A stretch of DNA of 37,840 bases. It comes from a virus. Shown here in pieces: positions 1 to 37,840 of this stretch (position 1 is its first letter; every line of letters begins with the position of its first letter). A program made the position numbers and the translations under genes. The notes beneath the pieces were generated by a model. It did not search any database and was not told where the DNA came from. It saw nothing but the letters and a program-made list of their open reading frames with translations. The stretch is taken from IMG/VR virus record IMGVR_UViG_3300009182_000151, positions 1 through 37,840 of that record. The stretch is one strand, 5' to 3'.

Positions 1-5
1 AAAAC

Positions 6-24
6 AATAGAAAGTTATGAATAA
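6..24 (+). repeat. Start-region repeat, copy 1
   Basis: AATAGAAAGTTATGAATAA occurs here and, without a mismatch, at 261-279. In both places the ATG inside it is the start codon of a small ORF, so the repeat covers about 11 bases of leader plus the first codons. Confidence 0.8.
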
Positions 25-238
25 TCATTTAGATTTTTGTAAAAAATATCCTCAAACAATAGAGGGATATGAAGATGGAATGAACTTATTACAGCATCAG
101 ATTGATAATAATATAACTCCAGTGGTTGATTATTTTAAGGTCGGTGAGTTAGTTCAGATGTATAATAATCATCCGGAAGTTTTTATTGAGTATAGAACAT
201 TAAAAGAAGATTGGAACAATTTAATTTCACCAAACTAA
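17..238 (+). CDS. Small hypothetical protein (73 aa)
   Basis: I do not recognise this protein. It is short, soluble-looking and rich in Asn, Tyr and acidic residues, with no signal peptide or membrane segment. The ATG is preceded by an A-rich stretch and no Shine-Dalgarno sequence. The 19 bases around its start (6-24) are repeated exactly around the start of the next gene, which supports this start and suggests a shared translation-initiation region or a duplicated leader. It heads a run of same-strand genes leading to the gp47-like nuclease. Confidence 0.65.
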   Translation: MNNHLDFCKKYPQTIEGYEDGMNLLQHQIDNNITPVVDYFKVGELVQMYNNHPEVFIEYRTLKEDWNNLISPN

Positions 239-260
239 TCACAATAACAAAAATAACAAA

Positions 261-279
261 AATAGAAAGTTATGAATAA
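261..279 (+). repeat. Start-region repeat, copy 2
   Basis: This is the exact second copy of the 19-base element at 6-24, again centred on a start codon (272). The rest of the two proteins is not obviously similar, so only the leader and the first residues (Met-Asn-Asn) are shared. Confidence 0.8.
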
Positions 280-655
280 CGAACAACAACAGATAATTGA
301 TAAGGTGTATGAGAATTACTGTAACACTTTAATAGGTTCAATTACTTTTAGTGAGAGAGGTAAACATTTCAAATCAGATGGACTTGAATTTAATAGCGGA
401 TATCCTAATTATGTTCATTACTCACAAGAAGAGTTCATCAACAAATGTAAAACCGATACAGAGTTCAGTGAAAAGTGGGGATTAAAGATTGAAGAAAGGG
501 AGTTGAGTGAAGGCGAGAGAGGATTATTGTTACAACCTTTGGGATTAGACCCTTTAACAAAAGAAGGTAGAGATAGATTATGGAAAGAAAATAACCTACC
601 AACCAAACTAATTACAATAACATATAACAATAAAACAATAACGAGTTATGATTAA
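272..655 (+). CDS. Hypothetical protein (127 aa)
   Basis: This is an unrecognised, mostly hydrophilic protein with no membrane segment. The middle is acidic (a run around ELSEGERG near residue 78) and the C-terminus is polar and Thr-rich. Its stop codon lies inside the first codons of the next gene (8-base overlap), so it is probably translationally coupled to the gp47-like nuclease. Position suggests a role near recombination or repair, but nothing in the sequence shows this. Confidence 0.65.
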   Translation: MNNEQQQIIDKVYENYCNTLIGSITFSERGKHFKSDGLEFNSGYPNYVHYSQEEFINKCKTDTEFSEKWGLKIEERELSEGERGLLLQPLGLDPLTKEGRDRLWKENNLPTKLITITYNNKTITSYD

Positions 656-1427
656 AAAACTAGTACATTTTAGCGACTTACATATTAGGTTGTTTAAAGA
701 CCACGAACTTTACAAAAAAATATTGGAACAAGCATTCTCGGAGTGGAAATCAATTGCTCCTGATAGAATTGTATTTACAGGTGATTTAGTTCATAGTAAG
801 AATCAAATGACTCCTGAACTAATTGAGTTTGTTGCTTGGGTATTAAATGAATGTTCCAAGATTACAAAAACAATTGTAATCATAGGTAATCACGACTTCC
901 TTGAAAATAACGTTCAGAGATTGGATGCCCTCACACCTATTATTGATTCATTACAGAATGAGAATGTTGTCTATTTAAAAGACAGAGGTGTATATGAAGA
1001 TGAGAATGTTAATTGGTGTGTCTATTCATTAGTTCAACATAACATTCCCCCCGATATTATGAAATCCGATAAAAAAAATATTGGATTATTTCACGGACCA
1101 GTTATTGGATTATCAACAGACATCGGACACAAGTTTGAAGATGGATTTGATGTTGCCAAGTTTAAAGGTTGTGATTTGGTTTTATGTGGAGATATTCATA
1201 AGCGTCAGGTGTTTGATATTCCCGGTAAAAAGAAAGCATATATGATTGGTTCAACCATCCAACAAAACTTTGGTGAGACAATCAAAGCACACGGATATGG
1301 TGTATATGAACTTGAAAAGGATGAATATACCTTTATTGACTTACCAAACCCTAAACCATTCCTTAAATTTTATATCAATTCAATTGATGCACTTGTTGAA
1401 GGAACGGAATCTTTAATTAACTACTAA
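648..1427 (+). CDS. SbcD/Mre11-like recombination nuclease (T4 gp47 type)
   Basis: This is a calcineurin-like metallophosphoesterase forming the nuclease half of a recombination and repair complex with the gp46-like ATPase at 2591-4969. The metal-binding motifs are in order: D10-L-H12, G45-D46-L-V-H49, G80-N-H-D83, H149 (LFHG) and G181-D-I-H184. They are followed by GSTIQQNFGE, which matches the usual end of the SbcD catalytic domain. At 259 residues it is shorter than T4 gp47 (339 aa), so the C-terminal capping region is reduced. In T4-like phages this complex processes DNA ends for recombination-dependent replication. Its stop overlaps the next start as TAATG. Confidence 0.92.
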   Translation: MIKKLVHFSDLHIRLFKDHELYKKILEQAFSEWKSIAPDRIVFTGDLVHSKNQMTPELIEFVAWVLNECSKITKTIVIIGNHDFLENNVQRLDALTPIIDSLQNENVVYLKDRGVYEDENVNWCVYSLVQHNIPPDIMKSDKKNIGLFHGPVIGLSTDIGHKFEDGFDVAKFKGCDLVLCGDIHKRQVFDIPGKKKAYMIGSTIQQNFGETIKAHGYGVYELEKDEYTFIDLPNPKPFLKFYINSIDALVEGTESLINY

Positions 1428-2050
1428 TGGAAATTAAACTCAACCTATCTAATACAGAACACAAAGAACTTGTTTCTTATTGTAATCTTAATGACTTATT
1501 GATTAGTGAAGTAGTCAAGAAATCCTTTACAACTGGTTTCAATATTGAAAGATATGGATTACTTTCAGGGAGTGATGAAGTGGTAGAGAAAGTAGTGGAA
1601 AAGATTGTGGAGAAAAGAGTTGAGATTCCGGTGGAGATTGAGAAAGAAGTTATAAAGATAGAGTATGTAGAAGTGATTAAAGAGGTTATAAGGGAGGTTG
1701 AGAAGATAGTTGAAGTTCCTGTGGAGGTAATCAAAGAAGTTGAAAAAATCGTCTATAATGAGGGTGAGGTTATAGAAGTAATCAAGGAAGTTCCCGTGGA
1801 AGTAATAAAGGAAGTAGAGAAAATTGTTGAGGTTCCTGTTGAAGTTATAAAAGAAGTTATTGTGGAGAAAGAACCTGACGATACAAAACTCAAAGCATTA
1901 GAACAAACCTTACATAAACTCAAATCAGAGAATATTGATAAGGATAAAAAAATTAGAGAATTAGAACAAACAATAAACAATATTCAGTTTAACCAAAAAA
2001 ACTCGGCAACATATTTGAGGGGTTCAAACTTGAATGATAAACTTTTTTAA
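1427..2050 (+). CDS. VEK/VPVEVIKE repeat coiled-coil protein
   Basis: A unique N-terminal segment (residues 1-50) is followed by about 100 residues of imperfect repeats built from units such as VEKIVEVPVEVIKEVEK. A heptad-like Leu/Lys/Glu segment follows (about 150-190). No enzyme motif is visible. The regular alternation of Val/Ile with Glu/Lys suggests an extended beta or coiled-coil rod. The gene sits between the two subunits of the gp46/gp47 complex and overlaps gp47 by one base. Function is unknown. The DNA repeats (about 1580-1870) make recombinational length change likely. Confidence 0.8.
   Translation: MEIKLNLSNTEHKELVSYCNLNDLLISEVVKKSFTTGFNIERYGLLSGSDEVVEKVVEKIVEKRVEIPVEIEKEVIKIEYVEVIKEVIREVEKIVEVPVEVIKEVEKIVYNEGEVIEVIKEVPVEVIKEVEKIVEVPVEVIKEVIVEKEPDDTKLKALEQTLHKLKSENIDKDKKIRELEQTINNIQFNQKNSATYLRGSNLNDKLF
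1580..1870 (+). repeat. Degenerate in-frame repeats encoding VEK/VPVEV units
   Basis: Imperfect repeats of about 12-50 bases, based on gttgaagttcctgtggag and gtaatcaaagaagttgaa, encode the rod of the 1427-2050 protein. Synonymous differences between units show that the protein repeat is kept while the DNA drifts. Confidence 0.75.
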
Positions 2051-2064
2051 ACTATATTTTAATT

Positions 2065-2421
2065 ATGACGCAACTTGTATTATGGATGATTATGGCTTAC
2101 GGATTAAGCAACATCGTCGTTTATTCAAAAATCTTCTCAGGAGTTAGAAAAATCTTCTCAGAAATGGCAGAAATGCCACTACCAATGATTCAATCAATAG
2201 GTAAGTTTTTACAAGGTATGACTTCCTGTATGATGTGTTTTGGTTTCCATTGCGGTTGGTTTTTAGCACTTTTAGTGTATTCACCTGTACACGAATTACT
2301 TGGAGTTAGTTCTTGGTATTCTTGGTTCTTTGATGCGTTTTTAGCATCAGGGGCGGTATGGGCAATCAACTCAATTATAGAATGGTTTGAGCAAAACAGA
2401 CCTAGTAACAATCAAATATAA
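2065..2421 (+). CDS. Integral membrane protein, DUF1360-like
   Basis: The protein has an N-terminal hydrophobic helix (residues 3-20), a central helix containing SCMMCFGFHCGWFLALLVY (about 53-72) and a third helix (about 87-104). The CxxCxGxxxG pattern at the start of the middle helix resembles DUF1360 membrane proteins of phages and bacteria, whose function is unknown. The C-terminus is short and polar. It lies in the gp47-gp46 operon, but its membrane location makes a direct recombination role doubtful. Confidence 0.75.
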   Translation: MTQLVLWMIMAYGLSNIVVYSKIFSGVRKIFSEMAEMPLPMIQSIGKFLQGMTSCMMCFGFHCGWFLALLVYSPVHELLGVSSWYSWFFDAFLASGAVWAINSIIEWFEQNRPSNNQI

Positions 2422-2426
2422 AAATT

Positions 2427-2591
2427 ATGGCAAAGTCAAAACAAAGAAAAGGACACAAACAAAAAATTGCAACAAGAAACAAAATCGCAAAGGCCCAACA
2501 AAAAATGTTTCAAGAACAAATGATGAGACAACTTGAAGAGTTGAAAAAGAAATTTGCTGCAGAATCAGGAACAACACAAAACCCCGAATAA
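2427..2591 (+). CDS. Small basic protein (54 aa)
   Basis: This short ORF begins MAKSKQRKGHKQK and is very rich in Lys, Arg and Gln in its first half. A predicted helix (MFQEQMMRQLEELKKKF) follows, then a polar tail. It fills the gap between its neighbours exactly: it starts 5 bases after the upstream stop and overlaps the gp46-like gene by one base (TAATG). The base composition suggests nucleic-acid binding, but no family is recognised. Confidence 0.7.
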   Translation: MAKSKQRKGHKQKIATRNKIAKAQQKMFQEQMMRQLEELKKKFAAESGTTQNPE

Positions 2592-4969
2592 TGAAATGGG
2601 ATTTATTCAATCCAAAACCAGAATTTAATACAAAAACTATGGCACACAAATTAGATGTCTCAACATTAGACAATCCCTACATTCAGGTTATTTGGGAAGA
2701 CACCCCCGAGAATTTCACGCAGGAGAGAATCAAATCGGTGAAACAATATTTCCAAAAGAAATATGCGTCCAACAACATTAATGTAATCACAAAGGTTAAA
2801 ACAACGGATGACGTTCAGCAAACCATAGATGTTTCTGTAAACATTATGGATAAGAACTATCAAAGAGAGTTAGTTAGAAGTTTGGTTGAAGCCAAAGGAC
2901 ACGAAAACTTACTTGATAGTGTTATGAATATTGACTCGGCGGTTGAATCAAGAATGATTACAGATGAAGTTGAAATTTCTCCATTCAAGAAGTGGTATAT
3001 CAAAAAGATTGAATTTAGCAACTTCTTATCTTATGGTGAGAACCAAGTGATTGATTTTGAGAAATGTAATGGTATTACCGTAGTTGAGTCAGACCCCCCT
3101 AATTTCGGGGGTAAGACAGTCCTGAGTGTGGATTTGCTTATGTTCTTATTTTTCAATACAACCACCAAGACACAGAAGGCGGAGGAGATATTTAATAGAT
3201 TCTCCGACAGCAACAAAGTAAGTGTAAAGGGTGAGATTACAATTGATGGTGAGGATTATATCATCGCCAGAAGTATTGAAAGAAAGAAGAACAAAGCCGG
3301 AGAATGGAACGTCAAGAGTGAACTTGATTTCTTTAAAAAACTTGCTGACGGACAACTTCAAAACTTCACAGGAGAACAGAGGAGAGAAACAGAGAACTTC
3401 ATCAAAAATTCCATCGGGAATATGGATGATTTTCTTATGACGATTCTAACAACCGCATCCAATCTTGAAGATTTAATTGAAGCAAAACCAACGGCAAGAG
3501 GACAGGTTTTATCAAGGTTCCTTGGACTTGAATTTATCAAGAAGAAGGAAGAAACCGCAAAAGAAATCTATTCGGAGTTCTCAAAGGGAATGATGTCTAA
3601 TGTCTATAACACCGAGTCGTTGAGACAACAGAACGAGTCCTCAAAGGAGGAAATTAAAACTTTGGAAAGTGAGATTGAAAACGCCGACAAGCAGATTGTG
3701 GACGTGGACAACAGGTTAAAGAAGGGACAGGATTACAAGGACGGACTTATCGGTTCCAAGTATACAGACCTAGACCAAGAGTTGGTTATATTAAATCCTG
3801 ATACACTTAAAACACAAATCTCAGGGGCAGACAGCACAATCAAAGACCTTGAAAGAAACATCCAATCCGTTGATGTTGTTGAACCAAAGAAGTATTACCA
3901 CGAAGACAAGCACGATGAGGTTAAAGAGAAACTTCTTAACACCAAACTTGATAAGAACAGAGCTTGGGACAAGGTGGAAGATATCTCTGATATGGTTACC
4001 AAGTATGGTGATGGGATGCAGTGTCAACACTGTGGCATTAAGTTAATGGAAGCGGAACTCACAAAGAAGAAAATCTCTGAACTCGGAGAGTGGAAAGAGA
4101 AACACAATAGTTTAAGTGATGATGTTACAAAACTTGAATTGGAAGAGAAATCATTTGTTGAACTCAAAAATGAATTTGATAAGTATGAGAAAAACAAACT
4201 CATTAAAGAGAAGTATGAGATTAGTCTTGAAAGTGCCGTAAATAAGAAACAACAACTTGAAGATAAGTTGGGAAGATACGAGAAGGTCCAAGAGAAAATC
4301 AAAAAGAATAATGAGATTGAAGCTCAACTTGTTAAGGCAAATATGAGAATAAACGAACTGATTGATGAGAAGAGAAGTTATGACAGAATTAAAGTTTCTA
4401 ATCAACTCAACATCAAAAATCACACCGAGAGAATTGAAAAGAACAATGAGATTATCACGATGATTGCAGAAGAGTTTGAGAGAGAAAAAGTTTATAAAAT
4501 CTATATGGATGTGTTCGGAAAGAACGGGATATCCAAGATGATTATGAAAACTATGATGCCTCTAATCAATCAGGAACTTCAAAGGCTTCTTATGGATTCT
4601 TGTTATTTCAATTTAGAGATTAGAATTAGCGACAAAAATGAAGTTGAGTTTATGATGATTGATAACTCAACAGGTATTGAGAAACTGATGGCGTCAGGTT
4701 CGGGGTATGAGAGGACAATTGCAAGTATGGCTTTAAGAGCTGTATTAAGTAAGGTTTGTTCTTTACCAAAACCAAATATCATAGTGTGGGACGAAGTGTT
4801 CGGTAAGGTTAGTAATGAGAACCTTGATATGGTTGGAGAGTTTTTCAATAAAATGAAGGAGTATTTTGAGAAAATCTTTGTAATCACACATAACCCGCTT
4901 GTTAATAATTGGGCGAATAATGTGGTTAAGATTAGTAAAGTAGACAATATTAGTAGAGTAAAACAATAA
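2591..4969 (+). CDS. SbcC/Rad50-like recombination ATPase (T4 gp46 type)
   Basis: This is an ABC-type ATPase partner of the 648-1427 nuclease. It has an atypical Walker A (SDPPNFGGKT, K175), long coiled-coil arms, a zinc hook C478-QH-C481 in the middle, a signature region (ASGSGYERT), a Walker B ending W-D734-E735, a D-loop (SNENLD) and an H-loop (ITHNP). At 792 residues it is much longer than T4 gp46 (560). Part of the excess is an extension of about 130 residues before the Rad50 core starts at IKKIEFSNFLSYG. The first Gly of the P-loop is Pro here. All other ATPase motifs are present, so activity is likely. Confidence 0.93.
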   Translation: MKWDLFNPKPEFNTKTMAHKLDVSTLDNPYIQVIWEDTPENFTQERIKSVKQYFQKKYASNNINVITKVKTTDDVQQTIDVSVNIMDKNYQRELVRSLVEAKGHENLLDSVMNIDSAVESRMITDEVEISPFKKWYIKKIEFSNFLSYGENQVIDFEKCNGITVVESDPPNFGGKTVLSVDLLMFLFFNTTTKTQKAEEIFNRFSDSNKVSVKGEITIDGEDYIIARSIERKKNKAGEWNVKSELDFFKKLADGQLQNFTGEQRRETENFIKNSIGNMDDFLMTILTTASNLEDLIEAKPTARGQVLSRFLGLEFIKKKEETAKEIYSEFSKGMMSNVYNTESLRQQNESSKEEIKTLESEIENADKQIVDVDNRLKKGQDYKDGLIGSKYTDLDQELVILNPDTLKTQISGADSTIKDLERNIQSVDVVEPKKYYHEDKHDEVKEKLLNTKLDKNRAWDKVEDISDMVTKYGDGMQCQHCGIKLMEAELTKKKISELGEWKEKHNSLSDDVTKLELEEKSFVELKNEFDKYEKNKLIKEKYEISLESAVNKKQQLEDKLGRYEKVQEKIKKNNEIEAQLVKANMRINELIDEKRSYDRIKVSNQLNIKNHTERIEKNNEIITMIAEEFEREKVYKIYMDVFGKNGISKMIMKTMMPLINQELQRLLMDSCYFNLEIRISDKNEVEFMMIDNSTGIEKLMASGSGYERTIASMALRAVLSKVCSLPKPNIIVWDEVFGKVSNENLDMVGEFFNKMKEYFEKIFVITHNPLVNNWANNVVKISKVDNISRVKQ

Positions 4970-4973
4970 AAAA

Positions 4974-5657
4974 ATGGAAAAAAAAATTAGAGAAGAACTT
5001 AAAAAAGTTGATTTAATTCAAGAAGGGCTCAGAATAGTTGAAAAGAATTTATGCAAATATTTATGGAGAGCATATAAGAATAAGTTAACTATTTCAGAAT
5101 TATACAAATATGAAGAAACAAACCAAATTACCGGTAAATTTACGACAAATGTTTGTGATTATTTTATGCAATGGATTATACTAGAAGGAAATGAATACTT
5201 AAAAAGTAAAAATTCTCCTTTACGAATAATTGATAGAAAAAAACCAATTAAAGAAAAAGGTAAAGAAAAAGAAATGTCTTTTGATATTATCTTTGAATAT
5301 GATGGAGTGGAGGTAAAGTACGAAATTAAATTTTCACAAGGAGATAATGTGTTTCAGGGTTCTACTCATGGAAAAAATAAAGTACCAAATTTCATATTAA
5401 TTCAATTTTCTGCAAATTTAAATAGAATAATTTTAGAAGATAATAAAAATATATTGGGGTATGTTTGGGTAGGATGTCTGAATAAAAAACCTGAATTTGA
5501 CGGAACCCCAACAGAGAAAAGTTCAAGAACAGGATTTTCACTTACTAAATATGACTATGATATTGACGAGATGATAGAATTAACTATACTTGGTGATGTA
5601 AAACCACAAACCCGCAATTGGAAAAAATGGTGGCTTGTTGGTGATAAAATTAATTAA
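4974..5657 (+). CDS. Putative type II restriction endonuclease, PD-(D/E)xK fold
   Basis: I do not recognise a named family. Residues 101-120 contain a D104 at the end of a strand and E117-I-K119 after a turn, as in the D...ExK catalytic core of PD-(D/E)xK nucleases, followed by a polar patch (SQGDNVFQG). The C-terminal half is rich in aromatic and basic residues. It sits 10 bases before a TSPPY DNA methyltransferase, the usual order of a small restriction-modification pair, and is visibly AT-richer than the gp46 gene before it. A different phage nuclease or an unrelated fold remains possible. Confidence 0.6.
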   Translation: MEKKIREELKKVDLIQEGLRIVEKNLCKYLWRAYKNKLTISELYKYEETNQITGKFTTNVCDYFMQWIILEGNEYLKSKNSPLRIIDRKKPIKEKGKEKEMSFDIIFEYDGVEVKYEIKFSQGDNVFQGSTHGKNKVPNFILIQFSANLNRIILEDNKNILGYVWVGCLNKKPEFDGTPTEKSSRTGFSLTKYDYDIDEMIELTILGDVKPQTRNWKKWWLVGDKIN

Positions 5658-5667
5658 TAAATTAAAA

Positions 5668-6624
5668 ATGAACAAAATATTTTTAGGGAATTCAATTGAG
5701 GTGATGAATAATTTACCTGAAGAATATGTTGATTTGACAGTAACGTCACCACCATATGATAATTTAAGAACTTATAATGGTAAGATAAAAGATGAGGTTG
5801 TTTATGAGGATGGTTTTAGTTTTCCTTTTGTTGAAATGGCACGTCAATTATATCGAATTACTAAAAAGGGAGGTGTAGTTGTATGGGTTGTTAATGACCA
5901 AGTAAAAAATGGCGGTGAAACCGGCAGCTCATTCAAACAAGCACTTAAGTTTATGGAAATTGGTTTTACATTGTATGATACAATGATTTACCATAAAAAT
6001 GGTGCACCGTTTCCTGAAACAGGTAGATATTCTCAAGTGTTTGAATATATGTTTGTTTTTAGTAAGGGTACTCCAAAAACAATTAATTTATTAAAAGATA
6101 AACCTAATAGATGGGCGGGACATACAAATTTTGGAGACCCGTCTAAAAGAGAAAAAGATGGTGGGTTGAAAAAAGTGGATAAATTTGTAATATCGGAATA
6201 TGGAACAAGATATAATGTTTGGTATATAAACAATGGAAAAGGATTTTCATCTAAAGATGAAATAGCATTTCAACACCCCGCAATATTTCCTGAATCTTTG
6301 GCAGAAGACCATATATTATCTTGGTCTAAAGAAGGCGATTTAATTTTGGACCCAATGTGTGGAAGTGGAACTACTTTAAAAATGTCGAAAATTAATAATA
6401 GGAATTATTTAGGGATAGATATAAATGAAGAATATGTTAATATATCTGAGAAAAGAGTTGAGAATATAATTCCATATACTGAAGAAAATCCAAACCCTAA
6501 AACATCTTTTTTATTATCTAAAGAAGATGCATTAGCTAAAAGAAAAAAAACAGAAAAAACCGAGAAAAAAACAAAAATTCAGAAAAAAATTGAGCAAAAA
6601 ATAGAACAGCAAAAACTTTTTTAA
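5668..6624 (+). CDS. DNA methyltransferase, TSPPY class (N4-cytosine or N6-adenine)
   Basis: This is an S-adenosylmethionine-dependent amino-methyltransferase of the beta type. The catalytic motif IV is T26-SPPY30 near the N-terminus and the AdoMet-binding motif I (DPMCGSGTT, 228-236) is near the C-terminus. The reading frame is open from 5635, but I chose the ATG at 5668 because it follows the upstream stop and begins MNKIFLGNSIEVM, the usual start of this family. A Lys-rich tail of about 30 residues follows the catalytic domain. It is probably the protective partner of the 4974-5657 nuclease. Confidence 0.9.
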   Translation: MNKIFLGNSIEVMNNLPEEYVDLTVTSPPYDNLRTYNGKIKDEVVYEDGFSFPFVEMARQLYRITKKGGVVVWVVNDQVKNGGETGSSFKQALKFMEIGFTLYDTMIYHKNGAPFPETGRYSQVFEYMFVFSKGTPKTINLLKDKPNRWAGHTNFGDPSKREKDGGLKKVDKFVISEYGTRYNVWYINNGKGFSSKDEIAFQHPAIFPESLAEDHILSWSKEGDLILDPMCGSGTTLKMSKINNRNYLGIDINEEYVNISEKRVENIIPYTEENPNPKTSFLLSKEDALAKRKKTEKTEKKTKIQKKIEQKIEQQKLF

Positions 6625-6625
6625 C

Positions 6626-6633
6626 TATATTTG
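6626..6633 (+). promoter_or_regulatory. Bacteroidota-type -7 box TATATTTG
   Basis: TATATTTG fits the TAnnTTTG -7 consensus and lies only 4 bases before the ATG at 6638. If used, transcription would start at or almost at the start codon, giving a leaderless message. No clear TTTG -33 element is seen at the expected spacing, so the call is tentative. Confidence 0.45.
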
Positions 6634-6637
6634 TGGT

Positions 6638-7147
6638 ATGCAAACATTCTTACCATATTCAGACATTAGACAATCGTTAAAAGTATTAGACAACAAAAGA
6701 CTTGGAAAACAACGAGTAGAAGCTTATCAAATAATAAATGCAATCACCGGAAGACCAAAGTTAGACGGAACACCTTACAAAGGATGGATTAACCATCCTT
6801 GTTCTGTTATGTGGAGAAAATTTGTTCCGGCACTAAAATTTTACTATAATTGTTGTATTGATGAGTGGGTTAGTAGAGGTTTTACCAATACTATGAAGAA
6901 AGAAATAATTGATGAAGAAATTGTTTTACCCGATTGGATTGGTGTTGAAAGTTTCCATTCATCTCACAGGGCAAATTTATTAAAAAAAGAACCGGAGTTT
7001 TATTCACAATACGTATGGACTGAAAATCCTCAGGACCCGTATGTTTGGTTAGATAAAGACGGAAAATGGTATAAACAACAATCAGGACAAAAAGGTAGAA
7101 TTTATTTTGAAGAAAAAAGATTTTTATCAAATTGTGTCACATTCTAA
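6638..7147 (+). CDS. Pyr_excise / MSMEG_6728-like protein (pyrimidine-dimer glycosylase-related)
   Basis: The N-terminus MQTFLPYSDIRQSLKVLD, the NKRLGKQRVEAYQI box, the WINHPCSVMW box, a DEWVSRGF segment and the later SHRANLLKKEPEFY box match, in order, a family annotated as pyrimidine dimer DNA glycosylase or MSMEG_6728-like. T4 DenV-type enzymes incise next to UV dimers. Whether this family shares that activity is not established by the sequence alone. The last 30-40 residues (from about DPYVWLDKDG) look like an added tail. A repair role would suit a freshwater phage. Confidence 0.75.
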   Translation: MQTFLPYSDIRQSLKVLDNKRLGKQRVEAYQIINAITGRPKLDGTPYKGWINHPCSVMWRKFVPALKFYYNCCIDEWVSRGFTNTMKKEIIDEEIVLPDWIGVESFHSSHRANLLKKEPEFYSQYVWTENPQDPYVWLDKDGKWYKQQSGQKGRIYFEEKRFLSNCVTF

Positions 7148-7158
7148 AAGAGTTTAGT

Positions 7159-7166
7159 TATCTTTG
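7159..7166 (+). promoter_or_regulatory. Bacteroidota-type -7 box TATCTTTG
   Basis: TATCTTTG lies 14 bases before the ATG at 7181, just after the stop of the upstream gene. It is the same octamer used before the DUF932 and PcfJ-like genes. A TTG lies 24 bases upstream, farther than the usual 20, so the -33 part is uncertain. Confidence 0.6.
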
Positions 7167-7180
7167 TAAAAATAAAAAAT

Positions 7181-7696
7181 ATGAAAAAATATCTGTTGAC
7201 GGTTTTTGGTGATTTTAGTAGTAAAGAAATTATCGCAAGATTAGGTAAGGGAATGGCTCCGATTGTTGATTCGCAGCAATTAAAATTTCAATATATAAAA
7301 GGGGCAATTGTATTTCACTTTGGTTCTGAAGTAAGCGCTGATGAAATTTATGATTATGTTGCGGGAATTTTTTATGGTATGTCAGATTCATTCATTCTGA
7401 CAGAAATGACTGACAAAACGTCAGTTTATATGCCTGACGACATTAAGGCACACTTGTTGGATTTGGAAAATGAAAGTGAAGGACTTGACATTAGAATTGA
7501 AATACCAAGAATGGGTAAATCAGTTGATGATATGTCAGAAATGGCGGAAGACTTTGTTAGTTTTTTATTGGAAGAAATGGAAGATGAAATAAAAGTTCCA
7601 ACTTTGAATCAAATTCTTGATAAAATCAACGAAAACGGAATATCTTCACTTTCAGGATTTGAAAAAGAAATACTTGACGAATACAGTAAAAACTAA
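7181..7696 (+). CDS. Hypothetical protein with DUF6576-like C-terminal helix motif
   Basis: The main part is a small alpha/beta domain (residues 1-90) of unknown function, followed by an acidic linker. The last 30 residues (PTLNQILDKINENGISSLSGFEKEILDEYSKN) resemble the short C-terminal motif ILDKI..KGi.SLt..E...L..YSK that ends Bacteroidota rhomboid-type proteins. It is separated from the sigma gene by only 9 bases and is probably co-transcribed with it from the promoter at 7159. It could regulate or bind the transcription machinery, but that is position-based guesswork. Confidence 0.7.
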   Translation: MKKYLLTVFGDFSSKEIIARLGKGMAPIVDSQQLKFQYIKGAIVFHFGSEVSADEIYDYVAGIFYGMSDSFILTEMTDKTSVYMPDDIKAHLLDLENESEGLDIRIEIPRMGKSVDDMSEMAEDFVSFLLEEMEDEIKVPTLNQILDKINENGISSLSGFEKEILDEYSKN

Positions 7697-7705
7697 AATT
7701 AAAAT

Positions 7706-8506
7706 ATGAAAGATAAAAATCAGTTAATTCCTATAAATCAGGAAGAAATCTCGTCTTATTTAAAAGACATTAGAAAACTTAAAGTGATGACACCCGACAG
7801 AGAGAGGGAGTTAGCTAAATTAATGTTATCGGGTCGTCTTGATGATAGCCAGCGTGAAGAAATCAAAAAAGAGTTACTTGAGGGTAATTTGAGGTTTGTG
7901 ATTACAGTTAGTAAGCAGTATCAAAACCAAGGGTTGGAATTATGTGATTTAATCTCTGAAGGTAATTATGGGTTATTAAGGGCGATTGAGAGTTTTGATT
8001 GGTCCAAGAACTTAAGATTTATATCTTACGCGGTTTGGTGGGTTAGACAAGCAATCTTACAGTCTCTTAACGAAAACGCAAGAACCATTAGATTTCCTGT
8101 GAATGTGGTTCAAGACTATCAAAAGGCCAAAAAAGAACAAGATATTACTGGCTTGGATTTACCCGATAAATTTACAAATCTACCTTATACTGTTAATTTA
8201 GATAATCCATTAAATGAAGAGGGCGATACACTATTAGACGTTATTGTTAATCCAAATGCCGATAGACCTGAGGCGGGATTCTCAACAGAAGAAACTCTTA
8301 AAGAAAAGTTAATGTCAATTCTTAACATATTGGATGATAGAGAAAAAGTTATAATTGAAGACTATTTTGGTTTAACTGGTAGTTCAAGAACTCTTGAAGA
8401 CATTGGGAATGATTTTGATTTAACTAAAGAGAGAGTCCGACAGATAAAAGAGAAGGCACTACGGAAACTTCGGAATGAGTCAAGTATACTTTTTGACTAT
8501 ATGTAA
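7706..8506 (+). CDS. Phage sigma-70 family RNA polymerase sigma factor
   Basis: The protein resembles the primary sigma of Bacteroidota. Region 1.2-like ISSYLKDIRKLKVMTP is at residues 15-30. Region 2 runs about 58-130, with NLRFVITVSKQYQNQGL, the -10 recognition segment FISYAVWWVRQAILQSL and RTIRFPVN. Region 4 (203-256) has the helix-turn-helix LEDIGNDFDLTKERVRQIKEKALRKLR. The stretch between regions 2 and 4 is about 20 residues shorter than in the host protein, so sigma domain 3 is trimmed. It could redirect host polymerase to phage promoters. Candidates are the TAnnTTTG sites or the ATATTTATAATAAAA motif in this window. Confidence 0.93.
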   Translation: MKDKNQLIPINQEEISSYLKDIRKLKVMTPDRERELAKLMLSGRLDDSQREEIKKELLEGNLRFVITVSKQYQNQGLELCDLISEGNYGLLRAIESFDWSKNLRFISYAVWWVRQAILQSLNENARTIRFPVNVVQDYQKAKKEQDITGLDLPDKFTNLPYTVNLDNPLNEEGDTLLDVIVNPNADRPEAGFSTEETLKEKLMSILNILDDREKVIIEDYFGLTGSSRTLEDIGNDFDLTKERVRQIKEKALRKLRNESSILFDYM

Positions 8507-8517
8507 TTTATTAATTT

Positions 8518-8550
8518 AGGGTGTATTTATTAGATACACCCTTTATTTTT
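8518..8550 (+). terminator. Rho-independent terminator after sigma gene
   Basis: The stem AGGGTGTAT / ATACACCCT (9 bp, 7-base loop) ends at 8542 and is followed by TTTATTTTT. It lies 11 bases after the sigma stop codon and should end the 7181-8506 transcript. Confidence 0.85.
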
Positions 8551-8563
8551 AAAACAAAAAATT

Positions 8564-8848
8564 ATGAAAAAGTTTATTACAGAAAATTTTACAATTATTG
8601 TATTGGTAATTGCAGTTCTCACATTATTCAAAAGTTGCGGAGATTCAAGAGAATTATCAAACATTAAAAAAGAAATTAAATCAATTAAAGATTCAACATA
8701 CAATAAAAAAGAATTAGGTGTTGAATTAAAGATTATGGGACTTGAAGCCGAAAAAAGAATGATTCAAGCCACAGATAGAAAAATTCTTGATGTACAAAGA
8801 CAAACTCAAATTGAAGAAGAGATAAAAAAATTAAAATCAAGTAACTAA
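8564..8848 (+). CDS. Single-pass membrane coiled-coil protein
   Basis: It begins MKKFITENFTIIVLVIAVLTLF, giving one N-terminal membrane helix (about residues 8-24), followed by SCGDS and a Lys/Glu-rich coiled coil to residue 94. The Cys just after the helix (LFKSC) could be a lipoprotein acylation site, though the spacing from the N-terminus is long. The start also carries the FITE (IxE) signature seen on several other proteins here, but in this case it may be chance. The stop overlaps the next start (TAATG). A spanin- or holin-associated role is possible given the amidase two genes on. Confidence 0.7.
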   Translation: MKKFITENFTIIVLVIAVLTLFKSCGDSRELSNIKKEIKSIKDSTYNKKELGVELKIMGLEAEKRMIQATDRKILDVQRQTQIEEEIKKLKSSN

Positions 8849-9765
8849 TGAATTGGTTTCAGAGAAACTTTAAGACAATTATTTATTGTGCTTTTTTGGT
8901 ACCTATCTTAACGGTTGCCATAGTATCAATATCTCACGTAACAAAATGGTACGGTATATCAAATCCAGTTAGTTGGGCGGTATACCTTTCTATTGGTATT
9001 GAGATTGCAGCTTTATCTGCACTTGCTGCAATATCCGCACAGATGGGAAAGAAAGTTTATTTTCCATTTGCAATTGTAACACTTATTCAGTTTATTGGTA
9101 ACATATTTTTTGCTTATCAATATATCGACATTAATAGTGTATCATTTAAAGACTGGGTTGATATGGTTGACCCTTTAGTTTCCTTTCTTGGTGTTGAATC
9201 GGGCAATATTATAGGACACAAAAGATTTTTAGCGTTATTTGCAGGAGGTATGTTACCTCTAATATCATTATCATTCCTACATATGTTGGTTAAATTTGAG
9301 GAAGAAGAAAAGAAAAAAACAAAAGAAATTAAACCATCTGAAGTAGATGTGGATATTGATGAATTAAGTAAAGAGGCGGGAAAGATTGAAAGAATGGCGG
9401 ATATGGAGAAATGGGTACCAAGTGATGAGGATTTAGAGATATTGGAAAAAATGTTATTTAAAGAGAAAGATACTGATTTAGCTTTGGATGAAGAATCTTA
9501 TTACGATATGTTAGATGAAACTTATAGTCCAAAAGAATGGGATATATCGGTAAAAAATACAGAACCGTCAATTACACCACAAACTTCATCTGAAATGATA
9601 ATAACAACCAACGAGGATATTATTGAGTCAATACCATCGGATGATGAAGTATCAGATTGGGATGTGACATTACAGGAAGGATTAGAAGAAGAAATATTAG
9701 ATGAAGATATTCCACAAGAGGAACCGAAAATAAACAGATTAGTTTATACAAAACGTGATGGTTAA
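8848..9765 (+). CDS. Four-helix membrane protein with long acidic tail
   Basis: The first 155 residues contain four hydrophobic helices (about 10-30, 40-62, 72-92 and 125-147). The remaining 150 residues are strongly acidic and low in complexity, with many Asp/Glu and short D-x-D-x-D stretches, and are probably cytoplasmic. No family is recognised. Position directly before the amidase makes a role in lysis or in the membrane during infection plausible. A holin would normally lack such a large acidic tail, so this is only one option. Confidence 0.75.
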   Translation: MNWFQRNFKTIIYCAFLVPILTVAIVSISHVTKWYGISNPVSWAVYLSIGIEIAALSALAAISAQMGKKVYFPFAIVTLIQFIGNIFFAYQYIDINSVSFKDWVDMVDPLVSFLGVESGNIIGHKRFLALFAGGMLPLISLSFLHMLVKFEEEEKKKTKEIKPSEVDVDIDELSKEAGKIERMADMEKWVPSDEDLEILEKMLFKEKDTDLALDEESYYDMLDETYSPKEWDISVKNTEPSITPQTSSEMIITTNEDIIESIPSDDEVSDWDVTLQEGLEEEILDEDIPQEEPKINRLVYTKRDG

Positions 9766-10366
9766 TATTATACAATACGGAAAATTTAAACCAGTAGGTA
9801 AACAAAAAAATAAGAAACAAATAATCTTATGCCATACTTCAAGGGATGTTGAGGAATACTTAACATCCCTTAAATTTAGGTACAACGAGGGATATGATAA
9901 AATTCCTCACTTTGTTATATCTCAAAAAGGGGATATATTACAACTACTTCCTGAAACAGGATATTCAAATTTCTTTTATGATGGAGGAATAAATCAAAAC
10001 TCCGTAATAATATGTTTAGAAAATTTGGGTTGGTTAGAAAAGAAACCTTTATCAAATCAATACATTAATTGGAATGGAGGTATTTATATTGGTGAACCTT
10101 ATGAAAAAAAGTGGAGAGATTACTTCTTTTGGCATCCCTACACGGAAATTCAAATAGAGAACACATTAATACTTTGTGAAAAGTTATGTACGGAATTAAA
10201 AATACCAAAAAAATTTTCGGGACGAAACACGAAAATAGATGGTATTATAAAATTTGATGGGATTGTTTCAAGAAGTAATTACGATAGTAGATTTACTGAT
10301 TTAAACCCATCATTTGATTTTGAAAAATTTATTAAACAAATAGAATATGAGCAGATATCACGATGA
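9758..10366 (+). CDS. Amidase_2-like N-acetylmuramoyl-L-alanine amidase (putative endolysin, divergent)
   Basis: The fold signature is visible: IILCH26TSRD, then H51FVISQKGDILQLLPE and a later NSVIICLEN strand, as in Amidase_2/PGRP enzymes. The normal second zinc-binding His (usually in a GH motif before the final strand) appears as S171-R172 in GIVSRSNYDSRF, while D181 in FTDLNPSFDF fits the last ligand position. Catalysis may therefore be altered or lost, or another residue may bind zinc. I use the ATG at 9758, which overlaps the previous stop, rather than the GTG three bases earlier. It is the likely cell-wall hydrolase of the phage. Confidence 0.75.
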   Translation: MVNIIQYGKFKPVGKQKNKKQIILCHTSRDVEEYLTSLKFRYNEGYDKIPHFVISQKGDILQLLPETGYSNFFYDGGINQNSVIICLENLGWLEKKPLSNQYINWNGGIYIGEPYEKKWRDYFFWHPYTEIQIENTLILCEKLCTELKIPKKFSGRNTKIDGIIKFDGIVSRSNYDSRFTDLNPSFDFEKFIKQIEYEQISR

Positions 10367-10910
10367 AAAATATGATGAAATAAAATCATTAGTTAACAGG
10401 GCAAGAATGTTAAATGAACAACCTGAAAGAATTAATGTTGCAAAAAGTATTGAAAATAAAATTAATCAGGACACTGAGTATGAAACCGCTGAAGACCCAG
10501 AAAAAGAAGGGGAAGAAGCACCCGACGATAAAGTACAGAAGTATAGAATATCAGGAGGTATTTTAGCGTTACACGGAAAAGAAAAAGAGAAACTTCAAAT
10601 AACTAGTGACGATAAATTAGCTTTCCAAGAAACTATGGATGAATTTATTGAAGAAGTTTCTGACCTAGTTGATTTTAACGAATTAAATGTTTATACTAAT
10701 AACGTTGAATGGTCTGGTAAAATTATAGACCAGGATATGGATTTTATTTTTACAATTGGTGAAAATAATGGTATTTATATTAACGGAAATGCAGTCAAGG
10801 TAGACCCCGAGTTCCTTGATATGATAAATAAACTACAAAAATATTACGAAAAATTTAAATCAAAATGGTCGAAAATAGTAGCATCCAGAAAGAAAACAAA
10901 ACAGGATTAA
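10347..10910 (+). CDS. Hypothetical phage protein (187 aa)
   Basis: A helical N-terminus (YDEIKSLVNRARMLNEQPERINV) leads to an acidic linker (about 40-62, EDPEKEGEEAPDD), then an alpha/beta domain with repeated short strands (LNVYTNNVEWSGKI, DFIFTIGENNGIYING) and a basic C-terminal helix. I do not recognise a characterised family. It overlaps the amidase by 20 bases and the next gene by 46 bases, so it belongs to the same tightly packed operon. The N-terminal pattern suggests a structural protein, but this is weak. Confidence 0.7.
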   Translation: MSRYHDEKYDEIKSLVNRARMLNEQPERINVAKSIENKINQDTEYETAEDPEKEGEEAPDDKVQKYRISGGILALHGKEKEKLQITSDDKLAFQETMDEFIEEVSDLVDFNELNVYTNNVEWSGKIIDQDMDFIFTIGENNGIYINGNAVKVDPEFLDMINKLQKYYEKFKSKWSKIVASRKKTKQD

Positions 10911-11260
10911 AAGATACGTTTGATAGTGTATTCAAATTAGTAATCTTATTAGGAATAATCTATGTTATTTGGTTTTTATTAAAACCAAGTGCGAGTACAA
11001 AAATTGATAATAGTTATAAGAAAGATATTGATTCTTTAACCAAAGTTATTGAGAACGTTGAAAAGAAACAAGAAATCTTATATCAAGAGATTAAAAATTT
11101 AAATGACGACATCTTACAAACAGATGTTAAAATCTCAAACATAAAACAACAAAAAACAATAGTAAAACAAATTTATCATGAAAAAATTAACGCTGTTGAC
11201 ACTTACAATGATACTGAGCTTGATAGCATTTTCGCAAAAAGATACTATTATCCCAACTAA
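10865..11260 (+). CDS. Inner-membrane coiled-coil protein, i-spanin-like
   Basis: The protein has a short cytoplasmic N-terminus, one membrane helix (about residues 23-41, FKLVILLGIIYVIWFLL), a long coiled coil in the presumed periplasm (about 50-110) and a C-terminal YNDTELDSIFAKRY segment. This layout matches inner-membrane spanins, which link to an outer-membrane partner to disrupt the outer membrane at the end of lysis. The next gene starts inside this one in another frame and encodes an exported coiled-coil protein, as in nested Rz/Rz1 pairs. The spanin call is inference from architecture and position. Confidence 0.65.
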   Translation: MVENSSIQKENKTGLKDTFDSVFKLVILLGIIYVIWFLLKPSASTKIDNSYKKDIDSLTKVIENVEKKQEILYQEIKNLNDDILQTDVKISNIKQQKTIVKQIYHEKINAVDTYNDTELDSIFAKRYYYPN

Positions 11261-11588
11261 GTGTTTTCCTGCTCCAATTGTTAAGTTAATCGCTAAAGAT
11301 TTAATAAGCGGAGACCAAGCAAAAGAAGAGTTAAAATTAACTTTAAAAGAATTAGAAGAAACACAACTAAAAGTTTCTTTGAAAGATAGTATCATTTTAA
11401 AAATGAATGAGAAAGAAGTTAATTATAACAGAGTAATTAGTGAGCAAACTAAACAATATGCTATCTTACAAACACACTCAACCGAAGTTGAAAAAAGTCT
11501 GAAGGCTATGAAGTCAAGAAATATTTTCACTAAAGTGTTCTCAACTATGATAATTGGAACATTAACTTATTTTATAATAACTAAATAA
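11178..11588 (+). CDS. Exported coiled-coil protein with C-terminal membrane helix
   Basis: It starts with a clear signal peptide (residues 1-20, MKKLTLLTLTMILSLIAFSQ), followed by a short Pro/Cys region (PTKCFPAP), a long Glu/Lys coiled coil (about 45-110) and a terminal hydrophobic helix (about 118-134). It begins 83 bases inside the previous gene in another frame. It could pair with the preceding membrane coiled-coil protein across the periplasm. It lacks a normal lipobox directly after the signal peptide, so it is not a standard o-spanin. The terminal helix could instead anchor it. Confidence 0.7.
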   Translation: MKKLTLLTLTMILSLIAFSQKDTIIPTKCFPAPIVKLIAKDLISGDQAKEELKLTLKELEETQLKVSLKDSIILKMNEKEVNYNRVISEQTKQYAILQTHSTEVEKSLKAMKSRNIFTKVFSTMIIGTLTYFIITK

Positions 11589-11833
11589 TGGCACTAACTA
11601 GTTCAGAAACTAAAGAGATTGAAGTTTTAATTCGTAAAGAAATAAGAAACTTTATGGATGCAAATACAATTAAACAATTTGAGGATAAGTTTATGGAAAA
11701 AATATTGAAAGATGTTAAAAGAGGTAAACTTGAAGGTGAAATGAAAGAAATAACATTAAAAATGTTCCGTGAATTTTATCAATTTATGTGGATGAATAGA
11801 AGTTATTGGGAACCAAGACTAAAAAACGCTTAA
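11588..11833 (+). CDS. Small conserved-type phage protein (81 aa)
   Basis: The protein is all-helical and charged, opening MALTSSETKEIEVLIRKEI and closing with FMWMNRSYWEPRLKN. The pattern (an Ser/Thr N-cap, a long amphipathic helix, then a Trp/Arg-rich end) is familiar from small phage proteins next to virion genes, but I cannot name a family. Its start overlaps the previous stop as TAATG and its stop is 1 base from the next start. Confidence 0.65.
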   Translation: MALTSSETKEIEVLIRKEIRNFMDANTIKQFEDKFMEKILKDVKRGKLEGEMKEITLKMFREFYQFMWMNRSYWEPRLKNA

Positions 11834-11834
11834 A

Positions 11835-12491
11835 ATGGAAAATCAAAAAGAAATGTTTAAAAAATCGCTCGATAAAGCATTTTCAAGTCTTCCTAATTTG
11901 AATACCGACATTATGTTGGATAATATCAAATATAAGGATATGGTTAAAGAAGATGGTGAGATAGAAGAAAAATGGAGCGAAAAGTATAAAAAAAGTATTA
12001 ATTGTAGTCACCCTAAAGGGTTTAGTGAAAGGGCTCACTGTCAAGGTAAGAAAAAGAAAAGTGAAACAAAAGAGGCAACAAGTTCAGGTGGTGGAGTAGG
12101 TGCGTTTGAAGGACCTATTGCATTTGCGGATAGTGAGTTTCTTAGAAGGAGTAATGCAGAAAATGCCGAGGCTAAAAAAATTGAAGCAACTGAGGCAACA
12201 GGTTCAGGTTCTGTTGGCGCTTATGCAACACCCGCGGCTTGGGCAAAATCAACTAAGGCAAAAGATTGGAGAGGTAAATCTAAAACACAGATTCCTGGAG
12301 GTGCATTTGTATCAGTCAAGAAAAAATGTAAAAAATTTCCATATTGTAATCAAGGAGATATTAAAGCACTTAACATTTATCAGAATGAAAGTGTAAGAGA
12401 TGCAATAAAAAGTGTTTCAGAAAAATTTAATTTGAATGAGACTACAATAAAAGCGATTTTGGAATATGAATATGAAAAATTAAATAAATAA
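11835..12491 (+). CDS. Virion-like protein with internal VGAY/PAAWAK repeats
   Basis: Three parts are visible. A helical N-terminus is followed at about residues 50-75 by a Cys/His box (INCSHPKGFSERAHCQGKKKK). Two copies of a module then follow (EATSSGGGVGAFEGPIAF and EATGSGSVGAYATPAAWAKS), the second extended by DWRGKSKTQIPGG and a CKKFPYCNQGD box, and the protein ends in a helical C-terminus. These boxes are ones I associate with structural or assembly proteins of large phages, but no function is established. The first module lacks the extended half, so it may be a partial duplicate. Confidence 0.7.
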   Translation: MENQKEMFKKSLDKAFSSLPNLNTDIMLDNIKYKDMVKEDGEIEEKWSEKYKKSINCSHPKGFSERAHCQGKKKKSETKEATSSGGGVGAFEGPIAFADSEFLRRSNAENAEAKKIEATEATGSGSVGAYATPAAWAKSTKAKDWRGKSKTQIPGGAFVSVKKKCKKFPYCNQGDIKALNIYQNESVRDAIKSVSEKFNLNETTIKAILEYEYEKLNK

Positions 12492-12493
12492 AG

Positions 12494-12508
12494 ATATTTA
12501 TAATAAAA
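12494..12508 (+). promoter_or_regulatory. Candidate late motif ATATTTATAATAAAA
   Basis: This 15-mer is identical at 18363-18377 and 32774-32788, with one mismatch at 31775-31789. Here it ends 6 bases before the ATG at 12515. It contains TATAAT and the reverse complement of the T4 late box TATAAATA. It could be a phage-specific promoter or an AT-rich start enhancer. Confidence 0.5.
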
Positions 12509-12514
12509 AGAAAA

Positions 12515-14038
12515 ATGAGTACATATCAAAATAAAATAGATAAATTGGTTGAGAAAATTCTTAACGAAGAGATTGATAAAAAAGTTTTTGTTGTTTTAGA
12601 AAGTCTCAAAGGTGGTCAAAATAAATTAGATGTTGCAGAACCAAAAGGTAAATTAACCGCAGCAGATTTTAAAAAGTTAAGACAAAAAAAATCCTTTAAA
12701 AAAGAAGTTGATGAATCTTGGGAAGAGTTAGATGAATATGGTAATCATTCTCCAAGTGATAATGATATGGATGAACTTTTACATAGATATGAAATAGACA
12801 AACTTAGAGAAAAACAACAATCTAATAAAAATGATTTTGAAGATACAAAAAGTGATATGAGCGATGATGATAAAAAACCTTCATTTATGAGTAGATTAAA
12901 AAATAAATTAGGGTTTGGGAAAAACAAAGAATTTGATGAAGAAGTGGAAGAAGGTAACGCATTTTCAGGTGCATTAGAAAAAGCAAGAAAACAACACAAA
13001 GATAGTTTTGAAGTTGATGGAGAAACTTACCCTGTAAGAGAAGGTAAAGAAAAATGGATTCAAAAAACAAAAATGCATAAAGGTGCATTACATAAGAAAT
13101 TAGGTGTTCCTGAAGGAGATAAAATACCTGTTGCAAAATTAAAATCTTTGAAAAAAGAATTAGAAGGTAAATCTAAAGGAGATAAAAAATTATCGGCATC
13201 AGATTTAAAATTACTTAAACAAGTTAATTTAGCTCTTAATCTTAAAAGTCTTAAAGAAAGTTCAAACTTAACTTTAACCGAAGATGAACTTATTGATATG
13301 ATTGAAAAAATTATTGTCGAAGAGAAAAAACAAAAAGAAGAAGATGTTAAAGTTTCAAAAGTTACAGAAAAATTAAAAGATAATATCAGTAAAAAATACG
13401 TATCGGGATTGGCTAAAACTAAAAAAGCTCAAGATGGTAGTAAAAAAGAAAACGATGATTATATCTCATCTGTAACTAAAAAAATAACTGATTACCTAAA
13501 GGATGGTTCAAAAATTAAATTTGAAATGAATACCGACAAATTCCCTGAAGGAAATGGACAAAAAGAAAAAGACGATACCAAGGCTTATCATAAATCAGAT
13601 GCAGTAGACGAATACATTGATGCTTTTGCATATCCAGGTATGACTAATTTGGTTTATGATGAAATTAAACCCGAAGACGAAAAAATTGAAATGTACCTTA
13701 AAGGTAATTCAAAAACAGGTAATGCAGAAGTTGATGAAAGTGGTAAGGCGTTAGGTAATGTTGTTCCAAGTGAAGTTGGTGAAAAATTTATGAATAATTA
13801 TAAAAATAATTATTATGGACAGGAACAAATGAAATCTTCTTATAAGAGATACCCACAAGACACAAGAGAAGTTGCGGGTGACCAAACTAAAAAAGGTAAT
13901 TTAAATTATGGAAAAGGAAAAACCGCACAATCAATTATTGATAAAGTTGAAGAATCAGAAACTAAATCTCAAAAAGTAATAAATGAGGAAATGGAAAAAA
14001 TGAAAAACCTTATTTCTTACAATAAGAAGACACAATAA
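12515..14038 (+). CDS. Large hydrophilic virion-associated candidate with LxE/IxE sites
   Basis: This 507-residue protein is charged and low in complexity, like a scaffold or internal head protein. Recognisable boxes are an N-terminal KILNEEIDKK helix (LNE at about 17-19), NAFSGALEKAR with FEVDGETYPV (about 150-175), KGALHKKLGVPEGDKIP (about 190-207), LTLTEDELIDMIEKIIVEEKK (about 250-270) and a C-terminal EEMEKMKNLISYNKKTQ. The LTE, IVE and LNE tripeptides fit the (I/L)xE site of T4-type prohead proteases. I associate these boxes with structural proteins of large phages. No enzyme motif is seen. It is followed by a promoter and terminator-like hairpin at 14043-14097. Confidence 0.75.
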   Translation: MSTYQNKIDKLVEKILNEEIDKKVFVVLESLKGGQNKLDVAEPKGKLTAADFKKLRQKKSFKKEVDESWEELDEYGNHSPSDNDMDELLHRYEIDKLREKQQSNKNDFEDTKSDMSDDDKKPSFMSRLKNKLGFGKNKEFDEEVEEGNAFSGALEKARKQHKDSFEVDGETYPVREGKEKWIQKTKMHKGALHKKLGVPEGDKIPVAKLKSLKKELEGKSKGDKKLSASDLKLLKQVNLALNLKSLKESSNLTLTEDELIDMIEKIIVEEKKQKEEDVKVSKVTEKLKDNISKKYVSGLAKTKKAQDGSKKENDDYISSVTKKITDYLKDGSKIKFEMNTDKFPEGNGQKEKDDTKAYHKSDAVDEYIDAFAYPGMTNLVYDEIKPEDEKIEMYLKGNSKTGNAEVDESGKALGNVVPSEVGEKFMNNYKNNYYGQEQMKSSYKRYPQDTREVAGDQTKKGNLNYGKGKTAQSIIDKVEESETKSQKVINEEMEKMKNLISYNKKTQ

Positions 14039-14042
14039 AATA

Positions 14043-14050
14043 TACATTTG
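14043..14050 (+). promoter_or_regulatory. Possible -7 box TACATTTG
   Basis: TACATTTG fits TAnnTTTG and lies in the short gap between the 12515-14038 gene and the hairpin at 14066. Transcription from it would begin about 10 bases before that hairpin. No good TTTG -33 element is seen. Confidence 0.45.
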
Positions 14051-14065
14051 AAATAATTTAATTAT

Positions 14066-14097
14066 ATTCTCCATAGAAAACTATGGAGAATTTTTTT
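14066..14097 (+). terminator. Perfect terminator hairpin containing a start codon
   Basis: An 11-bp perfect stem, ATTCTCCATAG / CTATGGAGAAT, with an AAAA loop, is followed by a T run to 14097. It follows the 12515-14038 gene by 27 bases, so it looks like its terminator. However, the second arm contains the ATG (14083) of the next gene and the T run encodes its Phe-Phe codons. The structure could both end upstream transcription and hide this start codon. Confidence 0.85.
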
Positions 14098-14541
14098 AAT
14101 TGGATGGCAAAGCCTGTTCCCCCCGATGAGGTGATAGTATGGTTCAACGTTCATAATATGAGTTATGAGAAGATTGAGCTATGTGGAGACATATTTAAGT
14201 CTCTACATCAAATCGTATTGGATACCTATTTAGGGGATGAAAATAGCGAAACTAAAATTATATTATCTGAAGATGATAATGGGAAACATTTTGAATGGTG
14301 TTGGAAGAAACTTGTGGAATATTTTAGAAAGGAAAATATATTAATAAAATCTGAAGGTACATACAAAGATTATTTAAAATCTTTTTTTCTTGATACATTT
14401 TACAACTCAAAAGAAAAAAATATAAAAACTGCCATACCAAGTTTTTTGGACGATGTTTTTAGTTTGGACAAACCGTTTAGCAAATCTGATTTGGATATTC
14501 TCACAGAACTTTATAACTTGATGGAAAAAAATTTTGAGTAA
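14083..14541 (+). CDS. Hypothetical phage protein beginning inside a hairpin (152 aa)
   Basis: The protein is helical and acidic, beginning MENFFNWMAKPVPPDEVIVWF, with no signal peptide or membrane segment. I recognise the general look of a recurring large-phage protein but not a function. An alternative start at Met8 (14104) would avoid the hairpin. I prefer 14083 because it gives an uninterrupted aromatic N-terminus. Expression would depend on how the overlapping stem is opened. Confidence 0.65.
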   Translation: MENFFNWMAKPVPPDEVIVWFNVHNMSYEKIELCGDIFKSLHQIVLDTYLGDENSETKIILSEDDNGKHFEWCWKKLVEYFRKENILIKSEGTYKDYLKSFFLDTFYNSKEKNIKTAIPSFLDDVFSLDKPFSKSDLDILTELYNLMEKNFE

Positions 14542-14600
14542 AAACCTCATTTCTATTTACACCAGCAATAAAAAAATTAAAATTTAAAAAAACAATTAAA

Positions 14601-14783
14601 ATGGAAACATTAGAACAAATCAAAGTTTTAACAGAAACTCTTTCTTTAGACGTAACTAAATTTTACGCAGGAAATAAAAGTGCAGGGACAAGAGCAAGAA
14701 AAAGTGCTCAAGAACTTAAAGCTCTTTTACAGACATTAAGAGGTGAGATTCTTGAAAACAGAAAAACAACTGAAAATGCTTAA
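14601..14783 (+). CDS. Histone H1-like (Hc1 family) DNA-binding protein
   Basis: The 60 residues match the short Bacteroidota Hc1-type proteins: METLEQIKVLTETL, an Asp followed by KFYAGNKSAGTRARKSAQELKALLQ, then a charged end. The conserved GNK-AGTRARK stretch (about residues 24-35) is the basic part expected to contact DNA. Such proteins compact nucleoids in their hosts. In a phage it could condense the genome or remodel the host nucleoid. It was probably acquired from a host relative. It overlaps the next gene by 8 bases. Confidence 0.78.
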   Translation: METLEQIKVLTETLSLDVTKFYAGNKSAGTRARKSAQELKALLQTLRGEILENRKTTENA

Positions 14784-14961
14784 TATAGAAAATTTATTTT
14801 TCTTTTTATTCGTTTTCTCAAGCCTAATCTTGTTAAGAAGTTTGGGTAAATTAACGAGCACCCTGTTACAAAGAGAGCCTAAACCACTTTATTTAAGTGA
14901 CAGGGAGCTTATTTTATTAGGAACATCAATCAGTTATATTACAACTTATATTTTTAAATAA
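14776..14961 (+). CDS. Small two-helix membrane protein (61 aa)
   Basis: The frame is open from an ATG at 14743, but I prefer the ATG at 14776 because it begins MLNIENLFFFLFVFSSLILL and overlaps the previous gene only slightly. There are two hydrophobic stretches (about residues 5-22 and 43-59) separated by a short loop with LQREPKPLYLS. No family is recognised. The stop overlaps the next start (TAATG). Confidence 0.6.
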   Translation: MLNIENLFFFLFVFSSLILLRSLGKLTSTLLQREPKPLYLSDRELILLGTSISYITTYIFK

Positions 14962-15410
14962 TGAGTATCTATAAAGAATTACTACCATATATTGACTACA
15001 TACATTCAATAAGAAAACTTGAAAACTATTTGAGTTTTGATATGAAATTCCCCGTTAAATGGGTGATGATTAAAAGTGTTATGGAGGAGAGTCAAATTGT
15101 CCCTTTTGATGTTGGGATTGAAAATTTAAAAGGTTTGTCCTTTGTATCAAAAATTGATGAGACAGAGATTGATTTATGTCTCTCAAGAATCCAAAAGGTT
15201 ATTAAGGTTAATAAGGAGAAGGAGATTAAAGAAAGACTATTTAAAGATACGGTAGATAGGTTAAAATCTACTTTTGAGAAAACAGATTTAGATAAGTTAC
15301 AAAAACTATATTTTGATTTTGAAAATGATTATGACGAAAATTCTTTAGAAGATGACACAGAAGAAACAACAAATCTTGAATTGGCTGGACAAGGAGATGC
15401 AAAGGGATAA
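14961..15410 (+). CDS. Hypothetical protein (149 aa)
   Basis: This is a helical soluble protein beginning MSIYKELLPYIDYIHSIRKLENYLSFDMKFP. The C-terminal 35 residues are acidic and probably disordered (DFENDYDENSLEDDTEET). The next ORF starts 59 bases before this one ends, in another frame. The gene is part of a packed series (14601-15740) of small overlapping ORFs. No function can be assigned. Confidence 0.68.
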   Translation: MSIYKELLPYIDYIHSIRKLENYLSFDMKFPVKWVMIKSVMEESQIVPFDVGIENLKGLSFVSKIDETEIDLCLSRIQKVIKVNKEKEIKERLFKDTVDRLKSTFEKTDLDKLQKLYFDFENDYDENSLEDDTEETTNLELAGQGDAKG

Positions 15411-15546
15411 TTTAGAAATAAAGTCAACCAAGCAAAAATTTATAAGTGAAATTAAGGGTTTAAAAAAAGAGGACCTTTTTGAACAACCAAAAGAAGTAAA
15501 ACTAACATTATGGCAGAGAATAAAAATAGCGCTCCTGGGGAGTTAG
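15352..15546 (+). CDS. Small hypothetical protein (64 aa), overlapping both neighbours
   Basis: The ORF begins in the tail of the previous gene and ends 37 bases into the next one. The protein is basic (MTQKKQQILNWLDKEMQRD and later LTLWQRIKIALL), with a predicted N-terminal helix and a short hydrophobic C-terminal helix. It is the only ORF covering 15411-15509 on this strand, which supports it as real. Confidence 0.6.
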   Translation: MTQKKQQILNWLDKEMQRDNLEIKSTKQKFISEIKGLKKEDLFEQPKEVKLTLWQRIKIALLGS

Positions 15547-15740
15547 AAAAATTGGCATTAATTGCTGATTCGCTGCAAACATTATTTAGAGGTAAATCAT
15601 CTGTTGTATTTGAATTAAATAAGGAAGAGTATGTTAAGATGATTAATCACTTTAGAGAGATTGATAGACACCACAAACAATTTACAATAGATATGTCAGG
15701 GACTGACTTAATTTTTATTTTGAACGAGGATATGTTGTAA
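15510..15740 (+). CDS. Small hypothetical protein (76 aa)
   Basis: It starts MAENKNSAPGELEKLALIADSL and ends in two predicted strands (QFTIDMSGTDLIFILNED). No motif is recognised. It ends 26 bases inside the convergent gene on the other strand, so the two messages overlap tail to tail. Confidence 0.62.
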   Translation: MAENKNSAPGELEKLALIADSLQTLFRGKSSVVFELNKEEYVKMINHFREIDRHHKQFTIDMSGTDLIFILNEDML

Positions 15741-16362
15741 ACTTCCTGTATAATACTTTTTTATCTACCCCAAATTTTTCAAGTAATTCAAACAAATATT
15801 TTCTCTGTGCGGAGGAATAATCTTTCACAAAAATACAATCCATTCTTTTTATCTTAAAGAAATGCGATGTTAGACAATCAATAAATCTACTGGATTCTTG
15901 TTCGTTCTTTAAAGAGAACATACTGAATTTTTCATCCTGTTGAATTATAATTTTATTATGAAGGGTTGAAATCATTTTAACACCATCACCTTTTATGTAT
16001 TTTTTAATCAGGATGTGAGTATCAATTTTCTCTTCGGTTTGAATATCATATAATAACTCCTCCATCTTATATGGGGTTATCTCAACAAGAGTCATATTAT
16101 CATCTTCAAGTTTCACTTTAACATTCCTACCCATCTCATCAGTCATATAGATTGGGAATAACTGTTTTGAACTTAATTCAATTAAACCAATTTCAAATTT
16201 ACAATCTTTACCGTTCTCAACTTCTTTAGAAAAGATGACTTTATCACTTTCATTTTTTATCTTTGTATAAAATGATTTAGCCTTGGTATAAGTTACGAAT
16301 TTCTTTATTATTCGTTTTTTAGTTTTATTCTTAAACAAGGTAACAAAAAAGTTATATTCCAT
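15715..16362 (-). CDS. Hypothetical phage protein (215 aa)
   Basis: The N-terminus MEYNFFVTLFKNKTKKRIIKKF and later boxes (VENGKDCKFEIGLIE, IYMTDEMGRNVKVKLED, YKMEELLYDIQTEEKI) have the look of a conserved protein of large aquatic phages. No function is known to me. It is predicted alpha/beta, with no membrane segment. It runs opposite to its neighbours, and its start codon lies only one base from the divergent DnaJ start codon. Confidence 0.75.
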   Translation of the reverse strand: MEYNFFVTLFKNKTKKRIIKKFVTYTKAKSFYTKIKNESDKVIFSKEVENGKDCKFEIGLIELSSKQLFPIYMTDEMGRNVKVKLEDDNMTLVEITPYKMEELLYDIQTEEKIDTHILIKKYIKGDGVKMISTLHNKIIIQQDEKFSMFSLKNEQESSRFIDCLTSHFFKIKRMDCIFVKDYSSAQRKYLFELLEKFGVDKKVLYRKFTTYPRSK

Positions 16363-16363
16363 T

Positions 16364-17281
16364 ATGAAAAATTACTATGAAATTTTAGGAATTGAAGAGA
16401 ATTCTTCTCCAGAAGAAATAAAAAAAGCATATAGGAAACTTGCAGTTCAATATCACCCTGATAAAGGTGGGGATGAAAACAAGTTTAAAGAGATTAATGA
16501 AGCTTATGAAGTGCTCGGTGATGAACAAAAAAAGGCTCAATATAATAATCAAAAGAATAACCCGTATGGTGGAACAGGATTTGAGGATTTGTTTGCAAGT
16601 ATGTTTGGTGGGGGAAATCCTTTCGCTCAACAGAGAAGACAACCAACCGCGCCCCCAAAGATTATAAAACTAAAAATAAATCCAATTGAATCTTATTTGG
16701 GTTCGGAGAGAACTATCCATTATGTTAAGGAAACTCAGTGTATGGGTTGTCTTGGAGGTGGTGGAGAACAACAAGCGTGCGGAACCTGTAGAGGTAGTGG
16801 GTTTGTTGTTAAAACATTTGGAACAGGGTTTATGGTTCAACAAGTTAGAAGTGCTTGTGATACTTGTGGTGGTAGAGGATATACGTTAGTTCATAGATGT
16901 AATAAATGTAATGGAAAGGGAACAAAATCTGAGGCACAAGAGATAAACATTAAAATACCTGTGGGTTCTGATAACGGGCAGTATATGAAACTACAGAGTT
17001 ATGGTGATTATAATAATGGCGCGTATGGTGATTTGGTAATCCAAGTTGAACTTGAACCTCAAGACGGGTATGAGAAGATGAATAATGATTTAATTTATAA
17101 CTTATATCTTAATTTGGAAGAAGCCAATAGTGAGACATATAGAATTCCACACCCAAGTGGAGATTTAAACACCACGGCTCCAAAACTATTTGATAGCTCA
17201 AAGCCTTTGAGATTAAAAGGTAAGGGATATAATGGGGGAGATATGTATGTTAAACTCCACGTAAGGTTTGAAAGAAATTAA
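16364..17281 (+). CDS. dnaJ: DnaJ (Hsp40) co-chaperone, phage-encoded
   Basis: A J domain is at residues 1-65 with the HPD triad at 31-33, followed by a Gly-rich linker (GGTGFEDLFASMFGGG). A zinc-finger region then has four CxxC pairs (C126/C129, C139/C142, C165/C168, C179/C182) and a C-terminal substrate-binding domain follows. The first finger repeat has CMGCLGGGG instead of CxxCxGxG. At 305 residues it is shorter than host DnaJ (about 375), lacking part of the C-terminus. It would stimulate host DnaK, perhaps for replication or virion assembly. Confidence 0.93.
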   Translation: MKNYYEILGIEENSSPEEIKKAYRKLAVQYHPDKGGDENKFKEINEAYEVLGDEQKKAQYNNQKNNPYGGTGFEDLFASMFGGGNPFAQQRRQPTAPPKIIKLKINPIESYLGSERTIHYVKETQCMGCLGGGGEQQACGTCRGSGFVVKTFGTGFMVQQVRSACDTCGGRGYTLVHRCNKCNGKGTKSEAQEINIKIPVGSDNGQYMKLQSYGDYNNGAYGDLVIQVELEPQDGYEKMNNDLIYNLYLNLEEANSETYRIPHPSGDLNTTAPKLFDSSKPLRLKGKGYNGGDMYVKLHVRFERN

Positions 17282-17418
17282 CCCATCAAATGTTTAATGA
17301 GGTGAATTGTTCCGTAGATAGATGTTCCTAACATATAGAAACCTAATACAATCAAACCCCATTCTTTAATGTCTAATTTTTCTTTTTTGCAACTACTGCA
17401 TTTTTTTTCTTTTTCCAT
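17278..17418 (-). CDS. Tiny CxxC membrane protein (46 aa)
   Basis: This small minus-strand ORF fills the gap between dnaJ and the next methyltransferase. It starts MEKEKKCSSCKKEKLDIKEW, with a single CxxC pair (C7, C10), and continues into one membrane helix (about residues 20-38, LIVLGFYMLGTSIYGTI). Its stop codon overlaps the dnaJ stop by a few bases on the other strand. A zinc-binding or thiol motif next to a membrane anchor is visible. Function is unknown. Confidence 0.6.
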   Translation of the reverse strand: MEKEKKCSSCKKEKLDIKEWGLIVLGFYMLGTSIYGTIHLIKHLMG

Positions 17419-17503
17419 AATATGAAATATAAATTGTAATTAAAATCTTGTAAATAATTTGCCTTTCTGATTTTTTTTTATTATATTTTTAAAAAATAAT
17501 AAT

Positions 17504-18343
17504 ATGTTAAGTTGGATTGGAGGTAAGAGCCGAATAGGTGCTTGGTTAGTGGATTACTATCCACAAGATATGGAAATAATGACTGAAAGTTTTGGGGGAA
17601 TGATGTGGTGCTACTTTAATATGGATTTAAGTAAGTATCCAAATCTTAAAAAGATTGTCTATAATGACTTCAACCCCCTCAATTATAATCTATTTAAATG
17701 TGTCCAAAATCCCTCTGAATTACAGAGGGCGTTAGATAGTATACCCGTACAACAAATAGGGGTTTCTAACACACCGGAAGACTTCAGGAATAGATTTTTA
17801 GAATATCAGTCGGAGGTATTTAATTCAGGATTTACAACAAATTCCCCTGATTACTTAACAGCGGCAAAATACGTTTATATTGTTACTCAAGTTTTTAGTG
17901 GAAGTAAACCTGAAACATCTTCATTTATTGACTTAAAAGGTAAGTATCGTTGCAAATATCTCTCATTTAGAGATAAATTAAGTAAACCTGATTGGGTGGA
18001 ACATTTCTTAAAGATTACGGATGTTGAGAATATGGATTTTGAGGATTTAATTATTAAATATGATTCACCAACAACTTTTCATTATGTTGATGCCCCCTAT
18101 TATAAAACAGAAAATTATTATTCCAACCACGATTTTGATAGACAAGACCACGAAAGATTGGCAAATGTTTTACAACAAGTAAAAGGTAAATTTGGTATGT
18201 CGTATTATGATTTCCCTGATTTACACACTTGGTTCCCTGAAAATGTATATAGGTGGGAAAGAAAATTATTTGCTAAAGCGGCTGCCGCCAAAAAAAATAC
18301 AAAACAAAATATGGGAGAAGAGCTATTCATATTGAATTTTTAA
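17504..18343 (+). CDS. D12-class N6-adenine DNA methyltransferase, divergent
   Basis: The N-terminus MLSWIGGKSRIG is the W-x-G-G-K motif of Dam-type enzymes. ESFGGMMW (about residues 28-35) stands for motif I (usually F-x-G-x-G), and D196-A-P-Y199 stands for the catalytic DPPY. Both changes (FGGMM and DAPY) depart from the norm. Length (279 aa) is normal for the family. It probably methylates adenine in the phage genome against host restriction, but the altered motifs mean activity should not be assumed. It has no visible endonuclease partner. Confidence 0.85.
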   Translation: MLSWIGGKSRIGAWLVDYYPQDMEIMTESFGGMMWCYFNMDLSKYPNLKKIVYNDFNPLNYNLFKCVQNPSELQRALDSIPVQQIGVSNTPEDFRNRFLEYQSEVFNSGFTTNSPDYLTAAKYVYIVTQVFSGSKPETSSFIDLKGKYRCKYLSFRDKLSKPDWVEHFLKITDVENMDFEDLIIKYDSPTTFHYVDAPYYKTENYYSNHDFDRQDHERLANVLQQVKGKFGMSYYDFPDLHTWFPENVYRWERKLFAKAAAAKKNTKQNMGEELFILNF

Positions 18344-18362
18344 GTATTTTTGCATTCTCAAT

Positions 18363-18377
18363 ATATTTATAATAAAA
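18363..18377 (+). promoter_or_regulatory. Candidate late motif ATATTTATAATAAAA
   Basis: This is an exact copy of the motif at 12494-12508 and 32774-32788. It lies 10 bases before the ATG of the WCTS/LRR protein at 18388. Confidence 0.5.
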
Positions 18378-18387
18378 TAATTCAGTA

Positions 18388-19743
18388 ATGAAATTTACAA
18401 ATCTTTTAAAAAACATCATTTTAGAGGCTCAATCGAAGTATCTAATTAATTTAGAAAAAGTAACCAAACCTTTAACTAATAAGGAAGGTAAGAAGTTAAA
18501 ACCACTTATGACTAAGGAGGTTTACAATGAATTGGTTAAAGCTGACCCAGGCACTAATCTTAATGATATTGATTTAGATACACAAGATAAGAATGAACTT
18601 GAGAAAGTTAAAGCCGGAAGTTACGTTCCTTGGTTAATCAAACAATACCTATCAATCCCAACGGAGGCTGAAAAAGGTACTCCTATGTATGAAAGAGAGT
18701 TGAAACAAGCTCAAGCAACATTCCTTGAGGATTTGTATAAAGTTACAAATGACTTGAAAAAGTTTGAAAGATTTAAAAGCAGAATTCCACAGGAAAGTAG
18801 AGATGTTAATAAATTGACTGTTCAATCTCTTTATGAATTGGTTAAAGATTTTTCATTAGAAAAAACTAAAGCAAGTAAAGAAGAGAAAAAAGCTGCATCA
18901 GAAACTTACGAACATCCTGGTGGTGAGATTGCATACAGAGGTGATAAATGGACTGTTGCAAAAATTGAAGATAAAGGAAAATTGGGTAAGGACGCGGCTT
19001 GTTTCTATGGTGGTAATTACCTTGAACCAAGTAAGGGTGAGACAAGATGGTGTACATCTTCACCTGGTTTAGATTGGTTTAGTAGATATATTAAAGACGG
19101 CCCATTATATGTTGTAATACCTAACCAATGGGAGGGTAAAAGAGGTGAATCAAGCGGATTACCTGCAACAAGGTATCAATTCCATTTTCCATCTAATCAG
19201 TTTATGGATGTTGCTGACCACGGAGTTGATTTGGTTAAATTACTTAATGGTGAAATGTCTGAACTTAAAGATTTCTTTAAACCTGAATTCGCAAGAGGTT
19301 TAACTCTTGATGGAACTAGTTTGAAAATTGATAGTTTTAGTCACGGAGCAATTGGTAAATTTGTTGGACTTTACGGTATTCACGATTTGTTTGAGAACTT
19401 ACCAACAAGTTTAGAAACACTTACAATCAAAAATAATGAGAAAAATGATATTATAATTCATATTCCTGATGATATTGATAGATTTAGCAATTTAAATTTC
19501 TTACATTTTGAAAACTGTATTGATAGTTTACCTGAAACAGTTTGTAATTTGAAAAAATTAAGGTTCCTTACAGTTCAAAACAATCCTAAATTAAGAACCG
19601 TTCCAGGTTGTATTGTAAATTTACCTGAATTAGTATTCTTAAATGCTAAAGAATGTCCTAATTTAGATGTTCCACAAGAAATTAGAGATAAGGGTGCGGA
19701 TTTTGGTAATGGAATGTGGGATTTCACCGAAGACGAAGATTAA
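18388..19743 (+). CDS. WCTS-domain protein with leucine-rich repeats and capsid-targeting-like N-terminus
   Basis: The N-terminus MKFTNLLKNIILEAQ carries an I-L-E13/A site like those at the end of T4 capsid-targeting sequences. A helical region leads to a domain with CFYGGNY...GETRW221-C-T-S224, then a YVVIPNQ strand and FHFPSNQFMDVADHGVD. The same domain occurs in the 27566-29338 protein. The C-terminus (about residues 330-430) contains about four leucine-rich repeats (for example LETLTIKNN, LNFLHFENC, LRFLTVQNN, LVFLNAKEC). No catalytic function is known to me for the WCTS domain. LRRs normally bind proteins, so a packaged protein that binds a host target is a reasonable hypothesis. Confidence 0.8.
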   Translation: MKFTNLLKNIILEAQSKYLINLEKVTKPLTNKEGKKLKPLMTKEVYNELVKADPGTNLNDIDLDTQDKNELEKVKAGSYVPWLIKQYLSIPTEAEKGTPMYERELKQAQATFLEDLYKVTNDLKKFERFKSRIPQESRDVNKLTVQSLYELVKDFSLEKTKASKEEKKAASETYEHPGGEIAYRGDKWTVAKIEDKGKLGKDAACFYGGNYLEPSKGETRWCTSSPGLDWFSRYIKDGPLYVVIPNQWEGKRGESSGLPATRYQFHFPSNQFMDVADHGVDLVKLLNGEMSELKDFFKPEFARGLTLDGTSLKIDSFSHGAIGKFVGLYGIHDLFENLPTSLETLTIKNNEKNDIIIHIPDDIDRFSNLNFLHFENCIDSLPETVCNLKKLRFLTVQNNPKLRTVPGCIVNLPELVFLNAKECPNLDVPQEIRDKGADFGNGMWDFTEDED

Positions 19744-19754
19744 AAATTTTACAT

Positions 19755-20033
19755 ATGAATGTGGATGTTGAAATTTATATGAGCAGCATTTTAAAGTTCT
19801 TCAAGGATAATCCTGAAGAACTTATTAATTTAGTTCCTTTAACAAAGAAGGATGAGTTTTTTGTTAAATTAAGAGAAGTTGCCATAACAAATTCAGAGAA
19901 AGGGGATGAGATTAGTTTAACAAGACAACAACTAATCGATGTTTGTTTGGAGATTAACGGAAACCCACTACGTATTGAAAATAATTCTAATGTAATAATT
20001 CCTACAATTTTTGGAGAATATTCTTTAAATTAA
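19755..20033 (+). CDS. Hypothetical protein (92 aa)
   Basis: The frame opens at 19716 inside the previous gene, but the ATG at 19755 gives a natural start just after the upstream stop (MNVDVEIYMSSILKFFKDNPEELINLVP). The protein is predicted helical with an acidic first half. A SLTRQQLIDVCLEINGN segment could be a helix-turn-helix, though this is weak. Function is unknown. Confidence 0.65.
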   Translation: MNVDVEIYMSSILKFFKDNPEELINLVPLTKKDEFFVKLREVAITNSEKGDEISLTRQQLIDVCLEINGNPLRIENNSNVIIPTIFGEYSLN

Positions 20034-20065
20034 TTTGGCAGTTTGAATAGAACCAATTATCTTTG
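20034..20065 (+). promoter_or_regulatory. Bacteroidota-type promoter TTTG-N20-TATCTTTG
   Basis: TTTG (20034-20037), exactly 20 bases, then TATCTTTG (20058-20065) matches the -33/-7 consensus of Bacteroidota housekeeping promoters. It lies 20 bases before the DUF932 start codon at 20085. Confidence 0.8.
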
Positions 20066-20084
20066 TGTTCTAAATCAAAATCAT

Positions 20085-20840
20085 ATGTCTATAACATTAG
20101 AACAAGTAAGGGCACAAGCACCCGCAGTTTTCACCACACAGGCTTCACCGAAGCTTACACAGAAATACAATTTAGCACCAACCGTTGAAATCCTTGAAGG
20201 TTTTCAGAGAGAAGGTTGGGAAATCTCAAGTGCTAAACAAATGGGTAATAACCCCTACGGTATTCACGAAGTTAGATTAAGAAACGGAGCACTTCCACAA
20301 GTTGGAGATTCACTTGTTGAGGCAATTATCAGAAACTCCCACAACGGACTTTCAAGCCTTAATATTGGTGCCGGACTCCACAGATTAGTATGTTCCAACG
20401 GACTTACGGTTCCAACGGGAATTGCATCATCAATCAGAGTTCGTCATATGAAAGTTGATATGGGTGATGTTCGTAGATTAACCGATGAGTTCGCAGAGAA
20501 CCTACCTTTAATTGGAAATGCTATGGGTAAAATGAACTCAACCATTATGACTGATGAACAGGTTAATGACTTCGGAACTAAGGCGAAAATCATCCGTTGG
20601 ATTCCTGGTTCAGTTCCAAGTTCTTTAAGTATTGAAGAGTTGGTAAGACCGGTTAGAGTTGAGGATTCTAAACAATCTGTGTGGAATGTGTTTAACAGAG
20701 TTCAGGAGAAGTTTGTTCGTGGGGGTATATCTTACCACACTCAAAAGGGTAGATTTACTACTATGAGAGAACTTAAAAACATCTCATCACTCCAAAAGGT
20801 TAACACACAACTTTGGGAACTTGCAGAAACTTATTGCTAA
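20085..20840 (+). CDS. DUF932 family protein
   Basis: I chose the ATG at 20085 because it follows a strong promoter and begins MSITLEQVRAQAPAVF. The upstream in-frame codons overlap the promoter. The middle contains GAGLHRLVCSNGLTVPTG (about residues 105-122), the hallmark of the DUF932 (phage/plasmid-related) family, whose members are found on mobile elements and have no proven function. The codon usage here (many C-ending codons) is richer in GC than that of neighbouring genes, suggesting high expression or a separate origin. It ends at a terminator-like hairpin. Confidence 0.82.
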   Translation: MSITLEQVRAQAPAVFTTQASPKLTQKYNLAPTVEILEGFQREGWEISSAKQMGNNPYGIHEVRLRNGALPQVGDSLVEAIIRNSHNGLSSLNIGAGLHRLVCSNGLTVPTGIASSIRVRHMKVDMGDVRRLTDEFAENLPLIGNAMGKMNSTIMTDEQVNDFGTKAKIIRWIPGSVPSSLSIEELVRPVRVEDSKQSVWNVFNRVQEKFVRGGISYHTQKGRFTTMRELKNISSLQKVNTQLWELAETYC

Positions 20841-20845
20841 AAAAG

Positions 20846-20864
20846 TGGGGACATTATGTCCCCA
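20846..20864 (+). terminator. Terminator-like hairpin after DUF932 gene
   Basis: The 8-bp stem TGGGGACA / TGTCCCCA with a TTA loop begins 5 bases after the stop codon, followed by TTTCAATTTAATTT. The T tract is interrupted, so termination may be partial. Confidence 0.65.
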
Positions 20865-20880
20865 TTTCAATTTAATTTAT

Positions 20881-20888
20881 TATCTTTG
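20881..20888 (+). promoter_or_regulatory. Bacteroidota-type -7 box TATCTTTG
   Basis: TATCTTTG lies just after the hairpin at 20846-20864 and 5 bases before the ATG at 20894, so the transcript would be nearly leaderless. No TTTG is found 20 bases upstream. Confidence 0.55.
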
Positions 20889-20893
20889 TTATT

Positions 20894-22555
20894 ATGAGAA
20901 AAGAGCTATATAAAGTTAGTTTTGCTAAATACGATTGCACGGAGTATCTACCTTATACGGTACTTGCGGATAGTATGTTTTATAATAAAACAAGTAATCC
21001 TAATTATGAGCATAGAGGTAAAAAAAAGGTTAATACCGAATTCACATTTAAGTCCAATCACTTAACTGAAAAGGCGTTTGTGGATAATTTTGCAAATCCT
21101 TTATGGGGTGTTTTTAGACACAACTTATTGCTTGTTGTGGAACAAGAAGGACATAAATTATCTATAAAATTATTTCATTCACATCAGACTAGGAGGGTCG
21201 GAACTAAATATTTTACAAAATCTAAAAATGTTGATTATGTTACAATTAACACAATAACAGGTGATATATACTGCGGTTTTCTTCACAACTACCAGAAAAA
21301 AAGAAAGTTCTCAAGAAGAATAAGAAAAAATTCATTTCATTTTGATTTTTTCAATAACTTTAAATATCAAACGAGAAGTTTGTTAAATCATTTTGTAAAA
21401 AATTATGAGAATTCTAATACCGATTTGATTATGAATTCGGCTTTAAATAAGTTTTTTGAAACTATTGATGGTAATAATGAAACAAAGTTAAGTCACGGGG
21501 AAAGGTTGTATAGATACTATATGATGAAAAGGAATATTAAATTCCCAAACAACTTCGGTGTGTTTTTAAATTCAGAATTACAAGTTCCAAATTTAAAGAT
21601 ACTTCGAAAAAATGATATGAAGTTGGTGGATTCATTTATGAAATTTCATAATATAACGGGAAAGAAATTAAGAAAGGCTCTTCATATATGTGAGAACATA
21701 AATCTTGGAATGTATAAAAACGCTATTAATTTCTTTGGAGAAGATTGGGTAAACCAAAATGAAGATATTCTTTTAAAGTGTTTAAATTTCAGGGGGGCTA
21801 CTTGGAATAGACCAACAACGACAGGTAGAGAAATATTCTCGCCAGATGAACTAAAAAGAGCTTTCAGTATGTTTGAGTTAGTTCTGAATGAGCAGTTGGA
21901 TTATAACACTTACTTTGACCACGTAATCACTTATGTTAGATTAAAAACATTTGGGGAGGAAGAAGTAAGATGGTATTCAACATCTATTACTGAATTTAGA
22001 CAAGAGCATTTGGATTGGACGGATAAATTACAACACTACACTCAAGGAACTTATTACAGAATATATCCTGAATATATGATGAATGAGGTTGTAAAACCAA
22101 TAACCTGTGAGGGCGAAACGTATTATCCCGTTTTATTAACAAACTCATCTTTATATAATAATGAGAGTCAACAACAATCAAATTGTGTTAAAGGATATGT
22201 AGGAAGAGTTAGTTCAATTATTGTTTCATTTAGAAAAGGAGATGTTGAATCTGATAGTAGAGCGACAATTGAATATCAGTTATCAAAAGAAGAAGATAAA
22301 ATTAAGGTAAAAAACGTTCAGTGTCTTGGAAGATTTAATGGTTCTTTAACTTCGGAGTGGTATAAACCTGTTGAAATACTTAATGAGAGAATGAATAAGA
22401 TTGTGAAAGACAAAAGGTTTGATACGGTGAAACTTAAAAAAGTTTGTACCAACGGGGTTGAGTTATTTTCAGATTCAGAGTGGAAGGACAATAGATTAGT
22501 TTGGAATGTTGAGGGTATTGATGCAAGTTATAGTAGTATGTATATAGATTTTTAA
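20894..22555 (+). CDS. PcfJ-like protein
   Basis: This long protein (553 aa) has no membrane segments. Near residue 430 it contains QQSNC431VKGYVGRVSSIIVSFRKG followed by RATIEYQL and VQCLGRFNGSLTSEW, which resembles the conserved core of PcfJ-like proteins (C-V-x-x-Y, then an S-x-R strand, then a Q-x-x-G-x-N segment). PcfJ-like proteins are widespread in phages and plasmids and have no firmly known activity. The N-terminal 300 residues are basic and rich in Asn/Phe and not recognisable. It has its own promoter and precedes a small unknown and the redox pair. Confidence 0.7.
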   Translation: MRKELYKVSFAKYDCTEYLPYTVLADSMFYNKTSNPNYEHRGKKKVNTEFTFKSNHLTEKAFVDNFANPLWGVFRHNLLLVVEQEGHKLSIKLFHSHQTRRVGTKYFTKSKNVDYVTINTITGDIYCGFLHNYQKKRKFSRRIRKNSFHFDFFNNFKYQTRSLLNHFVKNYENSNTDLIMNSALNKFFETIDGNNETKLSHGERLYRYYMMKRNIKFPNNFGVFLNSELQVPNLKILRKNDMKLVDSFMKFHNITGKKLRKALHICENINLGMYKNAINFFGEDWVNQNEDILLKCLNFRGATWNRPTTTGREIFSPDELKRAFSMFELVLNEQLDYNTYFDHVITYVRLKTFGEEEVRWYSTSITEFRQEHLDWTDKLQHYTQGTYYRIYPEYMMNEVVKPITCEGETYYPVLLTNSSLYNNESQQQSNCVKGYVGRVSSIIVSFRKGDVESDSRATIEYQLSKEEDKIKVKNVQCLGRFNGSLTSEWYKPVEILNERMNKIVKDKRFDTVKLKKVCTNGVELFSDSEWKDNRLVWNVEGIDASYSSMYIDF

Positions 22556-22557
22556 TT

Positions 22558-22875
22558 ATGGATAAACATTATTATATTAAACACATAGAGAAAGCTACCG
22601 CACCTCTATCAAAAGTTTCAATTGATGATATTCAATTGACCGATGAAAAATTAGACATAACAAAGTATGAAACTTTGTTTATGACTTCTGGTTATAGTGG
22701 TGGTAAATTTATGTGGAAAGATATTATTTTAAAAACTAAACAAGGGTTCTATCTATTTATAAGGAGACATTCATTACACAAAAATATAATTGATGTTGAT
22801 ATATATTATAGACAAGAGCAACATAATGAACTATTGATATTCATTAAACCATTTGTAAACTTATTAACAAAATAA
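22558..22875 (+). CDS. Hypothetical protein (105 aa)
   Basis: The protein begins MDKHYYIKHIEKATAPLSKV and is predicted alpha/beta, with a central TSGYSGGKFMWKD segment and alternating strands afterwards. No motif is recognised. It starts 2 bases after the PcfJ-like stop, so it is likely in the same operon as that gene and the thioredoxin. Confidence 0.62.
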   Translation: MDKHYYIKHIEKATAPLSKVSIDDIQLTDEKLDITKYETLFMTSGYSGGKFMWKDIILKTKQGFYLFIRRHSLHKNIIDVDIYYRQEQHNELLIFIKPFVNLLTK

Positions 22876-22882
22876 AAAAAAT

Positions 22883-23200
22883 ATGGAAATTACATCACAA
22901 GAATTAAAAGAAAAAATTAAAAGTGGGGAAAAAATTTTAGTTGACTGCTTCGCCAGTTGGTGCGGACCCTGTAAAGTTATGAAACCTTGGTTTGAAAAGG
23001 TTGCAAAAGAAATGAAGGAATCTGACGGAACCAAATTATATCTTTTCAATATTGAAAATGATAAAGATTTTGCGGTAAATGAACTTGGAATAAGAAGTGT
23101 CCCAACAATCAAAGGATTTAGTGGTGGTAAAGAAGTATATCATAGCACAGGTGTTCTCAGAGAAGAACAAATAAAATCGGTTGCAGGTCAAATAATTTAA
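22883..23200 (+). CDS. Thioredoxin
   Basis: It has the thioredoxin fold with the active site W26-C27-G-P-C30 and the cis-proline P74 in SVPTIKGF. Length (105 aa) is normal. It would reduce disulfides in the cytoplasm, for example in host or phage ribonucleotide reductase. No reductase gene is seen in the window. It starts 7 bases after the previous stop and is followed directly by a glutaredoxin, so the two probably act as a redox pair. Confidence 0.93.
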   Translation: MEITSQELKEKIKSGEKILVDCFASWCGPCKVMKPWFEKVAKEMKESDGTKLYLFNIENDKDFAVNELGIRSVPTIKGFSGGKEVYHSTGVLREEQIKSVAGQII

Positions 23201-23201
23201 T

Positions 23202-23486
23202 ATGAAAAACTTATCCGTTGTTGTTTATACGATGAAAAATTGTCCGTTTTGCCAAGATTTTAAAGATATGTTGGTAAACGAAGGTATTGAGTTTTTTGAT
23301 AGGGATATTGATGAGTATGAGGAAGAGTATAATCTTTTCTCGGAAATCACAGATAATGATATGGTTCCGGCACTTTTAATAATTGAAGGTACTGAAGAGG
23401 AACACGAATCATTCCTTTATGCCCCCGAAAGAAACTATAATGAACTTACGGAAGCGGTGGATATTATTAAGGGACACCTTATGTAA
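23202..23486 (+). CDS. Glutaredoxin-like protein
   Basis: The active site C14-P-F-C17 lies after the first strand (VVVYTMKN). The cis-proline P56 is in NDMVPALLI. The protein is acidic, unlike many host glutaredoxins. T4 encodes a comparable small redox protein (NrdC) for ribonucleotide reductase. Its stop overlaps the end of the convergent gene by 8 bases. Confidence 0.88.
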   Translation: MKNLSVVVYTMKNCPFCQDFKDMLVNEGIEFFDRDIDEYEEEYNLFSEITDNDMVPALLIIEGTEEEHESFLYAPERNYNELTEAVDIIKGHLM

Positions 23487-24222
23487 ATAAGAAATCTTTA
23501 ACTTTTTTATTCAAAAAATCATATTCAGAAAGTGGGTTGGTAACTTCAATAGTCCAATCCACTTTTTTTAGTTCTGACTCAATCCAAGTCATATCAAAAT
23601 CAAACATATCTAAAATTGCGGAGCGTAATCTATTATCTTCATTCTTATAGAATCCATCATATACAAAAAACTTATCTTCATCTTTACTGATACACATCGT
23701 TAATTCAACCACAGGATAGTTGGTTGGGATGTTATACATAATATACTTCCCGTAGTAATAAAATAATCTTCCTTGTGATAGAGAATACCCGTGGGGGAAC
23801 TCGGAGGTTGCTATAAGGTTCGTATTGTCTTTAATCGTATTTAAATAGTAATCATCACCATAAGAGGTGGTGTTGTCCGAAATAAAGCTCTCAATTTGAT
23901 TACCATTATAAGAACAGTTAATTGTATTATAATAGTTGTGAATGATTTGTTCTGGTTCGGTCATCTCAATATTATATTCAATTAAATCTATTGTGTGAGT
24001 AAGTTTTCTCCCGTCAGGTAAATTAATTTTTGTTTTAAATTCATCAAGGATTTCTCCCATATTTAATACATCACCATAAGATGTTTTTCCTTTAATAACA
24101 AAGAAATTAATACAATCTGCAACCTGAATAATCGTATGTTTTTTATTTGGTATTTTTGATAAAATGAAATCGGCAAATAAATTTACAATTGCCGTTCTGC
24201 TATTAGGTGATTTTAATATCAT
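23479..24222 (-). CDS. Hypothetical protein (247 aa)
   Basis: The protein begins MILKSPNSRTAIVNLFADFILSKIPNKKHTIIQVAD and contains FFVIKGKTSYGDVLNM, then many Tyr/Asn/Asp-rich strands. The opening has the look of a recurring phage protein but I cannot name a family. No membrane segment is visible. It is the last gene of the minus-strand block that starts at 27502 and has no clear terminator. Confidence 0.72.
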   Translation of the reverse strand: MILKSPNSRTAIVNLFADFILSKIPNKKHTIIQVADCINFFVIKGKTSYGDVLNMGEILDEFKTKINLPDGRKLTHTIDLIEYNIEMTEPEQIIHNYYNTINCSYNGNQIESFISDNTTSYGDDYYLNTIKDNTNLIATSEFPHGYSLSQGRLFYYYGKYIMYNIPTNYPVVELTMCISKDEDKFFVYDGFYKNEDNRLRSAILDMFDFDMTWIESELKKVDWTIEVTNPLSEYDFLNKKVKDFLFT

Positions 24223-24274
24223 AATAATAATTTTTTAGAAACTTACTAAAAATTAAAATATAATTAAATAGTTT

Positions 24275-25249
24275 TTAGGAGATATAGTCACCAAACATTT
24301 CATTAATATTATTTTCAACTTTTCTATAATCTGAGTAGTCAGGAAATCTAACTCTTAAACAATCACCAGCATCTTTAAGCAAGTCAATATAGCTTCCGTG
24401 ATATTCAAGAGTTGAATTACTATATTTTTTATTATTATCAAGATAATCAATAATAAATCTATCAAAATCTCTTATTGGTATTCTAATCATATCAACAAAT
24501 CTATCTTTTTTACTACCATCTTTATCCCAACTATAACCTCTTTTAACTGAAACCCATTTTCTATCACCTGTATAGAAAAACTCGTCAAGTTTATCCCAAA
24601 CTTCTTCATAATAATCATCTGATAAGGCACTTTGTTCGGCACTAAAATATAAACTATTCAATTCGGATTCTATGTTAGAAAGTTCATCATTAAGTATTAG
24701 TTTTACAATATCACTATCTCTGAATATCTCATCTATATTTTCGCTGGTTACTTCAAAGGACTCACCATCATATTCAATTTCTTTTCCTGAAAGTTCTCTA
24801 ATAAAAATTTCTTTGAGTTTACGAAGATTTTCTATATTTAATTCGTGAATAACATTATCATATATATCAATATCATAACTATGCCAATCAAAATCTAAAT
24901 CACCCGATAATATGTTGTCTATTGTTTCTATACTAACATCTCTACTATCACAAAATAGGACTGAAAAATATCCTGGGTCACTAACGATATATGGTTTCCC
25001 ATCAACAAACTCTACATCATTTAATAAGTCATTACACCAATGATGGAATACATCAATGTTTGTATTGTGAAAATAAATTAATAATTCATTTTGATATTCA
25101 TCTGCGAGAGAACCTTTTGGGTCTATATCAATTAGTTTATTTCTTCTTTCCAAAAATTTAAAAAAAGTTTGATAATCACCACCGAAGTATTCTAAAACAC
25201 TATAATCGCCATCATTAAACCTTTCAACTATATCATCAATATTTCTCAT
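24275..25249 (-). CDS. Acidic hypothetical protein (324 aa)
   Basis: The protein is very rich in Asp, Tyr and Ile, giving a strongly acidic character, with no membrane helices. It begins MRNIDDIVERFNDGDYSVLEYFGGDY. No known domain is recognised. The composition resembles the Asp-rich C-terminal half of the 27566-29338 protein. It follows the four ITENQ paralogues in what looks like one minus-strand operon. Confidence 0.7.
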   Translation of the reverse strand: MRNIDDIVERFNDGDYSVLEYFGGDYQTFFKFLERRNKLIDIDPKGSLADEYQNELLIYFHNTNIDVFHHWCNDLLNDVEFVDGKPYIVSDPGYFSVLFCDSRDVSIETIDNILSGDLDFDWHSYDIDIYDNVIHELNIENLRKLKEIFIRELSGKEIEYDGESFEVTSENIDEIFRDSDIVKLILNDELSNIESELNSLYFSAEQSALSDDYYEEVWDKLDEFFYTGDRKWVSVKRGYSWDKDGSKKDRFVDMIRIPIRDFDRFIIDYLDNNKKYSNSTLEYHGSYIDLLKDAGDCLRVRFPDYSDYRKVENNINEMFGDYIS

Positions 25250-25260
25250 AATTTTTTATA

Positions 25261-25590
25261 TTAAATGTTTTTCCACCTAAAAAAGTCATATGTTTCTCTA
25301 AAATCAGGTGTGATTCCCTCCAACTCTAAATGTTGTTCCACCCAGTCTTTTATAAGTTGTTTAGTTTCATCATAATCTAACGAAAACATATTTGATATAT
25401 TACGCCAAATTGAGAATGGAACTCTCATCTCACCTGATTTTTCCAATTCTAACATCACCTCATCATCTTTTTTCCAAAATTTAGAGTGCTTATATTTTGC
25501 CGATTCAACTTCATACATATCCCCAAATAAGTAATCCAAATACTTAAACTCTAATTTCCTCATTTGATTCTCTGTTATTAAAATCTTCAT
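25261..25590 (-). CDS. ITENQ family paralogue 1 (109 aa)
   Basis: This is one of four tandem homologues. It begins MKILITENQMRKLEFKYLDYLF, with an I-T-E7 site like that at the start of T4 Alt, followed by DMYEVES, FWKKDDEVMLELEKSG and a helical SIWRNISNMFSLDYDETKQLIKDWVEQHLELEGI box. The tail (TPDFRETYDFFRWKNI) is unique. The function is unknown. The strong conservation suggests selection for several variants. Confidence 0.8.
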   Translation of the reverse strand: MKILITENQMRKLEFKYLDYLFGDMYEVESAKYKHSKFWKKDDEVMLELEKSGEMRVPFSIWRNISNMFSLDYDETKQLIKDWVEQHLELEGITPDFRETYDFFRWKNI

Positions 25591-25658
25591 AATTTTTATA
25601 TTAAACGTTGTTCCACCTATAAACGTAAAGTTAAATTGGTATTAAGGGTATAATTCCC
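25585..25658. repeat. 74-base direct repeat, copy A
   Basis: These 74 bases are identical to 25928-26001. The unit runs from the last codons of one ITENQ gene through the spacer to the first codons of the next one. The spacer contains aacgttgttccacc, which is close to the coding sequence for V-E-Q-R/H-L at the C-terminus of these genes, so it seems to keep a remnant of an older gene end. Confidence 0.9.
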
Positions 25659-25933
25659 TCCAATTCTAAATGTTGTTCCACCCATTCCTTTATAAGTTGT
25701 TGTACTTCATAAGAATCCAATGAAAACATATTTTTAATATCTTTCCAAATTCTATTTGAAACATACAACCTACCTGATTTTTCCAATTCTAACAATATCT
25801 CCTTATTATCTTTTATAAAATATCTTACATCAGGATATTTTTTTGATTCCACTTCATACATATCCTCAAATAAGTAATCCAAATACTTAAACTCCAATCT
25901 TCTCATTTGATTTTCTGTTATTAAAAACTTCAT
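25631..25933 (-). CDS. ITENQ family paralogue 2 (100 aa)
   Basis: The protein has the same fold as its neighbours, beginning MKFLITENQMRRLEFKYLDYLF, but the middle is more divergent (VRYFIKDNKEILLELEKSGRLYV). It ends WVEQHLELEGIIPLIPI, an ending shared with paralogue 3 through the 74-base repeat. The gene is complete, with an intact start and stop. Confidence 0.8.
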   Translation of the reverse strand: MKFLITENQMRRLEFKYLDYLFEDMYEVESKKYPDVRYFIKDNKEILLELEKSGRLYVSNRIWKDIKNMFSLDSYEVQQLIKEWVEQHLELEGIIPLIPI

Positions 25934-26001
25934 AATTTTTATATTAAACGTTGTTCCACCTATAAACGTAAAGTTAAATTGGTATTAAGGGTATAATTCC
26001 C
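25928..26001. repeat. 74-base direct repeat, copy B
   Basis: This is an exact copy of 25585-25658, 343 bases away. It shows a recent duplication or gene conversion in the ITENQ array, because the coding parts between the two copies have diverged much more. Confidence 0.9.
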
Positions 26002-26339
26002 ACCAACCCTAAACGTTGTTCCATCAAAGTCATGCCAGTCTTGATTAAGCTGTTGGGTGTGACCCCCACCAACCCTAAACGTTGTTCCATCCAGTCTTTT
26101 ATAAGTTGTTGAGTTTCATAATAATTTAATGAAAACATATTGGAAATATCACTCCAAATTGAACGTAAAACCCACAAATCACCTGATTTTTCCAATTCTA
26201 ACATCACCTCATCATCTTTTTTCCAAAATTTAGAGTGCTTATATTTTGCCGATTCAACTTCATATATGTCATCAAATAAGTAATTCAAATACTTAAACTC
26301 CAATCTTCTCATTTGATTTTCTGTTATAATGTATTTCAT
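25974..26339 (-). CDS. ITENQ family paralogue 3 with duplicated tail (121 aa)
   Basis: It begins MKYIITENQMRRLEFKYLNYLF and is very similar to paralogue 1 in its middle (YKHSKFWKKDDEVMLELEKSG). The C-terminus repeats itself: WMEQRLGLVGVTP is followed by a junction segment (NSLIKTGMT) and then LMEQRLGLVGIIPLIPI. The DNA shows a 25-base exact repeat at 26001-26025 and 26067-26091. The extra tail is therefore the scar of a recombination between two gene ends. Confidence 0.8.
   Translation of the reverse strand: MKYIITENQMRRLEFKYLNYLFDDIYEVESAKYKHSKFWKKDDEVMLELEKSGDLWVLRSIWSDISNMFSLNYYETQQLIKDWMEQRLGLVGVTPNSLIKTGMTLMEQRLGLVGIIPLIPI
26001..26025. repeat. 25-base repeat in paralogue 3 tail, copy 1
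   Basis: The 25 bases starting CACCAACCCTAAACG recur exactly at 26067-26091. Both copies encode the EQRLGLVG segment on the minus strand, giving the doubled tail. Confidence 0.85.
26067..26091. repeat. 25-base repeat in paralogue 3 tail, copy 2
   Basis: This is an exact match to 26001-26025, 66 bases away. It marks the original end of the conserved WMEQRLGLVG segment, before the added tail. Confidence 0.85.
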
Positions 26340-26343
26340 AATT

Positions 26344-26673
26344 TTAAATGTTGTTCCACCACCAGGATAATTTGGGTTCGGCAGGCGGTGGTGTGATTCC
26401 CCCCAATTCTAAATGTTGTTCCACCCATTCCTTTATAAGTTGTTGAGTTTCGCGATTTTCCAAAGAAAACATATTGGAAATATCATTCCAAATTGAATGT
26501 AAAACCCATAATCTGTCTAATTTTACCAATTCTAATACAACCTTATCACCTTTCTTCCAAAATCTAGAATTAGGATAATGTTTTGACTTAACTTCATACA
26601 TATCCCCAAATAAGTAATCCAAATACTTAAACTCCAATCTTCTCATTTGATTTTCTGTTATTAAAAACTTCAT
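26344..26673 (-). CDS. ITENQ family paralogue 4 (109 aa), first in the array
   Basis: It begins MKFLITENQMRRLEFKYLDYLF and is the promoter-proximal member. The middle has YPNSRFWKKGDKVVLELVKLDRLWV and the end has WVEQHLELGGITPPPAEPKLSWWWNN. Upstream on the minus strand is TATATTTATATG, a partial match to the candidate late motif. Only 4 bases separate it from paralogue 3. Confidence 0.8.
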   Translation of the reverse strand: MKFLITENQMRRLEFKYLDYLFGDMYEVKSKHYPNSRFWKKGDKVVLELVKLDRLWVLHSIWNDISNMFSLENRETQQLIKEWVEQHLELGGITPPPAEPKLSWWWNNI

Positions 26674-26691
26674 AACATATAAATATAAAAA

Positions 26692-26714
26692 AAGGAGCGT
26701 TTTTCGCGCTCCTT
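26692..26714 (-). terminator. Terminator on the minus strand
   Basis: Read on the minus strand, AAGGAGCG / CGCTCCTT (8 bp) forms a stem with a 7-base loop and is followed by TTTTTTTATA. It lies 21 bases after the stop of the small Cys/Pro-rich gene and separates it from the ITENQ array. Confidence 0.85.
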
Positions 26715-26735
26715 CACCACATAAGTTTTTAAGTA

Positions 26736-26894
26736 TTATTTTTGTGTTTTGTTAACGTTATAATACTTCTCAATTGTTTTTTTAATTGAAGATTTTACGT
26801 CCTCACTAATCACCCTATCCTGTTTAGGTGCAGGATTTGGTTGAGGGGGTGGAGGAGGTGGTGGATTTTGATTGCCTTTGCAGCCACAAGCCAT
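26736..26894 (-). CDS. Small Cys/Pro-rich protein (52 aa)
   Basis: The ORF begins MACGCKGNQNPPPPPPPQPNP, with two Cys in a C-G-C pair and a poly-Pro stretch. It continues with a helical segment (RVISEDVKSSIKKTIEKYYNVNK). Small proteins with this Cys-rich, Pro-rich start and helical end occur in phages, but no function is known to me. It lies between the homing endonuclease and a good terminator, so it is a short separate unit. Confidence 0.7.
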   Translation of the reverse strand: MACGCKGNQNPPPPPPPQPNPAPKQDRVISEDVKSSIKKTIEKYYNVNKTQK

Positions 26895-26911
26895 AGTTTT
26901 AAATTTTAATT

Positions 26912-27502
26912 TTAGTTTATTATTTTGAATTTATGTTTGTAACAAGTTTTACGAATACATTTACTTTTTCCACCACAATTGACTTCTTTACCTCTTAAAC
27001 TACTTGATAATTTCATTCTAATATTCCTTAAACTTGCTTTAGTAAATCCATTATCATATAAATAGTTTGCAGCCTCAAATAAAGTTTCAAATATATATTC
27101 TCTTTCAGTTTCTATATTTATTAATGCAAATTTTTCAAAATTATTATTTTTCTTTAAATTATATTTTGAAAGTTGAATCTTGGTTTTGTCTGTTAATACA
27201 TTTCTTCTACTATTACTAACAAGACATAAATTATATCCAAATTTCATATCGTTAGTTTTATTTTCTATAATATAATAATTTTCTTTTTCAACTAAATCTT
27301 TTTTATCGCACATTTCTATAATATCAAAAATAAAATTTTCTTTACCATCTCTATCATAAGAACTCTGAAGGAATTTATTATCGTGAATTTTTTTTTGTAA
27401 CATCCAAAAATGTTTTTCTTTTCTTTTTTTAATATTCACAGAACTTCCTATGTATATTTTATTATTTTTGGTGTTAGTTATTTTATATATTCCGCATCCC
27501 AT
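26912..27502 (-). CDS. GIY-YIG homing endonuclease
   Basis: The GIY-YIG core is clear: G4-I-Y6, Y17-I-G19, the catalytic R27 in KKRKEKH, and a Glu in VEKENYYI (E72/E74), close to the R27/E75 of I-TevI. The C-terminus (IETEREYIFETLFEAANYL, then TKASLRNIRMKLSSSLRGK) resembles the modular DNA-binding repeats of phage homing enzymes, and a Cys-rich tail follows. It is very AT-rich and free-standing, with no visible intron. It is a mobile gene that copies itself into sites lacking it. Confidence 0.88.
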   Translation of the reverse strand: MGCGIYKITNTKNNKIYIGSSVNIKKRKEKHFWMLQKKIHDNKFLQSSYDRDGKENFIFDIIEMCDKKDLVEKENYYIIENKTNDMKFGYNLCLVSNSRRNVLTDKTKIQLSKYNLKKNNNFEKFALINIETEREYIFETLFEAANYLYDNGFTKASLRNIRMKLSSSLRGKEVNCGGKSKCIRKTCYKHKFKIIN

Positions 27503-27516
27503 AATAATAAATATAG

Positions 27517-27524
27517 TACATTTG
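27517..27524 (+). promoter_or_regulatory. Possible -7 box TACATTTG
   Basis: TACATTTG fits TAnnTTTG and lies 41 bases before the ATG at 27566, in the divergent spacer with the homing endonuclease. No -33 TTTG is found at the right distance. Confidence 0.4.
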
Positions 27525-27565
27525 CAATTATATCAGGATAAAACTATTTATTAAATAAAAAGAAT

Positions 27566-29338
27566 ATGAAATTTTCTAAAATTTTAATTGAAGGTAGAGT
27601 TGATGACTTTAAAACCAAATATACACAGAAGTATGGGGCACAGAATGTAGAGAGAATTGTTAATATGGTAACACCCAAGTATTTGGAGTGGGTTGGTAGA
27701 AACTTTGATGCAGTTAATTTTGATGAGAATTACGGAAAATTGGTTGCGGCATTAAATAATTTTGATAAAATCTCACATAACTTACCACAAACAGATATTA
27801 ACCAGTATAAGAGTTTAGAACAACTTACAAGTGCAATAGAACAATATAATAACACAACAAGAAGAGAAGTTGAGAAACACGAAGGTGGTAATGTTGTTTT
27901 TAATGATAATAGATTTTATGTGGTTAACCCATTAACTCACGAAGCGTCCTGTTATTATGGTAGAGGAACAAAGTGGTGTACGTCAGCAACAGGAGACGAA
28001 CATTTTAGAAGATATAATACAGAAGGTAAGTTATTTTATATTATAGATAAGACAAAACAGAGTTCAGACCCATTTTATAAAATCGCCATCCTCAGAAATT
28101 TTGATGGGTCGGAGAGTTTTTGGGATGCAAAAGATGATTCCATACCACAAATATGGGGAATAATAGGGAAAGACGAATTTGATAAAGTTAGTGAAAGTAT
28201 CAATCAATATTTGGAACAAGAGTTTGCTGAACAATTAAAAATATTCAGAGATAAGGAATTGGCAAAAAAAGAAAGAGAAAGGTTAGCAAGAATAGAATCC
28301 CAAAGAATATTAGACAGAAAAACCGCAGAGGCGAATGAAAGAAGATTAGATGGTGAGTGGGAACTGGGTCCTGATTGTCCTGATTTGGGATTAAAGGCAC
28401 ACGCTTTATTAGATTGGTTGGTTGATACAAGTGATGTTAGTGCTTTGACTAATGAAGATAGAATTGAAATACAAAGATTGAAAGATGAAATTGAAAGATT
28501 AAATGCCGAGTATGATGCCGGAGAAGACGCAGATACAGATTTATTAGATGAAATAAGTGATTTGGAAGATGAATTAACAGAATTGGAAGAAAAGATAGAT
28601 GTATATAACATTATTCCTGTTGGTGGACACTATGATTTACAAAGTTTTGAAGTTATAAATAGTGCAGATTTAGATGGTAGAGAATATGCGGTTGGAGATG
28701 AAGATGAAATAAAAAGTAGTTGTTATGATTATGTTGAGAGTCTTATAGATGATATTGGTTACGAAGGATTCTCTAAAGGATTTGCAGAGGATTATATTAG
28801 TCAAGAACAAGTTAAGGACTTTGCATATGACTTTTATTATGATGATGTTAGAAACAGTCCTGAAAGTTATTTTGATGAAAACCAAAGAGAATTATCAAGA
28901 GAACAAGAAGATAGAATTTTACAATACAATACAAGAAAAGAGAGAATTGGAATTATGATAAGTTCTCTTGAAGGTAGAATGTCTGATATGGAAGATGAGG
29001 ATGAAATTAGCGAGTTAGAAGACAAGGTTAGTGAATTAAATGATGAATTAGATGAGATAGATACTGAAATTGAAGATATTGAAAATGACCCAGAGGGTGA
29101 ATATCCTGATGATTTAATAGAAGATAAAGCGGAAGAATTGGCAAAAGATGCGGCATACGACCCGATGGATTGGTTAAGAGAAATGGGTTTAGATATAGAT
29201 AATTTTATTGATAAACGTGAGTTTATTGAAGGAGTTATTGACGCTGATGGTTACGGACACACATTAAGTAGTTATGATGGAAATGCTGATGAAGTTACAG
29301 TTGAAGGAACAACATATTGGATTATCAGGTTAAATTAA
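27566..29338 (+). CDS. WCTS-domain protein with capsid-targeting-like N-terminus and acidic coiled coils
   Basis: It begins MKFSKILIEGRVDDF, with an L-I-E9/G site of the (I/L)xE type. A helical region is followed by the shared domain: CYYGRGTKW137-C-T-S140, FRRYNTEGKLFYIID, YKIAILRNFDGSESFWDAKDD. The rest (residues 225-590) consists of two long Glu/Asp-rich coiled-coil stretches (about 285-350 and 440-520) separated by a Tyr/Asp-rich globular part. The domain is the same as in the 18388-19743 protein, but here LRRs are replaced by coiled coils. Function is unknown. The layout suggests a conserved N-terminal packaging and core domain with different effector ends. Confidence 0.82.
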   Translation: MKFSKILIEGRVDDFKTKYTQKYGAQNVERIVNMVTPKYLEWVGRNFDAVNFDENYGKLVAALNNFDKISHNLPQTDINQYKSLEQLTSAIEQYNNTTRREVEKHEGGNVVFNDNRFYVVNPLTHEASCYYGRGTKWCTSATGDEHFRRYNTEGKLFYIIDKTKQSSDPFYKIAILRNFDGSESFWDAKDDSIPQIWGIIGKDEFDKVSESINQYLEQEFAEQLKIFRDKELAKKERERLARIESQRILDRKTAEANERRLDGEWELGPDCPDLGLKAHALLDWLVDTSDVSALTNEDRIEIQRLKDEIERLNAEYDAGEDADTDLLDEISDLEDELTELEEKIDVYNIIPVGGHYDLQSFEVINSADLDGREYAVGDEDEIKSSCYDYVESLIDDIGYEGFSKGFAEDYISQEQVKDFAYDFYYDDVRNSPESYFDENQRELSREQEDRILQYNTRKERIGIMISSLEGRMSDMEDEDEISELEDKVSELNDELDEIDTEIEDIENDPEGEYPDDLIEDKAEELAKDAAYDPMDWLREMGLDIDNFIDKREFIEGVIDADGYGHTLSSYDGNADEVTVEGTTYWIIRLN

Positions 29339-29374
29339 TATTCACCATCATAGAAATATGTATTATATTTTGTT

Positions 29375-30124
29375 ATGGCAAGGAAAAAGAAAATATCATT
29401 TAAGCTCAATCCAGAATGGATGTTCAAAGAACCAATAGATTTTGAATATAACAAATATACTCTGTTAGATTACCTTAAAAAATGCGGAACAAACTTTGAT
29501 AGTTTCAGGATTTATCCTGATTTTGTTGAATTATCACTTCATATTGCAAATACGCAGTCCCTTATTAGAGAGAATATACTTTTATTAACAGACAAGAAGT
29601 TTGAGGCTTGTGATGATGAAATCCTCCTCAAAGAGTTGTACCCCAAAAAACCAAGAGACATAAGTGATGAAGAGAAACCAGAGTTAGAAAAAACTTTAAG
29701 GTATTCAAACACAAAATTATTTGATGCATTTAATATTGCTAAATCAATATGGACTGTCGCCTATGATAATGTTATACTCTCATTAAAAAAGAATAAAGAT
29801 AATGCGGTTGTTGGTTCAGGGTTTGTTGTTTTATTTAATAAGTTTGAGAATAAGATTATTGTTTGGGAATACCAAATGAAAAAACCAAAGAAGGGAGAAT
29901 TAAATTATAAGCCACAACTTAAAAAGATATACGAGGGAGATGAAAATGAAGAAACCCTCACCTCAATTATTGAAACAAAATCAACTTGGAAAGAAGTTGA
30001 ATTCCTTAAAAGATTACCGGTGTTTGAAGTTAAATTAACACAGGAACTTCCGTTGGAGGAGACAATCATCCCCATTCTTAAAAGAAAACTCCTTACATAC
30101 GTTTTTAGTACCGCAAAAGTTTGA
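29375..30124 (+). CDS. Hypothetical phage protein (249 aa)
   Basis: A basic start (MARKKKISFKLNPEWMF) is followed by alpha/beta sequence (DSFRIYPDFVELSLHI and SGFVVLFNKFENKIIVWEYQMKKPKKGE). The C-terminus has KLTQELPLEETIIPILKRKL. It looks like a conserved protein of large phages but I cannot assign a function. The ATG follows TATATTTTG, a near miss of the host -7 box. Confidence 0.72.
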   Translation: MARKKKISFKLNPEWMFKEPIDFEYNKYTLLDYLKKCGTNFDSFRIYPDFVELSLHIANTQSLIRENILLLTDKKFEACDDEILLKELYPKKPRDISDEEKPELEKTLRYSNTKLFDAFNIAKSIWTVAYDNVILSLKKNKDNAVVGSGFVVLFNKFENKIIVWEYQMKKPKKGELNYKPQLKKIYEGDENEETLTSIIETKSTWKEVEFLKRLPVFEVKLTQELPLEETIIPILKRKLLTYVFSTAKV

Positions 30125-30154
30125 CTATAATTTTTATTTTTCCTAAATTTTGGT

Positions 30155-30367
30155 ATGGGATTTAATAAAGTAATTGTAGATGAAAAAATACTAATGAAGT
30201 ATTTTGAAAAGAATAAACCTTTGAAGATGTTATTCAAAGCGGAGGCATTTATCTTTATGGATAAGATAAGCTCGGAGGCGTATGATTTATATACAAAAGG
30301 AATGTCTGATGAAGAAATAAAATTAACAATTAAAAACATACAAAATGAAGTGTCTAAAAGCAATTAA
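30155..30367 (+). CDS. Small hypothetical protein (70 aa)
   Basis: This helical protein begins MGFNKVIVDEKILMKYFEKNKPLKMLFKAEAF. A SDEEIKLTIKNI segment is at the C-terminus. It overlaps the next ORF by 23 bases. No function is recognised. Confidence 0.62.
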   Translation: MGFNKVIVDEKILMKYFEKNKPLKMLFKAEAFIFMDKISSEAYDLYTKGMSDEEIKLTIKNIQNEVSKSN

Positions 30368-30575
30368 GCCAACAAAGAATGTTGAGGTGGGTAAAGTCAT
30401 TAGAATTGACGATAAAGAAGCCGATTTGAAAGTAAAGGACGGGTATTGGAAATATGTATCCAAAACTGAATGGAAAAAATCAAAAGGTATTGAAAAATCT
30501 ACAGAAGAAGTATCTGAACCACAAGAAACAAAAGTAGAGAATAAGAAATCTAAAAAGAATGCAAAAAATAATTAA
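30345..30575 (+). CDS. Small hypothetical protein with SH3-like start (76 aa)
   Basis: The first 45 residues (MKCLKAIKPTKNVEVGKVIRI, DDKEADLKVKDGYWKYVSKTEWK) look like a small beta barrel. The remaining 30 residues are Lys/Glu-rich and disordered. A similar small protein recurs in large phages, but no function is known to me. It overlaps both neighbours, in a run of tiny overlapping genes. Confidence 0.65.
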   Translation: MKCLKAIKPTKNVEVGKVIRIDDKEADLKVKDGYWKYVSKTEWKKSKGIEKSTEEVSEPQETKVENKKSKKNAKNN

Positions 30576-30687
30576 AAAATTAGACTGGATTTGGGATTAT
30601 TATTTTGTATATTTTTTATACAACGGAAACAAGTTGGATAGATATTACGAGTATATGAATAAAAAATGGAATAAAAATGGAAAATAA
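30559..30687 (+). CDS. Tiny aromatic protein (42 aa)
   Basis: The ORF begins MQKIIKKLDWIWDYYFVYFLYNG and is rich in Tyr, Trp and Phe. It overlaps the previous gene by 17 bases and the next by 11, filling a gap that otherwise has no coding sequence on this strand. No family is recognised. The aromatic patch could be membrane-associated. Confidence 0.5.
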   Translation: MQKIIKKLDWIWDYYFVYFLYNGNKLDRYYEYMNKKWNKNGK

Positions 30688-30901
30688 AGAAATGGTTAAT
30701 CACCCGAATCATTATGGGGGAGCCGACAACGCATATGAAGCGATTAAGATTATTGAAGCCCTTGAATTGGACTTCCACACAGGGAACGCACTCAAGTATC
30801 TTGTAAGGGCGGGAAAAAAAGACCCCGAAAAAGAACTTGAAGATTTAAAGAAAGCCGCTTGGTATCTCTACCGAAAAATAAAAAATATAGAAACTACGTA
30901 A
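30677..30901 (+). CDS. DUF3310 protein
   Basis: The family signature is almost complete: NHPNHYGG, YEAIKIIEAL, FHTGNALKYLVRAGKKDPEKELEDLKKAAWYLYRKI. DUF3310 proteins are common in phages and often annotated as nucleotide kinase-like without proof. The full-length domain is present (74 aa). The stop overlaps the start of the methyltransferase gene by one base (TAATG), so the two are translationally coupled. Confidence 0.9.
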   Translation: MENKEMVNHPNHYGGADNAYEAIKIIEALELDFHTGNALKYLVRAGKKDPEKELEDLKKAAWYLYRKIKNIETT

Positions 30902-31755
30902 TGATAGAGACAAACAAAATAATAAATGGTAACTGTATTGATGTGATGAAAAATATGCCCGAAGGATGTATTGATTTAGTTGTCACGTCGCCTCCCTATG
31001 GTGTTGGAATCAAATATGACGTTCACGATGATGATATGGAATTCACCGAGTATCAGGAGTTCAGTAAAGACTGGCTCACACAAGCATACAGGATTCTTAA
31101 AGATGATGGTAGAATTGCTGTTAACATTCCGTATGAAATTAACAGACAGGCGAAGGGTGGAAGAATCTTTATGGTTGCTGAAGTGTGGAAGATAATGCAA
31201 GAAATTGGTTTTGGTTTTTTTGGTATAATTGATTTAGAAGAAGATAGTCCCCACAGAAGTAAAACCACGGCTTGGGGTTCTTGGATGAGTCCGTCCAGCC
31301 CTTATGTGTATAACCCAAAAGAATGTGTTATTCTTGCTTACAAGAAACAACATATTAAGAAAGTTAAGGGCGTCCCGCAGTGGGTCGGTGTTCCTACGGA
31401 TATTGAAATGGAAGATGGAACAACCAAGAAAAAGATTGTTTATCAAGATGATGATAAAAAAGATTTTATGGAACTTGTATTCGGGCAGTGGAAGTATCTT
31501 AACGACAGTCGTCCTATGACGAAGGCAACATTTTCTATGGATATTCCAACCAAAGCAATTAAGATTCTTACTTATAAAGATGATATTGTCCTTGACCCGT
31601 TCTGTGGTAGTGGTACAAGTTGTGTTGCGGCAGAAATATTAGATAGACGATGGTTGGGGATAGAATTAAGTGAAAACTATGCAAAAGTTGCAAGAGACAG
31701 GGTTCAGTTATTCATAGAGAAGAAAAAACAATTAGAAATAGAAGGGTTAGTTTAA
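30901..31755 (+). CDS. DNA methyltransferase, TSPPY class (orphan)
   Basis: This is an amino-methyltransferase with T-S-P-P-Y (about residues 29-33) followed by GVGIKYD, and DPFCGSGTS near the C-terminus. I use the ATG at 30901, which overlaps the DUF3310 stop and begins MIETNKIINGNCIDVM, rather than an in-frame upstream codon. It has no endonuclease partner nearby, so it is probably a solitary modification enzyme against host restriction. A terminator lies at its end. Confidence 0.9.
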   Translation: MIETNKIINGNCIDVMKNMPEGCIDLVVTSPPYGVGIKYDVHDDDMEFTEYQEFSKDWLTQAYRILKDDGRIAVNIPYEINRQAKGGRIFMVAEVWKIMQEIGFGFFGIIDLEEDSPHRSKTTAWGSWMSPSSPYVYNPKECVILAYKKQHIKKVKGVPQWVGVPTDIEMEDGTTKKKIVYQDDDKKDFMELVFGQWKYLNDSRPMTKATFSMDIPTKAIKILTYKDDIVLDPFCGSGTSCVAAEILDRRWLGIELSENYAKVARDRVQLFIEKKKQLEIEGLV

Positions 31756-31764
31756 CCCTTTTTT
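31742..31764 (+). terminator. Terminator containing the methyltransferase stop codon
   Basis: The 8-bp stem AAGGGTTA / TAACCCTT with a GTT loop spans the TAA stop at 31753-31755 and is followed by TTTT. Termination is thus coupled tightly to the end of the coding sequence. Confidence 0.8.
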
Positions 31765-31774
31765 CTTTTCTTTA

Positions 31775-31789
31775 ATATTTATAAGAAAA
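31775..31789 (+). promoter_or_regulatory. Candidate late motif, one mismatch (ATATTTATAAGAAAA)
   Basis: This motif differs by one base from the 15-mer at 12494, 18363 and 32774. It lies 7 bases before the ATG at 31797, directly after a terminator, so the 31797 gene needs a promoter here. Confidence 0.5.
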
Positions 31790-31796
31790 TGTTTTA

Positions 31797-32768
31797 ATGG
31801 CAACAATTCTAATAACAGAAAAACAATATTTGAATTTAGTAGATTTTGAAAAAGATATTATAAAGGAGGACTTTATTGAAAACGCACTTATGGTTGCGGG
31901 ATTTGTTCCTGTGATTGGTGAAGTGGCAGATATTATATTGATATTGAGATATTTGTGGAAAGGAGAATATTTGTACGCAGGTTTAATGTTAATTGCTTTG
32001 ATTCCTACTGTTGGTGATATCATCGCAAAACCAATAATAAGATTATTAAAAGGTGCTGGAATTGCAGGGAGAGGGGCGATGACTTCAACTAAAGCTTTGG
32101 CAAAATATTGTGCAGAACATCCTGATTTTGCTGCGAGATATGCAAAAATAGGAGGACATTTGACAGACCCACTAATTACTAAAACAATTAATGGTATTGA
32201 GAGAATACCAGGGATAGGTGAGAAAGCCGCTAATGGATTGAGAAAATCTATATCGGGACATCTTTCAGTTGTAAACAAATTAAAACCTATACAAGCGGCT
32301 AAGGCGGTTGGTAGAGAAGTTGCTGCTGGTGGTAAACTTAGTACAGGTCTTAAAAATTTCTTTAGGGATGAAAAGTTAGCTCAATATATTGCTAAAAAAG
32401 GTCAAGCACCAAGTAATTGGTTATCTAATTGGTGGAATGTTGTGATGCCGGCAAGAAGAGGACGTAGAAATATGGTAAAAAACTTTGTATTATCAAATAA
32501 ATTATTAGATAAATTTGGTTTACCAAGTTTTGAAGCATTTGAAGATAAATTCAAAGAAGATGAAAATTTTAGAAAAGAATTGGCCAACGACCCGCAATTC
32601 TCACAAGTTGTTAATCAAACAACATCTCAAGATGATTTAAATCAAATTGAAGGAACCGGAACTGAATCAGACCAAACTGTAAGTGCTGGAACAACTCAAA
32701 CATCAACACCGTCAATAGACCCATTCCAAGGATTGGTTAAAGGTTTATTATCTGGACAATTAGCTTAA
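31797..32768 (+). CDS. Hydrophobic-core virion-like protein with ITE start
   Basis: The start MATILITEKQYLN carries an I-T-E8 site. Residues about 30-90 form a Gly/Pro-rich hydrophobic hairpin (VAGFVPVIGEVADIILIL, then YLYAGLMLIALIPTVGDII) that resembles the pre-toxin hydrophobic region of polymorphic toxins and some phage internal proteins. A basic helical middle follows (TGLKNFF, RRGRRNMVKNF), then a Ser/Thr/Gln-rich tail. No toxin active site is seen. A packaged membrane-active or ejection protein is one hypothesis. The gene stands alone between a terminator and a DUF5856-like gene. Confidence 0.78.
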   Translation: MATILITEKQYLNLVDFEKDIIKEDFIENALMVAGFVPVIGEVADIILILRYLWKGEYLYAGLMLIALIPTVGDIIAKPIIRLLKGAGIAGRGAMTSTKALAKYCAEHPDFAARYAKIGGHLTDPLITKTINGIERIPGIGEKAANGLRKSISGHLSVVNKLKPIQAAKAVGREVAAGGKLSTGLKNFFRDEKLAQYIAKKGQAPSNWLSNWWNVVMPARRGRRNMVKNFVLSNKLLDKFGLPSFEAFEDKFKEDENFRKELANDPQFSQVVNQTTSQDDLNQIEGTGTESDQTVSAGTTQTSTPSIDPFQGLVKGLLSGQLA

Positions 32769-32773
32769 TTGAT

Positions 32774-32788
32774 ATATTTATAATAAAA
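32774..32788 (+). promoter_or_regulatory. Candidate late motif ATATTTATAATAAAA
   Basis: This is an exact copy, 5 bases before the ATG at 32794. The flanking bases (gat before, taatt after) are also close to those at 18363. Confidence 0.5.
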
Positions 32789-32793
32789 TAATT

Positions 32794-33165
32794 ATGAAAG
32801 AAGAATTAACATTAAAACTCATTCAGATACAAACTCAATTTAAGTTTTTGCATTGGCAAACATTTGGAGATGCTAAACATAAAGCATATGGTGAAATATA
32901 TGATTTGTTAGGGGATAATATTGATACATTTGTTGAAGTTATGATGGGAAAACAAGGAAGAGTTGAGTTTGACCCAGAGTTCTCAATTATGTTTCAAGAT
33001 ATCAAAAATTTAAGTGTTCAAAACTTTTTGGATGGTATAACAGAATTTTTGGTAGGAATGACGGAGCAGTTAGATAAAAAATATGATACTGATTTGTTAA
33101 ACATTAGAGATGAAATGTTGGGAGACATTAATCAATTAAAATACAGATTAACTTTAAAATACTAA
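32794..33165 (+). CDS. DUF5856-like ferritin-fold protein
   Basis: This helical protein contains QFKFLHWQTFGDAKHKAYGEIYDLLGDNIDTFVEVMMG, the pattern of Dps-like four-helix proteins grouped in DUF5856 (FHWQT...HK..gelYd...D.FvE). The ligand-like His and Asp residues of the Dps ferroxidase are partly kept (H20, H29, D42 region). Phage members have no proven role. It could bind DNA or metal, or be a virion protein. It is preceded by the late motif. Confidence 0.78.
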   Translation: MKEELTLKLIQIQTQFKFLHWQTFGDAKHKAYGEIYDLLGDNIDTFVEVMMGKQGRVEFDPEFSIMFQDIKNLSVQNFLDGITEFLVGMTEQLDKKYDTDLLNIRDEMLGDINQLKYRLTLKY

Positions 33166-33170
33166 TATAA

Positions 33171-33518
33171 TTAAAAAATATATTCAACAGAATCTCCAGG
33201 TTTAATACCCAACCTTTCACAAGTACCACCACCCAATTCAAGAACAATATTTCCTTTACCAACATAAGAGTCACAGTCCTCCGTTTCACACGGGGGACAT
33301 TTGTGATGAATTTTAGTTATCTTATTATTTTTAATCATTATAATATCTAAATCTATCACACAATTCTTCATCCAAAAAGATTGAGACTGACCACCCATTA
33401 AAAATAGAAGTCCGTCAAAACCATTATCAAATTTCTTTCCCATCATACCTTTAGCTTGAGAAAATTTATCTGTAAGAGTTTTGACTTTGAAGATATTTTT
33501 GTTAACTTTAACTTTCAT
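33171..33518 (-). CDS. DUF192 family protein
   Basis: The family pattern is visible: GMMGKK (24-29), GLLFLM, FWMKNC (48-53), then a VIDLDIIMI strand, C-x-x-C (74/77), a Cys and Tyr (DCDSYVG), VLELGGG and IKPGDSV. DUF192 proteins occur in bacteria and some phages. Structures are known but the function is unclear. There is no signal peptide, unlike many bacterial members. Its start codon lies 13 bases from that of the divergent Nudix gene. Confidence 0.88.
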   Translation of the reverse strand: MKVKVNKNIFKVKTLTDKFSQAKGMMGKKFDNGFDGLLFLMGGQSQSFWMKNCVIDLDIIMIKNNKITKIHHKCPPCETEDCDSYVGKGNIVLELGGGTCERLGIKPGDSVEYIF

Positions 33519-33531
33519 AATATATAAATAT

Positions 33532-33954
33532 ATGGATACTAAAACATACGTAGGTGTCGTAGTTAAATGTAAAGATAAAGTTCTTCTTTGTAAAAGAAAT
33601 GCTCAAGGTTCATTTCCTGGAATGTGGTCCATTCCCGCAGGGAAGGTTGAAGATGGTGAAGAAACGATGGATGCGGCAAAAAGAGAATTCTTTGAAGAAA
33701 CGGCAATTGATATTGATAACAAGGAGTTAACATTTGTCGGTTTAATTCCAAGACATACAAGAGATGGAAAGAAGATTAAAGGAATGATGTATGTGTATCA
33801 ATATGATGTTGAAGATGAAATTTACCCTGATTTGGATAACGCAATTGATGGTTCTGAACACACGGAATGTGGATATTTTACTACAAATCAAGTGTCGCAA
33901 GAGAACTCGGGAGAGTATTTACATAAACTAATTCAAATTATTTTAAAAAAATAG
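33532..33954 (+). CDS. Nudix hydrolase
   Basis: The Nudix box is present: G37-x5-E43-x7-R51-E52-x2-E55-E56-T-A58 (the last Gly replaced by Ala), after FPGMWSIPAG. I take the ATG at 33532 because it follows the divergent start region and gives the normal N-terminus (MDTKTYVGVVVKC). The substrate is not predictable; Nudix enzymes remove nucleoside diphosphates from various compounds, and the phage enzyme may clean up nucleotides or decap RNA. It is followed by a promoter for the next gene. Confidence 0.9.
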   Translation: MDTKTYVGVVVKCKDKVLLCKRNAQGSFPGMWSIPAGKVEDGEETMDAAKREFFEETAIDIDNKELTFVGLIPRHTRDGKKIKGMMYVYQYDVEDEIYPDLDNAIDGSEHTECGYFTTNQVSQENSGEYLHKLIQIILKK

Positions 33955-33985
33955 TTGACAGTTTAAAATAAAAATTATATCTTTA
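33954..33985 (+). promoter_or_regulatory. Bacteroidota-type promoter GTTG-N20-TATCTTTA
   Basis: GTTG (33954-33957, also the start of TTGACA), exactly 20 bases, then TATCTTTA (33978-33985), one base off TAnnTTTG. It lies 22 bases before the ATG at 34008 and probably drives the exported barrel protein. Confidence 0.65.
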
Positions 33986-34007
33986 TAAAAATTTAAAAAA
34001 AACAATT

Positions 34008-34517
34008 ATGAAAAAAGTATTAGTTATTTTAGGAGTTATTGCTTCTATCAACACTTTCGGTCAGACACCGGCAGTAAAAACAACAACAACATCTAAGTTC
34101 AATTACAGGGTGGGTATTGCAACAGGACTTCCAGTAGATGTTAATGTTGAGGAAAGTAGATTAAAGACATCATCTACAATGGGTGAGGTGTCTTACAAAA
34201 ACACAAAGTTATCTAAAAAAATCACATTAACCGCAAATGCAGGTTACTTAAGATTTACGTCAACAGACGGTACGGGATATGCAAAAATTCCTGTTATGGT
34301 TGGTGTTAGATATCCAATTAATGAGACTTTTTACTTCGGAGCAAGTGCAGGTCCATCTTTTTACAATAAAAAAGAAAATGGTACTACTGAATTAGTGTAT
34401 TCACCATATGTCGGACTTCAAGTTAAAAAAATCTCTTGTGATTTCAGATATTTGAATTTCACACGTAAAGACTACGTTCAAAAGACAATTGGTTTGGTTT
34501 TTGGATACACCCTGTAA
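34008..34517 (+). CDS. Exported putative outer-membrane beta-barrel protein (169 aa)
   Basis: A signal peptide (MKKVLVILGVIASINTFGQ) is followed by alternating strands (ITLTANAGYLRFTSTDG, KIPVMVGVRYPIN, FYFGASAGPSFY, SPYVGLQVKK, TIGLVFGYTL) typical of small Bacteroidota outer-membrane barrels. The last residues form an aromatic-hydrophobic strand, as expected for barrel insertion. An outer-membrane protein in a phage could block other phages or change surface properties. The barrel call is from pattern only. It has its own promoter and terminator. Confidence 0.72.
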   Translation: MKKVLVILGVIASINTFGQTPAVKTTTTSKFNYRVGIATGLPVDVNVEESRLKTSSTMGEVSYKNTKLSKKITLTANAGYLRFTSTDGTGYAKIPVMVGVRYPINETFYFGASAGPSFYNKKENGTTELVYSPYVGLQVKKISCDFRYLNFTRKDYVQKTIGLVFGYTL

Positions 34518-34540
34518 TAAAGAAAAAAACGAAATCTAAA

Positions 34541-34571
34541 GGCGACAAACATTAAGTTTGTCGTTTTTTTT
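34541..34571 (+). terminator. Rho-independent terminator
   Basis: The stem CGACAAAC / GTTTGTCG (8 bp, ATTAA loop), with flanking GG, is followed by eight T. It ends the message of the 34008-34517 gene. Confidence 0.88.
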
Positions 34572-34582
34572 GCTTATATGAG

Positions 34583-34597
34583 ATATTTATCAGTAAA
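34583..34597 (+). promoter_or_regulatory. Partial late motif (ATATTTATCAGTAAA)
   Basis: The first eight bases match the candidate motif and the rest match partly. It lies 4 bases before the ATG at 34602, which supports that start over the in-frame ATG at 34578. It follows a terminator, so a promoter is needed here. Confidence 0.4.
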
Positions 34598-34601
34598 AGT
34601 T

Positions 34602-35090
34602 ATGAAAAAAACGTTATTATTATTTTTACTATTGACCGCGACAATAGTTTCATTCGCACAATTTAAATTACCATCAAACAGAAGTAGCGCGGGAGTTGAG
34701 ATATTTGTACCAACAGGTAATTTATCTAAAACACATTTTCTTGGTTTGAGCGCAAATCTTCAAATGGAGATGAGAAATCCAAAAAATCCTGCGGGAATCT
34801 TGTTATTTTCAGGATATAATTATTGTCTCCCAAAATCAGGTTCAAAATCTTTTATTATGTTTCCTGCACTTGTTGGTGTTAAATATCATTTGACTAATTT
34901 AATTTCAACAGGAAGTATGATGGGAGTTAGTTTTGTTAATAGAGGTGGAGGAATTAGGTATACCTACTCTATGTCTATGGGATTTGAAAATGAAGATTGG
35001 TCAACAGACATAAAATTCGGAGGTTCTACATTTCCCGGGCATGAAAATGACTATTCGGGATTTAGTGTAAGATTTGCTTACCGACTATAA
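34602..35090 (+). CDS. Second exported putative outer-membrane barrel protein (162 aa)
   Basis: I start at the ATG at 34602 because it gives a clean signal peptide (MKKTLLLFLLLTATIVSFAQ); the open frame begins 24 bases earlier and would overlap the promoter-like motif. The mature part has repeating strands with Gly and aromatic residues (ILLFSGYNYCLPK, FPALVGVKYHLTN, TGSMMGVSFVNRG, GFSVRFAYRL). It is not clearly homologous to the 34008-34517 protein but has a similar size and layout. Two such genes in a row suggest a surface-modifying cassette. Confidence 0.68.
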   Translation: MKKTLLLFLLLTATIVSFAQFKLPSNRSSAGVEIFVPTGNLSKTHFLGLSANLQMEMRNPKNPAGILLFSGYNYCLPKSGSKSFIMFPALVGVKYHLTNLISTGSMMGVSFVNRGGGIRYTYSMSMGFENEDWSTDIKFGGSTFPGHENDYSGFSVRFAYRL

Positions 35091-35099
35091 AAAGAAATT

Positions 35100-35123
35100 A
35101 AACTCCGCTAACCGGGGTTTTTT
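35100..35123 (+). terminator. Rho-independent terminator
   Basis: The stem AACTCCG / CGGGGTT (one T-G pair) with a CTAAC loop is followed by TTTTT. It lies 10 bases after the stop at 35090 and before the T9SS gene. Confidence 0.8.
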
Positions 35124-35136
35124 ATTTATAATAAAT
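35122..35136 (+). promoter_or_regulatory. Late motif with two mismatches (TTATTTATAATAAAT)
   Basis: The core ATTTATAATAAA matches the 15-mer elsewhere. It overlaps the end of the terminator T tract and lies 18 bases before the ATG at 35155, farther than at the other sites. Confidence 0.4.
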
Positions 35137-35154
35137 TAAAACAAAAAAACCAAA

Positions 35155-37146
35155 ATGAAAAAAATCACATTATTACTTTCGTTATTGTTTATGACGGTGT
35201 TATTCACGTCATTAAAAATAACAAGTAATCCAAATTGCCCAACAGGGTATTCAACGGCTCCATCACTAAATGGTACAACTGTAAGGAATTGTACAAGTTG
35301 TCACGGAGATTATTCATTAAACACGGCTGGTGGAGGAATTACGGTAACAGGATTACCAACAACATTTACTCCAGGTACTGCATATCCTTTTAGTGTAAAG
35401 GTAACTCATTCAGCTGCGAACAGAACAGTATGGGGTGTTGCAATTAAAGCGGTGGATACATTAACTCATGCAGTTATTGGAACTTGGACTACAACAAATC
35501 CAAACACATCAATTAAAGGAACTCCAACAATTGCAAATGGTAATTATGAGTTGAGTCATGCAAATGCCGCAACATCAACCGCTACTAACACTTACACTTA
35601 TTCTAATTTAACTTGGACAGCACCGGCGTTACCAACTGCGGTACAATCAAGAGTTAAGTTTTATGTTTCTGCGGTTGCTGGTAACAGTAGTGGTGATGAA
35701 GCTGGTGATTATGTTTACTCAACATCATTAACTTCAAATCAGTATGTTGCTCCAACTCCTTGTACATTTACTTACGGACAATGGACAACTTGTTCTAATG
35801 GTACACAAACAAGAAGTTACACAACAAGTCCGGCAGGATGTACAGGAACTCCACCCGCAGATTCAATTCAAAGAACTTGTTCAGTTCCTTGTACTTTCAC
35901 ATATGGTGCTTGGACAACTTGTTCTAATGGAACACAAACAAGAAGTTATACAACATCACCAGCAGGTTGTACAGGTACACCTCCAACAGATAGTATAACA
36001 AGAACTTGTACGGTAGTTCCGCCCACATCATTACCAACACCTGTAACAATCACAGGAACAATAAATCCTGGCGTTTGTGATACTATAAGAACATTTACTG
36101 TTCAAAACCAAAGTAATGTATTTTATGCTTGGGTAATTAGTGGTGTTGGAAATTACATTACTAATGGACAGGGAACAAATGTATTGACTGCGGTTGTTAA
36201 AGCGGGAGGAAGTGTTACAGTATCATTAAGTAATACTGCAGGTTCAATCCCGTCAACAAGTTTGGCGTTCACTAAAGCAGTTCCACCAACTCCAACGGCT
36301 ATGAATGGTAGTTTGGCACCTTGCCCTAACAGTACATTTACTTATTCATTAACAAATCCTTTACCAAGTGCAACACAAGTTGCTCCAAATGTATTTAGAT
36401 GGACAACACCAGCATTTACTACAATAACTTCAGCAAATGCTGATAGTTCACAAATTACATTAAATTTTGGTGGTAGTTATGTTGGTGGTACATTATCGGC
36501 TAAAGGTGTTACAAACTGTGGTGCTGTAGGTAGTGCTAAATCAATAGTTTTAGCGCCAACAAAGGCGGTGGATGTAGTTTCAAGTACAGGATTTTGGAAT
36601 GGTTGTATTGGTAATTCAGTAAATTATTTTGTAGTTTCACCAGTTACTTCAATCTCACCTGTTTCAGGATATAGATGGACAACACCAGCATTTACAAGTA
36701 TAACTTCAGCAAACGCTGATAGTTCACAAATCACATTACAATTTAACACAGGTTATAAGGGTGGTTCACTTAAAGTCCAAAGCTCAACAAGTTGTGGTTC
36801 TCTTGGAACTGCGGTTTCAAAAACTTTAACACATATTGGATGCGCAGCGGGACAGAGAAATGGTATTGAAGAAGAAACTCTTGTAACTGATTTAGTAAGT
36901 TTATTTCCTAATCCAAATAATGGTGAATTTACAATTAATATTCAAACAGGAGATAAAATAACTCAAAAGGCTTTAATTCAAATAATTAATTTACAAGGAA
37001 ATCTTTTAGACCAATATACTGTTGGTGTTAATGGTGGTGTTATTAGTAAAAAAATAACAAACACTTCATTAAAAACTGGTATGTATTTTATTACTTATAT
37101 TATTGGTGATAAGAAGAAAACAATTAAGATGTATGTAACTCAATAA
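35155..37146 (+). CDS. Large secreted surface protein with T9SS type A sorting domain
   Basis: A signal peptide (residues 1-20) is followed by NCTSCHGD (C46, C49, H50; CxxCH haem-type motif) and a domain like the choice-of-anchor V/Reeler type (GGGITVTGLP...PGTAYPFSVKVTH). Two 43-residue repeats starting at about 203 and 246 contain WTTCSNGTQTRSYTTSPAGC. Two Ig-like repeats 92 residues apart follow (RWTTPAFT.ITSANADSSQITL). The last 85 residues (SLFPNPNNGEFTINI ... TGMYFITYII) form a T9SS sorting domain. This is a typical Bacteroidota host-type protein and very unusual in a phage. It would be secreted and attached to the host surface by host type IX secretion. Confidence 0.85.
   Translation: MKKITLLLSLLFMTVLFTSLKITSNPNCPTGYSTAPSLNGTTVRNCTSCHGDYSLNTAGGGITVTGLPTTFTPGTAYPFSVKVTHSAANRTVWGVAIKAVDTLTHAVIGTWTTTNPNTSIKGTPTIANGNYELSHANAATSTATNTYTYSNLTWTAPALPTAVQSRVKFYVSAVAGNSSGDEAGDYVYSTSLTSNQYVAPTPCTFTYGQWTTCSNGTQTRSYTTSPAGCTGTPPADSIQRTCSVPCTFTYGAWTTCSNGTQTRSYTTSPAGCTGTPPTDSITRTCTVVPPTSLPTPVTITGTINPGVCDTIRTFTVQNQSNVFYAWVISGVGNYITNGQGTNVLTAVVKAGGSVTVSLSNTAGSIPSTSLAFTKAVPPTPTAMNGSLAPCPNSTFTYSLTNPLPSATQVAPNVFRWTTPAFTTITSANADSSQITLNFGGSYVGGTLSAKGVTNCGAVGSAKSIVLAPTKAVDVVSSTGFWNGCIGNSVNYFVVSPVTSISPVSGYRWTTPAFTSITSANADSSQITLQFNTGYKGGSLKVQSSTSCGSLGTAVSKTLTHIGCAAGQRNGIEEETLVTDLVSLFPNPNNGEFTINIQTGDKITQKALIQIINLQGNLLDQYTVGVNGGVISKKITNTSLKTGMYFITYIIGDKKKTIKMYVTQ
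35761..36012 (+). repeat. Two in-frame 129-base repeats (thrombospondin-like units)
   Basis: The units start at about 35761 and 35890 and encode 43 residues each with CTFTYG.WTTCSNGTQTRSYTTSPAGCTGTPP. The DNA has drifted between copies while the protein is nearly identical. Confidence 0.85.
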
Positions 37147-37167
37147 TAACTTCTTATATAGTAAAAA

Positions 37168-37198
37168 ACCGGTATATGAAAATATATCGGTTTTTTTT
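37168..37198 (+). terminator. Rho-independent terminator with GAAA tetraloop
   Basis: The stem ACCGGTATAT / ATATATCGGT (10 bp with one G-T pair) around a GAAA loop is followed by eight T. It closes the message of the T9SS gene, 21 bases after its stop. Confidence 0.9.
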
Positions 37199-37230
37199 AT
37201 TGACTTTTTTTAAAAAAATATGTATGTTTG
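37199..37230 (+). promoter_or_regulatory. Bacteroidota-type promoter ATTG-N20-TATGTTTG
   Basis: ATTG (37199-37202), exactly 20 bases, then TATGTTTG (37223-37230). There is no ORF downstream, so it should make a non-coding RNA starting near 37236. Confidence 0.75.
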
Positions 37231-37300
37231 TAGTCCTTTGGGAAATATGAAGATATTTATATTTCCTGGTCCTCACGGACAAACACCCCAAAACCCCAAA
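37231..37300 (+). ncRNA. Candidate small structured RNA 1
   Basis: Downstream of the promoter at 37199-37230 there is no ORF but there are two perfect hairpins: GGAAATAT / ATATTTCC (37241-37248 with 37259-37266) and GTCC-TCAC-GGAC (37269-37280). GTCC at 37233-37236 could instead pair with GGAC at 37277-37280 to enclose the first hairpin. A C-rich single-stranded tail (ACACCCCAAAACCCC) follows. No known RNA family is recognised. Confidence 0.5.
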
Positions 37301-37303
37301 ATA

Positions 37304-37360
37304 AGTTTCAAAAAGATTTGATTAATTGAAAAGTTCTTCTTAACTTTGTGAAACAAATGA
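37304..37360 (+). promoter_or_regulatory. RNA-gene promoter repeat, copy 1
   Basis: This unit of about 57 bases recurs at 37529-37580 and 37671-37727. It contains TTTG (37317-37320), exactly 20 bases, then TAACTTTG (37341-37348). The shared part also includes AGTTTCA at the left end and GTGAAAC at the right end, which can pair. It precedes the hairpin and tRNA at 37375-37520. Confidence 0.82.
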
Positions 37361-37374
37361 GATGAGAGTCTCAC

Positions 37375-37419
37375 AAACCCCACAAGTAGTTTGAGAAAAT
37401 TATAATAAATGTGGGGTTT
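37375..37419 (+). ncRNA. Ten-base-pair hairpin before the tRNA
   Basis: AAACCCCACA (37375-37384) pairs perfectly with TGTGGGGTTT (37410-37419) around a 25-base AT-rich loop. It lies between promoter copy 1 and the tRNA, in the expected 5' part of the precursor. It could be a processing signal, an attenuator or a separate small RNA. Confidence 0.55.
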
Positions 37420-37448
37420 ATTTTGAAAGTTCTTTAAATAAATTATAC

Positions 37449-37520
37449 AGTGGCGTAGAGCAGTGGTAGCTCACTAGGCTCATAACCTAGGGGTCATTGG
37501 TTCGAATCCAATCGCCGCAA
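37449..37520 (+). tRNA. tRNA with CAT anticodon (Met, or Ile after lysidine modification)
   Basis: The cloverleaf folds as acceptor AGTGGCG / CGCCGCA, D arm GAGC-AGTGGTA-GCTC, anticodon arm CTAGG-CTCATAA-CCTAG with anticodon CAT, variable loop GGGTC, and T arm ATTGG-TTCGAAT-CCAAT. The discriminator is A, and CCA is not encoded. The first pair is A-A, a mismatch, and the third is T-G. A mismatch at 1-72 is a mark of initiator tRNAs, but the anticodon stem lacks the three G-C pairs of initiators. Elongator Met or Ile2 are also possible. Confidence 0.9.
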
Positions 37521-37528
37521 CAAAAAAA

Positions 37529-37580
37529 AGTTTTAAAAAAGATTTGATAGAATGAAAACTTCTTCTTAACTTTGTGAAAC
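37529..37580 (+). promoter_or_regulatory. RNA-gene promoter repeat, copy 2
   Basis: TTTG (37543-37546), exactly 20 bases, then TAACTTTG (37567-37574). The spacer is more divergent than between copies 1 and 3, but both boxes and the GTGAAAC end are kept. It starts 9 bases after the tRNA. Confidence 0.82.
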
Positions 37581-37670
37581 ATTTCGGGGTAATTCTTCAG
37601 ATTCCCTAAAAAGAATTGATTGGAAGAGCGGTATGGTGATGTCGCTACTGGTGAATCAAACCGAAAAAAA
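37581..37670 (+). ncRNA. Candidate small structured RNA 2
   Basis: Between promoter copies 2 and 3 there is no plus-strand ORF. The segment has a perfect 7-bp hairpin AATTCTT / AAGAATT (37591-37597 with 37611-37617) and a second possible stem AGCG / CGCT (37627-37630 with 37643-37646). I tested it as a tRNA and could not fold a convincing cloverleaf. Confidence 0.45.
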
Positions 37671-37727
37671 AGTTTCAAAAAGATTTGATTAATTAAAAAG
37701 TTCTTCTTAACTTTGTGAAACAAATGA
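37671..37727 (+). promoter_or_regulatory. RNA-gene promoter repeat, copy 3
   Basis: TTTG (37684-37687), exactly 20 bases, then TAACTTTG (37708-37715). It is nearly identical to copy 1 over 57 bases (for example AATTAAAAAG instead of AATTGAAAAG), including the CAAATGA after the box. Confidence 0.82.
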
Positions 37728-37736
37728 AGAAGATGG

Positions 37737-37752
37737 GGTTGTAAAGATTCCA
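37737..37752 (+). repeat. 16-base direct repeat, copy 1
   Basis: GGTTGTAAAGATTCCA occurs here and at 37825-37840, the last base of the window, so the second copy may be longer than can be seen. Confidence 0.8.
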
Positions 37753-37824
37753 TTATTCTTTCCCTACCGAAAGGAGTTCAAAAATTAGAACAAAAATCGG
37801 TGATTACAAGTGGGGGGAATGAGT

Positions 37825-37840
37825 GGTTGTAAAGATTCCA
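37825..37840 (+). repeat. 16-base direct repeat, copy 2
   Basis: This is an exact copy of 37737-37752, 88 bases apart, at the window edge. It may be part of a longer duplicated RNA unit beyond this window. Confidence 0.75.

Follow-up and report, generated by a model that had tools for sequence, protein, structure and literature searches.

Phages that change the envelope of their host are well known in Enterobacteria, and the type IX secretion system (T9SS), an export route specific to the Bacteroidota, has hardly been considered as a tool that a phage could use. The locus described here raises this question. Positions 35155–37146 of the plus strand of an IMG/VR record of 37,840 nucleotides (the whole stretch that was analysed, hereafter the window) contain a gene for a protein with a T9SS tag, and an earlier note, made from the sequence alone, had suggested that a phage sends this protein (hereafter the cargo) to the surface of its host. 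Does the gene really belong to a phage, would its product be displayed by the host, and what would the phage gain from it? The answer that we favour, which on balance seems probable, combines a resident phage gene, passage of its product through Sec and the T9SS to the cell surface, and remodelling of that surface, with exclusion of other phages as a putative function.

The tagged protein and the phages that encode it

The gene starts with ATG and its product has 663 residues. Residues 1–23 (35155–35223) form a hydrophobic helix, recognised by eye as a signal peptide that has no lipobox and is kept across all homologues. The choice-of-anchor V domain (NF041895) matches residues 15–192 (35197–35730); it was missed when the whole protein was scanned and appeared once the N-terminal part was scanned alone (66.4 bits with the first 200 residues, against a cut-off of 42 in NCBIfam), and the orthologues score 64–70 bits against the same cut-off. 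Inside this domain lie a CxxCH motif (residues 46–50; 35290–35304) and a distal histidine, H135 (35557–35559), which is kept in all aligned relatives, both phage and chromosomal; C46, C49, H50 and H135 are present in every aligned sequence and invariant among the phage copies. Two Cys-rich repeats seen in the sequence (residues 203–242 and 246–285; 35761–36009) are followed by three PKD_6 (Ig-like) domains at 36034–36810 (36034–36267, 36283–36537 and 36586–36810; Pfam, E 8e-16) and by a T9SS type A C-terminal sorting domain at 36901–37131 (PF18962/TIGR04183). This last domain exceeds the curated cut-offs both in Pfam (Por_Secre_tail, 34.8 bits, cut-off 27, residues 583–659 of 663) and in NCBIfam (TIGR04183, 31.1 bits, cut-off 23), and it does so in all five full-length phage homologues scanned, which come from six contigs. 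In scans with Pfam and NCBIfam the cargo showed neither an enzymatic nor a membrane-active domain.

The signal peptide, the CxxCH motif, the duplicated Cys-rich and Ig-like units and the type A sorting domain had all been listed in the earlier note and are confirmed here, the signal peptide being recognised by eye. The structure model of the whole cargo is weak (mean pLDDT of 58) and consists of an N-terminal helix, at the signal peptide, and then beta-strands throughout, including the sorting domain. A Foldseek search with this low-confidence model gave unspecific Ig-like matches only (TM below 0.2), which were discarded, and the comparison of the N-domain with solved structures gave zero matches.

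The residence of the gene in a phage, which had been assumed at the outset, is corroborated by an exact second assembly and by colinear cassettes in other contigs. The IMG/VR contig 3300028393_003819 (L001) is identical to positions 25155–37840 of the window (12,686 bases, 12.7 kb) and extends 7.6 kb beyond its end with further phage-like genes; because it is identical and continues past the window, the cargo gene is interior and does not lie at a contig end. Two contigs from one other metagenome, G006 (192,370 b) and G007 (138,365 b), are colinear with almost the entire window and carry the cargo in the same place, with 65 and 62% identity, respectively. The gene set of G006 includes a T4-type terminase, portal, major head protein, tail sheath and baseplate, and the nearest high-coverage isolate matches of the terminase include Flavobacterium phage immuto, next to a T4-like gp20. 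A full-length relative of the cargo (52–53% identity) is also found on a different backbone (L002, L003 and L004; the longest contig is G004, with 128,065 b), whose portal, terminase and head proteins match PHROG families other than those of G006 and which appears to be crAss-like. G004 has about ten genes in common with G006 and G007 together, and two of them are the cargo and a small outer-membrane protein. The Cys-rich repeat is present in more copies in G006 and G007 and in zero copies in the crAss-like relatives.

Neither INPHARED nor PLSDB gave a match to the cargo, and INPHARED gave none to its sorting domain or to the small outer-membrane protein. Taken together, the assemblies make it well supported that the cargo gene is resident in a T4-like lineage of Bacteroidota phages. 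In another part of the window, four tandem paralogous ORFs on the minus strand (25261–26673; 100–121 aa) start with MKxLITENQMRxLEFKYLxYLF; two such paralogues are in tandem in G007 and one is present in G006, elsewhere in the genome.

The upstream cassette and its promoter-like elements

The cargo gene is preceded by two genes for exported proteins. The first (34008–34517, +) encodes a protein of 169 aa with a signal peptide and a predicted 8-stranded beta-barrel of the OmpX/Ail/OmpA-like fold, the best solved matches of the model being Ail, OmpX and OmpA (Foldseek E 1e-6 to 1e-5, TM 0.5–0.6). It is 82–89% identical to the copies in the two T4-like relatives and 43% identical to that of the crAss-like phage. 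The second (34602–35090, +; listed as an ORF from 34578, with the signal-peptide start at 34602) also has a signal peptide and is a distant paralogue of the barrel. The order of outer-membrane protein, paralogue and cargo is common to the window, G006 and G007, and only in G007 is a YceI-domain protein inserted between the small barrels and the cargo. Judged by the predicted products, the cassette thus encodes three or four exported envelope proteins in a row. In the other lineage, the gene adjoining the T9SS cargo (L004 9014–9535) encodes a protein of 173 aa with a signal peptide, the remainder of which matches structural and tail families of phage virions, apparently an exported fibre-like domain.

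The cassette is also marked by signals in the DNA. A promoter-like element of the host-sigma type (TTGACA ... TATCTT; 33955–33983, +) precedes the small barrel gene, and AGTTGACA is found upstream of this gene in the window and of its orthologues in G006 and G007. Terminator-like hairpins lie 3' of the first cassette gene (34538–34568, +) and in the gap that separates the second exported gene from the cargo (35100–35120, +), and the hairpin search found six in all on both strands, with 2.1 expected. The description of the gene as flanked by terminators stands on its upstream side, where hairpins were found by search, while the hairpin after the cargo gene was seen by eye only. Consensus sigma-70 promoters were also considered for the cargo, and they were not used, their frequency in the region not being above that of the shuffles.

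The AT-rich motif that the cargo gene had been said to have in common with other phage genes proved to be TATTTATA, located at 35123–35130 (+), that is, 25–32 nt before the start of the gene. It occurs no more than 60 nt upstream of 7 of the 49 genes of the window (0.98 expected from dinucleotide shuffles) and is likewise enriched in G006 (33/176 genes, 3.4 expected); the counts in G007 and G004 are 12/126 (2.3 expected) and 3/112 (1.4 expected). The terminase and portal genes of G006 are among those preceded by it. Near the cargo itself the arrangement varies: in G006 the element stands before the upstream neighbour of the cargo, not directly before the cargo, and it is absent near the cargo in G007. 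The late promoter of T4 is TATAAATA, and on this analogy TATTTATA may be read as a late-type promoter of the T4-like lineage.

Two further observations concern transcription. The window encodes a sigma-70 family factor with regions 1.2, 2 and 4 (7706–8506, +), a candidate reader of TATTTATA. Between 37291 and 37727, TTTG-N20-TAACTTTG, the consensus of the primary promoter of Bacteroidota, occurs three times (37318, 37544 and 37685) around a tRNA-Met (37449–37521), and each copy is followed by a short non-coding stretch; these copies are perhaps the promoters of the tRNA and of small RNAs.

Origin of the cargo, the probable host and the possible benefit to the phage

Relatives of the N-domain exist on bacterial chromosomes. 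With a profile of this domain they were found in 35 genomes out of a phylum-wide sample of 395 (best E 8e-14) and in 18 of 296 genomes of the Chitinophagaceae (best E 7e-37), and by this measure the nearest chromosomal relatives of the cargo are in the Chitinophagaceae, far closer than those of the phylum-wide sample. A pattern scan of genome contigs with the alignment of the whole cargo found zero, although the profile searches of whole genomes did find relatives. The aligned Chitinophagaceae proteins have a signal peptide and an N-domain of about 40% identity, with a T9SS-like tail where they are complete. These choice-of-anchor V proteins are like the phage cargo in the signal peptide, the N-domain, the CxxCH motif, the distal histidine and the T9SS-like tail; most of them are only about 370–390 aa long, and the aligned ones match only the first 215 or so residues of the phage protein, which adds the Cys-rich and PKD repeats. 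The same Cys-rich repeat is present in surface proteins of Chitinophagaceae MAGs, on chromosomal contigs.

SprA, the T9SS translocon, was found in 7/7 Chitinophagaceae genomes tested, those that hold the nearest relatives, and it is absent from the four phage records. Since the nearest relatives, the Cys-rich repeat and SprA are all found in the Chitinophagaceae, the host is probably a member of this family, and since SprA is present in those genomes and absent from the phage records, the phage would have to use the T9SS of its host. The claim of delivery to the host surface is in this way strengthened by a phage-resident gene, a complete type A tag, phage records without SprA and SprA in the chromosomes of the relatives, and surface display of the cargo itself can be regarded as likely.

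The following mechanism is proposed. The cargo would be made during infection, probably at a late stage, from a promoter of the TATTTATA type that belongs to the phage, and Sec would carry it across the inner membrane; the type A domain at its C terminus would then hand it over to the host T9SS for export and anchoring on the cell surface. There it may remodel the outside of the infected cell jointly with the small outer-membrane barrels, one or two in number, whose genes directly precede its own. As a benefit, it is most likely that receptors would be masked or blocked, so that further phages are kept from adsorbing, and masking could also save the released progeny from being lost to debris and to cells already infected. 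That the main benefit lies in receptor masking or in the exclusion of superinfecting phages is put forward only tentatively; late expression would fit the masking of debris and receptors better than an early exclusion of superinfecting phages.

The main rival accepts display by the T9SS and gives the protein another role, either adhesion and aggregation or a redox, metal or haem function of the CxxCH domain, the gene being then an auxiliary host gene. This is rather unlikely, but it has something to recommend it: the conservation of C46, C49, H50 and H135 would agree with the binding of haem or a metal, repeats of the Ig-like and Cys-rich kinds are usual in adhesins, and the number of repeats differs among the phages. 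On the other hand, the spacing of the motif varies among the cellular relatives (CxxCH, CxxxCH and CxxxxCH), which makes haem attachment uncertain, and late expression would leave little time for a metabolic benefit.

It is improbable that the exported cargo helps lysis by weakening the outer membrane or the surface layer at the end of the infection. The crAss-like contigs do place the gene beside spanin-like, DUF1003-like and peptidoglycan-hydrolase-like genes, but in the lineage of the window the amidase and spanin-like genes (9755–11588) lie at a distance of 24 kb, and the scans showed neither an enzymatic nor a membrane-active domain in the cargo. As for these lysis genes, the overlapping pair at 10865–11588, which encodes small membrane or exported coiled-coil-like proteins, adjoins the amidase gene (9755–10366) and has relatives in a crAss-like contig, is probably a spanin pair.

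Whether the gene could instead be a captured host gene that drifts as a passenger and from which the phage gains nothing depends on how it has been maintained. Between the window and the two colinear contigs, identity falls from 82–84% in the N-domain to 62–66% in the PKD region and 42–45% in the sorting domain. In the same comparisons dN/dS is 0.28–0.34 for the cargo overall, 0.12–0.17 for the N-domain (0.10–0.17 within the whole T4-like trio) and 0.46–0.72 for the sorting domain, the fastest-changing part; in close pairs (G006/G007 and L002/L004), the sorting domain has values of 0.12–0.20. Only the divergence of the sorting domain between the window and these contigs speaks for a passenger. 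The ratios are well below 1 in every domain and the gene is intact in five distinct homologues on at least two phage backbones, which makes such a reading very improbable. Judged by these ratios, the cargo gene is under purifying selection with all its parts maintained, and the view that the T9SS type A tag is complete and selectively maintained is supported. The fast divergence of the tag could reflect adaptation to different hosts or relaxed constraint.

Ig-like domains are common on virions, and the cargo might accordingly be a fibre or decoration protein in which the signal peptide and the sorting domain are leftovers; this is highly improbable, considering that all homologues keep the signal peptide, that purifying selection acts on the sorting domain in close pairs and that in G006 a long distance separates the gene from those for structural proteins. 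Finally, an origin from host DNA, by chimeric assembly or by the wrong labelling of a piece of chromosome as virus, named beforehand as what would refute the phage reading, is scarcely credible: every domain of the cargo is typical of Bacteroidota surface proteins, but the identity with L001 past the end of the window, the large colinear phage contigs G006 and G007 and the further phage backbone answer this objection, and the genome searches (phylum-wide and in the Chitinophagaceae) and the alignment found no chromosomal copy with the full architecture.

Tagged proteins in other phages and comparison with known systems

Display of a protein by the host T9SS, the reading preferred here, may extend to other phages. 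A scan for the sorting domain, the check that had been suggested for other Bacteroidota phages, revealed a second cargo family, unrelated to the first (L052), in 19 IMG/VR loci, the largest contig reaching 310 kb; the neighbouring genes are the same each time, and the tag is above the cut-off in 8/8 records tested. A conserved six-gene envelope cassette surrounds the T9SS-tagged protein in L068 (2507–7900) and 18 related loci (L069–L086), and a cassette of the same kind is found in L088 (3692–7410). A cultured phage has a tagged protein as well: Flavobacterium phage immuto (host Flavobacterium sp. LMO8) encodes a cohesin-domain protein, immuto136C_15, with a sorting domain above the cut-off; its neighbours are homologous to those of the L052 family, and immuto has homologues of 5/6 cassette genes. 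In the widest reading, coating of the infected cell by way of the host T9SS would be a general strategy of Bacteroidota phages, with tagged surface proteins kept in conserved envelope cassettes by unrelated lineages (T4-like, crAss-like, the large contigs of the second cargo family and immuto); this is a real possibility, at a little under even chances.

Other proteins noticed in these contigs include immuto136C_17, which looks CsgG-like by eye and receives no call from Pfam, and two related long 'RKFYFSSSTGNDNYTS' exported proteins, beta-helix-like by eye (L005 8324–10387 and L004 6409–8823). The one in L005 ends with the same Cys-rich repeat as the cargo and a sub-threshold sorting domain.

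Conserved cassettes, a promoter-like motif that the cargo shares with other phage genes and the tagged protein of immuto together make the proposal testable in an existing phage–host pair. The answer would help to explain how phages compete on gliding bacteria that bear the T9SS, and it is the maintenance of the gene across lineages, its cassette and the availability of a cultured phage that take the locus beyond a curiosity.

Analogues of such an action are found among classical phages. Lom of lambda, to be compared along with the OmpX/Ail family, is a small barrel that the phage encodes and that alters the surface of the host from within the outer membrane; the barrel encoded at 34008 has the same fold. 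Lom is not paired with a T9SS protein, and the barrel at 34008 has no detectable membership of a sequence family. Llp of T5 is a periplasmic lipoprotein of lytic conversion that masks the receptor and protects the progeny, an analogue in its action, as a phage product in the host envelope, although it is not a T9SS cargo and has no homology to the one described here.

The earlier note had known of no established phage system of this kind, and this has to be corrected, given that T9SS-tagged phage proteins appear in two papers, in which the use of the T9SS by phages is noted without a test (Bellas et al., 2020, PMC7468147; de Jonge et al., 2019, PMC6949934); further reports of such proteins were not found in the literature searched, which left most subscription journals outside. 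Cryophage has three T9SS type A-tagged cargo genes, for which use of the host T9SS and, perhaps, superinfection exclusion were proposed (Bellas et al., 2020, PMC7468147). Its cargo is described as endoglucanase, GH39 and PA14 proteins located in variable islands of a 76-kb phage, whereas the window encodes a choice-of-anchor V/PKD protein that is not an enzyme, and does so within a cassette that is conserved in large T4-like phages. The proteins with T9SS sorting domains noted in crAss-like phages (de Jonge et al., 2019, PMC6949934) are also encoded in Bacteroidota phage genomes, near structural genes; they differ in being linked to BACON domains and, in the passages concerned, are described without a cassette or an origin of the cargo. 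What is new here, in comparison with both, is the conservation of the gene, its cassette, the origin of the cargo, the second cargo family in large contigs and the tagged protein in the cultured immuto.
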